A stretch of DNA of 64,000 bases from Eurosta solidaginis (Eukaryota > Arthropoda > Insecta > Diptera > Tephritidae): positions 282,941,693 through 283,005,692 of the forward strand of contig NC_090319.1 in assembly GCF_040869045.1 (NCBI RefSeq), given 5' to 3'. The notes under the pieces were generated by a model. That model saw only the letters and a list, made by a program, of their open reading frames with translations. It did not search any database and was not told the DNA's origin. Shown here piece after piece: positions 1 to 64,000 of this stretch (within the stretch, counting starts at the first letter, position 1; each line of letters begins with the position of its first letter). The position numbers were made by a program, and so were the translations under genes.

Positions 1-628
1 ACATAATGAGGCAAGAATACTCCCCATCAGGGAGAGAAATGAGATGCTGACCAAACAGTTCCTGTTGAATACCCAGAAACCTGGGCATCCCAACAGACAT
101 CTGATTGATGAACCAGCACCGCCTAGGGGCTTAAGGAGTCATCTCCGTAAGCATTTTGAGGAAATACGGCACCTGAGAACCCAGCCGTATGAAGCGAAAA
201 AACACAAGCAGGTCCTTGGTGAACTCCATAAACAGGCGTCGGACCTTTATGCCGGGAATTGCCCGGTGAATCCAGTACTTAAAGAAAAGTATCCAAAACT
301 CGCGAAAGAGGAACGCATACTCCCCAGGGAAACGCGTGTCATTCTTGCTCAACTTCGTTCTGGATACTGTAACAGGTTAAACTCTTACCTATCCAGAATC
401 AACCCCGACATACAAAATGTATGCCCCGCTTGCAATGTGTCCCCACATGACACCAACCATCTCTTTAATTGTAATGTGGAACCAACGCCTCTAACACCCC
501 TTTCCTTATGGTCCACCCCTGTTGAAACGGCAAGTTTCCTTGGACTCCCGTTAGAGGATATTGACGACAATTTTTGATCGGTCGCGGCTATTAGGTGGGG
601 CGAGCATTGCTACAACAACAACAACAAC
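1..628 (+). mobile_element. 3' end of Jockey-like LINE, copy 1
   Basis: The stretch is nearly identical to the last ~630 bp of the longer copy at 2184-6221, including the shared 3' UTR and a tail of repeated CAA units. The left part is cut by the window edge. The right end runs directly into copy 2, which lies on the other strand. The simplest reading is that copy 1 inserted into copy 2, so the missing 3' half of copy 2 would be to the left of the window. Confidence 0.9.
2..577 (+). CDS. LINE ORF2 C-terminus (partial, transposon)
   Basis: This is the C-terminal tail of the reverse-transcriptase polyprotein of the Jockey-like LINE, open from the window edge to the stop at 575-577. Near the end it carries a zinc-knuckle-like C-x2-C-x7-H-x4-C motif (CPACNVSPHDTNHLFNC), common at the C-terminus of Jockey-type ORF2 proteins and thought to bind nucleic acid. 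The sequence matches the end of the frame at 4535-6166 almost residue for residue. The reverse transcriptase core is outside the window, so intactness of this copy cannot be judged. Confidence 0.85.
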   Translation, partial: HNEARILPIRERNEMLTKQFLLNTQKPGHPNRHLIDEPAPPRGLRSHLRKHFEEIRHLRTQPYEAKKHKQVLGELHKQASDLYAGNCPVNPVLKEKYPKLAKEERILPRETRVILAQLRSGYCNRLNSYLSRINPDIQNVCPACNVSPHDTNHLFNCNVEPTPLTPLSLWSTPVETASFLGLPLEDIDDNF

Positions 629-1660
629 AGGCGGATTCAATGACCTTGCGGAAAGCACGCTCCCCTTGGCGGGCATCAATCGGGATATGGAGGGCAGCAA
701 AGCGGTTGTCTGTAAAGGATTTGTATTCGTTCCACTTTCCTTTTTTAAAGTTAATGAAAGTGCGTTTTTCTGTGACGATGAAGTCGGCGGAATGCTCGAG
801 CGAAATAAGGATAGGCAGGTGGTTGGATGCCAATGTTACCATCGGCTGCCAGTTGGCGCAGTTTACGAGTTCTGTTCTCACGACTGAAATATCCGGCGAA
901 CTGTGACAGCTTCCTACCGTACGTGTGGGGCGTCTCCGTTTATTGCGCCGAACATCGTTTCTTCTATTTGATCCGCCAACATCTCACCCCTACTGTCCAC
1001 TCGCAAGTTTGAATGCCATAGATCGTGATGGGCATTGAAATCGCCTAAGATAATGCGATTGTCGCAGGTGGCAGGAGGGATGTAGATGTTGATGATTTCT
1101 AGGTTTGCATCGTCTGACCGGACAGATAAGCCGTGACGTTCTAAGACACTGTCCCTGCGGTCGATGCCGGGATCAAATATATGATATTACACAGAGTGGT
1201 GTATGATAAACGCGAGGCCGCCTCCATTTCCGCTCTCGCGATCTTTTCTGTGGACATTATACCTAGAACAGGTCTGCAATGCAGATCTTGCTGTGAGTTT
1301 AGTCTCTTGAATCGCAGCAATGCGGATGTTGTGCCGCTTCATGAAATCGACTATCTCCGTGATCTTCCCAGTTAATCCATTACAGTTTAACTGCAGAATT
1401 CTGAAGTGCATAGGAGGAGACGTCGTCACTCTGGGAGTAAGTGACGGGTGAGTACGCCTGGGTTGTGGAAAGCCAGGACGCGACTGCTGTTGTGGCCCTG
1501 GGACTGGACCTCCTTGGGTAAGCATTGGGGTACCCGGTGTATTTGGGTATGCGGCCTGGCAACATGGCGCAATAAAACTCGGCGGGGGGTTTCCGTCGCG
1601 AAGACCAGAACAGTGGCACCGTCCATGGCAGGAGCTGCATTGGGCGGCTGTCGCAAACAT
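629..1660 (-). pseudogene. LINE finger plus endonuclease fragment, copy 2
   Basis: One minus-strand frame (1660 to 1187) carries a Cys-rich finger (C-x2-C pairs, ending CSGL) followed by the start of the apurinic-type endonuclease (LQLNCNGLTGK, QETKLT, NGGGLAFIIHHSV). The frame is broken near 1187. A second open piece, 881 to 591, restores the later endonuclease part (NWQPMVTLASNHLPIL). The last residues of that piece are poly-Cys encoded by copy 1's CAA tail, so the fusion is an artefact of the junction. It is not expected to be functional. Confidence 0.8.
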
Positions 1661-1773
1661 ATATATTCTGTGCTGGCAGACGGTGCAAAGGGAGGTAGGG
1701 ACTAAGAGTCTGTTTCCCTGACCTACACAATTGCTGCCGGAAAAGAGGGGGGAGAAGACGGGGGCAGGGGCTG
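629..1773 (-). mobile_element. Jockey-like LINE, copy 2 (inverted, internal piece)
   Basis: Read on the minus strand this matches about 2700-3920 of the full copy: the end of the first zinc-finger frame, the second Cys-rich finger and most of the endonuclease. On the minus strand its 5' limit is near 1773, where similarity to copy 3 stops, so it is 5' truncated. Its 3' side is cut at 629, where copy 1's CAA tail begins. It carries CAA (Gln) at the codon where copy 3 has TAA (2988-2990), so it is useful for judging the ancestral frame. Confidence 0.88.
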
Positions 1774-2172
1774 ATTTTCGGCATAGTATATTTCTCCATG
1801 AAAAGCTTCTCAGTGAAAACGCACCTTACTTGCAGAAGCCGTTTGGCATTGTTGTTTGAGGGATGACACATGGCTGTTACATGCTTGAAATTCATTGTCT
1901 AACTCTCTTGCACTAAATGTAGGAATCCAAAGGCTTTTTATCGGCGATGCTACAAAGCCGCCTTTTTTGCCTGTAATCAATTGCAGTTCTCACTTTGTCA
2001 GATGTAGGAGTCTCCTTGCTAGATTATCAAGATAAAGAGTACCATCATGATTAACCAACAGTCGTTATATTAAAACATGTCCTATCTTTATATAAACATG
2101 GCCTGTCAATAAGTAATTGGACAACTGTCGCTGAATAAAAACCCGACATGACATTCGAGACACCCCAACCTG
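1774..2172. other. Gap between LINE copies, with a SINE scrap
   Basis: No gene is seen. About 1786-1850 is a diverged piece of the tRNA-derived SINE in the sense orientation, resembling 44158-44220 ('catgaaaagc...cagtgaaaac...gcagaagccgttt...'). The rest is unique-looking AT-rich DNA. Confidence 0.5.
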
Positions 2173-2183
2173 ACCTTCGTATC
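2173..2183. repeat. Target-site duplication, left, of LINE copy 3
   Basis: The 11-mer accttcgtatc occurs here and again directly after the CAA tail at 6222-6232. That is the expected signature of target-primed LINE insertion and defines the element as 2184-6221. Confidence 0.85.
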
Positions 2184-2206
2184 CGCTTCCCAAGGCAGTC
2201 GGTTCT

Positions 2207-2890
2207 ATGTACCGGAGCGACTCGGGATTTTTCCCGACCAAGGACTGTCATTTCAGTGTGACCCCATCTAATTTGTTTCGTCCCTCCCACAAATTGTCAT
2301 CCTCCCTGCAGCTCCTTGCAGCAGGACTGCTCCATATTCTCTTGCTCCGGGAAGGCATCGAATCCAAGAAATGGTTTTGCTGCATCTGCCGGAAAAGAAT
2401 CTTTTTAGGACGGTCATACTCTGTTCAGTGTGTCTCGTGCAAGGGATGGTTGCATCGGACAGGTTGTTCTGGGCTTGATCCCAAAACCCGACGTCCACGT
2501 AACTTTTATAAATCTTTTGTGGCTCCTTGCTGTTCACGCCCAAGGGCGTCCCGTAGTCTACGTCTAAGCGCCCCCCACTACCTTCCAGCAGCCCCGCTGC
2601 TCTGCAAGCCACAACAAGTGCCCGCTGCTGCTCGCGCCCCACGGCGCCAAGAACTCAAACAGCTGCAACCACTCATAACTACAATCTTCGTTGTAGAGTC
2701 GGAAGCAATGCTGAGCCGCAGCCCCTGCCCCCGTCTTCTCCCCCCCCCTCTTTTCCGGCAGCAATCGTGTAGGTCAGGGAAACAGACTCTTAGTCCCTAC
2801 CTCCGTTTGCACCGTTTGCCAGCACAGAATATATATGTTTGCGACATCCGCCCAATGCAGCTCCTGCCTTGGGTGGTCCCACTTCCCTAG
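2207..2890 (+). pseudogene. LINE zinc-finger frame (first PHD-like finger)
   Basis: The frame is about 227 codons. Residues ~57-110 form a PHD-like finger: C-x2-C, then QCVSCKGWLHRTGCSGL and a closing pair of Cys. Such fingers occur in ORF1 or at the N-terminus of some insect LINE polyproteins and probably bind nucleic acid or protein. A second finger of the same design follows at about 2806-2960 but in the reading frame of the endonuclease (C-x2-C, QCSSCLGWSHFPRCSGL), so the two were probably joined in one protein before a frame lesion. The first Met is nominal; the true start is not established. Confidence 0.7.
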
Positions 2891-3020
2891 ATGTTCTGGT
2901 CTCCGCGACGGCAACCCCCCGACGGGTTTCATCGCGCCATGTTGCCAGGCCGCAAACCCAAATCATCCGGGTACCCCAATGCTTGCCTAAGGACGCCCAG
3001 TCCAAGGGCCACAACAGCAA

Positions 3021-4559
3021 TTGCGTCCTAGCCTTCCCCTACCCAAGCGTAGTCGCCCGTCACTTACCCCCAGAGTGGCGACGTCTCCCCTCATGCACTT
3101 CAGAATTCTGCAGTTAAACTGTAATGGACTAACTGGGAAGATTACGGAGATAGTCGATTTCATGAAGCGGCACAACATCCGCATTGCTGCAATTCAAGAG
3201 ACTAAACTCACAGCAAGATCTGCATTGCAGACCTGCTCTGGGTATAACGTCCACAGGAAAGACCGCGAGAGCGGAAATGGAGGCGGTCTTGCGTTTATCA
3301 TACACCACTCTGTGCAATATTGTATATTTGATCCTGGCATCGACCGCAGGGACAATGTCTTAGAACGTCAAGGACTATCTGTCCGGTCAGGTGATGCAAA
3401 CCTAGAAATCATCAACATCTACATCCCTCCTGCCACCTGTTGCCCCAGAGAATACCGCCCTAATATCAGGGCCTTACTCACTGGCAACAATCGCATCATC
3501 TTAGGCGATTTCAATGCCCATCATGATCTATGGCATTCAAACTTGCGGGCGGACAGTAGGGGTGAGATGCTGGCGGATCAAATAGAAGAAACGACGTTCT
3601 GCACAATAAACGGAGACGCCCCCACACGTATGGTAGGAAGCTGTCACAGCTCGCCAGATATTTCAATCGTGAGTGCAGAACTCGTAAACTGCGTCAACTG
3701 GCAGCCGATGGTAACATTGGCATCCGACCACCTGCCCATACTTATTTCGCTTGAGCGTAACGCCGACTTCATCGTCACTGAAAAACGCACTTTCATAAAC
3801 TTCAAAAAAGGAAAGTGGGAAGAATACAAATCCTTTACAGACAGCCGCCTGGCTGCCCTCCCTAATCCGACTGATGCCCGCCAAGGGGAGCGTGCCTTCC
3901 GTAAGGTCATTAAATCCGCCTCGGCACATTTCATTCCCGCCGGGAGAATTCCCGAAATCCGGCCCCACTTCCCGGCGGAGGCCGCAAACTTAGCGAGAGA
4001 ACGTGACCTTATAAGACAGCTTGACCCAGGTGACCCCCAAATAAGGGATATAAACCAACGCATCAGATTGCTTGTAGATGAACACAAGCGGGCGAAATGG
4101 GAGGAGCACCTAAGAGGTTGTAACCTCTCTACCGGTGTGGGTAAACTTTGGTCCACCGTAAAGTCCCTATCGAATCCGACTAAGCACAATGACAAAGTTT
4201 CTATCGCCTTTGGCGACAAAGTGCCGTCGGACGCGAAAAAATGCGCGAGCGCTTTCTGCCGACAATATATAATGCATCCTACGGTCGACAAAGATAGACG
4301 GAGAGCCAATAGACGCGCACATAAATACAAATTCAGCGCGTCACCAATCACCATCACCGCTAAAGAGGTTGAGGACGCCATTGGTCGTGCTAAACCATCC
4401 AAAGCAGTGGGCCCAGACGGCATAGCCACTCCGATGCTTAAAAACCTAGGGAAAGAGGGGTTCAAATATTTAGCACATGTCTTCAATCTGTCTCCTTTCC
4501 TCCTTCCACCTTTGTCATACCTGAGAAATGGAAAATGGCCAAGGTGGTCCCGCTACTAA
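3021..4559 (+). pseudogene. LINE endonuclease and N-terminal RT region
   Basis: The frame is 512 codons. An apurinic/apyrimidinic-type endonuclease fills roughly residues 25-230, with LQLNCNGLTGK, the catalytic Glu in QETKLT, NGGGLAFIIHHSV, the metal site GDFNAHHDLWHS and the terminal SDHLPIL. A linker follows, then the start of the RT (KPSKAVGPDGIATPML, a typical lead-in). It ends in a shifted frame after 'HVFNLS', and the true continuation is the frame starting at 4535. In-frame sequence continues upstream of 3021 as far as a TAA at 2988-2990, which is CAA in copy 2, so the frame originally extended further 5'. Confidence 0.85.
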
Positions 4560-6166
4560 AGCCTGGGAAACCAGCTAACATAGGTGAGTCGTATCGTCCG
4601 ATATCTCTCCTATCGCCAGTGGCAAAGACGCTTGAAGCCATTCTGCTCCCTTATTTCCAAGCAAATTTGCAGCTAGCCCCTCATCAGCATGGCTTCAGAA
4701 AACTCCATAGCACTACCACCGCGCTGAATGCCATTAGCACCCAGATAAATTGCGGTTTAAATCAATACCCCCACCATAGAACAGTACTCGTAGCGCTAGA
4801 CCTATCAAAAGCTTTTGATACGGTCAACCATGGCTCGTTACTGCAGGACCTGGAAGGGTCTACCCTTCCCCCATGTCTTAAAAGGTGGACCGCAAATTAT
4901 CTGGGTGGTCGGCAGGCATCGGTGCAATTTAGAAACGAAACATCAAAACCAAGGAGAATTGAACAGGGGGTGCCACAGGGTGGTGTCCTATCCCCACTTT
5001 TGTTTAATTTCTACATATCTAAGCTACCTTCACCACCGGAAGGAGTCACAATCGTTTCCCACGCCGATGACTGCACAATAATGGCCACAGGCCCAGGCCC
5101 AAAGATCGATTCGCTATGCAATAAAATAAACGGCTACCTCCCTGATCTCTCCAGTTTTTTCGCCTCGCGAAACCTGGAATTATCACCGACTAAATCTTCC
5201 GCGATCTTATTCACAACATGGACGCCCCAAATGTTGACCATTTTGAACATCCACGTCGATGGCACTACGCTACCGACTGTCCGACACCCCAAAATCTTGG
5301 GTGTGACGTTTGATCAGGATCTACATTTTGGTGAGCACGCAGCCGCAATTGTTCCGAGAATTCAGAGCCGTAATAAAATCCTCAAATCGCTAGCTGGCAG
5401 TACTTGGGGAAAAGATAAAGAAACGCTCATGACTACATACAAAGCAATTAACCAGCCGATTACGTGCTACGCGTCACCCATATGGTCGCCAAGCCTAAAA
5501 ACCACCCACTGGAAGAAACTAAAGGCCTGCCAAAATACTGCTCTCAGAATTGCCACGGGCTGTCTTCTTATGTCCCCAGAACACCATCTGCACAATGAGG
5601 CGAGAATACTCCCCATCAGGGAGAGAAATGAGATGCTGACTAAACAGTTCCTGTTGAATACCCAGAAACCTGGGCATCCCAACAGACATCTGATTGATGA
5701 ACCAGCACCGCCTAGGGGCTTAAGAAGTCATCTCCGTAAGCATTTTGAGGAAATACGGCACCTGAGAACCCAGCCGTATGAAGTGAAAAAACACAAGCAG
5801 GTCCTTGGTGAACTCCATAAACAGGCGTCGGACCTCTATGCCGGGAATTGCCCGGTGAATCCAGTACTGAACGAAAATTATCCAAAAATTGCGGAGGAGG
5901 AACGCATACTCCCCAGGGAAACGCGTGTCACTCTTGCTCAACTTCGTTCTGGATACTGTAACAGGTTAAACTCTTACCTATCCAGAATCAACCCCGACAT
6001 ACAAAATGTATGCCCCGCTTGCAATGTGTCCCCACATGACACCAACCATCTCTTCAATTGTAATGTGGAACCAACGCCTCTAACACCCCTTTCCTTATGG
6101 TCCACCCCTGTTGAAACGGCAAGTTTCCTTGGACTCCCGTTAGAGGATATTGATGACAATTTGTGA
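4535..6166 (+). CDS. LINE reverse transcriptase and C-terminal domain
   Basis: The open frame is 543 codons and overlaps the previous one by 25 bp in another phase, because of an indel near 4490-4510. RT landmarks are YRPISLLSP, HGFRKLHSTTTAL, motif A (ALDLSKAFDTVNH), motif B (GVPQGGVLSPLLF) and the catalytic box as HADD rather than the usual YADD. The thumb and a C-terminal region follow, ending in a C-x2-C-x7-H-x4-C zinc knuckle. The length and motifs suit a working polymerase segment, but the protein as a whole is cut by the upstream frame lesion. Confidence 0.88.
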   Translation: MAKVVPLLKPGKPANIGESYRPISLLSPVAKTLEAILLPYFQANLQLAPHQHGFRKLHSTTTALNAISTQINCGLNQYPHHRTVLVALDLSKAFDTVNHGSLLQDLEGSTLPPCLKRWTANYLGGRQASVQFRNETSKPRRIEQGVPQGGVLSPLLFNFYISKLPSPPEGVTIVSHADDCTIMATGPGPKIDSLCNKINGYLPDLSSFFASRNLELSPTKSSAILFTTWTPQMLTILNIHVDGTTLPTVRHPKILGVTFDQDLHFGEHAAAIVPRIQSRNKILKSLAGSTWGKDKETLMTTYKAINQPITCYASPIWSPSLKTTHWKKLKACQNTALRIATGCLLMSPEHHLHNEARILPIRERNEMLTKQFLLNTQKPGHPNRHLIDEPAPPRGLRSHLRKHFEEIRHLRTQPYEVKKHKQVLGELHKQASDLYAGNCPVNPVLNENYPKIAEEERILPRETRVTLAQLRSGYCNRLNSYLSRINPDIQNVCPACNVSPHDTNHLFNCNVEPTPLTPLSLWSTPVETASFLGLPLEDIDDNL

Positions 6167-6221
6167 TCGGTCGCGGATATTAGGTGGGGCGAGCATTGCT
6201 ACAACAACAACAACAACAACA

Positions 6222-6232
6222 ACCTTCGTATC
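6222..6232. repeat. Target-site duplication, right, of LINE copy 3
   Basis: This is the second copy of accttcgtatc, directly after the (CAA)n tail. Confidence 0.85.
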
Positions 6233-6876
6233 TGGTACGGTATGATCCGATTCAAAACTACTGCGTTTGGGCTAGAGCCTTCTTTCTTCCTCTCTCGACG
6301 AATAAAAATCGCTACCAAAAAGTCTAACAACATATCTGCTCTTATGCATGGCTTGGTATCGTGGACGGTGTGGAGGGATAATCGGATTTCTATTCGAGTA
6401 TGGATAACAGTATGTATCGAAAAAGGTTCACTGAAGAACTGTATTAGATTTACATGGACATGAGCATAATGCAACGATTACATTGGAGGAAGGCCCCCGT
6501 CGAGAAAGTATTCCTACCGAGAGTCGTATCTGAAAAAAGAGGAGGCGTCCCCTGAATTGGGAGCGCGCAAAAATACTTGATCTTTGCTGATGATTTTCAT
6601 TGGCGTCTGTTATGGACTTTAAAAAAAATGTATATATACTTATCGCGAGTTATCTCGATGTGGTAGGCGAAGCACGCTACCACCACACCATGGCGGCCGC
6701 CAACTTTTTACTCAACGACCAAATCTGCCTCGGTAATAATAATTATGCCTTTCAATATTATAAGTCTTCAGTATGTCTCATAATTTGTATAACACCCGGT
6801 AAACAAAAAATCCTTAAAACTTTGTTTCTAGGAAAATAAATGTCAAGTACTTCAATGAAGATTCCCAAAAACTTAC
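6233..6876. other. TMEM181 intron remnant
   Basis: No exon is recognised. The only identifiable piece is a SINE head at 6657-6703 (see separate entry). The TMEM181 exon that should follow 6877 in the gene's direction is absent here and should lie beyond the LINE cluster, left of the window. Confidence 0.5.
6657..6703 (-). repeat. tRNA-like head of the SINE family, fragment
   Basis: The sequence matches the tRNA-derived 5' end of the SINE at 51263-51624 read on the minus strand ('ggtaggcgaagcacgctac...ggcggccgcc'). No body or tail is attached. Confidence 0.7.
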
Positions 6877-7637
6877 ATAAAATGTTATACTCCTTATATT
6901 GTATTTCTGATGAAATGACTCCAATCCATAAAAACGTACTGTGATAATGTAATGAGCATAATCAAGAAATCCCAAATGAAGGATCGTAAATTCCTCGCAA
7001 TCATTTCGTACGCAGGACAAATGGCGCGTACGATTGCGAACCGAATCTGCGCGCAATATACTCAGAGGCTTGTGTTGCTCGGTAATGCCATCTATGGCGA
7101 CGCTAACTTGAAAACTCTTGTCATACTTTTCGTCTGCAGGAAGATAAGAAAAACCGTAACACTACTTATCTTTAACCATCTTTCAAACTCACCGTCGTTG
7201 TTGTCTGTCACCAATTTGGCAATAAGCCACAGCTGTTGTGAGTATGTGGTCATCAATGGTGATTTCATTGCGAAGGGCCCAGTGGCTAATACAGTCTTAC
7301 TATGAGCCAACGATGTATTCGCTAATATACTTTTGGCTGTTATTTGTGATGTGCTAGTAATGGGTGGTCCGGTAAGACCAATGACGATAGCCAAACCAAA
7401 ACACATGAGGAATCCCAAAAAGACCATAACAAATTCACGCTTTTGCATTGAGTAAAGGCGCATATGCACCGAACGTTCGCACCGATCATGATGATAAGCC
7501 GGCGCAATATATCTGTTGAACTCACTGAATAGATCGCTAAATTGTGAGAGAGAATTCTTGAGACGTAAAAGTAAACCACCAGACGGTAAGTGGTACGAAT
7601 AACCCAGACCCGAAGTGTCTGTTGGTGGTTTGGACAT
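6877..7637 (-). CDS. TMEM181: Transmembrane protein 181 (5' exons, partial)
   Basis: Two minus-strand exons, 7637-7193 and 7133-6877, are joined by a 59-bp intron (GTGAGT...CTGCAG). Translation starts at the ATG at 7637 (MSKPPTDTSG, preceded by 'tcaaa'); the frame extends further upstream without another ATG. Exon 1 has a soluble N-terminus, then a transmembrane helix (FVMVFLGFLMCFGLAIVIG), then TTYSQQLWLIAKL. Exon 2 has RNRTRHLSC and LHLGFLDYAHYIITV. These blocks match the known TMEM181 family, multi-pass membrane proteins related to Wntless; human TMEM181 has the same order. The exon ends at a GTAAGT donor (6876-6871). The remaining transmembrane exons are not between 6876 and 6233 and should be off the left edge, past the LINEs. 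Confidence 0.85.
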
Positions 7638-8707
7638 TTTGAAGCGGCACTTGTACAATTATGTCCAATGTTTAGTAGACAAACGGCGGTGAAGCTATGC
7701 TGGTTGGTTAGCTATTTCTAACTATTATTCGATATCTAGGGCGGTAGCAATATTAATGAAGATTTTGGAGGTGTTCTTTGCGTAGTGAGTTTGACCTTAA
7801 GGTAAGTGGGGTTGATCTTTTGTGCTGGCTGAGATGATGTTGTGTTTGGTGCTGTCGGTGGTACTAATTATGATGGATGCAATTGCCTTGATTTTTTTTT
7901 TTCAGTAGAGGGGTGGGTGATGTATTGAGTGTAGTTTCCTATTTACTGTTATCTAATTTATGGAATGAAATGCTTTTAATGGAGGATTTAAGGAATTGAC
8001 TAAAATTAATTGATCTATTTTGGAATCTGATAAATGAGTTCGTAGAATTTCCAGTCTCAAAACGATTTTTACTTCATTTTTCATTTTCACTTCCAAATTG
8101 TTTTTGAATTGGCCGTGAACTCCAAAGATGAGACAAGCTAACTACATCTTTCACTGTTTTCTTTTTATTTTCAACGATTAGGATAAACTGAATTTATAGT
8201 CAAGCTATCCAAGTTATTTAAATCTTTTTCGACTAGTTATGATTATTTTGAAATAAATTTTTTAAAAAACAATTTTCCAGCGGTTTTTGTTAAGCAAACT
8301 TTTTCTCGACGGATAGAATCGATTATTTTCACTTTGTGCACTATACACATATGGTGCTAATATCCAGTATGTGGTCATTAGGTGTGACTGTCATCATTTG
8401 ACGTCTGATAGTTTGTGGTGGACGCATTGCGCAAGTCCCACTGTTATCAGTAAATTCGGATGGCAACCCGCACATGGTTACGCCGGATAGCTTGGTATCT
8501 ATTGTTTGTAAACAAAGTGCGAAGTACTTATGTAAACAAACAGATAGTAGCCGCAGGATTCAATGGATTGATAAGCTCAATATAAAGCTTTGTAGTTTCA
8601 CCACATCGCAACCCAACTTTTAAACTCACTTTCCCGAGGGGAATCCTGTTACAAAAATGAATGTATCATATACGTATTTAGCAGACGTGGATCTGGAGAC
8701 TCCAAGT
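7638..8707. other. TMEM181 upstream region
   Basis: This AT-rich non-coding DNA should contain the TMEM181 5' UTR and promoter. No TATA box or convincing coding exon was recognised. Confidence 0.4.
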
Positions 8708-8890
8708 TCTTGTTCTTGTTGTATCGATAAAGAGATCCCCCCAAGGTTTTGGGTAGTGTTATAGATGTTGATGATCCTTTGTCGGATACAGAACGGAACA
8801 TACCGGGTTCCGGTAGCAAGCAGAATTAAGGTACTAGCTCAACCATCTCGGAAGCGATTTAATATAACCACTTTAAACCTTCTAGGCTAT
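8708..8890 (-). repeat. CAA-tail short element, fragment (antisense)
   Basis: Read on the minus strand this aligns with about 43730-43936: 'accatctcgg', 'accttaaggtac' inverted, 'ggatac', 'aacactacccaaaacc' and the start of the CAA tail are all recognisable. It is old, with many substitutions, and lacks the 5' half. Confidence 0.7.
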
Positions 8891-9102
8891 ACCTGTTCTG
8901 TAATAACTGACGCTAATTGGGAGCACCAAGGCAGTTCAATCCTTCCTCCACTCAACTCTGTGGAAGTCTACCCCTTCATCTACTTCTAAATATCATTAAC
9001 TACAGGAATACTTTGAGCAATTCTTTCATTTTCATTCATATCCTAGCCAGCGGATCCATTGATACTTTATTCGTTGCACTGTGCACATCTTTTTGAAGCT
9101 CA

Positions 9103-9340
9103 TTAGTAAATTTGCTTGGATATACGCCGCAAAATGTTTCTCTCGAATTCTCCGAGTGCCATCCCATCTTCTCTCGATACCGCCCAAGATTGCGAGCGGT
9201 ACATCAGGACGGGCATGATGAGAGAATGCGGCAATTCATTCTTCGATGACAGTAAGTCTCCCTTCTTGCCCTCACCCATGTCGAGACCCACCTTTTTCGC
9301 TATCTTGGACAGAGCAGGCAAATCTTACTCTATGTAGGTC
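9103..9340 (-). pseudogene. LINE RT C-terminal fragment (another family)
   Basis: The minus-strand translation holds PVLMYRSQSWAVS and GEFERNILRRI, which resemble the conserved 'tYGsEtW...l.vFErkiLRrI' stretch downstream of the RT domain in several LINE clades (RTE, CR1 and Jockey types). Only about 70 codons are left and no RT core is present. The sequence from 9341 to about 9880 may hold more decayed pieces but nothing recognisable. Confidence 0.45.
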
Positions 9341-10000
9341 AGGCCAAATGGTATCGTTATCAACAGGCTACGCTGGTTTAGATCTGCCGCTAGAGCTATC
9401 TATTTTGGGATAATGTGTCCGAGGTGGATTAAAACTCCTCCTTCTTTGGGGTTTTTGTCCCATAATTCAGCCTTCATGCTGTAACGTCTCGCAATGGTAA
9501 TCTGCTTCGATATACGCCGCTAACATCGCGGGAAGGATCATAATCTGGAACACATTTTTTTCTTGAATGTTCCAGACCCAATTATGTCAATACCATCAGC
9601 AGACGCTGGTTTAGTCTTTTTGTGTGTAATAATTTGGTCGATTTTAGTATTTAGCAGCATCTGTTATGTCTCTTAAATATTTGAGGCCATGCGTTACTTG
9701 TGCCGTGTAACGCCTGAGATGCGTATTTTCTCTACCGATTACAGAAATTCAGTTTCAGTGACAGGTCGAACTTTGCCTTCCTACTGACTAGTTTCATATG
9801 CTCATCCACATGTTGGCTGCTGTGATGAACTGCTCACTGACTTCTACCTTAACAATCGCAATTTATAATTAATGAAATTTTCTCATAACTTATATTGTTT
9901 ATTGCTATTCTTATAAAATATAATTTATTACAACTAATGCCGATGTAACAACTGTAAAATACAGTATTCTTTATATTTATGCCTTATAAAAAGTGAACAT
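9341..10000. other. Region downstream of CDC40
   Basis: No gene is seen. The part next to 10000 should be the CDC40 3' UTR (minus strand). 'tttatt' on the plus strand near 9898 would give an AATAAA signal about 100 bp after the stop. Confidence 0.4.
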
Positions 10001-13000
10001 CTAATCCCAATACTTGATTAGACCATCCCAACCAGCTGTCACAACCTTGCTCGCCTCGTGTGGATGCCACAATGTACTTATGCAGACACCTTCATGCGCT
10101 TGCCATTTTTTATACAATTTTGCTGTCTTCCAATCCCATATATAACATTTGCCATCACCATCCCCACTAACTAAATAACTCATATCAGGTGAAAAGTCCA
10201 ACTGGCACGCATAACCTGAAACCATATGTCCTGTGAATACTTTCTTGCGATTCATTTTGAAACGATTCAATGCAGAGAATATAACAATTTTATTATCCAA
10301 TGACTGACATGCCAACCATTTGTTATTTGGCGAAAGTGTTACAGCTGGCATAGAATGCATTGTAGGATCGGCAATATATTTCATATCCACAGGTATGTCC
10401 CATTCCCAAATGCGCATCGATTTATCATCTGAGGTAGTAACGAAACGACGATTCTCATCAACGAATGTTATTGTATTAACAGCACCCAAATGACGATCAT
10501 ACTCCTGGACAATATCACCGCTGCGTGTGTCCCACTGCGAGGAGGAAAGGAAAATAATTTTATGATTAGTTTACCACACCTTATCTAGCATAACTCGGCT
10601 TATATTCAATACCGTCTATCAGCAAAAATCAGTTGTTCAGTAGAGCAAAAAACCCGTTTTGACAGCTACATATATTGAAAATTTAGATATTATTCATATT
10701 GTTAGAAGAATCCTAATGGATGATAAACGATTCCATTGTGTATTCAAACCAGTGTTTTATTCAAAACTCAGCTTAGCTTAGTTTACAATTTAGAAAGAGG
10801 TTTTTACTATTCGAATGGAAATTATTTTTATAAAAAACATTGTTGATAGGAGGTGACTGCAGAGGAAAGAAAATATAATTTTTTTGGATATAGCGTTTAC
10901 GTCGAACTACGTTTTGAGTTCCATATCGAAGGCCATGATGTAGGTACTCAATGCAGGTATTATCAAAATTGTTTATCCTGGACGGACGCACAGACGAGCC
11001 TGGCGAAATCAAAATATTTTTCGACACTGATAGTATTGGTATACGGAAGTTTATGTCTATCTCGACCCAATTATATCATGATTCCCGAGTAAAGCTATAA
11101 TTTTCTTTGCTTAAATATAGCTGTATGTATGCTTTTGAAAACAATTTTTTTTTTTGCTGATAGCGAAATTTTCGAAATGAGAATTAATACCATTTGAGCT
11201 AAGCTTTAAAGCTGGCATTAATGTAATATACGAAAAGTGAGTGAAATATGGTTTTACCACCTAAAACTCTTTTTCGTTAAAATTGCTGTTGTTTTTGTAG
11301 CAGTGCGTTAAAATTGCTGATTTAGGGTATTGAATATAAGTCGACGCTTAATTTATTACATATAGCAAATACAACTTACACAAATAATTTTCTTGTCGGA
11401 TGTGCCTGCCACAAACAGATGTTGCTTGTTATTGTCTGGATGAAATTTAACACAGAATGGCATTTTTCTAGCTGTAAAACGTGAAACCACTTCACCCGTC
11501 TCCGAGTCCCACAGCTTTATGTAACGATCATAGGAAGCGGATAAAAATTTGGTGCCTCTATTATTCCATGCAACATCTTTGATGGCCTGCCTATGTCCAG
11601 AGAATGTGCGTATACAACGTCGTTCACCAAATACTTCCCACATTTTGATGCGACTATCCATTGAGCCAGAGAGCAAAATATGTGCTGTTTGTGGAAACCA
11701 ACGCATGGACGTAATACCTTTGGTGTGTCCTGTCCAGGTGTGTATATGCGCTTTTGGTAAGAAGCATTTATTGGGTGCAGAAGTTGAACGCAAATTGATA
11801 TCCAAATCATGTGGCGCATGTAGATAGGAACGTCCTTGATAATCGTAAGCATCTTTGACTGTTGATAAATGAGAATAATGTCATATTATTTTTGAATAAA
11901 AGGTATAATAAATGTGAGAGGAGTTCCTAAGCACATACAACTTTCACTCGTAGTAATTAAGGTTGGCCCCGCTTTGGAGACCTTTTATGTTAGTCTCATT
12001 TGGCGACAGTGTTGCAAAGCTTACACTTGGATACCCACTTCGAATAAAACAAAGTCAAATAAGCAGACAGTTCTTCAAACGAGAAAATAACGATAATCCC
12101 GTTCTCCTACCCATAAACGGCATTATGTTTCGCGCCTGTGCAATTCCCATGTTCTTGCGTACTTTTCTTGTACTTCGGGCTATTCCATTGTAAGCCACTG
12201 AAATTGACACAGAGCGGTTCCGTTGTTGTTGCCGTAAACTTCTCCAAAGGTTTTATGGCAACAATTTCTTTCACCTGGCCTAACTTTCGTTCAGCCTTAC
12301 TTTTTGTTGCTAACAGGGACCCATATCGTAAAGGAAAGTAAAGTGTCACATCCGTAGATTCAGCCTTCGATTCCGCGGATAGGCATACCTGCCATAAGAA
12401 GAGACTAAAAACCACAGGCTAGAAAATTCGAGCCAAAAAATTTGTCTCCAATGCAGTTGGACTAATACCAGAAGGTGCTAGTCACTCATTAGAGCGTTCC
12501 GGGTTCATAGCCGGCAAAGGATTGTCCACATCCGCAACACTCCCCTAAACCTTCGGGGAATTTAGAAATGAAACGATTAAGTGGGAGGTGATGACAGCTA
12601 TTGAGCTGTCTCCACTTATCTAAATCATAGTATTTCCTTACACGCCATAATGAGGCAGAAAGCAGCACAAAGATCTTTGGTTATCGCTGACAATATACAC
12701 TTATAGTCTGCGCATAAATAGAGCTGCTGTTGTAACCGCTAGAAAATATTGATAAAAGTCAGTAAATGGACGTGCAGTGAGCACGGCTACCACACCAGTA
12801 ACAATACCCGAAAAAATATCCGATTAAAGACTGTTAATGCGAGAGCCCCGTTTTAACACGACACCATACATTTCTAAACTATCTCAGTTCTTCATAAATA
12901 TCAACATACAACTTGTTGTGCCAGTTAAACAGGGTTAGATACATGTACGACACCAAAATAACACAACATACTATGCAACACCGACTTCTCCTCTAATGGT

Positions 13001-13692
13001 TTATCCTCAATAATTCGACTACGTCTATGTCGCTTAGCGAGAATCTCTTCCAATTCAGCTTTTTCTTGTTCATTGGGTCGCGCTACCGTTTGTTCATCTT
13101 CATATCTACCCCATGGTCCGACGAAACCTTCTATATCGTCTGGCTTATCATTTTTATCTTGTTTACGCTTTCTTTTCGTTTTAGCAGATTCAAATACTGT
13201 TTTGCCATCATCATCATATGCTGATTGTAAATCACCAACAAACGATTGACCATCTGTGGCGCCATCAACTGAGGGATCTAAAGCGTATCCATATGTATGA
13301 AATGTACGCCGCTGGTTTTCAAATTCAAATGCATTAATATGTGCCTTTTCCACATAGCCGGAGAGGGTGTTGCGTGGTGCTCGCATTTGTTCGGTTAAAT
13401 TAGGATTTTCCGGTCCTTTGACGGGTGCATAAAGCTCTTCAAATTTGGGATTGTAAGTAACTTCTTTGACGGAGGGATCAATAGTGCGTGCCACAGCACT
13501 TGCTCCTCGAGGCACAACTTCAGGGGCTGCACAAATTGCAAGCGATTTGGCAATTGATAATATTGGATCAACAGGCTTGAGATGGACGATTTCATCATCT
13601 TTCTGTGATTTTGCGTTTATGTCTTTGTTTGCACTCCTATCTGCTTCTGTCTCACTATCCGATGAAGACCCATAGTTTTGCAAACACAACAT
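10001..13692 (-). CDS. CDC40: Pre-mRNA-processing factor 17 (CDC40/Prp17)
   Basis: The gene is complete in three exons: 13692-12972, 11858-11380 and 10534-10001. All introns are GT-AG (donors GTATGT and GTAAGT). The joined length is 1734 bp, 577 residues plus stop, against about 579 in human. The N-terminus is acidic ([13 protein letters not shown]), then come the family blocks [36 protein letters not shown] and [11 protein letters not shown]. Exons 2 and 3 make the WD40 propeller ([72 protein letters not shown] at the end). In other eukaryotes this protein acts in the spliceosome at the second catalytic step. Intron 1 holds an old CAA-tail element; intron 2 is AT-rich. No frame damage is seen. 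Confidence 0.96.
10535..11379 (-). other. CDC40 intron 2
   Basis: The intron is 845 bp. Donor GTAAGT starts at 11379 and the acceptor CAG ends at 10535. The interior is AT-rich and no other feature was recognised. Confidence 0.85.
11859..12971 (-). other. CDC40 intron 1
   Basis: The intron is 1113 bp. Donor GTATGT starts at 12971 and the acceptor CAG ends at 11859. It contains a fragment of the CAA-tail element (12466-12562). The open frames inside it show no recognisable protein. Confidence 0.8.
12466..12562 (+). repeat. CAA-tail short element, fragment in CDC40 intron
   Basis: The sequence aligns with about 43825-43915: 'ggtgct...gagcgt.ccgg...ccggcaaagga..gtccacatc.g.aacactcccc.aa.ccttcgggga'. 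It is diverged and lacks both ends. Confidence 0.75.
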
Positions 13693-14149
13693 TTTTGCGA
13701 ATTATGTTTTCCGAAGATGTGTTAAACAAAAAAATTTACATTTATAAACAAAAATGACAATCAAACGTTCGAGCAGGGTTGCATTGCTAACTTTGCCAAA
13801 GAAATGATATGGTATTGGAACATAGCCTGGCCGTGTGTAATCCTTGATAAAAAAGTAAACAATTTATCTAAAAAATCGTAAAAGTCAATTTATTTTAGAT
13901 CACAGCTAAATCTTTCCTAAAAATAAAAGGAGAGGTTCCAAATAACAGATTTTTTACCGTAGTACTGTGAGTCCGAAAACGGAAACTAAAGTTTTATTTC
14001 TTTCGAGAGATATATATTTGCAAAAGAGTTTGAAATTTTGGTAGAGCTTTTTGCAGAAGGTATTTTGCGCCGATATAATTTTGACCTCTAAACCGATGTT
14101 TCACTTAATCAAGGTGGATTTATAAAAGGCTATCAATGCAAAAATAAAA
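13693..14149. other. CDC40 upstream region
   Basis: This is the putative promoter side of CDC40 (minus strand). It is AT-rich and no clear core promoter element or divergent gene was recognised. Confidence 0.4.
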
Positions 14150-14451
14150 TAAAATAAATACATGCAAGGCGCGATAACCTCCGAAGAGATCTAAGGCCGA
14201 GCTTCTCTTCCAATTTGGCCGGAGAGGACCTACATGTTTTATGCCGGCTCCGAAAGGCATCTGCAAGGCAGATGAGTTTTCACTGAGAGCTTTTCATGGC
14301 AGAAATACACCCGGAGCACTTGCCAAACACTGCCGAGTGGCGACCCTGCTTAGAAAAGTTTTATTCTAATTGAAAAACCGTATTTCTAAAATTTTGATGT
14401 TGCTTTGCCCGGGTACGAACCCAGGGCATGCGGTGTGGTAGGCGGAGCACG
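14150..14451 (-). mobile_element. tRNA-derived SINE, 5'-truncated copy
   Basis: On the minus strand it contains the B-box-like part of the tRNA head, the body, and the tail ending '...gcgccttgcatg' plus T/A-rich tail. It is close to the full copy at 51263-51624 but stops inside the tRNA head near 14451 and has a short deletion in the body ('aatttggccgg'). Confidence 0.85.
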
Positions 14452-15178
14452 AGAATACTATGAATCCCACACCACTTTCGGAGCAATCCACGCTCATTTT
14501 TAGGTTTGTTGGAAATATATTTTTACAAAAATAAAATGTTAAATTTCTGCTTATTGATTCATGGTCCTGTGTCCAAAGCGCATGTTTTGACATCTTTACT
14601 GAAAAAGGACGTGCTTTAGCAGTTGTGCCCTGAAGTAAGGAACTATCCCGACAGAAATTCCTTCAAGGGAGGAAATTCATTTTCATTCGCATAACATGGC
14701 CTAAACAGAGTAATACAACATATCTTTCAGTCTTATTTTTCCAGTTTGCACCAAGAAATCAGTTTGCAATATTAAAACTGTAGACGTTTACAAATTCCCA
14801 AATAGCCTTTCAATCCCTCAATACAGATAAACTGCGGAGTTTTTCCTTTCCACCTTTCCTTGCTAGGGGCTACGAAAACAAGATCAATAGATTGAAAAAT
14901 ACTTCTGTACCTAAAATTGAGCTAGAGGCAAAGGACAAAGCTTCATGGAGCATTTAACAGTAGAGAGTTTTACATTCACAAGAAGCAAAAAATCCGGTGT
15001 ATGCCTTTCAAGAACCAATGGGTCCATACCCTTAGGCCAATTATTGATCATATTTAAGGGAGAAGTTTCCCACATGAGTATAGGGTATAGCGCGGTATCC
15101 AAATTACAGAAAAACGCTAAAAAAAATTTTCAAATTTCCCCTTGTATGCCAAACTTGACGCTATTTATCGGAAAATAT
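14452..15178. other. Intergenic stretch
   Basis: No gene or repeat is recognised. The open frames around 14911-15193 lack any known motif. Confidence 0.4.
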
Positions 15179-15682
15179 TGTAGCGAGTTTTAGCATCATT
15201 AAGCTGTTAGTAAATAAAGGCATAACAGCAATTAAGCAATCTGCCTCTCTTGTGTACATAAACAAATCAATCATCATACACACATACATACAAGGCAACG
15301 AAGAGATACTCACAAACACACGCAATCATCACCCTTACTCACACATACACCCGCATATGGCTATAAGATAAACATAAACTGCAAATATACATGTATATAC
15401 CAATTAGGAGATAGAACTATTCTAGAAGGCGAAAGGTCTAGACCTTAGTAGATATATGCAGACGAGGCAACAGAGAGTATAAAAGCAGCGCAAGCTGAGG
15501 CATGATCAATCAGTTTGATTTAAACACGCTTTTAGTTGCGAGGTATAATTGTACTACAACCAAAGTTGTCTAATAAGGACCATTTTGCGATACAGAATAT
15601 TGGAGTGATTTATTCAACAGTTTAGCGATTCGAACGTTAGCAGAAGGTTTCAAATAAGCGGAATTTTCCTAAATTCGTCACA
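15179..15682 (+). mobile_element. Probable solo LTR
   Basis: The 504-bp segment starts TGT and ends ACA, and its ends are imperfect inverted repeats (tgtagcgagttt against aaattcgtcaca). It has a TATA box (15478-15485) inside, as in a U3-R-U5 layout. The flanking 4-mers are atat and atgt, an imperfect target duplication. No gag-pol follows on either side, so it would be a solo LTR left by recombination. The family (Gypsy-like?) is not identified. Confidence 0.5.
15478..15485 (+). promoter_or_regulatory. TATA box inside the putative LTR
   Basis: TATAAAAG is followed about 30 bp later by 'atcaatcagtttgat', a plausible start region for an LTR promoter. Confidence 0.45.
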
Positions 15683-16203
15683 ATGTGTTATTTTCATTTT
15701 CCATACAAATATTCGTTCGAAATGCTTTCCTAATGCACCAATCGGAACGAGGAAAGATTTCTTGGACATTTCTTTAAGGGTACAAGAAATGCTCAAGGCT
15801 TAAATTTATAGTTGCAGTACGCATTTCGGCCCTCACTAGGGTATGCACCTTGTCGTTGGTGTGAGGGCTTGGCCGATCTCCATAGCGCCCTGCTATGAGG
15901 CGGAGCTGTTTAGGACTGGCATCTACGCCGTTTCGCCTCATAGGAGGGCGGCAGGATGTCGGTGACCAAGAACTGCCAACCCCCTAATCCAGGGTGTTAT
16001 GCGGACCGGACCTGTTGGACGATTTGCAGCCAGAGGATAAATTCGGCTGTATTCGAACGGAGCCTTCCCGATACCGGGCCACCTCGTGAAGTATTGATGG
16101 CCTTACCACAGTAAGGGGCGCTGCTGTAGCTGACGGTTTTTTCCCCGTATATAATACTGGACCGCTGAGCCCGCCTTATCGGGCAGGTGGTCGTACGACC
16201 AAG

Positions 16204-17321
16204 ATGAACGACTCATTACCAAATTGTAATAAGGAGGATGATAAGAGGAGGACTGAGTCGCAAGCCAAGGACGACAAATACGCATTAAGTGATGTGTCGG
16301 ACTCGGAGAGCGAGAGTAGTGCTGATTCAATGAACTCCGTGTTGGAAAAGCACACAAATGAAAACGGAGTAAAAGAGTGGAGAAGGATACGGAGCAGAGG
16401 AAGTAAAAGAGCCCTCTCGCAGTACCGTGCAGCACTAAGAATTGTCCAACGCCTGGGAGTAGGGTTCGACCCAACAGAAGTGGAGATCGAGCGCATGGAA
16501 TGGGCCCATGAGGCTGTAGAAGTAGGTCGAAGGCAGTTCAAAAGGTTTTCTGCTAGAAACCCTCGGTTCTGCAACCGGTACGAGGAGGTAGAAGCGTCGA
16601 ATGGCAGAATGAAGAGGCAACGTTCGGCGGAAGGCGACAAGCCTGCTTTCAAGAGGAAGAAAGGACCTAGTCCCAGAGCCGCGAGGCAGGGCAGTCACAT
16701 AGACAAGACAAGTAGGCCCAAAGCTGTAAGACAGATGGGCCCCAATAGCGAGGTAGCAACTACATCGAAAGCTGCAAGTCAGAGGGAAGATCTAACTACG
16801 GAAGTAGGAGATAAGCCAAAGGCAGATAACGCTAAGACTCCGGCTTTCTCGGAGGTGTTAAAGGGAGTTAAAGCTAAGACTCCGGCTTTCTCGGAGGTGC
16901 CAAAGGGAGTTAACACTAAGACTCCGGCTTTTCCCGAGAAGATGATTGATGTGGCAAAGCTGTCACTGACTGTGGCACTGGTTGATGGTAGCAGTCCTTT
17001 CGGACAGATGACTACTGAAAGGTGGGGATCTGTAGAAATGGAACTTATTGGCTTAATGCTTAAGATGATGCGTGAACAACCGAGTAAGCTCTTCCAATCT
17101 TTGATTCGGGGGGATGGTATAATGGTGTGAAGACGATAGCGGGCGACAACATCGCTAGCTTGCGGTGGCTGGAGGAAGTGGTTCCAAATCTCCAAAGGCA
17201 AGGCACGAACGCGCGGTTTGAGGTGGTGGATAAAGCGCAAATCCCCACGGTACCAAAAGTTAAGGTACGGATAACATGCGTGATGAAGTCAGAGGATACA
17301 CTGCGACTTCTGCAGAATTAG
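16204..17321 (+). pseudogene. LOA-type LINE ORF1
   Basis: The frame opens with an acidic, Ser-rich N-terminus (MNDSLPNCNKEDD...), followed by basic stretches (KRKKGPSPR). From about 16930 comes a domain like DUF4780 (ALVDGSSPFGQMTTERW, then NIASLRWLEEVVPNL and GTNARFEVVDKAQIP), known from ORF1-type proteins of fly LINEs. The frame breaks near 17127: the first piece ends at 17130 and the rest continues in another phase to 17321. There is no classical gag zinc knuckle in what survives. Its probable role is RNA binding in the retrotransposition particle. Confidence 0.7.
16831..16940 (+). repeat. 42-bp tandem repeat inside LOA ORF1
   Basis: There are two complete units and one partial unit of a 42-bp repeat, each encoding KTPAFSEV-KGV-type residues. 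The units are nearly identical, so the duplication is recent relative to the rest of the element. Confidence 0.85.
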
Positions 17322-17777
17322 AATCCGAACATACCTATACAGGATTGGAACGTACTTACTGTATCTCGGCCTACGGAGGAAGGTCGGTTCTACATCTTCC
17401 AAATAAACAAGCAGGCGGAGGATATATTGTACACGGAGCTTGGAAAAATGTCCTTTGATACAGGCAAAATTTATATGCGACTCAGGAAAAGAAGTCCCGA
17501 GGATAAAAATCCTAATACGCTGGAACTGGGCGAGGTCGAAAAGGACCTCAAAAACCTAAGGGAAAAACGAAAGGTGGAGGTAGCCGACGTTACCACGAAG
17601 GTGTTAGAAGAGGACCAACAGCCAGATGGTGCACAGAGGAACACCCGGCACAACAGTTATAAGAGGCTGAAGGGGGCTTCGAACACTCTAAACCAAAAGG
17701 GCAAGGGGAGGACGACGACGTCACGACGAAGGTGCTGGAGGGGGACAAACAGCCCAATGGTGCTGCGAGTCCTATAG

Positions 17778-20700
17778 ACAAACTTCCAACACAGTAAACT
17801 GGCGTCGAGCGAACTCCTCCTAACCCTTGAGGAGGGTTCGTTTGGCGTGGCGCTGATCCAGGAGCCGTGGCTCTCATCGGGAGGAAAGGTTTCTGGACTT
17901 AGCGTGCGCGGATTTGGCGTTTACTATGCGCAAACGGAAGGACGGGTGCGAGCTGTAGTAATGGTAAGGAAACAGCTGCATTCATATATGCTGCCTAATT
18001 ACATTACTGAGGACCTCGTAGTGGTGGCCGTTGATCAAAGGAATAAGCAGGCACTTATCCTGGCATCCTGCTACATAGCCTATGCTGCGGAGGTTCCACC
18101 GATGGAGTGTAAGAGGCTAGTACAGGACGAAAGGCGCAAAGGGCGGTTGGTCATAGGCGCGGATGCAAATGCGCGCCACAATGCGTGGGGAGGAGCAGAT
18201 ACGAACGAGAGAGGCGAATCTCTATTTTGTTACATCCTGCACACCAATTTGTAGATAGCCAACAGGGGAAATGTCCCTACATACATTGGTCCAACCTCCA
18301 GCAATGTTTTGGATATTACACTGAGTTCCGAACGTGATATATCAAGGTATGATTGGATGTTTCTTGAGAGACCATCCTTCTCCCACCATGCGTATATCAG
18401 CTTTGGAATCCCCCTAAAGAGGGTAGAGAAGGGAGGAACCTTTAGAAACCCTAAAACAACAAACTGGACTAAATTGCAGAAAAAGGTAGAAAGGAAACTC
18501 GGACAACCCAAAGAGGTTGCCAATGTGGAAGAACTGGAGGAGTCTAATGAATTCCTAACAAGGACGCTTATGACTGCGTATAACAAAGCTTGCCCTCTAA
18601 GAAGATTCAGAGGAAAAGCAAAGCCGCCATGGTGGAGCAATGAGCTGAGTCTTCTAAGAAGACAGGTAAAAGAAATGTTTAAGCTAGCAAAGACCGCGGA
18701 AAGCGAAGCGTGTCGGGACGAGTACAGGGATCTACTGAGGACCTACAAGCGTGAAATAGCAAGGGGAAATATAGTCGAGGGACTAATAAAGAAAGAGAAC
18801 GGGAATGGTCCCGTAATAGTGAGGAATCCCTTGAGGTGTTTCTCGATACACATTTCCCATCGGGAGATGGTTTAGAAGAGCCAGCAGACATCACTCACAC
18901 TTCGATAACGGAGCTCGTAGTGCCGGACTTGGTGACCGATACTAAGATCGAGTGGGCAGTGAAGACGTTTTCTAAGTTTAAATCGCTGGGCCTAGATGGC
19001 ATATTCCCGGCCATGCTACAAGTTCCAAGTAGGGCGGTCGTGGAATGGCTTAAAATAATATTCGATGGGTGCATAAGACTGAATCATGTACCGCACTCTT
19101 GGAGAACTGCTCGTGTAGCTTTCCTACCAAAGGCGGGGAAGATTGGTCACGTGTATCCCAAAGATTATAGACCCATTAGCTTAACATCATTTCTGCTCAA
19201 AACCTTTGAGATGCTGATAGATGTGTACATAAAGTCCAACGTGGATGAAAAGCTGCTCTCCACAACACAACATGCGTACACCAAAGGCAAGTCGGTAATA
19301 TAAGAAATATGGAATATAAGAAATATGCTCTAGGAGTCTTCTTAGACATTGCCGGGGCTTTCAATAATGTTTCTAAATGGGCGATTATGGATGGTCTTAA
19401 TTACATTAAAGTACATCCAGCCTTAACGAAATGGATCGGCTGCATGTTAAATTGCAGGAAGATTACATCACAATGGGGATTGTACGAGGTCACGAAATCA
19501 GTGGACAGGGGAACGCCGCAGGGAGGGGTGCTTTCACCTCTGCTGTGGATGCTGGTCATCAACCAACTGCTCAGGCGATTTGACGAGGGACCAGTAAAAC
19601 TTACGGCTTATGCGGATGACGTTGCAATTGTCATAAGTGGAAGATGCTTTCCAACGATTAGCTCTTTGATGGACCGGGATATTCATACCTGGGCATCAAA
19701 TGTCGGGTTGAAAGTCAACGCGGATAAGACGGATATGGTCTTGTTTACAAAGAGGTACAAGGTCCCAAATTTGATCAGGCCTAAGTTGGGAGGGGTGACC
19801 CTACATGAAAAACCTTGCACAAAGTATCTAAGAATCATCCTAGACAGTAAGCTATCATGGAAGCTCAACGTGAAGGAGAGGGTGAAGAAGGCTTCAACGG
19901 CACTTTATGCATGTAAAAGAATGCTGGGGTGTACGTGGGGCTTATCGCGCAGCTTAAGCGCCGACCATACGGCCATAGTAGTATGGCGTCATAAATCACA
20001 AGATGAACAGACTACCTAATTCCCTATCTGCGCTTCGAGGGCGATCTTAAGGCCACAATAGAGGTGGACGGCTGGCGCAAGGGTGTTCAAATGGCGGACG
20101 AGGCCATACATGTGTACACAGATGGTTCCAAAGTAGTGGAAGGAGTAGGGTCTGCGGTATACAAATACAAATACAGGCTGCCGGATTACTGTAGCGTTTT
20201 CGAAGCGGAAATAGTAGCCGTAACCAAAGCAGTAGAAACCCTGGAAGAAAATAGCCCAAGCTGCAATCGTGTTCACTTTTATATTGACAGTCAAGCAGCA
20301 ATTAAGGCAATAATCTCTCATACCACAGCATCTAAAAGTGTATTATTGTGTAAGCAGTCCCTGGAGAGAATCGGGACAGGGAGAAGCATACATCTATATT
20401 GGGTCCCAGGGCATATGGGAATAGATAGCAATGAAAAAGCGGATGAACTAGCTAAAAAGGGCGCATCCCTTGAAGCTTGCTCCGTAGACGTCCCAATTAG
20501 ACTGGGCGAAATTAAGCGAAGGCGAGAGGTGCACATGATCGACCAAGCAGGAAAGGCGTGGGTTCAAGCGCGGGGCTGTAAAGTGTCAAATATTATGTGC
20601 AGGTCTTACAAACTTAGACTATCAAAGTTGCTTCTATCATTAAAAAGAGAGGACTGTAGACTCAAGACGGGTATTCTGACTGGACACTGTCTTCCGGCGT

Positions 20701-20804
20701 CACATGCCAAATTAGGCTTGGTCTGCACTTGCCAGGTTAAGACTCTAGCTATTAGGAGTGATACAGCTGACAGATCTAGAAGCAGCAAGTGGCTTAAATC
20801 CTAG
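17778..20804 (+). pseudogene. LOA-type LINE ORF2 (EN, RT, RNase H), broken
   Basis: The endonuclease starts near 'QHSKLASSELLLTLEE' and has LIQEPW and GADANARHNAWGG; a TAG at 18252-18254 interrupts it. The frame shifts near 18830. RT blocks follow: DYRPISLTSFLLKT, then after a small deletion near 19290 motif A (FLDIAGAFNNV), motif B (RGTPQGGVLSPLLW) and motif C (YADD). Sequence is missing around 19960-20050. RNase H is well preserved, with its four acidic residues in TDGSK, EAEIVA, DSQAAI and NEKADELAKKGA. A further deletion near 20730 removes the C-terminal zinc knuckle that is intact in the copy at 44714. Confidence 0.88.
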
Positions 20805-20977
20805 GAAGCTTCTAGTATTTGCCAAGAGGACGGATTTATTTTATAACATAGGTTCTGGTTTTTGATAGGGGTTTTCAGTGTGGTCGTTAAAACAAACTTC
20901 TGGTAACACTACGGACTTATTCAGTCTATGTGAGGTACTTATGGACCGGCCAGTTCAACCCAACCTAACCTACGCAT

Positions 20978-23733
20978 GTCGGAAGAAATTTTGTTAATAA
21001 CCTAGCTTAAGTCACACACTAAAAGATGAGCTAAACTCATTATAACCTACCCAATGTTTTCAAACTAATGTTTCTTAAAATATTTCATTTCATAAATTTT
21101 TTCCGAACTATTTGGATGAGTTATTTTATAACTGTTAGATCTCTTTGGGTCTTTTACCTTGACTGAAAGCCTAATATTTCACAATACTTACTTTGAAGGT
21201 AATATTGTCCAGCCTCGGGTTGCTACAAGGATACACTGGAGAAACAGGGTTATGTTGCAGCTGCACTTCGTCTTGTTTTGTTAACATAGCTTGGGCGTTC
21301 TACAAATTTCATTGAGACCATCTAAAAGAAGTCTAGTAGGTACGTGCAAGTACAAGGGTGGACCAAAAAGATAAAATTGTCAAAAGATTTGAGTTATTGT
21401 GATAATAAGGAATGTTATACAACAGTACCCCGATGGAAGTTGAAAATGGGATTGAATTTTAATAGGCCTTTGTCGAGCGGAAACTGACAGATAATATATG
21501 GGTGTCACTGATGGTCCGCCTGTATGAGTTTGATCCAATGGCAGCGGGTGCGTCTCATTTGTGTCGTTGTCTGTTGACCCAGATTTTATTGTTTAATAAT
21601 TAGAAGTTAGAGAACGAAAATCGAAACTGATGATGACACAACGCCGAAACCGGTTTGTATCGAGACCAAATTTGACAAGGGATGACGGAAAATCGTTCCA
21701 ATATACATCATTTATCCACCCTGTCGGAAAATCAACAAAACAAAATAAGCAAGTATTTTTAACTCCACGAAAAAAATAAATTTTGTAAATAAAATGCAAT
21801 TTATATAAATTTTCAATAAATTTTTGTTTTATTTATATATATATATCATTCATTTCGTATTCTTTAAATGTTGTAAATTGTATAATTGTTATAATTATAA
21901 TAATAATAATAGCTTTGTAAATTTATTAAGACAAAAATTGTGTATGCGTGTAATGTTGTATGTAGTATTATGTATGTTTTTTTGTTTGTATGCACTTTTC
22001 AGCATTTCTTTTAACTATGTTGATTAAAATAAATTTTTAGTAAGAATGCGTTGTATAATATATATGTATATAACTAAACCATATATATATTTTTTTCTTA
22101 CCTCTTGTTTTACTTTCGTACATACATACATATTTATATTAATTTATTTATTTAAGTATGTTTAACGTTTTTTTTTATGTATTTGATAAAAATAACTAGA
22201 GCTTACAATGAATTTTCTTGAAACATTTAAATAATCAAGTAATATGTGTACACAAGTGGACATAAAAACCGTACTTAAAAATAATGAAAAGTTGAAGTAA
22301 ATCTAATTTAAAACTAATAATACATACAAGCAATGTACATATGTACATACATATAAAAATACAAAAGTTTAGAATTATGGAAGTTTAAAAACTTGAAAAA
22401 TTAATGATAAACAGTTCATTTGCAAAGTAAAAAAACGGAACATAAAAATATAACATTATAAGTTAAATTAATTATTTTCATGCTTGTGTCTATTTTTTAA
22501 TATATATTTAAAAAACTTTATGGCACTGTTGCTGTAAATTAAGTTTAATGACTTATTTTGGTTTTTTGTTGTGGACTTAAATTTTTATATTTTTGTTTGT
22601 TGTTGGTCTTTAATTAAATATAAACTTCTTGCTGCTATATATAACTAACGATTTATAAGGCATTAAAACAAACTACTTCAGCAGTTTTGTACGCTGCGAA
22701 AAATTTGTGCTTAAAAATAAGTTTTTATTTATTTAATTTAACATTTAACTCTATGCTATTTTAATTTAACTGCTTTAATTTACAGACTAAAATACAATTT
22801 GAAATAATTTAGCGTAATTATGTATTGCATTTAATTATTTAATTATATTTCACTCTTTTGCTGAGTTTATGGCCGCTTAGAATTCACTGTTTGAGAACAA
22901 AAATTATATTTACAAAAAATAAAGAAACAAATTGCTGTTTAATGCATTAAAAATTAATAGTAGTAATAAAGTAAGTAAACCTAACCTTAAAAGTTAACTA
23001 AATTAGGCGTACGTTTACAACGGCAACCCATTACAGCATGCCTATTTTGTTGCTTACGGTACGCATTGTCTTTGGATTTTCTAGCTTTGTAGTGGTTGAA
23101 TGTATATAAGGGCTGTAGGAATACAATTTCCAATCCTTTAAACCGAAACGAAAATTAAAATAACAAAATAAAAGTATATACAAATCACAAAATAATTAAA
23201 ATATAAAAATTTCATATTAACTTTAAAAAGTATTAGTGTTATTGGACTTAAATTTTTATTATATATACTTAAGAGACGCGACCAACTTTTATATAACTTG
23301 TAATATTTTGTGAAGTGAATTGCTCAGGAGTAAAACGAAATATGTTCGTTGTTTAGGAAACCTTTTTTACGTTTGTGAATCTTTTCGATTGCAATAATTA
23401 ATATTCTTTTGCAGTTTTTGTGATTTAATTTTTAATTCTTTACTCTAAATGAGATTTTTATGTTCAGTAGGTAGTCCGTTATATACAAAAATTGTTTTTT
23501 TGCTGCTACTCCTACTAAATTTAAGTTTAGCTCCAGAAGTAAGTATGCAATTAAAAGGTCTAACTAGATATCTTCAAATTAACCCCGCTGCTTAAAATTT
23601 GTGGCATTTTTCCTACAAATTTAGTCTGGACGTTATTTCTTTCAACTTCATAACGTTCTTTTTTAATCGACATTGCGAGATCTACAAAAAAGTCGGTTAA
23701 ATGAAAAAAGCATGTATTCTTTCAAACGCTGTT
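20978..23733. other. AT-rich intergenic DNA
   Basis: No gene is recognised. From about 21790 the base composition is strongly AT with short 'tatata' and 'tacatacata' runs. Confidence 0.45.
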
Positions 23734-23745
23734 AAATATTAAATA

Positions 23746-24009
23746 TAAAAAAATAAAAATAAATGTAAGGCGCGATAACCTCCGAAGAGATCTAAGGCCG
23801 AGCCTCTCTTCCAATTTGCGCCGTGCTCCTCTTGATGCAAGGCAGATGAGTTTTCACTGAGAGCTTTTCATGCCGAGGGGGGCGACCCCGCTTAGAAAAA
23901 GTTTCTTCTAATTGAAAAACCTTATTTCTAAAATTTTGATGTTGCTTTGCTCGGGGTGTGAATCCAGGGTATGCGGTGTAGTAGGCGGAGCACGCTAACG
24001 GTGGCCGCC
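23746..24009 (-). mobile_element. tRNA-derived SINE, full ends, internal deletions
   Basis: The tRNA head (24009 leftward) and the tail are both present, and it is flanked by a 12-bp target duplication aaatattaaata at 23734-23745 and 24010-24021. About 100 bp of the body is missing relative to 51263-51624. Confidence 0.9.
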
Positions 24010-24021
24010 AAATATTAAATA

Positions 24022-26900
24022 CTAAAGAAAATATCAAAGAAAAATTGGTGTTCTTTCTACTAGTTGAAATAGTAGTGACCAAGGACCTTCAACATTCACT
24101 TTTATCCCTCTTACTTTCCCGCAAGGCACGAACTTGAGAGACATCAACGAATCGGTGGCGAAATTAGCTCATTTGCAACAGAATGAATAATAATATAAAA
24201 AATGATCATTCGCGTTCCGTTCAGCCTATTGTCAAACCATCATACTTTGAGATATTTGGTGGTGTGGTGAATGTGTTCTTGCAGGGTCCCCCCTGAATAA
24301 GAAATGAAACATCTGAGCATTTCTTGCCAAAACCAGTGCTCTCCTGCGTACTTTTTGCTAAACACTGTTTACAAAATAGTATCAAGAAGCATATAGTTAT
24401 CCGAGAGGTGGATACCGCAAAAGAAAACTTAAAAATGGGGATATTTGAAAGCATTTATTTATATAAGCTTTTAATATTAAATGAACACTAAGTTGAATTT
24501 AATGCAAGTTTTCCGATGTCTTTGATATGCTCATTAAGTAGGTTAATCAATTGTTCTTTTTAGTGAAGCATACAAAAAATTATAATGAATTAAGATTTAA
24601 AAAAAAATTTACGTGAAATCTAATTTCGACACAAATTATTCCTAAAATTTATTATTTTTAGACTGCATACTTATTTTCAAGTAAGAGCTTAAAATAGGAA
24701 AAGCTGCTAAAAACACAATTTGTATGTTAATGGGCACCTTTAAGCTCAATTTTTGAGTTTTATCGATCTGTTTTGGATTCGTTGTAATGGCATTTCCTGC
24801 AGATTTTGTTTTTTATATTTTATACATATATTCGATGAATTTTGAAGCATAACTTTTGGCTGAGAACAAAAGCGGTCGATTTTTTTTGGAAAAATTGTAT
24901 TTTTTCAATTAAGCGGCAATGTTATCTGCTTTTGTTTTGGGAAAGAAATGAATAATTTTATGATCAAATATTTATTAAAATTTTTGTTTTGGTTGCTATT
25001 TTTGTTTAAATTTTTCAAACGTAATGAAATTTTCGTAAGATTCTTATTGTCCATGAATTAGTATTAGTTACAAATATCTTAGGTAGCCAAAATGCATTTT
25101 TCTAGTGCTTTTGGGTTTTTAATATTTTTGGGTTTTATAAGAACTTGTGTAAGGAATTAGATTTCTAAGTTTTGGCAAGAAATCGTGGCAGAACCCTAGT
25201 TTTTTTTTGGAAAAATGTTGCTTTCAAAAATTTAGTTTTTTAGTTAAACATATTTATGTATATTTTACACTGCATTTAATTTTTTCTTATTTTTTTCGCA
25301 CTTTATTTTCACTTACACAACTCAATGCCGCTTGCTACAATTTTAACCTAATTTTTCTATTTTTGCCTAGTTTACTTAAATTGTACGTATTACATTTTAA
25401 GTTTCAAATAAGTTGCTTAATAAGGCCAAATCAATTTTTGTTCTTACATACTTTTTTTAATTTTAGGTTTTTCTGAAATATTTTTTTTTTAACTTTAAAA
25501 TATTTATTAATTTTGCTTATATATTTTTTTGGATTTTTTTGTGTTTCTTCGCTTGTTTTTTATACTCACATGCATATCAATTTATGCAAATTTCTTACTA
25601 CTAAAACTAGTTTTAAAAATGAAGTTTTTGATGTTTCTTGTGAGACTATACGCCTGCGAAAGGGGGCGTGGCGTGTGCTTTTAAATGCAAGCCTCAGCGT
25701 GTTTATTTTATTCATTCTGGACTCTGTTCAGGTTTCTATAAAACATTCTTTAATTTATGTTTTTAGTTTAAATTTTTGTTTTATTTAACTCTGTTTCCCA
25801 AATTTTTGTTTTAACTCTGCTTTTTAGTTAGTGGAATGTCATTGTAATTTCATCTTGTTTGCTTTTTGTTCGAAATTTTGTTTAACTTATCCTGAAAGTT
25901 TGGTTCCAAAGCTGGTAAATATTTAGTAAAAAATGTTCACGAAAGTGAAAATATGATTAAAAGAAATATGAGCTGTTAAATTCAAATGTATTTTTTCTTT
26001 TTTGTGTATGTTTTGTTTTATTTTGTGTAATATATATTTTTTTAAGTCTGAAGGCAGGGTTTTTTTTTTTGCCTTTTATCAAATTTTTGTAATACAGTTT
26101 ATGATGAAAATACAGTTTTTAAATACTTGGTTTTATTGGTTTGAAATAGGTTTTAACAATAATTGCATTTAAACAAATTTTAAATATTTTTTTTTAATAG
26201 AAAAAGTTATAAAATTGTATTTCTTTGTTTAAAAAGCTTCACTTCGACTTCTTTTCTTCGTAAATTTTTTCAATTCATTCATAAAATTTTTTTCAAGTGC
26301 AATTTTAAAACCAATTTTTTATTACTTTAATTGGAGTATCTAAACCTGAGACATGCATTAATTACAAAAAAATACCTATTTTCTCCAAAGTTATAAAATT
26401 TAGGTTTTACATTTTTAACTAAAATTTTACAATAATTTTTAAATGAGTATTTGCATGGTACTGGCAATCGAAATCGCATACGGGTATACGAACACATAAA
26501 TATTTTAGCGAATTCTAAAAACTACTACTACATTCAGCTTGTAAAAAGTCTTAAAAACTAAATAAAAATATTCATAAGCACATATAAATAAATAAGTAAA
26601 AACGAAAATTTTCAACGAAATAATGAAAAATTAAATTTAATTCAATCATTATTGAACATAATAAAAATTAATATAAAAAAATAAAGTAGATTAAAGAGAG
26701 TATTCTTTGTAACAAGTTTTTGTGCCTGCACAAAGAAATCCAATTTTTTTTTATTAATTTATGAAAACTGCAACCAGATGAGTTCTTGAAAAAAAAAATT
26801 ATAAATTTTTGAAAAAAAAAAATGATATTTTCACACGGTCTTAACATCTTCGAAAATGCAAAGAGCTACTTACTACATGTTTTGTATGCGCTTTCTCTCT
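24022..26900. other. AT-rich DNA downstream of zfh1
   Basis: Long T-rich and A-rich runs give several chance open frames (for example 25207-25788) with no recognisable protein. On the minus strand part of this may be a long zfh1 3' UTR, but no end could be fixed. Confidence 0.4.
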
Positions 26901-26907
26901 GAGCTTA

Positions 26908-27945
26908 TTCAGCTACATAAATATAACGAATAGTATAAATTTGCTTAAGTACGAGCTTAAGTGCGGAATTACATTTACGTCTTATGGATTTCACAATGAC
27001 TGTTTCTTTATTATTTATATTAAATATACATAAGTTTGTTTTAATCTATATATTTACTTTGTATCATGTATATGATAACACTTTAGGTAGATTTGCGTTT
27101 TTCGAATGAGCGCTGAATAGGTTAAGTTGCTATTCAGCTGAGAATAAGGAATATGCAAATCGTATATGCACAAACTCAAATCACATTCAGCTCTATAACG
27201 ATCAACGTGTATTCAGCCAAGCTTTGAAATCGAATAAACTAAGTTTCATTATGAATTTAGCTAAAGTTCGACAGTGAACATACCAATTTTCAGTTACATT
27301 TTAAGGCTGACTAAGAGATATATCATATAAAATTGTATTCAGCTGCACACATAGATCAACTTATGTGCTTACATGAGTTCATCGATATTTGAATACAAAT
27401 TCAGCTAAATCTTAACACCACATATTAGTCGTATTTGTGTCAAATAAACTTCGATTCAGCTGAATTATTCTATCAAATGAAGTCAATCAAGTTCCAATAC
27501 CGATAGAGCTTTAATTCAATCCAAAAGGAAGCGCAAGATGCGCGCTGACTATGCTAGTAGTACTGAATATTAATACAATCTAAGCATAATCATAAAACCT
27601 ATGTATGCAGGGTTAAAGTAATCAACTTTAAATGCATTAAGATGCAATCAGCAAGGAAACTACCGCGAAACAATTGAGCTAAAATTTGACATCAATTCAG
27701 CTTCTTTGTTGAACTTAAATTTGGCTAAAAATCTAATTTAAGTCAGCAACTTAGTAAGCGAGCATCAATTCAGCTAAACCTTATCCTGAATTCAGCTACT
27801 TAGTGAGCTTCGATTTAGCTTAACATTAAAAGAAATTCAACTAAACTATACCACTACTTTGTGGACATTGACTCAGCTAAGCTGTAAACGAACTTTCATT
27901 GCGCACCAATATCAATTCAGCTATACTATGACCATCAATTCAGCA
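26908..27945 (-). repeat. Scattered AGCTGAA motif array in the zfh1 3' region
   Basis: The 7-mer ttcagct (AGCTGAA on the gene strand) occurs at 26908, 27133, 27186, 27338, 27400, 27455, 27696, 27769, 27791 and 27916, with near-matches between them. In three places it is part of the 12-mer atcaattcagct. The spacing is irregular (about 20-240 bp). It directly follows the long open frame downstream of zfh1, so it would lie in that gene's 3' UTR. Confidence 0.7.
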
Positions 27946-28624
27946 GACCTATCTTATTATTGAAAAAATCGAAATATGGTTGGCGGTGTGTAGGCAGCGT
28001 TTGCGCGCCAGCGAAACGTGATGACAGCACTTCATGATCGGCAATATGATTTGTCGTCGACGCGTGTTGCTCCTGCTGCTGGCGATGATATAGCGTTGCA
28101 TTACCCACTACATTCAGCTGTGGCATGTTGACGTGTGCGCCGTGAAGAAGTGGCGGTGGTGGTAATGCAGCCGATGCATGTGTGTGAGGAAGTGGTTGTT
28201 GCATTTGCTGATTCAGCGGCGGCGGCAGCATACCACCACTTAAAGGGGGCCACACCATATGATGTGTCGGCGCTCCAGCGGCACTCGGTGGTGGCGGTGG
28301 AGGCAGCAAATGTTGCGCTTGCAAACGTTGTTGCAATTCACTTTGGTGCCGTTGTCGTTGCTGGTGATGGCGGTGCTGTGTCTGCTGGTGTTGTTGCTGA
28401 TGACGTTGCTGGAACGCTGCCGCTGCAATTGCTGCTGCTGCGGCTGTTTCTTGTTGGTATAACGCGCTATTTGCATGGTTGCCAAATTTTTTACGAAATT
28501 CAGCGATGTTTAGCATATTTCTCGAGCCGCGTCTCGACGCTGTCGATTTGTTGCCATTTGTTGTTTTTGTCGCTGAAGACGCTTTTGTAGAGGCGGATGT
28601 TGTTTGCGCTGAATTGTCGTTTAC
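27935..28624 (-). other. zfh1: In-frame 229-codon extension after the zfh1 stop (readthrough candidate)
   Basis: The codon grid of the last zfh1 exon continues past the UAG (28627-28625) with no further stop until 27937-27935. The first 36 residues are Ser/Thr/Ala/Lys-rich (starting VNDNSAQTTSAS). Then comes NMLNIAEFRKKFGNH, an alanine run, a Gln/His-rich stretch, proline runs (LPPPPPP) and a hydrophobic-polar end (YFDFFNNKIGLLN). Composition is GC-richer than the surrounding AT-rich DNA and stops sharply at the end of the frame. A separate internal start (ATG at 28516) or a downstream exon of another isoform are alternatives. No 3' splice site is needed to connect it. Confidence 0.6.
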
Positions 28625-31600
28625 CTATTCCCTGTAGGGTTTGCAATACGAATAACGGTGATTCATGTGCTGACTATAAGAACCAGAGTGTGAGAAACGC
28701 TTTAGGCATTTGGTGCATTGGAATGGCTTTTCGCCAGTATGCAATCGCTTATGTTCGGTCAAATGATGTTTGTGCTTGAAAGCCCTCGGACATTCCATAC
28801 ATTGGTAGGGGCGTTGACCTGTAAAAAGAGATATGAGAACAAAAAGTTCGAGGTTAATACATGTGCTACAGATGCATTGCAAGGCTAAAACTCTACAACA
28901 GTAGTCAAATTTACTAACTTTGAACATACGAGATTTGTTGAAATATTAACTAACGATTTTTCGCTTGCTATACCGATTGTGTTATTCAAAGCTATAGTTT
29001 TAACATCGCTGGAGGAAAAGTGGTTAAAAAAGTGCCAAGTAACAGAATTTAAATATTCTACTACTATTTAATGATCATAGGTTAACGTATATAGATAAAA
29101 AAATAGTCACTTAATAACGAAATCGTTTTAGCTATCGATAACCTAATTTAGCGAGGTTGAATATCGGAAAAAAAGTTAATGAATTGCACTGCAGAAGTCT
29201 TCATTATTCAGCACTATTGCGACCTTTACGATTTAAATTTTCCTAAAAGCTCGATAAGCCTCAAAGGTATGCTGTGGAGCTCCAACCTAACGGTATATAA
29301 AATTTGAGCATGCGCTATGCAAGGTTTATGCTCACCAGAATGCTCGTACTTGTGTCTCGCCAACGAACTTTGCTTCGCAAACGCCTTATCGCATTGATCA
29401 CAAATAAAAGGCAAATCCGGATCACCAGCATGTCCATGCGTCTCTGCTTTGTGACGTTTGGGTTTCGGTAATAATCCATTGGAAATGTAGTCATCCTCGT
29501 GAGAGATGCGAGACTCATCGTCGCGCCAAGAACGTTTTTCCGAGCCGCCGGGACTAAGACTCGTTCCACGGTAATCAGGAAATTTAATACTGTTGATGAG
29601 TGGATTGCACGCATATTCACCCGGTGTCATACGGAACATAGCCTCCATGGGCATTAGGCTACGCTGTGCGCCATTGGGTAGCATATATGGTGGTAGATGA
29701 CCAGTCAACGAAGCAGAGAAACCGTTATTACTATGATTATTTACATTACGTGGTGTAAGCGGTTGTGGTTGTTGCTGTTGCTGCTGTGTTATTAGTGGCG
29801 CTTCACTAGGTGATGGTGTTCTATGTTGGAAATGTTGATTTGTGTGTGGAGCACTGAAATAGAATGCACCATGCGGTTTGAGTGTCTGAGGCACAGATGC
29901 GGCGGATGAAGGTGAGGGCGATGAGGGTGGTGACATTGAAGCGGACATTTTGCGGCTCAAATTAATTGCCTCATTCAAATCACCAACGTTCACATTCTGC
30001 ATGGGCGCTATGCCATAGAGAGGTGAATGTTGTTGTACACCGTTGCGCATAGACGACAACAACCAATCACGTTTCAATGACAAATCCAACGGTTGCTCTT
30101 CACCTGGACGCCTGCCATTCGATGTTGCTGCTGTATGCTCCACCCCAGTAACTGCAGCGTCAGCTCCCTCCTTTGTTGTGGGCGCCAGTGGAAATGGCAA
30201 TTTACCATTTGCTTGCATAAAACTTTGTAATTTACGTTCACGTGAACGATTATTTTGAAACCAAACTTGTACGACGCGTGCATCGAGTTGTAGTCGTGTT
30301 GCCATCATACGAAATTCTTCGCGACTTGGACGCGCATTAATGGCGTAGTGTTGCTTTAGTTGTGTTTGTTGCTCTTCAGTGATGGCAGTACGTACACGCA
30401 CTTTACGTTCGCTGCCCTCGCTATTGCAGTCATTGCGTGAGCAAGAATCACGTTCGTCTTGATAGTCTTCCAAATCACTTGAATGCTGTAGAGAGGGTAA
30501 TGAGGTTGTGGACAATTCGGCGATGGACTCATTCAAACTGTGTGTTAAATTTGACTGCTGTTCATTATCTACACGTTGACACGGTTCTTCTTCTTCTTCT
30601 TGTTGCTGTTGCTTCTCTTCAAGCTTCTGCGTATGTTCGTAGTGTTGTTGTAACTCTTGTTTTATATAACCGCATAGCACCTTTTCGTGTTGTACGAGTT
30701 CAGTTTGATGATTGAATTGTTTGTTACAGCGACTACAACGTAGCTCAAGCGCGTTAGATATGTTCAAGTTGGAGTTGTATGCTTCTACTACTTCTGTGTG
30801 GTGATTGTGCGTAGATGCTTCTTCGTCCTCTGGGTGAATTTCCTCGTTTTGGACGTTATTTTCCATCTCCTGCTTCATTGTTGTTGGTATCACTGCCTCT
30901 GGTTGTGGCACGTTCGCCAATGGTTGTGATTCTGCTTCTGCGCTTGCTGGTGTTGTGGGACGGCTTAGTTCTAGTTTGATGTTTGGCATTGTTTCTTTTT
31001 CTACGCTGGTTTCAATTGCATCACTGTGCTCAATTGGTGTGCTTGTTGCACGCTTTGTTGCTTCAACATTCAAACTTTCACGCGCTTCTGCTCCAATTGC
31101 TGCTTCTACCTTCGCATCTTCTTCGCAAAGCTTTTCCTCAAAACCTTTGGAATGTTCTGCGGTTATAGATTGGTGACGCTCTGGTGCCGTATTTCTCTCC
31201 TCATCTTCCTCCTTAGCATCAACTTCATCTATATCCATTACCAATTTTGGCTCATCTGGCGTTTCTTCTTCGTTCACCTCATCAATGGAGTCTTCAAAAT
31301 GCGTGCTATGTTCCTGCCCCTCCACTTGTAATTGCTGCTTCTCCCCTTTCGCTTGTTCCTCTTCTTCGCGCAGTTGTTCCTCTGCTCGTTGCTGTTCTTT
31401 TTCTCGTTGCTGCTCCTCCAAATGATGTTCCTGCCTTTGCTGCTGCTGCTGCTGTCCAACTGCTGTCAGTTCCAGCAATCGTTGTATATTATACGAAGGC
31501 AAGCGAGGATCCAACGCCAAGCTATAGAAGGGATTTGGGAACGTGGCCAATAGAGCTGCATTCATAGCATAATCATCATATTTAGGCAATAAATGCTGAT

Positions 31601-32081
31601 AGAATGGTGGAGTGCTGCCATTTGTCCCCGCATCACCAGCATAATAATTCATGTGCTGAGAGAGCCCAGGCGGTAGCGGTACATTGGCATGGAGAGCGGC
31701 TTCGGTGAGACCATTCGTTTTTAAAATACCGCCGTTACTGCGCTTAGCACCGACTACACCCTGGCTGGCGGCATTCTTATCCAACGCTTTGAACATAGCG
31801 CGATTTGGATGCAATTTCATACCCATACTAATACATTTCTTTGACGTCATATGCGATGAGTATGAGCCGGAATGTGAGAATCTTTTACCGCAATTATCAC
31901 AACCGAACGGTTTCTCGCCGGAATGAATGCGTACATGCTCTTTGAGATGATGTTTAAATTTGAAAGCCTTATCGCATTGATTGCATTTGAATTTGCGCAG
32001 AAGAGCGGATTCATCGTGACTGATCATGTGACGTTGCAAGCGGTAAACATTGGCGAAGGCTTTGTTGCATATTTTGCAGCT
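28625..32081 (-). CDS. zfh1: Zinc finger homeodomain protein 1 (3' exons)
   Basis: Two exons are present, 32081-29336 and 28818-28625 (stop UAG), with a 517-bp GT-AG intron. The large exon begins inside the N-terminal finger cluster: [33 protein letters not shown], then a C2HC finger [15 protein letters not shown]. Next come Glu/Gln-rich linkers, a lone finger ([10 protein letters not shown]), the homeodomain at about 30408-30225 ([12 protein letters not shown] in helix 3), a CtBP-binding PLDLS (30093-30079) and the C-terminal fingers, completed in the last exon ([18 protein letters not shown]..., [22 protein letters not shown]). This is the ZFH1/ZEB architecture; in Drosophila the protein is a nuclear transcriptional repressor in mesoderm and other tissues. 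The 5' exons are not in the window. Confidence 0.96.
28819..29335 (-). other. zfh1 last intron
   Basis: The donor is GTGAGC from 29335 and the acceptor TTTTTACAG ends at 28819. It splits a glycine codon in the linker between two C-terminal fingers. Confidence 0.9.
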
Positions 32082-35000
32082 CTGAAAAGATAAGAAAAAA
32101 TAAAAGGACAATTAAAATAGGTAAAAGTGTGACTTGGGCGTGATATGTTTTGAGGGTTTGAAAGGTGAAGAACGGAATGGATATATTCTAAGTACAAAGT
32201 TTAAGTAATTTAAACCTGCAAGTTATTGGAGATCTCTGAAAGAAGACTGTTACGAATAACTATCTAGTTTTCAACGGAGAAATCAATCTTTTTAACAAGT
32301 GCAAAGTAGGACAATACTGAGAAGGCAATTTAAATGTATTCCCAGGATATACATAAAAAGTTTCTCATCGTTAATTATGATTTCAAACTTTTATTAAACA
32401 ATTTATTTAAGGCCAAGTACTTGAAACTTACAAAAAAAATATATATATTCCACATTTCAATAAAATTTAACAACAACAATAATAAATAATAATTTCTGTT
32501 TAAATCTCTAAAGTAATATCCTACAAGTTTAAATTTTAAGACTTTTGTTAATTCAAAAAAAAAAAAAAAAAAATACATTTGAAATACTTTGAAATAAAAA
32601 AAGAATTTAGTTCTAAAGCAAATTGTAAGCTATCATATATTATATCAGATATTTTTCTACAAATTTTTATTTCCGCCGTTCAATGGTGCAAGTTTGTATA
32701 TTGTTTTTTTTTTTTTTTTCAATTTTAATTACATTTGAATAATTTGTTTCTTATTTATAAGAACTTGAAAATAATAAACAAATCAAAAACTAAAAAAATT
32801 GAATTTTTTAAACAAAATATTCCCTTTTATATATTTTTTTAATGTGAAAAGTAAAATAACAAAAAAAATTGTTTAACTCAGTTTAAAAAAAAACTGTAGA
32901 AGATATTTCAATTAAAAAAAATTATTGAAAATTTTTAAAAACTTGAACATAATAAATTTTGTTGAATTAAAAACAGAACAAAAATACAGTCACTTTATCT
33001 GGAAATTTTTTTAAGTTTCTGAATTTTTTTATTACTATTTTTTATTTAAAACACAAAAGAAGCTAAAATTTAATACAATTTAAATATGTTTTTCTTTTGT
33101 TGGACAAAATATTTTCTCTTTTTTTATTTAATAATTTGGGAAAAATTTAAACAACGTGTCATCAGCACGGACAAGGCGACAGCTGTTTCGATATTTTCTC
33201 GTAGACTTTTTTTTGATTTAAAAAAGATAAATTCCACAAAAAGTTGTTTTTTAACCTTAATTGACAACTAATTTTAGAAAAAAATATTATTTCAGAAATT
33301 AAAAATATGTTATTAAATAAAAACTTGAAAATAAAATAACTTGGCTTTTTTTTTTTATTATGAAATTCTAAATTTTTTGAAATACAATGTGTTTTAATTT
33401 AAACTTATTTTATAGCGGTTAGAAAATAAGAAACTTTGTGAAATTAAAAACTGGAGAAAAATTTAAAATAAATATTATCGAAAAGTTGTTTTTGAAAATA
33501 AAATGTTATAAAACAATTGAAAAAGCCGCAATAAAGTGTAAAAACCTCACACAAACAATGAAAAAAAAGCAAAGCGTCAAAGATGTCACTTACGGAAGCA
33601 GTTTTTTTCCATCAGTTTTAAGTTTTGATTTATGACAAACTGATAAAGCGATAACATGACAGACAGGCGAAAAGGTCTTCATATACTTGTTTGAGGAAAG
33701 AACAGTTTTAGGTGGAGTAAACAATTTCTTATTTGTACCAAATAAACGGCACGTGTAGTCTATTTTTTGCTACTTTTTAGAAAAAAGCGTAGACATAGCC
33801 TATAAGTAGAATATTTTGATGACGTTTATCTTTTAATAGCAATAAAACTATTTGTGATTTGAAAATATCAATTTACTGATAAGCACCTTCCCATGCCAAT
33901 TTTAGTTGTTAAGGTTTGCCTATTTGAAATTAAATTGTTTGGATTTAATCAATTGACGATTGTTTTGTTGAGCCAGCATTTAGAATTAACTATTGCTTTT
34001 GGAGCATTTCCGTTGAAACTATTAAATATTGTAAGTAAATTTAAGTTTTTCATGTTAGTTATTTAAGTTTTTCCTCCAAGCCAATTTAAGCTTAGTTATT
34101 GAACCATGAGGCTTGGTGAGGATTATATTTCAGCTATTTTCTAGAGCACTCAACCCTTTTCAAAAATATATCAAACGATTTACTCATATTATCTTGTTAA
34201 ATAGTTAAACGATTCAGAAGATTCGAAATCGAAGTTTCCCATATAATTTAAATGAGAACTAGAAAAGTCTGATGCGGTCAATATAAGTTCGAGGGGCTTA
34301 ACTATTTAGAGGCCTCTTTTTCTACAGAGGCAAAACAACGGCTTTACTATATTTACGTTCTATTACATCACACCAGCCATGCCTTCTTAAATTGACTATG
34401 GAACCATAATATCTAACAAAACGCTCATTTAACCTTGTAATATGATATTCAAAATAACTTATGACAAAATACACAACTTAAAATCTTGCAGTAAAAAGAT
34501 CGATCGGCATTAAAAATGCACCACACATCCGTCGAAACACCACACAACGCACAAGAATATTTTTTTAAATCGAAATAAACTTTATACGTATGTATATTTA
34601 CTCTTTCAAAGATAAAGGTGTTATTTTGCAAAACCAAAATTCCCATTTCTTAACACTCTTGTGCTTAACCATTAACTTTTTAAATTATTCTTAAAAACTG
34701 GTTCTTGTTTTTCTTGTTCTTTTGACAAAAGCAGGTAGATAAGCATACTATGTTAAACAATAACAATTAATTAAACACTTGGGAAAAATTAACCAATGTA
34801 AAAACAGACGAAGAGAGAAAAATAGATGGAAAGTAGAGAGTGAAAATTCAATGAAATTATTTAAAAATGCGCAGCGTTGCAAATTTGATTATCATATTAA
34901 CAATTTTCGCATCGAAGAATAGTGTTTCTATAATTTTATAGTTATTGGGATTTTTTAAGGTTTCAGATCTTTTACATAAATTTTAAATTCTAATTTCCGA

Positions 35001-37639
35001 AATAAAAAATAAAATTTTCGATGAATAAATTTGATGACATGTACTTGCTAGTTGATTGTCTGAGGTTCTTCCAAAGTAGCCTAAAGATGTTTCGAATAAG
35101 GAACAAAAAACGTAATTTTCCAGCAGAGCCTTTCTACTGCGAGTGGCTTTAATTTGCAATTAATGTTACTTTTTTTTTTATCTCAAGCTTTTATGTACAG
35201 CTTTAAAAAAAATGTTCGTCTATAATTCAACCAATATCTTCATTCCAATTTGCTCAATTTGGAAAATTTTTAAGAGTAAGATTGTATGTAAATACCTACC
35301 AGAAACTAATCATACGTACTTCTGGAAGACGCTCCTATTTCTTAAAACATCCTAAACTAACTTAAGCATTTGCTTACAGTTACAACTACTAGCCAACGAG
35401 AAGCCACAGGATTTATAAACATCTAAAGCCAGTGAAGGACTGCTTGAGAAAGCTATGAAGCTTTTCCTTAGATGGCACCAGATTTTAACATTTGTTTAGC
35501 TGAGCTTTCGGCATTGCTTTTCAAAAAAAAATTTCCTTAAAATGTTACTCCAAGGGATATGCGTTTTTGAAGCTACAAAATGCAAATCCGGAAAAATATC
35601 CAGTGCGGTGCGCAATTGACGGATTCTTGGCATTTTTCAAAAGCAAAATTGACATAACTAAAAAGGTTAAACGTGACAGTCATAAATTAAGAAAGAACGT
35701 GAAGATAATCTGCTTTTGTATAAACTAGGCCCAAGACAGTGCAGATATCGAACGCTTAACTATAGTTGAGACACACTAAGGGGCTATTTCAGATCGAAGA
35801 ATTACCCTTGGTGAAATACCTATCGCCAGTTTTACACCTCCCACTTGTGTTCGTCGATGCGCCTTCTACAGCTTCAAATTTATGTGTTGCTTACGCTTTT
35901 TTTTGACGTTTCTTTTTTATCTTACTTATAATAATCAATTATCGTGGGAAAATGTATAGGGGAAATCTAGTTAGGATTAAGTAAGATAATGAAGATAATG
36001 TCATTATATAAACTTGGAGTTAGGAGATAATTTCTAATCTACTATTTAAGTGTAGATCATCTAAAATCAGCCTCGAAACTCATTTTTTTTAAACAGCACA
36101 CTTGTAATACCTCAATACCTCTTTTTTTTTCCTATTTCTTCCCATATCCCCTTGTTGTAATGCAACGCAACTAATGAATAATGAGAGCAAAGTTTAAGGT
36201 GTCAAAATATAGAGAAAATATCATTCCCATGACAGTTGTTATGGTTTCCTTTTACGCTGCTAGACGAGTACTGAGCCACTTTACTCCAAAAATTTACACA
36301 AATGCCATGTGTGTACCTATTTATGTATATAGGTACCCTCATCCATTATTGGTACACAGCGTAACGACCGCTTATGCAAAGGTAAATGACATGATTTCCT
36401 GGAGATCCCACACAGCCTGTCTGCCAAGTGATGAGTTCGCTATGTAGAGTATCCATATACATACATACATATTTATGTATATCTTTATGCACTCCAATTG
36501 AGTTACACTAGCAGCTGAATTAGCTGGTGTATGGAATAGAATGGAATGTGAAGGCAGGTGGGGTATAATGAAAAAAGTTAAAAAGTGAGAGTTAAGGGAG
36601 ACTGCTGGCAATAGCTCTCAAGCTACAGTAGAATGTGGATATGTTTTTGTTTAATCAACTCTTTCAGACTATTTTTTTTTAAATTTTAGTTTTACGCGCT
36701 TTTTTTTATTAAAAATAATAACATTAGGTACTTTAAAAAAAAAAAAAATTGTTGGAAGTAAAATACCGTTTATCTGTTATGAGGTTTCTGACATGCTTTT
36801 GTAGGGTGGGATAAACTTGAAATTGTTAATTGGTTATATGCATGAAGAGTGAAATGGAGTGGAGAACTCCCGCCACATATTGGTGTTGTTGGATGTTAAT
36901 GGAGCGGATGTAGCTAATGACTGACTGCAAGGTGCGCTCATCGGTTTTGAAGGGACAGAGATGATGTTGATGATTGCATAAAATAGAACTAAGATAAAAA
37001 GCTAATTGAATAAAAAACCAAAAAATACAAGAAGGGGAAGGTAAAAATCATAAGGCACATTCTTCATAAACGTTCATTAAAAAAATTAATACGGCAGCGA
37101 ACAGAAATATAGCAGGAGCAATTTTTATCAAATTTCGTCAATTAAGTTCTCTTTTTTCTTATTTTCCATATTTAAAAAAATTTCTATGAATTTCGGAACT
37201 GAAACCAAACCAATCTCAAAAACCGTTACGAATAAGTTCTAAAAATCGATGAAAATGTAACGAATACAAAGAGAAGAATTTAATTGAAGAAATTTCATAA
37301 AAATGGTCGTTCCTTATTTTCTGTTTGCTGCTGTATATGCATGTGGGTCCATATAAGATCCCAAGAAGAAGGGAAAATTTCCCTACAGGCAAATTTTGAC
37401 AATTGCTCCAAGAGGGAACTTAAACTAGACAAACACCACACTTTACTAGAACGCCTTCTCGTTATGCTGACAGTGTGAATTACTCTATGCATCACGAAGA
37501 ATAATCTTAGTAACTGCTCTATGTAGACAGGCAATTGCCATCATTCTGTCTGTTCAAGAATTTTACTGAATAATGAGAATTCAAACGAATTTGGGGTCTC
37601 TTAACACAAATATTTATCTCGAACATAATACCAAAGTGA
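32082..37639. other. Probable zfh1 intron, 3' part
   Basis: Acceptor TTTTCAG on the minus strand ends at 32082. The stretch is AT-rich with many A and T runs. No upstream zfh1 finger exon and no other gene were recognised. Confidence 0.5.
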
Positions 37640-38000
37640 ACCCAAAAAAGTCTTGAAATGGTCGAAAAATATATCCTGAGGTAGGCTTGAAACGATTTGG
37701 AAAATAATGCTGAAATAGTACAGAAATTACTTGGAAATTATTCCGCAAATGATTCCGAATTGATTCTGGAATAGTCCCGAATCAGTTACTAAATAATCAT
37801 GGAATAATATTTAAAAAAAATCGAAATAGTATTTAATTGTTCCAAAAAATCTATCCTGCAGCAGTCTCAAAATGATCGGGAAAATAATGCCGAAATAGTA
37901 CAGAAATTACCAAATTATCCCGCAAATAATTCCGGAACGACGATGGAGTAGTCTCGAATTTCTCTTAAATAGTCTGGAAAAGATCGAAAAATTATCACGA
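37640..38000. repeat. Degenerate minisatellite ('gaaatagtcccgaa'-like)
   Basis: The array consists of diverged short units with the recurring core 'gaaatagt', 'cccgaa' and 'aaatgat/aaataat' at roughly 12-20-bp spacing, with many substitutions and indels. Confidence 0.6.
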
Positions 38001-38529
38001 ATATTTAAGGCGGTGGCACAACGGCATTTTTCATATAGATGCGTTTAACACAAGCTTATGCATTCCAATAACATCGCCACAATCAACCAAGATGTTGCGT
38101 TTGTAAATATGAAGGAACTTCAGACTTGGCAATTGAAGTTTATTACGCCTTGCCCATTCACATACAAAATTTCGCGAAGCACTGTTGTAAACATTCTCTC
38201 TATACAACAAAAATACTTGCTAACATATTTTGTGTCGTATTCGATTGTAACATTGCAGTTTTTAATTGTGAAAAATGTTAGAAAATTTACCAACCAGTTG
38301 GAAAAATAATTTCACTTGCCAAGTGTGCCAACACCCTTAGCCAAAGCAAATGTCAAATTCTTCTTCATATGATTTGCTTGGAACAAAATTGGGGAGTTGG
38401 CTACTTTTCAATATCAGATGACGCTAGTGTCGCTCATTCTACCATTCTCCATAAAAATACATGCAATCTACTCATAATGCATAAGCATGTGTTAAACTCA
38501 TCTATATGAAAAACTACTTATGTGTCGGA

Positions 38530-38880
38530 GCTGTTAAGGTACTATTCCACGAATATTCAAATGTGATCCTGAAATAGCGCTGGAGCTATCCCTAATGTGA
38601 TTCTGAAATGATTCCATCTCAGAATAATGAAATAGTCCTGGAATAAACCGGAATGTGGTTCTGAAATCTTCCCAGAATAATACCAAATGGATCCCGAAAC
38701 AGTACTGAAATCATCCCAATAAGATCCTCAAACGATCGCAACGAAATAGTTCTGATATGATTGAAATTATATCGGAAATAGTTTCCAAAAAGTTTGAAAC
38801 AGTAACGAAATAGTCCCGAAAATAATCCGGAAATGGCTCCAAAACGATTCTTAAATAGTTTGCAATTATCCAAAAAAAAA
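38530..38880. repeat. Degenerate minisatellite, second block
   Basis: The motif set is the same as at 37640-38000 ('gaaatagt', 'cctgaaat', 'cccgaaa', 'aaacgat'). The ~108-codon minus-strand frame here is a by-product of the repeat and not a gene. Confidence 0.6.
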
Positions 38881-39915
38881 AAAAAACATTCCGCAATCAA
38901 TCCGAACTCAAGCACATTTTTTATATGAATGTACAAATAGATCACTAAAAATTACAAAAGAAAAAAAAAAAATTTAGATCACACAATTACTTTTCCCGCG
39001 CACTATAAAACGATCTCAAAAGCAAGTGCAGTCCATAAAATATAGTGGAATGTAATTATTTGCTTGGCGTGTGGCATTTTTAACACACCTTCGAGTGCAA
39101 AAACGACAAATTTGTAATAGTAGCTTGTAGTAGATGCTAATTTTTGAAGAATGTGTGCACTTTGATATTCCGTCTCAAACGACAGCAATAACCAAAACAA
39201 TAACAAAATAAAATTAAGAAAAAAACAATAACAAATAATAAAAACAAAAGTAAACATCAAATATACCAACAAGTGGATGCATATGAAAACACTTTTTAAA
39301 ATAACAACAAAAAAAAAAAGAAGAAATTTGTGATCGACACAAAGTGCATCAATAAAACGAACAACAAAAACACACAACAACAACAAAGAGTAAATTAGAA
39401 CAACAGTAAAATTGACACTAAGCAAAGCAGAACGAAACAATAATAAACAAAATTATAAACGATAAATGTGTGGTGCGTGCAAGTGGTGGGGTAGTGGCTG
39501 TGAAGCTAATGCAAAGGTGTTGCTTGAGGAGAGGAAGATTTGGTTAAAGCTATGTGTTGAAAGATGTCGAAGAACGCCAATTGATGGGAAAGTGCAAGTG
39601 CAAGTAGCGTTGTCGTACCTAAGTTAGAAGTAATGACATGACAATCAAAAAACACACACACACAAATACTACATAGTCAAAGTCACATAACACAGATAAT
39701 AATGTGGATGATGTTGATCATGAAGTGTTTTTGGCAGGGACGGAAAATAATAATTTTTTTTTTTCGGAGTCGAAAAAGTCTTGGTTAAAAAATTGTTCTA
39801 GGTGAAAATGTTTGAGTTCCGAGGTATCCCTATAGCAATATCATGTTGAATCATGCATCATTTTTATTTTTCGAACTTTTTCCATAAAAGTCCACATATA
39901 AAAGTAAAATCTGTA
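38881..39915. other. A-rich intronic DNA
   Basis: No gene is seen. 39170-39400 is rich in AAC and AAAC runs and opens a ~145-codon frame on the minus strand that resembles no protein. Confidence 0.4.
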
Positions 39916-40217
39916 TTTTTATTTTTTGAGTCCGATAGAACTAGTTAAACTCGGACTTTTAAAAATAAAAGTCCGGAAATAAAAGTTAAATCCTGACTTT
40001 TATTTTTTAAGGACAAAATAAAAGTCCCGCTTGATAACAAAGAAACTGCTTATCCGAATTAAATTTTTTTTTATTTCGGATCAGCCGTTTCTTTGTTATT
40101 AAGCGGAACTTTTATTTTGGCCTTAAAAAATAAAAGTCCGGATTTAACTTTTATTTCCGGACTTTTATTTTTAAAAGTCCGAGTTTAACTAGTTCTATCG
40201 GACTCAAAAAATAAAAA
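39916..40217. repeat. Foldback element: 143-bp inverted arms
   Basis: The arms 39916-40058 and 40075-40217 are reverse complements with six mismatches in 143 bp (about 96 percent), around a 16-bp loop. Each arm is itself built from shorter 'aaaataaaagtcc' repeats. It has no coding capacity. It would fold into a long hairpin if transcribed. No target-site duplication was found. Confidence 0.9.
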
Positions 40218-43200
40218 GCCGAAAATAATTTTTATCTTGATCCAAATATATTTAAATTCCAAAATTAATATTTTTGCAAGGAATTATATTATAAAAGGAA
40301 TAACAGTTTCAGCCCCTGGTTTTTGGCGCAAATAATGCTTTAAAAGTGGGAGGAATATTGGGAGAGGTGCTAATTTTAATGAAATTTTCGCAATAATAAA
40401 CAGAGTGTAAGTTTTTTGTTACTCATTTTGTCTATGCAGATTTAGTGGTTTTGGGTGTGAGGTGCTAAAGCGAATAAAATTATACACACCCTCATGGAAC
40501 TCATGTTTAGTTTCCAAAGACGTTTTCTTTTCTGTAAATAATGTCGCCCTGTATGTTCTTCTCAGCTCTTACGTACGTTTGTGCCTGCCTTTCATAAAAT
40601 ATTTCCCACTGAATAAAAAACGGGGCAGATTTACCTACAAATTCAGCCATTTTACAAAGCGCCAGGTGACTTAGTTCAAAGGTTAGAGTTTGAGAGTGCA
40701 ACATGAGGGTAACATATTTTCCAGCAAAATAAATGCAATGCACTCCAGATTGCGCAGTAAACCGATACAAGTGAAAACGCGAAAAACTTATTGACTTTGC
40801 CTTATGGGCCAATGTAATATTTAGGTTTTATGAAGCACTCTCTGGGAGAGTAGTGACACTAATATTTAATAGACTATATAAATCGGTAGATATTGAGTGG
40901 GGGAATCCGATAGTATGCATCATTCAAAAATTTCAGATTTTTGACTCCTTTCTAAAGGCAATAAAATTAATAAACACCCATACGAATTTCCGTTGTACAA
41001 GGAAATACATAGGCTCTATGTGGAGAATACTAAAAAATCGAGCCGGCTCTGAAATTTGAAAAAAAGGCTAATTTTCGACAACTTGTATCATCGCAATCCT
41101 CTCTTGTTTTGGTCACTGCTTTTGCACAGGTAGCGTACCCCACAATGGCAAGCTTTCGTTGTTTTTTGAGATATGAAGTTTTTCGAGTGGGAGCACTTGA
41201 CGTGAAAGGCCACTAAAGGTTAGAGGCAAATTTGTTTTGCAATCGCAGCATTATGTTTACTCTTAAGAATGTGACTCACCATTATTATCATTCAAAGCCA
41301 TAAGTAAATTGGCAGCTATTACGCCGTAACTGTCATAAGGCTGCTGGAAACAAATACTTACGCATGTAGGTAGGTATGTAGATCTATGTATGTCCAGCTG
41401 CATATGCGCGCCAGTCGGTGACCCCAATTCATTGGAGGTGTAAAAATAAATTGGGTGTATATTGTAAATCTATACACTGTGTCCGGCTTCGTTTAAATGG
41501 CTTTAGCTATTTCAATTAAATTCTTACTCACATTATAATTACATGTAATTTACTCTCTTATATGTATATCCATTTCACATATACATAAATATTCTGTAGT
41601 CGTTTTTATTTTGCTTGCTCAAACCTCTAGCCTGGCGGTTGCCTTAATTGAAAGTGTGAATCATATTTCAGCTGAATAGCTCATCAGCAACGTGAATGAG
41701 GCGACGCACAGTGTAACGCCCCCATATGAGCTACAGACAAAAAGTAGTAAGTGAACTACGAGTTGACAAAACATTAGCTGTGTTGCTTTTTACATGCATA
41801 TACCTATGCACTTAAACTTTATATGACCTGCTAAGTATGTAACTTTATCTACACTTAAGAAATTGTTGCGCATAATATTAGTAGTGCTAAATTTCAGTAT
41901 GCATTATGCTCAGTTGCAACCGAAATGTGTCTCTCTATTTTATGTCGATACTATTCTCCACTTCTATGACCGAAAAGTGTGTGTGTCCATGATTCATCGC
42001 AACCGATTCAGCTATAGGTTATATACCATGACCAACAGAGGTGTCCGCTATTCCGGAAAAGCCGTTTCGGAGGAGGTTTTTACTCCCCTAAAGATAATCT
42101 ATGTGATGATAAGCGTTTTTATTAACTCGCAAGTGTAGATGTACATAAATGTAAAAAACACGGCCGTTGTTATTTAACGTGGATAGAATAAATTTTAAAT
42201 ATTATCGTGAAAAATTAACATATGCTGCCCCGCATAAGATAGTGGGTGGAGTTATTAAAATAACTCATTTTTTATGAAGGAGGTGACCATTATCTGGAGA
42301 ATGAAGAATACACAATTTTATGGTGTTGAGGGATAAAAATCAAGAATTAAAAAATTACATATATTTTACTTTCTTTTTAGCTGGAATATTTGTTGCCGAC
42401 TGAAACTAACAGTTAACAGTATGTTGAGTTTCCCTACCTAACTTTTTTCGGATATTTTTGCCGCATTCGTTACACTGTGCGCGCCTATGAGTATACGTGA
42501 ACATATATGTAGTAATGATGAGCTGGAAAATGGGATGGATAATTTTGATAAAAGTATATTTATGTACTTAATTCAAATGTATGTTCAAATATCTATGCAC
42601 GTTTGTAAGTATATAGTAATTTGTCGCTATATACACACATCTATTTGCCTTTGAAGTAGTTTTAATGTTGCGCCCTGGTTCATTGGTCCATCAAGTGATT
42701 GTTTATTTTGGTGATCATGACCAGCATGACGACAATCATGTGGCGTCTGTAGTTTTTTTCTCAGTTAATAGCAAAAGTAATTTTAATAAAAATATTTGCA
42801 TTTGAAATTGTTTTATACTATTAACCATTATTATTATGAGTTATAATGTTTTTTTTTCGCTTTTTGTTGCTAAATGTTTGACAAATGTTCGCTCGAGAGC
42901 GTGATTGTGTACGCCTGCATGAAATGGCTTATATTTAAGAAAAAAAAAAAATTGTATGTAAATATATTTGCACATACCTAGAAATGCTTTTTGTAGTTTT
43001 TTAACAGCTCAATTTAATGACTGCTTAACATGTTTTTTTTTTTTTAAGTAGCCAAATGGAGAGTTGGCGGAAGCGTTCATAGTTGCAATTTCATTTTACT
43101 AAAAAGCTTTGTTGTAATGTGTAAGTAGATATATATGAATGTACATATGCTTTAAATGTAGGAACTGCTAATTGAAGTGAGAATTAGTCACGCTGTCGTT

Positions 43201-43507
43201 AAATTTAATATGACAGAAGCTACAAAGACAGCACATGAAAGTACTGGAGTATGTCATAAAAAAATTTTAACACTTTAAACTAAAAAAGTTACAAAAATAT
43301 TAATTTAAATAAAAAATTTTATAAAAAATAAAAAAAAATGTTAGTAAAATAAAATAACACAAATTTATATGAAATAACATACAAAAACAAAAGGACAAAA
43401 TAAAATAAATTTAAATAAATGGAAATCAAATTAAAAAGGAATAAAACAATTAAGTAAAATAAAATAGATTGAAAAAAGGAACTGGAGTATGTTATACAAA
43501 AAATTTT
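40218..43507. other. Intronic or intergenic DNA without recognised features
   Basis: AT-rich sequence with short frames (for example 40507-40812 minus and 41863-42138 plus) that show no known motif. Confidence 0.4.
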
Positions 43508-43521
43508 AACTATTGAATTAA

Positions 43522-43936
43522 CCCCCCAGCGGGTAAGGGGGTCAGAATATACCCGCGGTAGGTATGCCTGTCGTAAGAGGCGACTAAAATACCAGATTCA
43601 AGGGGTGTGTAGCGCAACCCTTCAGGTTGCCAGCGCAATATATAGCTTCTCCAAACCCAATTGTCAACCTCACCTATCCGCGGCGAATCCTGTTTCACTA
43701 ACAGACGAGGCTCTGGCGACCCCAAGCTCCTCATGGAACTTGGGGTGGGGAGGGAGGGGATGGCCTGAAGGTTTAATGTGGCCACATAAATCGTTCCCGA
43801 GATGGTCGGGCTAGTACCTTAATGGTGCTGTGGTACCGGAGCGTACCGGATCTGTATCCGGCAAAGGACCATCACATCGGTAACACTCCCCAAAGCCTTC
43901 GGGGAGCAACCTTATCGCTACAACAACAACAACAAC
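43522..43936 (+). mobile_element. CAA-tail short element, full copy
   Basis: The 415-bp GC-rich insert begins 'ccccccagcgggtaagg' after its duplication and ends in a (CAA)n tail. It is flanked by a perfect 14-bp duplication, aactattgaattaa, at 43508-43521 and 43937-43950. There is no long frame (the best is 69 codons). The tail plus duplication show LINE-style mobilisation, so it behaves as a SINE-like, non-autonomous element. No tRNA-like A/B boxes were recognised. Other pieces are at 8708-8890, 12466-12562 and 60641-60712. Confidence 0.9.
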
Positions 43937-44075
43937 AACTATTGAATTAAAATAAAATAAAACTAAATAAAACAAACTAGAAATAAACAAAATAAAATAA
44001 TTTAAAATTTAATAAAATAAATAAAGGTACACCACAATAAAAACAGTATAATAATAAATATAAAAGTATATCAGC

Positions 44076-44344
44076 AACATCAAAATTTTAGAAACAAATT
44101 TTTTCAATTAGAAGAAAATTTTTCTAAAAGGGGGTCGCCCTCGGCACACTCCGAGTGTATTTCTGCCATGAAAAGCTCTCAGTGAAAACTCATCTGTTTT
44201 GCAGATGCCGTTCGGAGTCGGCATAAAACAAGTACGTCCCGTCCGGCCAATTTGTAGGAAAAAATTAAAAAAGGAGCACGACGCAAATTGGAAGAGAAGC
44301 TCGGCTTAAAATCTCTGCGGAGGTTATCGCGCCTTACATTTATT
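44076..44344 (+). mobile_element. tRNA-derived SINE, 5'-truncated at the tRNA boundary
   Basis: The sense copy of the SINE body ends '...gcgccttacattta'. A 9-bp duplication, tatatcagc, flanks it (44067-44075 and 44345-44353). It starts just after the tRNA-like head, so the head was lost during insertion. Confidence 0.85.
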
Positions 44345-44713
44345 TATATCAGCTTTACTGCATCAAGCCAATGAAACGAAATAAAAATAACAACAGCAAC
44401 AATAAAAAACAGAAAAACTTTATTAGGCAGCATATATAAAATGATAGTCATAGCCTAAGACCACGTTTACACCTGCACTAATCTACAATAAACCCGCAAT
44501 AGATAATCTACGCGTTTGTATACAAATATCCCATCCCTAGGAATTAGATTATTAGCTGTCAAATTTTCACGGTTCTATTTTATTTCGTGCTTCCATTTAG
44601 AGATTACACCTTAGAGATGGTACTTTGTCTATGGAAAATACTAATTATAGGAGGGAAAAATTTATATTGTAAATCTAGTCATTTAACTAACGATTAGGAG
44701 TTAAGTACGAAAA

Positions 44714-45121
44714 GTGCACATGATCGACCAAGCAGGAAAGGCGTGGGTTCAAAGACGGGACTGTAAAGTGTTGAAGATTATGTGCAGGTCTTACAACCTT
44801 AGTCTAACAAAGTTGCTTCTATCATTAAAAAGAGAGGACTGTAGACTCATGACGGGTATTCTGAGTGGACACTGCCTTCTGGCGTCAAATGCCTTTAAAT
44901 TAGGCTTGGTCAGTGATAGCAGATGTAGGAAGTGCGGGCTGGAAGAGGAAACAATCGAGCACGTTCTGTGCTCTTGCCCTGCGCTTGTCAGGCTAAGACT
45001 CCAGCTATTAGGAGTGATACAGCTGTCAGATCTAGAAGCAGCAAGTGGCTTAAATCCTAGGAAGCTTCTAGTATTTGCCAAGAGGACGGAGTTATTTTAT
45101 AACATATGTCCTGGTTTTTGA
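44714..45121 (+). pseudogene. LOA-type ORF2 C-terminal fragment
   Basis: The open frame is about 135 codons, beginning inside the linker after RNase H (MIDQAGKAWVQ). It retains the C-terminal zinc knuckle CRKCGLEEETIEHVLCSC (C-x2-C, H, C). It has no start of its own; being 5' truncated it cannot encode an active protein. Confidence 0.8.
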
Positions 45122-45216
45122 TAGGTTTTTCAGTTTGGTCGTTAAAACAAACTTCTGGTAACACTACGAACTTATTCAGTCTATGTGAGGTCCTCACCGG
45201 CCAGTTCAACCTAACC
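44714..45216 (+). mobile_element. LOA-type LINE, 5'-truncated copy
   Basis: The copy matches the last ~500 bp of the element at 15825-20970 and ends in the same '...ccagttcaacctaacc'. It is flanked by a perfect 12-bp duplication, taagtacgaaaa, at 44702-44713 and 45217-45228. It keeps about 70 bp that the longer copy has lost near 20730. Confidence 0.93.
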
Positions 45217-45251
45217 TAAGTACGAAAATGAAGATAATCTCGTTATATGTC

Positions 45252-45322
45252 AATTAGGTTTAACGGTAGGCCTGCTGGATTAGAAATGTGACGACTCGAG
45301 TTCGAATCTCAGCTCGTGGAGT
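45252..45322 (+). repeat. tRNA-like sequence (possible tRNA relic or other SINE head)
   Basis: It has an A-box-like 'taggtttaacgg' and a B-box-like 'agttcgaatct' 40-50 bp apart, the usual Pol III spacing. The acceptor and anticodon stems do not pair convincingly, so it is not called a functional tRNA. Confidence 0.35.
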
Positions 45323-47384
45323 GTAAAATTTATAATTTAAAAACACAAAGAAATTTGATGAAACTTTAGCAGGAGGTAAATAGCTATAATGTGAGTCAGA
45401 ATTTTTAAGTCTTTTCAGTTTTTTCTGTCTTAACAAAGCATAATAATTTAATATGAACAAAAAATTATCGTGAAAGGTATATTAAACTCATAAAAATTTA
45501 CAAATGTAACAAAATTATAGAAATTAAAATTAAGGAGATAAAATATATTGAAATAAAAGAAAATGGCGGGAAATAAAATACACCATGAAAACTTAAAAAA
45601 AAAATTAAAAAATAAGAAATATATAAAAATAAAAACAGACCAAAAATTAATTGAAAAATATTTGAAATGTCTATTTACATAACAAAACCGAAACTAAAAC
45701 TTAATCAACACTGCATTTATTATCACAAAATATGTAAATAAATATAAATTTTAATGCATCAAAATAAAAATAAAATAAAATTAACCTAAACAAAATTAAA
45801 TAATATAAAATATAAAAGAAGTCAAAGGATGTGATAAAAATTTTTATATTAATACTTTATCTACGTTTTATTGTCGTTATTGGAAGGTGGCCAAGTGAGA
45901 AATTCCTCAATAATTCACTCGGACATACACATGTGTGTTTATTAAAACGAATTCCTTGTATTAATATACAAATAAATATTTAATTTTTATCTTCCATAAC
46001 TAAACTATCTTAAACAATTTTACCAAATTTATGTGGTTTTACTTGCCGCTGCTCTTTTTCGTTTTATCTTTATGTGTGCATATTTTATATGGCAACGATC
46101 TTTGAAAAAAAAAAAAATTATAATATAATAATAGTTGATGCTTTATTTATGTTTACGAAAAATTAAATACTAAAATGCAGTCCCTACCAATTAATATAAT
46201 CTATAAAACCATTTTTGGTTGATTTTGCGCGCTTTGTTGCGCCAGAGAATTCGGTTGTGGTTTTCAAAAAATAATAATTAACGCAATTTTAATTTAACCG
46301 TTCACTGTCGGGGGTTTCATCGGATCTCTACGAACTTTTAGGGGAAGCCGTGATCAGTATTTTCAGGAACCATATGCAAATGAACTTCCAGTTATATTCC
46401 TATATACATAGGTGTCACAACAGAGCACTAACTATCTTGACTACTTCAACCTCTACCACACAATCTAATATAGCCCTTACATAACTTATACATGAACCTC
46501 AAATTTAATATCGTTGTTTATTTATAATACATAAAATTGTATAAAATGAAATTGTTTATTTTTTAAAATTTGGGGACTTTTACTTAGCGTTTTGTTCACT
46601 TGTCTAGCCCTCATTCAGTCAGCTGCGTCAGGCTTCAGTCTGGACACATTAGAATAACAAAATAAATATACAAAGATAAATACAAAAGTACAAAGGTACA
46701 CATATACATATATCGCGCGTTTTATGTAAACAGATGTAATCGAAAATTTAATTTTTTTGAGAAAACGGAAATAAAGTACTATTTTTTCATAGAGGTCCAT
46801 TATAAAAACGAGTTTAAAGGGCATTTATGTCCGCTACTTTAGCCTTTTTGAGTATTCTATAAATGTCAGCATAATCTTCTTAGTGCGGTATCTTGATGTG
46901 ACATAAAATTCAATAAAATCCAAATTTTGATTTAAATCAGTTTACAATAAAACGTGCGATATGCACATATTTATGTATGTCTCAACTTATTCGGAACACA
47001 CGCCATATTTGTTGTTATTGTCTATTTAGGTGTAGCACTAGATCCTAATACAAACTTCCGTTTCCGATTTGAAAAAATTTGTTAAATGCATGCATTAGAA
47101 AAATAAATAAAATCAGGGATTGTAGCAGTTTTATTATTTTAGTAATTTTTTTTTTTACTTATTTATTAGTAAAATATCTTTCGAGCAAAATAAAAAACCT
47201 AAGAAAATCGATACAATTGGTTTACTTCTTATGTTGGTATGTATGTATGTATGTATATTCAGTAGACAGGGACGAAAAAAGTGTAGCCAAAGGCCGCCCA
47301 TAAATTTGAAGCCTACATACATAGTATGCTAAGCTGGTCCCGGAACAAATTTTTTGATTTTTTTTTTGATCATAGCAAATACAA
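45323..47384. other. AT-rich DNA
   Basis: Nothing recognised apart from short A/T runs and, near 47235-47255, a (GTAT)n microsatellite. Confidence 0.4.
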
Positions 47385-47658
47385 CCGAAGTTGTTTTTTG
47401 TTGTAACTTAGTTATATGACATCTGATTTTTGTGTTGAGAATTTTTCGAATTCATCAGAATTGCCTCTTGGACCACAAGGTCGTGATTTTATAGTTGTGT
47501 CTGCTAAACAACTTGTATTCTTTTCAACGAAACGAAAACGACTGTTGAACTCTATTGTCCTTAGAAGAATTGTAGAGCTGCTCAGGACAAAAATAACGAC
47601 ATATCGATTTTAAATAAGGGATGTCAAATAACTAAGTTACAACAAAAAACCAGTTCGG
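47385..47658. mobile_element. MITE-like element with ~39-bp TIRs
   Basis: The ends 47385-47423 and 47620-47658 are inverted repeats with about three mismatches (core ttgtaacttagtta). The inside is 196 bp with no recognisable protein. No clean target duplication was identified, so the superfamily is open. Confidence 0.7.
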
Positions 47659-49873
47659 CTATATTAGTAAGGATCAAGAAATAAAAATAAAATTTTATGA
47701 GACCCTCGGGGACTAACTCAGTTTAATATTCAAACAGATTTTTTTCGGCGCCAGACCGGTTTTTTGATAGGTTGAGCCATAAGCAAAAGAAAAGAATTAC
47801 TAAATTTTTCTAAGTTAACTTCCAGAACATAGTTATGGGATTCAAAATTAAACTTTTCTATATTACATATTTTGGTTCTGAAAAACGCTATACTGCTTTT
47901 TAATGTTCTTGTGACCTGTGTTACCATTTTCACATAGCCGTTTGCGCATTGTTTGCTGAAACAAGAAGCATGCTTGGAGCTACAGCGCGTTAAGAAACCA
48001 AAAGTAGGTATATGAAAAGGACATCAGAAATAAATTTACACGCTATTAAGACTATAATATTGACATATTAATTTTACAATAAAAAAAAAATGATGAACGT
48101 GGACACTTTAGAAAAAGTATATTTTTTCGGCCCAGTCTAATATCTACCATTGTCCTTACACGGGCCTAATATACCTTTATTTACTGCCATAAACACCGCT
48201 ACAATTAAAACAACTATGACTGTTGATCTATCTCTTTTTCTTACATAGGCTTGAGTTATCTTACTGCACACATCACCTGTTCGTTTCTAACAAATACAAC
48301 GCTTTGGCACCTACAAGTGTATCTATTTACATATATATATATATTCAACCTGTTTGTTCTTCAAGAACTCACTCGCTACCTGCCTGCCTTTTCTTAACGC
48401 ACATGCAAAGAGCAGCTCCAAAGTTAAAAAATGTATATGCATATGTATGTAATATGGATGCACAAACAAGCAAATATGAATGCTCTCCGATAAGAAATGT
48501 GCACTTGTTTTACCTGTGTCTCTACCTGTTTACTCTTACGCCAATAGTTAGTGTAAGGTGAGTTCATTCTCGGTATAAACATACAAAGCTAGACTTCATT
48601 GGTCAATTGCCTGCTGAGATATGTATGTAAGTATGTATAAATTACGCCTATTATTTCTTCGCCATTTTTAAGCAACAAAACAGGGCAGTGTCGAATCAAA
48701 ATTTAGTAACAATGGTTCCACTGCTGCTATGTAATTATAAATGTACAGTTAAGCGTAATTTAAAAAAATGTATTAAATTAACTCTTATTGTTAACAAAAA
48801 TGTACGTTCGTATGTATAATTAAATATTTATTATTAAAAAAATGATTGCTGGTACATGTGTGTGTGTATATAGTCACATAGTAAATATGCACTTAGTTGA
48901 GTGGGGAGTAGGTAGTTGAATTTATTTTTAACTTAAAAAATAAATTCCAGTATTCATAATCGTAATCATAAAGGTATGTGCATGAGTCAAGCGCAGCTAA
49001 TGCGACGCATGAACGCTTACAGTGAGTCCAGCACCACTACATACAAGAGCGCGCAGTCAACGACCGGATGTACTCAATTGTGTGAAAGCACCTTGATGAG
49101 CGGCTTAGCGAGTATGAATATACAATGTATATATGTATTTACAAGAACTTTGTATTAAAGCTATAAAGTTGAGTAATCAGAAAGAAATGCAGAAAAAATG
49201 TAACAAGTGGAAATTTCGATAGGTAGACAACAACTGCATACTTACATATGTAGGTGTACGTAGGGTAACATTTTACGTATCTTCGCTTAGAGTGCGTATT
49301 AAACATTTGTAATACCAAGTAAATGCAGTTGTGATGAACTTATACGGTTTATTTTAACGAGATAATTTATTTTGTCACAGAGTTTACCATCAAGATTCTA
49401 AGAATTGCGTAAGTACAAATGCCAGCTTTGTATAGCAGAAGCATGAAAAATATTTATGATGGGAATTTTAGTTGCGCAGTTTGCAAACGTACACAAAACA
49501 GTTTACCAGAAGTGAGTGTTCTTAAAAAAAAGGTGCACATTTCAACAAGCGTCGGGCCTAAGCATCGAAAAACCACGATTTATATGCACCTAAAGAGTGT
49601 TAAAAAGGTTTGATTAGGTTGAACGGCAGCTGGCATTGCATAGGCTAAGCACACTTGTACAGAACTTAGACCAGTTGTAATACTACATAAAAATAACTTT
49701 GAATAAGTCCTACGGAGATCCGAATAAAAAGGGACTGAGTAATTTGTGCCTTGCCTTGGCAAAAGTTGGGATGAAGCATAAAGTGTTTGGATGAGTCCAA
49801 TTCGTCATCTTCCATGAAGCTTGCTACAGCAAAATGGATACATTAGTACGTTAATGATAATACCTGGCAAACT
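47659..49873. other. AT-rich DNA left of the viral insertion
   Basis: No gene is recognised; the open frames here are short and featureless. Confidence 0.4.
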
Positions 49874-49921
49874 CGTAATCGAAAAACAATTTATTTTTAT
49901 CCTTCTATAAACAGTCGAAAC
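49874..49921. repeat. 48-bp direct repeat, left of viral insertion
   Basis: It is identical to 52730-52777 except for one base and starts cgtaatcgaaaaac. Together the two copies bracket the 2.8-kb virus-like block, like an unusually long target duplication. Confidence 0.85.
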
Positions 49922-49922
49922 A

Positions 49923-50013
49923 GCCATTGACAATGGCTTAAACATGGGCGAAGCCCGTTAGCCTGTTGGGCCTGCGTTTTGTCACTTGCCCACAACCACT
50001 TGAGTGGTCGTGG
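49923..50013. other. Hairpin cluster, candidate remnant of a viral terminal repeat
   Basis: Three short palindromes lie within 91 bp: gccattgacaatggc (49923-49937), gggcgaagccc (49946-49956) and 11-bp arms at 49990-50000 and 50003-50013 with one mismatch. The stretch is GC-richer than its surroundings and begins exactly where the left 48-bp repeat ends, which fits a parvoviral terminal hairpin. No matching structure is seen at the right end. Confidence 0.5.
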
Positions 50014-50108
50014 AGGTTGTTGTGTTATAGTGAATTCTTTACCATACGATATTTGAAATATGATCATATCAAGTTTAGGGCGTAGTCAATAATATAAACA
50101 TCAAAAAC

Positions 50109-50116
50109 GTATATAA
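50109..50116 (+). promoter_or_regulatory. TATA box of the NS-type promoter
   Basis: The 'gtatataaaggg' element lies about 35 bp before the first ATG at 50146. The short leader is as expected for densovirus NS promoters. Whether it still works is unknown. Confidence 0.55.
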
Positions 50117-50145
50117 AGGGAAGAATTCATAAATTGTAAAATTAA

Positions 50146-51207
50146 ATGTCAGTCAATATTCAAAGCGAATCGACGTGTGACTATACTGAATATCAATATT
50201 CTAGCTATACTAATTCATATAATTATTCAAACAGTTTGGAAAATGGTACGAACTATCAAATCAGTGAAAATGCAGAAAACAGAAAAAATGAATCAATTAA
50301 TACCAGTGAAAAGATTTCAATAAGAGGAAAAAGCAGTGAGAGACGATCCATTAGCCAGCAGTTCAGAAAGCGACGACGAAAAAGTTCAGGAAATTCCGAT
50401 GGCGCAGGAACTTATGCAACCTGTAGTAGTAACGGAAGCGGAACAACTAGAAATGAATCCATTAGAAAGTTCGGACGAGGAGGAAATGAACAAGAATTGT
50501 CAACCGTTGGATCTAAATCCAAGTACGTTCAAAGCTGGCCTGAGGACAATGCTTCTAATCGATCTTCTGCACTTATTATGGGATCCAGTAATTTTAACCA
50601 AAATAAGTATAGTGTTAAAAAAAGTGGAGAGATATTTTGTAAAGCAAAAGAATTTAGAGATAAAGAGATTAGTAATTCAGATTCACAATTTAATAGCATG
50701 TACAGTGAAAACAATGGAAAAGAGTTCAATAATGTTAAGGAGGTGTTCGTTCAATCTTTTCGAGAATTACCTCCAAAAAGAAGAATTGTACATGACATTT
50801 ACGAAAAGAGAAATTCCCCAAATTTTAATAGATGTGATTATTCAAACCTACGAGAAAAGCAGCGAGGATCAGTCTTCATTGTGTGCAGTCATGGAGAACA
50901 CTTCCATGTTATCCACGATTACACCTACCACAACTATTCTTGCAGATGTTCAACCATTGAACGATTCAAATGCAACGAAGAAGTTGGAAGACGATTTTCT
51001 CGACGAACTGTTGCCAGTGTCGAGTACTCTATCGAACACTGGGTCGAGTTCTCCGTTAGATGCCAATTACATAGCAATTCAAAAGATATTGAAGAATGTA
51101 GCATCAAACATAACAAAAATAGAGGGAACAAAGAAGATGGAAAGGTCGAAAAATTGCTGGTTTGGCTAAAAAAAATACCCAGTAACGCCCATTTCTCAGA
51201 TATTTAG
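50146..51207 (+). pseudogene. NS1-like N-terminal part with HUH motif
   Basis: The open frame is 353 codons. Residues ~245-260 contain a His-hydrophobic-His motif (GEHFHVIHD) followed by YSCRC, matching the endonuclease (replication-initiator) domain of parvovirus NS1. The N-terminal half is low-complexity Ser/Asn/Glu-rich. A stop at 51205-51207 ends the frame, while the expected helicase domain follows only after a SINE and in other phases, so the gene is broken. It overlaps the frame at 50336-51169 in another phase, as NS1 and NS2 do in densoviruses. It should be inactive for viral replication as it stands. Confidence 0.75.
50336..51169 (+). pseudogene. NS2-like overlapping frame
   Basis: The frame is 277 codons long and uncut, lying inside the NS1-like frame in another phase. 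It opens with an acidic stretch (ASSSESDDEKVQ, LESSDEEEMNK). Position, size and acidity fit densovirus NS2, whose role is poorly defined. That both overlapping frames remain open is unusual for an old insertion. There is no direct motif proof, and the frame could survive partly by chance because of the codon constraint of the other. Confidence 0.55.
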
Positions 51208-51249
51208 TACTTCTTTATGGTTGAATTCGCAATGGAAATTTTTTAGCAG

Positions 51250-51262
51250 AATGAGCCCTTTA
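51250..51262. repeat. Target duplication, left, of SINE in the viral relic
   Basis: The 13-mer aatgagcccttta is repeated exactly at 51625-51637. Confidence 0.95.
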
Positions 51263-51624
51263 AAAAAAAAAATAAATGTAAGGCGCGATAACCTCCGAAG
51301 AGATCTAAGGCCGAGCTTCTCTTCCAATTTGCGTCGTGCTCCTCTTGATTTTCCCTACAAATTGGCCGGACGGGACCTACATGTTTTATGCCGACTCCGA
51401 ACGGCATCTGCAAAGCAGATGAGTTTTCACTGAGAGCTTTTCATGGCAGAAATACACCCGGAGTGCATGCCAAACACTGCCGAGGGGCGACCCCGCTTAG
51501 AAAAATTTTCTTCTAATTGAAAAATCTTATTTCTAAAATTTTGATGTTGCTCTGCCCGGGAGTTGAACCCAGGGCATACGGTGTGATAGGCGGAGCACGC
51601 TACCATCACACCACGGTGGCCGCC
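51263..51624 (-). mobile_element. tRNA-derived SINE, full-length reference copy
   Basis: On the minus strand it starts ggcggccaccgtgg. It has an A-box-like tggtgtgatggtagcg and a B box ggttcaactcc (the two internal Pol III promoter elements). A ~250-bp body follows, and it ends '...cgccttacatttattt' plus T-run. The 362-bp length and the perfect 13-bp duplications mark a full copy. The tRNA source is uncertain (Asp- or Gly-like loop). Relatives: 6657, 14150, 23746, 44076, 53165, 56860 and a scrap at 1786. Confidence 0.92.
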
Positions 51625-51637
51625 AATGAGCCCTTTA
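51625..51637. repeat. Target duplication, right, of SINE in the viral relic
   Basis: This is the exact second copy of aatgagcccttta; viral-type sequence resumes directly after it. Confidence 0.95.
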
Positions 51638-52340
51638 GTGTTAAATATAAAGAAAATTCATGGGGCATTCTATAATGATTTAAGCATAGAAGAGTTATAT
51701 ACTCATTTTACAAATGTAGATCCACAACACTTAATATTTAATACTCCACAATGTAATATTAAAGATTATTATTATAATTTAGATTATTCTTTTCATATTT
51801 AAAAAAAAATTTATTAAATATCAATTTAGTAATAATGAAGAAAAAATTCAATCGTTTTATACAAATTTATTTAATGTTCTTGATAATAAAATACCAAAAA
51901 AAAAACTGTGTATATATATTATCTCCTCCTAATTCAGGAAAAACCTTTTTTTTGATGCTGTTGTCCATTATTGTATAAATTATGGGCAAATGGGAAATTT
52001 TAACAGATATTGCACATTTCCATTAATGGAATGTGTTGATAAAAGAATTATATTCTGGAATGAACCAACAATGGAGCCTTCTGCTTCAGAAACATTAAAA
52101 TGTATACTAGGAGGAGATACTTGCAATGCAAAAATAAAATATCAAGGTGATGCTGTTGTAATGAGGACACCAGCAATTGTATTATCTAATAATGACATAT
52201 TTCCTAACAGTGAAGCATTTAGAAGTAGAATATTCCAATATAATTGGAGACCTGCACCTTATCAAAAAAATTATACAAATAAACCATATCCTTTAGCAAT
52301 ATATTTTTTATTTCAAGAATATATATTAAATAAAAAATAA
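51638..52340 (+). pseudogene. NS1-like C-terminal part: SF3 helicase remnant
   Basis: A Walker A-type P-loop, PPNSGKT, is encoded at 51925-51945. After a phase change near a T-run, the frame 51990-52340 holds the Walker B-like segment (DKRIIFWNEP) and the following sensor region (TPAIVLSNND), the conserved order of parvovirus NS1 superfamily 3 helicases. Earlier sequence (51638-51920) has stops in each candidate frame. AATAAA (52336-52341) overlaps the stop. The break by the SINE and at least one frameshift make the whole NS1 inoperative. Confidence 0.85.
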
Positions 52341-52348
52341 ATTATAAA

Positions 52349-52680
52349 TTATTTATTGTGTTTTCTTTTTGCAGAAATAATCTCATATTCATCTAATACA
52401 TCCGCCATTGAAGAAATATTTTCAGATGGATCAACAATTTGTCCAAATAGTGTTTCACCCGTAGTATAACTGTAGGAATGATTTGGTTTAAAGGTGACTT
52501 CTTGAGGCCAAGATATTAATTTTCCTGGTGTAAATGCTGAATGATAATTTTGCTTTATAGTAATTCCGCATTATACTCTCCAATAACAAGACGAATTAAG
52601 GAAATTAGTATCATTATTTGTCGGATTTAGTTGAGGAGTTGCAAATAATCCAACATGAACTTGAGGTTGTGTTGTTTAAA
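52349..52680 (-). pseudogene. Densovirus-type capsid (VP) C-terminal remnant
   Basis: Minus-strand translation gives a capsid-like C-terminus in two phases: an upstream piece with VGLFATPQLNP and, after a stop or frameshift near 52570, a piece with SAFTPGKLISWPQEV that ends at the TAA at 52351-52349. AATAAA on the minus strand (52357-52352) sits just before that stop. Convergent orientation with NS1 is the ambisense plan of ambidensovirus-like genomes. The rest of the capsid gene, including the N-terminal region, is absent. Confidence 0.7.
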
Positions 52681-52729
52681 TATTAGACTGGGTCAGTTTC
52701 CGTAAGAAATAAGAATAATGCAACAAAAC

Positions 52730-52777
52730 CGTAATCGAAAAACAATTTATTTTTATCCTTCTAAAAACAGTCGAAAC
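52730..52777. repeat. 48-bp direct repeat, right of viral insertion
   Basis: Differs at a single base from 49874-49921. Host-like sequence continues after it. Confidence 0.85.
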
Positions 52778-52779
52778 TG

Positions 52780-53060
52780 TTTTTTACTGTGATTTGATTA
52801 CTTCGCATCTGATTTTTGAAACTGATATGCCAAAGTTTTGATCTATACTTCCTTGTCTGAGCTATGCAGTCGTTTTCGAAGTTTTGTAAAGCTTAAAGCA
52901 TATTTTTAGGCGCTACAACTAGGCTGGCTAACAAAACTATACGAAAACGTGCTTCAGTGCTCAAAAGGACACTAGAATAAGGTATATGTAAAGCTTTTTA
53001 AGACCACAAAAATATTTGCAACATTAAAAATCGGATCACAAATAACCAACAGCGGCAAAC
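52780..53060. repeat. Possible decayed relative of the 47385 MITE
   Basis: The left end shares 'catctgatttttg' with 47419-47431, and the right end carries an inverted version ('aaaaatcggatcac'). The similarity is weak and no full TIRs can be traced. Confidence 0.3.
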
Positions 53061-53164
53061 GTGTTTTGATTTGGGTTAATGCCCACTGAAAAGCAACATT
53101 GGAATAAAAAACAAAAAGAATATATAAGAAGGGTTTGCCTGATGAACACTGCGGTTGAATTCTT

Positions 53165-53335
53165 ACTAGAAAAACTTCTTAGCGAAAATTCATCTGCTAG
53201 CAGATACCGCGCGGAGTCGGCGTAAACCCCCTACCTACCAATCTGTAGAAAAAAACTAAAGAAGCACGACGGAAATTAGAGAGAAGCTTGGCTTAAATCT
53301 CCTCTGCGATAGGTATATCTAGCCGTGTATTTATT
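53165..53335 (+). repeat. Old SINE body fragment
   Basis: It aligns loosely with 44125-44344: 'gaaaattcatctgctagcagat...gcggagtcggcgtaaa...gcacgacggaaatt...gagaagcttggctt'. Confidence 0.65.
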
Positions 53336-53708
53336 TACTCGTAATAAAAATAGAGCTTTGGCCGTTTTTAAAAGTTAAAAAATTGTATTCCGGGACCAGT
53401 CTCCGAATTTAAGGGTGGTCGTTTGCAAATTGCTTTCGAATGTATATTCAGGTAATGGTTTTACCTCACGAGCCGTAAGAGCCTTCGATAGCCTAACATC
53501 AACCGCATTTCAAATAGCGGAAACTTCAGCGCCAAATTGAATTTTTGGCTTATCTGGAGCTCTAGACAGAAAATAGATCTGAACATAAAAAACTAACAGA
53601 AAATTTTGTTTTCTACTAATTCAGGTCCAAAGCAACATGTGGTTAATTAGTTAGTCATTTTATAAATAATTCAATTGCTTGTTTATTAATTAATTCCCAA
53701 ATATTTTT

Positions 53709-54810
53709 TATACTCAGCGTGCTTTGCACACAGAGTATATTCACTTTGATTGGATAACGGTTGGTTGTACAGGTATAAAGGATTCGAGATAGATATATCA
53801 AAATCATTAGTATCGAAAAAAATTTGATTGAGCCATGCCCGTCCGTCCGTCCGTTAGCACGATAACTTGAGTAAATATTAAGATATCTTCACCAAATTTG
53901 GTACACTAGCTTATCTGGACCCAGAATATATTGGTATTGAAAATGAGCGAAATCGGATGATAACCACGCCCACTTTTTATATATATAAAATTTTGGAAAA
54001 CACAAAAAACCTGATAATTTAGTAAATAATACACCTAGAATGTTGAAATTTGACACGTGGACTGATATTAAGACTTTTGATAAAAATGGGCGTGGCACCG
54101 CCCACTTGTGATAAAATCAATTTTACAAATATTATTAATCATAAATCAAAAACCGTTAAACCTATCGTAACAAAATTCGGCAGAGAGGTTGTCTTTACTA
54201 CAACGAATGCTCTGAAGTAAATTTAAGGAAATCGGTTAAGGACCACACCCACTTTTATATAAAAGATTTTTAAAACGGTCGTGGACGAATAAAATAAGCT
54301 ATATCTTTGCAAAACAGGACTTTATATCAATGTATTTCATTTCCCAAGTGGATTTATAACAATAAATAGGAAAAACTTAAAATTTAAAAAAATGTGCGTG
54401 GCACCGCCCCTTTTATGACTAAGCAATTTTCTATGTTTCGGGAGCCATAAGTCGAAGAAAAATTAACATATCGTAATGAAATTGTGTACACATATTTTCC
54501 TTATAGCAGAAAATATTTCTAATAAAAATAGACGGGATTGGTTAAAGACCACGGCAACATAGATATAAAACAAGTTTAAAAGGATCATAGACTAGAATAA
54601 TAAGCTATAACTTAGCAAAAAATAGTTTTGAATCAATGATATTTCACTTATCAAGTTTTATTGTAAGAGGAAATGGGGAGACATTTTTTTTTAAACGGGC
54701 GGTGCCACGTGTTATGTAGAAAAGTAATTTATCTGAAATGAAATTTACAATTGAAGCTCACGCTGAGTATATAATGTTCGGTTACACCCGAACTTAGACA
54801 CCTTTACTTG
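53709..54810 (-). repeat. Long 'TATACTCAGC' repeat, copy A
   Basis: It begins tatactcagcgtg and near the right end has the inverted form cacgctgagtata. Outside that is ttcggttacacccgaa and 'cctttacttg'. Inside are phrases such as 'gtccgtccgtccg', 'aaatttggta' and 'ccacgcccac' that recur in copy B on the other strand. It has no coding frame. The class of element is not known to me. Confidence 0.75.
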
Positions 54811-55670
54811 TTTTCAATTATTATTAACGGCAAGCGTATTCGTTCCACGTGTACTCAGTTCGCCTAGCGTCTCAGGTTACGCGGCATGACCTCTTTATCG
54901 GCGCACATAAATCTACACACTTACACAGATACATATTTACATACAAACTTATTATATATTTTCACACAAATAAGCGGAATTAAGATTTCTTGATAACTTC
55001 AAGTGCAGAGAAATAGAGAGTGAGCCTTAGTGATCACATTCACTACAACTACAAACATACATACGAAATGGCATTGCTTACCGGATTACGAAATCATTCA
55101 ATGAGCATCAAATAGGTTTTTACTATGAAACTCAATAATGATCAATCAAGATTACATGCTACATTTTCAAATATGAAATGATTTTAAAAATAAACCAAAT
55201 ACTAAGAGGTATATTATGTAAAACGCAACTAGTCATTTTTTCTCATGTGAACAAAAAAACAGATGACGTTTGAAAAAAGTTTAGAGGAAGCTAAGTTTTA
55301 GAAAGAACTACAAAGTAACATACCTTTGAGTAGAACCTCGGCCTAGAATATTTATGGAATTAAATTTCAAATTTTTATTTGTATGTGTTCTGCTAAGCGC
55401 GACTTTATCGTTTTGAGCTCATTTATTTTTTTTATTTTTAATTTGTCCATGATATGTGAAGTATTTTCAATGGATGTGATTGGTGTTATTTAATTTAACT
55501 CATCCACACACACTTATACATGCATATTAATATAGTAAGTAATATCGCCATTGGCAATAATTTGTCGGTGTTATTTTTCGAGATTATATTTTTTTTATAA
55601 ATATAAAATTACTAGTTTTTATTAATTGTGTGTGTATGCATACTTTAAGTACAGTTTACGTATGTACATA
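54811..55670. other. AT-rich DNA
   Basis: Nothing recognised in this stretch. Confidence 0.4.
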
Positions 55671-55678
55671 CATATATG
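55671..55678. repeat. hAT target duplication, left
   Basis: The 8-mer catatatg is repeated at 56620-56627, the 8-bp length typical of hAT insertions. Confidence 0.9.
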
Positions 55679-56619
55679 CAGTGGCGTAGCAAAGGGGGGG
55701 GGCGGAGGCGGCGGGGGTGACACCCACCCGGTCTCTCAACTTTAAAAGCAATGTACAAACAAGAAAAAAATCGCTAGCACAAAAATTTCTTTTTATAGGA
55801 TTCCCCCACTAGCTCAGCTCTATGTATATTTCGGGGATTTCCGAAAAATAGTCTGACGCTGTCTTGTCCCCGTCCCAAACTCGCGATCTTTGACGTCTCA
55901 GTTGCAACATTTCTCATTTCTTTCGTGAAGTGTGTTGTGTTTGGCTGGCGTGAATTGTTAAATTGTCCCTTCAAGATGTAGCTTCATTGTTCGAGATCGT
56001 ACAAACTAATGCTTTGCTTTTGGCAAATACTGAAGGACTGAAATTAGCTACATCTAAATTTACTGATTTTTATGATGAGGTCTCAGAAACCGAATTAGTT
56101 TTGGAGATACCAAGATTGCGAGACATTTAAAACTCGCTAATGTTACGGTTACTGAGTGGGTGTCTCTAGATTTTTTAAAGTTTATTGTAGAATGGGATTT
56201 CTCTCTTCCTAATCTTATGATTGCACTGAAATTGTTCATGACGGTTTGCATGTCCGTAGCTTCATGTGAGAGAAGTTTCAGTAAATTAAAATTAATAAAA
56301 GACTATTTGCGGGCAACAATGACCCAATCGCGGCTTAGCAATCTTGGTATACTAGCCATCGTACACGAGGCAATACAAAATATAAATTTCGATGAAGTAA
56401 TTGCTGAGTTTGCAGCTGTCAAAGCTAGAAAGAAGAAATTTTAATTGTATAACAATTCCTTTTCTGTCTTAGTTATGATTTTGTTTTGTTATTTCTTTAA
56501 TATTATAAATAATAAATGATCCATGACCTTTATCATATCAAATTTATTGCTTTTTACTTTCGATGGGGTGACACCACCAACTTCCGCACCGGGTGCCACC
56601 CAAGGTAGCTACGCCACTG
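55679..56619 (+). mobile_element. hAT DNA transposon, internally deleted
   Basis: The 941-bp element has perfect 12-bp terminal inverted repeats (cagtggcgtagc) and an 8-bp target duplication. Just inside the left end is a long G-run rich in G tracts. It keeps only the end of a transposase, so it is non-autonomous. Confidence 0.93.
55975..56444 (+). pseudogene. hAT transposase C-terminal fragment
   Basis: The final frame (56160-56444) contains the hAT dimerisation region: MSVASCERSFSKLKLIKDYL then MTQSRLSNLGILAI, as in ZMYM1-like or '52 kDa repressor'-like hAT proteins. Sequence from about 55975 to 56130 reads as transposase in another phase before a break. The DNA-binding and catalytic DDE parts are missing. 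Confidence 0.8.
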
Positions 56620-56627
56620 CATATATG
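56620..56627. repeat. hAT target duplication, right
   Basis: Second copy of catatatg. Confidence 0.9.
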
Positions 56628-56859
56628 TATTAGAGTTCAGCTAGGCCTACAATTGAAACCTAAACCGGAACTCCATTTAAACCTAGAACAGAACCCGTAA
56701 GTGGCACTAAAACTGTAACTTAAACTGAAACCGAAATTTAACTCGGAATTTGGACGATAAATTGAAGTTCTCGCCAAAATAGAAACCAGCACTGAATTCG
56801 AGACCGAAACCAAACGAGAAACAGGAGCGAAAATGAGAAATGGTAAAAAAAATACATGA

Positions 56860-57105
56860 CACGACTGACATCTGAGGAGATTTGGGCCAAGCATCTTTTC
56901 CAACTTGCGTCGTGATCCTTTTTAATTTTTCCTAAAATTGGCGGGAAGGCCTCTTACATATTTTATGCCGATTCCGAACGGCAGCTTTTCATCGTAGAAA
57001 TACGTTCGAAGTGTTTGTCAAATCGCCGCCGATGTGCGACTGCAATTAGAAAAGCTTTTTTTTATAATAGAAAAAACTTATTTCCAAATTTTTGATGGCA
57101 CCAAA
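56860..57105 (-). repeat. Old SINE body fragment (minus strand)
   Basis: It matches the SINE body at 51290-51545 with heavy divergence: 'gaggagatttgggccaagc', 'tgcgtcgtgatcc', 'ttttatgccgattccgaacgg', 'cagcttttcatcgtagaaata'. The tRNA head is missing. Confidence 0.7.
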
Positions 57106-57598
57106 ACTTTAAGTGAAATTGAAATAAAAACCTGAAACTAGCCTAGAACTGGAAGAGAAACTGGGAGAATAGCGGAGCAAAAACAAAATCGGAATCTAAC
57201 TATTGAACAATTGAACCGAAACCAGGAAATTAAACGGAAATCAGAATGGTACCAAAACTGAAACTGAAATTAAAATCGTAGCAGAAAGTGAAATCGAAAG
57301 AGAGCCGGCAGTCCGGTTATGCTTAAGAAACCGAAATCAAAGAATAAGAAATAAGAATAAATTTACTAGCCGTTAAACTTTAGATCTAAATTTTTATAAC
57401 AGCCCAAACCGAGGTAAAAAAAAACGGCAAATTTAAAAATCAGTAAAGTAATGAAACCGAAACGTGGCTGGGGACGGCGCTGAAGTCCTTGTCTAAATTG
57501 AAATTAGTGTTTCAACAAAAGAGAGACTTGAACCGCTGTTCCATATAACAAAGCACACCAAAAATAAAAATAGATATCGACCTATACTTATAGAGGGG

Positions 57599-57942
57599 TT
57601 GTAACTTAAAGTTTTGTTAAGAAGGACGTATCTCGGAGATTCTGTTAATAAGGCCGTACCTGAGCTTAGTCGTATCTAAGAAGACCCGTTAAAAAGGTTG
57701 AAACAGAAAAGATTTTTTTTGTCAAAAAGCTTCAAATTTAACTTAAATTGGTAAACAGAATATATATTAATGTGCCTTCTATAGTATAGTTTAGCATTTT
57801 AAGTCGTTAACGAATTGTGAAAAGGAATTAAACTGAATTTATTTCATATCTCTTTTGTCAAAAAATTTTTTATTTCAATTACAACCTTTTTAATCGGTCT
57901 CCTGAGATATGTCCTTCTAAACAAAACTTTTAAGTTACGACA
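57599..57942. repeat. Inverted-repeat element with ~55-bp arms
   Basis: Arms 57599-57653 and 57885-57942 are imperfect reverse complements (shared aacttaaa.gttttgtt.agaaggac.tatctc). The inside has further short inverted matches ('aaaaaggttg'). There is no frame and no target duplication was found. Confidence 0.6.
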
Positions 57943-59993
57943 TTTTTATTATGATAGGACGATGTCTTGAACTCGTCAACATTAATTAGAGATCTTCAAA
58001 GTATATAATAATAAAAAAACCTAACTAAAAGTCGGCCGCTACCATTGCTTGCGAAAATCGAGGGCGTTTTTTTGTTTTCAATAAATTGCTTATTTTATAT
58101 AAAATCTACCTTTTTGTATCAATTACGTTATTTTTTTTGCTAAAATTTTCGCTAAACTGTTCGACGATTAATTTCATGTAGTATGTATGTATGTAGTTGT
58201 GTGTACAAATTAGATTTTCACAATCACTTTCGCTTGCATGTCAACATGGCGTATGAGTGACAAAGCGCAAAGCGCCTAAATAATTGGCTCTAATAATGGA
58301 AGCCACTTAAACGTACAACAAATATCTTTGTGTCTGCATAAAAAGCTCGTGTCAATGAACAAGCTTACTTATATACATATGTGCATATGTTTATGAAGTC
58401 CACCGAGCTGCTGTCACTTGCTAAAAGGGGCGGCCATATTAGACAGTGATTGTCAGCCATTCAGCCGGTTTCATTCAAATTTAAATTTTCGTAATTCACT
58501 TTTTTACCGCTACACATTATGCTTGTATGCCTCGTGTGTTATAATGCGTTTTTTTCGGCGCTTTGGTCTTCTTGTCGCTCAAATTAATTAATATGCTTAA
58601 TGTGTCGCCATATTAGACGACAAGAGTAGCTAAATTTCAAGGCGGAAGAAACCGCGTGCATACATACATACAAACCCTTCTAATTTTGTATCAATGCAAA
58701 TTCTATGAAACGCGTTACAATGAAAACAAACAGATTTAAGCCGAACTATTTTTTTCTTGCATAGCTTACAATGTAGCTCCCAATATAAGTTGATGAGACA
58801 CCTGCCATTTTATATAAAGCAGCATTGAAAAAATATATAAAAAGTAAATGTGCGCTGTGTGTGCAGAGGGAAAAATTAGCTGGTTTATGTTTTCAATAAA
58901 CATTAATTTTTGTGTGGTCGCTTTCAAGCTAATTTTGCTTTTTTCTAGCTATCTTTTGGAGACAACAATAAATTTTCAATTATAAAAATATGCCAAAAAT
59001 GTGCTTTAATAAAGAAAAAAATATTGACAAATTTACTTTTAACTAAAAATTTAAATACCAAGAAAAACATCATGCTAATTTCTAGGAAATTATTAAAATA
59101 CTATGTTTCAAATTTGTTTATGAATAACTTCAAATAACACTTTTTTATGTTGTTGCTTGGCACTTGCACAAAACATGCGAGTAAATAATTTGTAGTGACG
59201 TGAAGCAGCGATTAGCACCGTCAAGCGTAAATGCTCATTATTCAGGGTGGTCATCCAAAGGCACTGGCACTAGAATTTACACGCATTTGAAATTGATTGA
59301 TTGAAATGGAGCGGTGAGAAAAAGTACTTTTTATGCGTATGGCGCTTCGTAGTAAAAAATTTTTTCGTCAGCTATTTTATTTAGGTAAATCATATTTTTA
59401 CTAGGAATTACGAATTTTTGTTTTTAAATAAATAAAAACATCTCAATAAAAAGGGCTGTTCAAAAGTTTTTATATTGAAGTGGAAATCACAATACATATA
59501 CAAAATTATAAGTGCGCTGAAACTTTTTTAAATTTAAAAAAATGCTACAATATTTTTGAAAAATTTGTTGTTGTCAATTTGTTAGTGTAAACTTGAATAT
59601 CATACCGAAGTGCCATGGCTTCATATTGAAGAGCTTTTTCGTTGCCCTTTCATATGAAATTCAAGCCATATGAGAGTGATATAAACATCTTTTTTATATT
59701 CAAAGCGTGAATTTGTATCTGTGCCTATTCTTCAGGGCAAAACAAAAACAAAAGTGCTATAAGTGTATATGGGTTGAGCAGCTCTGTCAATAAACCGCAA
59801 AAGGAAAATTCTCTATGGTTTGAAAAATAATATATCCCAAATAAGTCAAAGGTTATTCACAATATGAGAAAAGTTTGGGGCCAGACTTCGAAAAATATTC
59901 GTCTTTTTACAAGCGTTCTAACCGATCGTCAACCCCAAAAGGTTTACATTTTCTGAAGTGTATCCAAATTTTTCGTTGTTAGATTTTTTTATT
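57943..59993. other. AT-rich DNA
   Basis: Nothing recognised. 'gccatattagac' occurs twice (about 58434 and 58607). Confidence 0.4.
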
Positions 59994-60137
59994 CAACATT
60001 TTTGTTGTTGACATAACTAAATAAAATAAAACTGTATTGATGTTTTTCGAAATTCGAAATTTTTATTTCTTCAAATTTCGAAAAAATATAAACTTAGTAT
60101 TTTTTTATTCATTTATGTCAACGAAAAAAATGTTTAA
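59994..60137. repeat. Small palindromic element
   Basis: The outer arms (59994-60033 and 60099-60137) and a nested palindrome around tttcgaaattcgaaa (60043-60086) make a ~144-bp hairpin-forming unit. Confidence 0.5.
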
Positions 60138-60640
60138 TTAAAAAAAAATTCTGAAAAAATTCAAGAGAAGAAGAGCAGCAACTTTTATTTTAGTTTTTAT
60201 ATGCATTGAGTGCAGATAGTTGAAGCCGTATTGATGAGTTTATTTTTTTAGGTTGATTCGCGTAATACCACCGAAAGATACCCATTTTCAATATTCCATT
60301 TCGTTTCGGTTATGTTTCAGAAGAGTAAGAGAAAATTAAATGTCTCAATTTGAGTGTTTGGGAGAGTTGCGTATCAAAAAGTGCACTTACGGTTTTGAGA
60401 TGCATCTCAATTGAGTTTGAACAAAAATGCTTTTAGGAAGGATAAATGCAGAAATTGTTGTTGAGCTCATTAGCTTTATAGCTACTGAGCTTGTTCAACA
60501 CATTTGTCGACCTAACCTATACCATGTGAATCCGATTGAAATTAATGTTATCGTACACTTGTTAGTTATCGGGGCCTTGACAATCTGATGTTGCTGACAT
60601 AAGGAGGAGAAGTAGGGTGGTGAGATCAACACGAAGATTC

Positions 60641-60712
60641 AACGTGGTCATAGAAATTCGTTCTCGAGATAGTCGGGCCTGTACCTTAAGGTGCTAGTAC
60701 CGGTATATTCAG
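60641..60712 (+). repeat. CAA-tail short element, fragment
   Basis: It aligns with about 43775-43850: 'cgtggtcatagaaattcgttctcgagatagtcgggcctgtaccttaaggtgct' shares most positions with the full copy. Confidence 0.65.
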
Positions 60713-60776
60713 GAAAAGAACTTGAAAATCACTCACAATCACTTCACAAAAAAAAAACAAAAACAAAAAAAAAAAA

Positions 60777-62400
60777 CAAGTAAGGAAGGCTAAGTTCGGG
60801 TGTAACCGAATATTACATACTCAGCTAAGAGCTTTGGAGACAAAATTAGGGAAAGTCACCATGTAGGAAAATGAACCTAGGGTAACCCTGGAATGTGTTT
60901 GTATGACATTGGTATCAAATGGAAGGTATTAAAGAGTATTTTAACAGGGAGTGGGCCATAGTTCTATAGGTGGACGCCATTTCGGGATATCGCCATAAAG
61001 GTGGACCAGGGGTGAATCTAAAATGTGTTTGTACGATGTGGGTATCAAATTAAAGGTATTAATGACGGTTTTAAAAGGGAGTGACCCTTAGTTGTACATG
61101 TGAAGGCGTTTTCGAGATATCGACCAAAATGTGGAACAGGGTGACCCAGAACATTATCTGTTGGGTACCGCTAATTTAGTTATATATGTAATACCACGAA
61201 CAGTATTCCTGTCAAGATTCCAAGGGCTTTTGATTTCGCCCTGCAGAACTTTTTCATTTTATTCTACTTAATATGGGAGGTGTCACACCCATTTTACAAA
61301 GTTTTTTTTTAAGTTATATTTTGCGTCAATAAACCAATCGAATTACAATGTTTTATCCCTTTTTTCATATTTGGTATAGAATTATGGCATTTTTTTCATT
61401 TTTCGTAATTTTCGATATCGAAAAAGTGGGCGTGGTTATAGTCGGATTTCGGCCATTTTTTATGCCAGATAAGTACGTGAACTAAGTTTAGTAAAGATAT
61501 ATCGATTTTTGCTCAAGTTATCGTGTTAAGGGCCGAGCGGATGGACAGACGGTCGACTGTGTACAAAAACTGGGCGTGGCTTCAACCGATTTCGCCCTTT
61601 TTCACAGAAAACAGTTATCTGGAATCTATGCGCCTACCAAATTTCACAAGGATTGGTAAATTTTTGTTCGACCTATGGCATTAAAAGTATCCTAGACAAA
61701 TTAAATGAAAAAGGGCGGAGTCACGTCCATTTTGAAATTTTCTTTTATTTTTGTATTTTGTTGCACCATATCATTACTGGAATTGAATGTTGACATAATT
61801 TACTTATATACTGTAAAGATATTAATTTTTTTGTTAAAATTTGACTTAAAAAAATATTTTTTAAAAGTGGCCGCGGTCGTTCTGCGATTTTGCTAATTTT
61901 TATTAAGCATACATATAGTAATAGGAGTCACGTTCCTGCCAAATTTCATCATGATACCTTCTTTTACAAGTGGGCGGTGCCACGCCCATTGTCCACGATT
62001 TTAATAATTTTCTATTCTGCGTCATAAGTGCAACTCACCTACCAAGTTTCATCGCTTTACCCGTCTTTGGTAATGAATTATCGCACTTTTTCGGGTTTTC
62101 GAAATTTTCGATATCGGAAAAGTGGGTGTGGTTATAGTTCGATTTCGTTCATTTTAAATAGCGATCTGAGATGAGTGCCCAGGAACCTACATACCAAATT
62201 TCATCAAGTAACCTCAAAATTTACTCAAGTTATCGTGTTTACGGACGGACGGACGGACATGCCTAAATAAATTTCTTTTTTCGCCCAGATCATTATGATA
62301 TATAGAAGTCTATATCTATTTCGATTAGTTTATGCCGTTACGAATTGCCGTTATGCGAACAAAGTTAATATACTCTGTGAGCTCTGCTCAGCTGAGTATA
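60777..62400 (+). repeat. Long 'TATACTCAGC' repeat, copy B
   Basis: Starts 'caagtaaggaaggctaag', then the palindrome ttcgggtgtaaccgaa and catactcagct; ends agctgagtata. It contains two ~125-bp direct units (about 60866-61135: 'aatgtgtttgta...ggtatcaaat...gatatcg'), a (GGAC)n run and 'gtgggcgtgg' phrases. It lies in the opposite orientation to copy A and is about 0.5 kb longer. No protein is encoded. Confidence 0.75.
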
Positions 62401-64000
62401 ACAATAGAGCCTCAGCTACACTGAAGCATTCGCGATAGTTGATATGAAAAAATCGGAAAAAGACAAAAGATGAAAACTTCAAGAAAAACCAGCAACATGT
62501 AAGCAAGAAAAGATGATGGATGTTATCAGTGAAGGCATGAAGACTCTTTTTTTCTAAAGAAGTGATCTCGTGGATTTCTATTCAAATTAGTTAAATTTTT
62601 TGGAATTCTATTCAAACTATTATAATAGTAATGGAAACTGCCCATCTATGTATGGTCTTTCAATGGACAGTGCAAAACATTTATCTTGAAGAAATCCATG
62701 GGCATTAATATTAATTTATAGTATATTGAATTTAAAATTAAACAACGACGATATTGGGTAGTAGGAAGAGCCAAATTTCAATTATAATTAAGAAGACTTG
62801 AAGCGCTTATATAAATGTCAGATGGATTAAGTTGAGGTAATAAATGAAAATTTTAATTATATCATTTACAGCGAAAAATTAATACTATACGTATTTGTTA
62901 GTACAGAGACTGCTGATCGTAATACCACCCAATCTCAACTGCTGTTTCGAAAACGCCTTATCTGAGAAAATGTTTTAATAACGCACTATTTCAAAATTCG
63001 TTACGAAAGCATCCTAGCTCAGAATTCGGTTGTAAACCTCCTATCTCAGAATTTTTTCATAAACGCCCCAATAATTCAACATTATTTTGTAATTTTTTTC
63101 ATTTTGTGAAGAGATTTAGGTACGGAAATAAAGATTCTTTTTCTTCGTATTTAAAAATTAATTTTTTCTGTTAAAAAAAAAAACATCGAAAAATATTTAT
63201 TTTTTATTCGACTAACGATAATTAGTTTATAAGGTTGGACTGCCTTCGTGAAACAGTTTTAAATATATAATAATAATAAAAATTTCAATCAACACGTGGC
63301 TCTAAATTTGGAAAATTTTTTTGCCAATTATATATGCACATTTTGATTTTTATACATACAGCAGGGAACAAGAAAATAGCCGTGAAAATTTTAATCTAAT
63401 TTTTTTAATTAAATCCATTTTTTTATTTTTGATATTTTAAAGGAAACCCCTAATAATATTGCAATTGTGGCTATGAAAATCAATGTCAAATAGTGGAAAG
63501 TTCGAGAAAATTTTACGAAAATTTCGAACTTTTTGTTTAGAGTTTTCTGAACTTTTTTGATTTTGCAGTTTTTCGTCTACAATGGACAGGAATCTGAAAT
63601 TGGCTTTGATTTTTGAATTTTTTTTCCTAAGAATATTAAACATTTTCTTTCTTGAGATGATTGCAAACTTTATTTTTCAAATAAAAGCAAACAAGAAACG
63701 GAAAAAAATTGGCAAAAATCAGTCCGGGTTTTGAGGGACTTATATGTACTTTGTTATATTAAAATTGATTGGGCTCCAAAATTTTCGTCACATTTTCTCG
63801 ATTATTCAGATTGTTTTGAAAACGTTTTTGAGATTGGTTAACATAGTTCCAGTTTCAAAACGATACAAATTTTTTTCTTAAATTATCGAAAAGAAAGTTT
63901 AAAATTTTCGTAAACCTTTCTAGGGTATACGAATTTTGACGAAAACGTGTTTGTTATTGGTTGGCATAGTTTCAGTTACGAAATTTTAGAAGCTTTTTCA
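62401..64000. other. AT-rich end of window
   Basis: No gene, repeat family or RNA gene was recognised. Confidence 0.4.

Follow-up and report, generated by a model that had tools for sequence, protein, structure and literature searches.

How a fragment of a densovirus came to lie in a fly chromosome between two nearly identical 48-bp sequences, and whether these record a duplication of the integration target, is the question raised by a locus of Eurosta solidaginis. We analysed it within a window of 64,000 nucleotides (NC_090319.1, positions 282,941,693 to 283,005,692), whose first letter is position 1 for all coordinates given here (Table 1). A sequence-only reading had described an ambisense densovirus relic bracketed by direct repeats, which could have arisen either from repair of a widely staggered break or from recombination between pre-existing repeats. 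Its viral identification held: a profile search of the translated pieces recovered Parvo_NS1 on the plus strand and Denso_VP4 on the minus strand, and kin copies elsewhere in the host share the convergent layout, so that the locus is a chromosomal relic of an ambisense densovirus. We found 82 helicase matches in the host assembly, belonging to a diverse lineage that includes the relic (lineage A) and a near-identical one (lineage B).

Table 1. Features of the relic and its flanks, in window coordinates.
Feature	Position	Strand	Remarks
Left direct-repeat copy	49868..49921	+	48-bp core 49874-49921; ends where viral sequence begins
Cut viral terminal region	49922..50057	+	shared with kin ends
TATA-like sequence	50110..50119	+	read by eye; 26 bp before first ATG of 353-aa frame
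353-aa open frame, NS1 N-terminal half	50146..51207	+	HFH motif 50899-50907; conserved in kin copies
281-aa open frame, NS2-like position	50324..51169	+	overlaps 353-aa frame; conserved in kin copies
Deletion point	51045	.	~168-172 bp missing relative to four kin copies (L005-L008)
13-bp identical duplications	51250-51262 and 51625-51637		flank SINE-like insertion
SINE-like insertion	51263..51624	- (presumed)	between the 13-bp duplications
NS1 helicase, upstream piece	51626..51796	+	79-88% aa identity to kin frames over 57 aa
P-loop of NS1 helicase	51922..51945	+	within frame 51778-51978; out of frame with following helicase piece
NS1 SF3 helicase, 135 aa	51933..52340	+	Walker B and sensor motif; Parvo_NS1 3.3e-10
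NS stop	52338-52340	+	with AATAAA 52336-52341 (+)
VP stop	52349-52351	-	with AATAAA 52352-52357 (-)
Capsid C-terminus, two pieces	52349..52675	-	stop 52571-52573 between pieces
Dispersed transposon-like repeat	52684..53049	+	tip TAGACTGGGTCA 52684-52695; body matches within 52735-53049
Right direct-repeat copy	52724..52777	+	core 52730-52777; internal to transposon-like repeat, ~46 bp from tip

The non-structural region retains a parvovirus-type SF3 helicase of NS1, whose Pfam match (39.8 bits; cut-off 20) is accompanied by a match to AAV Rep40 in a PDB search at 6e-9. The helicase motifs named by the sequence-only reading are present, with Walker B as WNEP (52056-52067), the sensor motif as VLSNND (52179-52196) and the P-loop in a frame different from the rest of the helicase; the piece carrying the P-loop matches PPV_E1_C at 7.4e-4, below the Pfam cut-off. 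The helicase piece is 54-77% identical to 9 database proteins, in a search that admits only proteins 0.55-1.75 times the query length. Because of this length filter, we dropped the idea, suggested by hits of 92-230 aa, that a break of the NS frame is common to the relatives. Scans of viral_contigs for relatives gave a single 22-residue match (L001), and phage records gave none. Further upstream, the H-F-H of the putative HUH motif is likewise present, with H-hydrophobic-H kept in 7 of 8 aligned pieces; searches with the 353-aa frame and putative HUH domain returned nothing significant in Pfam, in PDB or in two protein-database searches, and an AlphaFold model of the region from the 8 aligned pieces (pLDDT 36) is useless as a structure. 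The overlapping 281-aa frame finds counterparts in kin copies, with E-values as low as 1e-104, and in lineage B, with values from 1e-10 to 4e-4, as in an overlapping NS1/NS2 pair. The TATA-like sequence ahead of both frames may, from its letters and position, act as a promoter element.

On the minus strand, the claimed capsid-like C-terminus, recognisable at 52361-52675, converges on the NS gene. Its two pieces correspond to residues 387-491 of a 492-aa kin frame and together show 79% identity, across 105 aa, with two kin frames, which reach Denso_VP4 at 2.2e-32 and 4.6e-30. The 34-aa piece itself matches Denso_VP4 at 4.8e-5 (23.3 bits, below the Pfam cut-off of 27); its 73-aa neighbour matches nothing in Pfam. 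Together, the 34-aa match and the strong matches of the kin frames identify a densovirus-type capsid. The NS and VP stops lie 8 bp apart on opposite strands, and the kin frames also converge. The twin overlapping poly-A signals proposed for this junction did not stand, as the pair nearest to the stops is 10 bp apart; additional AATAAA occur in the AT-rich junction stretch at 52278 and 52329 (+) and at 52307-52312 (-). Residues 1-386 of the 492-aa kin frame were not found in the window, and no further capsid sequence was recovered there (11 kb to the right) with 33 kin frames of at least 100 aa from five loci. Capsid homology stops at 52675-52680, 4-9 bp before the tip of the transposon-like repeat at 52684.

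The copy is dead, having suffered a deletion, an insertion, several frame changes and capsid stops, and we expect no product from it. The insertion is of the SINE type, with its 13-bp duplication and with related copies elsewhere in the window and, at 96%, in L022; it is absent from four kin copies and found no match in Rfam. We take it to be of tRNA origin and in minus orientation. That the host has instead kept the relic as a working gene or an antiviral locus could be entertained from the two overlapping frames, which stay open together over ~850 bp, but the lesions just listed make this highly improbable; the low dN/dS among lineage-A copies comes with dS near or above 0.8, as expected from evolution as viruses before capture. 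The relic might possibly be a piRNA source. The sequence-only reading had been made without the SINE-like insert, the cut left terminal region, the ~170-bp deletion and the large kin family.

At the left viral end, positions 49932-50057 are 83% identical to the left end of kin copy L024 and 49983-50051 are 86% identical to kin copy L026; the 10 bases that directly follow the junction (49922-49931) are not common to L024. Two parts of the 49922-50057 region recur, in opposite relative orientation, at L035, the expected other end of the L005/L024 copy. In the window copy, we found no inverted repeat of at least 14 bp, and single-strand folding of the relic's two ends is not unusual (z -1.35 and -0.38).

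To the right lies a dispersed repeat that is probably a transposon, and which may be a Tc1/mariner-like MITE. It resembles such elements in being dispersed, with a constant tip and varied flanks, and differs in that the window holds no opposite tip within one mismatch. Genome-wide, the 16-base tip pattern has 39 occurrences, the relic site among them, against 1 for a reversed control, and none of 2000 shuffles reached the tip match that precedes the body in L039. Among 10 tip copies aligned by blastn, the tip runs collinearly into the body holding the right 48-mer in 2 (L039 and L050), and 6 share another body. The tip-to-body distance is 50 and 83 bp in other copies versus 60 at the relic, and across the stretch between (52700-52749) the agreement with eight family copies is poor, at 21-55% per 10 bp.

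The direct repeat itself was confirmed, with 47 of 48 bases identical between its cores, and it can be lengthened to 54 bp, of which 51 agree. When the 4.6-kb region was resampled 40 times under a Markov model, the longest run allowing a single mismatch measured 14-19 bp, against the 48 observed. The claim that it brackets the relic holds on one side: the left copy touches viral sequence or lies at most 10 bp away, and the right copy does not, being separated from the capsid homology (~50 bp) by transposon-like sequence. Thus, the locus lacks the mark of a target-site duplication, identical repeats in direct contact with both ends of the insert. The sequence-only reading had also named, as a finding that would undo its case, the 48-mer being a common dispersed repeat, and this turned out half true. 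Bases 49882-49921 of the left copy match the dispersed family, to which ~32-40 bases of the 48-mer belong, yet, within the searches made, the close pair is confined to the relic locus: with a 161-bp query that included the left copy, only two places in the 1.9-Gb assembly matched, both at the relic, in a search that missed diverged relatives of part of the query detected by another search. Identity is 97-98% between the two local copies and 80-88% between them and the family copies that aligned; with each other they agree at 31 of 32 bases, and with L038 at 27 and 28 of 32. At the sole core difference the right copy is closer to the family, which suggests that the base on the left is the derived one. 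No paralogous empty site was found in the host assembly. Of three other elements with both flanks and approximate limits, only L029 has direct repeats, because it sits in a tandem repeat, and L030 and L031 have none; we rejected the idea that such repeats generally accompany these integrations. Also rejected was a target duplication of 98 bp whose left part had decayed, no similarity being found.

We favour, at a probability of about 0.58, a model in which end joining captured viral DNA at the edge of the transposon-like element, with a templated copy of that element at the left junction. A viral DNA molecule with one break in its left terminal region and another in the capsid gene would have been inserted where a germline chromosome had broken at the margin of the older repeat, with the right junction falling at the tip of that element. 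On the left, repair synthesis would have copied ~48-54 bp of internal element sequence before ligation, producing a direct repeat that resembles a target duplication of great length. At some point, ~170 bp would have been lost, and the SINE-like insert, several frame changes and stops gained. In line with this capture, the left end falls inside the terminal region common to the kin and capsid homology ends just short of the tip. Templated insertions copied from flanking sequence are described at end-joining junctions of Drosophila in PMC2895639, where imperfect repeats of 5-8 nt are frequent and one listed insert has 49 nt; the 48-54 bp of our case is long by comparison. The collinear passage from tip to body in only 2 of 10 tip copies, its variable spacing, the poor agreement of 52700-52749 with the family, the lack of an opposite tip in the window and the 10 unassigned bases at 49922-49931 also speak against this account.

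The alternatives account for parts of the same evidence. In a target duplication, a widely staggered or resected break would have left copies of the 48-54 bp at either end, and the additional bases to the right would have come with the virus or through later change; the two close copies, 98% identical and the only ones found in the genome, and the contact or near-contact of the left copy with viral terminal sequence are consistent with it. However, the bases between virus and right copy carry the dispersed-repeat tip, in an order natural to two other copies, and the sequence upstream of the left copy is unlike that intervening stretch (491 of 500 shuffles score as well). As the right copy is internal to the dispersed repeat and does not touch the virus, the staggered break proposed earlier is weakened, and we regard it as unlikely. 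Two family pieces might instead have been present already, the virus landing between them or recombination shaping the locus, as the family membership of part of the 48-mer and the presence of one kin element inside a 152-bp tandem repeat would suggest. The local copies resemble each other more than they do the aligned family, so any pre-existing pair would have to be a young local duplication; recombination between old repeats, the other earlier proposal, thereby loses ground, and this origin appears quite unlikely. It is more doubtful still that the element jumped into the capsid gene of an already endogenous virus, with the remaining capsid gene deleted later: the tip does stand directly against capsid sequence and element copies follow varied flanks, but the 33 kin frames find no further capsid sequence in the window and a jump alone leaves the left 48-mer unexplained.

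In the kin family, part of lineage B lies, as assembled, in head-to-tail 4.42-kb units, roughly of virus length, with palindromes of ~230 bp at the three junctions seen; a cluster of such units is at C6 186.7-187.1 Mb. Tentatively, and at somewhat less than even odds, this lineage is now a chromosomal tandem repeat of ~4.42-kb units with terminal palindromes at the junctions seen. It would have been amplified into numerous nearly identical stretches, of which 14 were compared, and some of these lie within or next to satellite-like arrays. If so, the unit structure would record integrated head-to-tail concatemers or satellite-like amplification of integrated virus.

Published accounts describe chromosomal NS1 and VP fragments at several loci per genome in insects, crustaceans and flatworms (PMC5013282, PMC13055364), with 1-17 integration sites per flatworm species (PMC13055364). 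The present elements resemble these, and differ in their 82 helicase matches in one assembly, two lineages and, in one, head-to-tail units. They also resemble ambisense densoviruses, which have genes in both orientations, inverted terminal repeats and ~5 kb length (PMC8363768); this is a likening by description, the closest sequences being unnamed database proteins 72-77% identical over the helicase. Among such viruses, the Drosophila Viltain densovirus is ambisense and lies near Culex pipiens ambidensovirus (PMC8363768). Our literature search found no report of fly densovirus elements of the relic's kind, and the available part of a study of non-retroviral elements in ten tephritids contains neither "parvo" nor "DNA virus" (PMC10689555).

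The relic itself is an ordinary viral fossil, whose long flanking repeat, easily mistaken for a target duplication, is better explained by repair copying from a neighbouring mobile element. More interesting is the host-wide expansion: this genome holds many endogenous densovirus stretches with two histories, one of divergence as viruses before capture and the other apparently of multiplication inside chromosomes. A single assembly thus allows tests of how viral DNA is captured repeatedly, how its terminal repeats are joined and how it may expand in satellite-like fashion.

Parvovirus similarity was recovered from the translated pieces of the relic, bearing out the sequence-only reading of an ambisense densovirus. 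On the plus strand, the helicase frame matched Parvo_NS1 in Pfam (3.3 × 10−10) and AAV Rep chains in the PDB (6 × 10−9), together with nine proteins at 54–77% identity (14 candidates found) in a protein-database search that returned only proteins of about 74–236 aa. On the minus strand, the 34-aa capsid piece matched the end of Denso_VP4 (4.8 × 10−5; 23.3 bits, below the cut-off of 27), and the 73-aa piece had no family match in Pfam. Taken together, the two pieces share 79% identity across 105 residues with the ends of two capsid frames from kin copies, the other densovirus-like stretches of the host assembly, and these frames themselves match Denso_VP4 at 2.2 × 10−32 and 4.6 × 10−30. The stop codons of NS and VP face each other 8 bp apart. 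The relic is a real, dead densovirus fragment of an already known kind.

The proposed HUH domain fared less evenly. The 353-aa frame aligned to kin copies with E down to 3 × 10−110 (tblastn) and, at 29–38% identity, to copies of lineage B and to loci L019 and L031, and its H-F-H motif is retained as H-hydrophobic-H in seven of eight aligned pieces. This frame had no significant match in the protein database, PDB or Pfam, so the case for an HUH domain is built on motif and conservation rather than on a profile or fold. An overlapping 281-aa frame is also conserved (E down to 1 × 10−104). The NS1 and NS2 frames of densoviruses overlap, and the arrangement in the relic resembles this.

Relative to four kin copies, the relic lacks about 168–172 bp at 51045 and carries a SINE-like element, flanked by identical 13-bp duplications, which those copies do not have. 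Several frame changes occur among the helicase pieces from about 51165 to 51950, and stops interrupt the capsid end. For a 492-aa capsid frame of a kin copy, a frame truncated where its locus ends, no further match to residues 1–386 was found in the window. At the left end, 49932–50057 shares 83% identity with the left end of kin copy L024, bases 49922–49931 not being common to the two, and 49983–50051 is 86% identical to that of kin copy L026. Two parts of this region recur in locus L035 in opposite relative orientation, at the expected far end of the L005/L024 copy, like the flip and flop forms of the parvovirus terminal hairpin. Inverted repeats of at least 14 bp were not found at the left end of the relic; therefore, its terminal repeat was probably cut. 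The window occupies 282,941,693–283,005,692 of the chromosome-scale contig C1 (assembly of 1.908 Gb in 569 contigs).

Features of the relic and its neighbours, in window positions
Feature	Position	Strand
Retrotransposon frame, endonuclease and reverse transcriptase	2991–6163	+
Retrotransposon frame, reverse transcriptase and RNase H	19249–20801	+
961-aa frame, C2H2 zinc fingers and homeodomain; host gene of zfh type	29229–32111	−
Direct repeat, 54-bp extent	49868–49921; 52724–52777	
353-aa frame	50146–51207	
SINE-like element in the relic	51263–51624	
Same SINE-like family, at least four further copies or parts	14148–14451; 23749–24011; 44073–44345; 56845–57097	
Helicase frame	51933–52337	+
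73-aa capsid piece	52352–52570	−
34-aa capsid piece	52574–52675	−
Stops in capsid end	52571–52573; 52676–52678	

The flanking direct repeat is equally real: its copies agree at 51 of 54 bases, and at 47 of 48 in the core reported earlier, against a longest run of at most 19 in 40 Markov resamples. A 161-bp query (left copy plus 88 bp of left flank), too insensitive to see a dispersed repeat, matched only the two local places in the assembly. A 381-bp query from 52680 gave at least 42 matches (40 of 70 candidates scored): one was the locus itself, one the left copy, and 40 fell within 52735–53049 at 69–80% identity. This indicates that a dispersed repeat makes up the right flank and takes in about 32–40 bases of the 48-mer. 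Eight family loci were tried, and five aligned above the score limit. The right copy agrees with L038 at 28/32 bases, with L039, L040 and L050 at 28/34, with L040 at 33/40 and with L043 at 26/31 and 29/35; the left copy agrees with L038 at 27/32, L040 at 32/40 and L043 at 28/35, one fewer in all three comparisons available for the two copies. Since the local copies agree better with each other (31/32 over the bases compared with L038), the duplication is local and young relative to the family. The 48-mer belongs in part to a dispersed repeat, but the close pair is specific to this locus within the searches made.

Capsid homology stops at 52675 (protein) or about 52679 (DNA), and ATATTAGACTGGGTCA lies between this point and the right 48-mer. 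As a 16-mer with one base free, it has 39 genome sites including the locus (reversed control, 1). Ten of the 38 others, L039 among them, were aligned; in these, upstream sequence is dissimilar and downstream sequence is common within groups. The body at the relic's right flank follows in two of the ten (L039, L050; blastn), with L052 resembling these in the multiple alignment only; six have another common body and one has neither. The L039 tip match was reached by none of 2000 shuffles. On our reading, a transposon-like repeat has its tip at 52684, which would make the right 48-mer internal, about 46 bp in. Two points count against this: the distance from tip to body is not constant (50, 60, 83 bp), and the intervening stretch agrees poorly with eight family copies. 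In the ten aligned copies, the tip ATANTAGACTGGGTCA (39 sites) is followed by two or more different bodies, as if different interiors may use one terminus.

In a target duplication, both copies must lie directly against the insert. At this locus the left 48-mer alone adjoins the viral insert, which weakens the target-duplication reading and, with it, the suggestion that the repeat arose at a widely staggered break. The simplest account, judged from sequence, is that a broken viral molecule would have been joined by end joining at the element's edge, the left junction being filled with a copy of the element's internal sequence. At end-joining junctions in Drosophila, templated insertions are common, often of 5–8 nt with one of 49 nt tabulated (PMC2895639), and the 48–54 bp of the relic is long by comparison. 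For insect RNA-virus elements, target duplications were not apparent in another report (PMC2987831). Neither flank of the relic matched any other locus among those compared.

For the helicase piece, 93 candidates in the assembly were scored and 82 matched, representing fewer copies as some matches are pieces of one copy; 51 of the 82 have no stop within the match (hand count). Twenty loci from this search were compared, 11 of them entering a tree with seven of the nine database proteins. Lineage A (support 96/95) comprises the relic, three copies at 277.78–277.85 Mb of contig C2 and one at C2 225.93 Mb. Its low dN/dS (0.04–0.13) with dS of 0.8–2 in nine of ten pairs, dS being saturated in the tenth, indicates divergence as viruses prior to capture. 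Lineage B (99/99 with L019) has 14 loci, and its pooled dS of 0.02 and dN/dS of 0.64, over 91 non-independent pairs, fit amplification after capture. Support is good for three of the tree's 15 inner branches.

Several differing lineage A copies and partial copies cluster at C2 277.76–277.85 Mb (L005, L007, L008, L024, L025, L027, L035), where, at one copy, terminal-region parts recur in opposite relative orientation at the expected other end. Near-identical stretches, several with NS frames still open, cluster at 186.7–187.1 Mb of contig C6 (L009–L013, L015, L018, L020, L021, L023, L032, L033), with satellite-like DNA alongside; in part they form units of about 4.42 kb arranged head to tail, with palindromes at the junctions. 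At 186.92–186.97 Mb, the units measure 4421–4453 bp, and a palindrome of about 220–240 bp lies at all three junctions seen (L028, L032, L033); the array edge in L032 adjoins a 20/41-bp satellite-like array. The head-to-tail order may be an assembly error, and the literature searched, available in part, yielded no fly reports of such densovirus arrays. Dispersed copy L029 lies inside a 152-bp tandem repeat, and no flanking repeats were found at L030 and L031. This host-wide family is a better lead than the relic itself.
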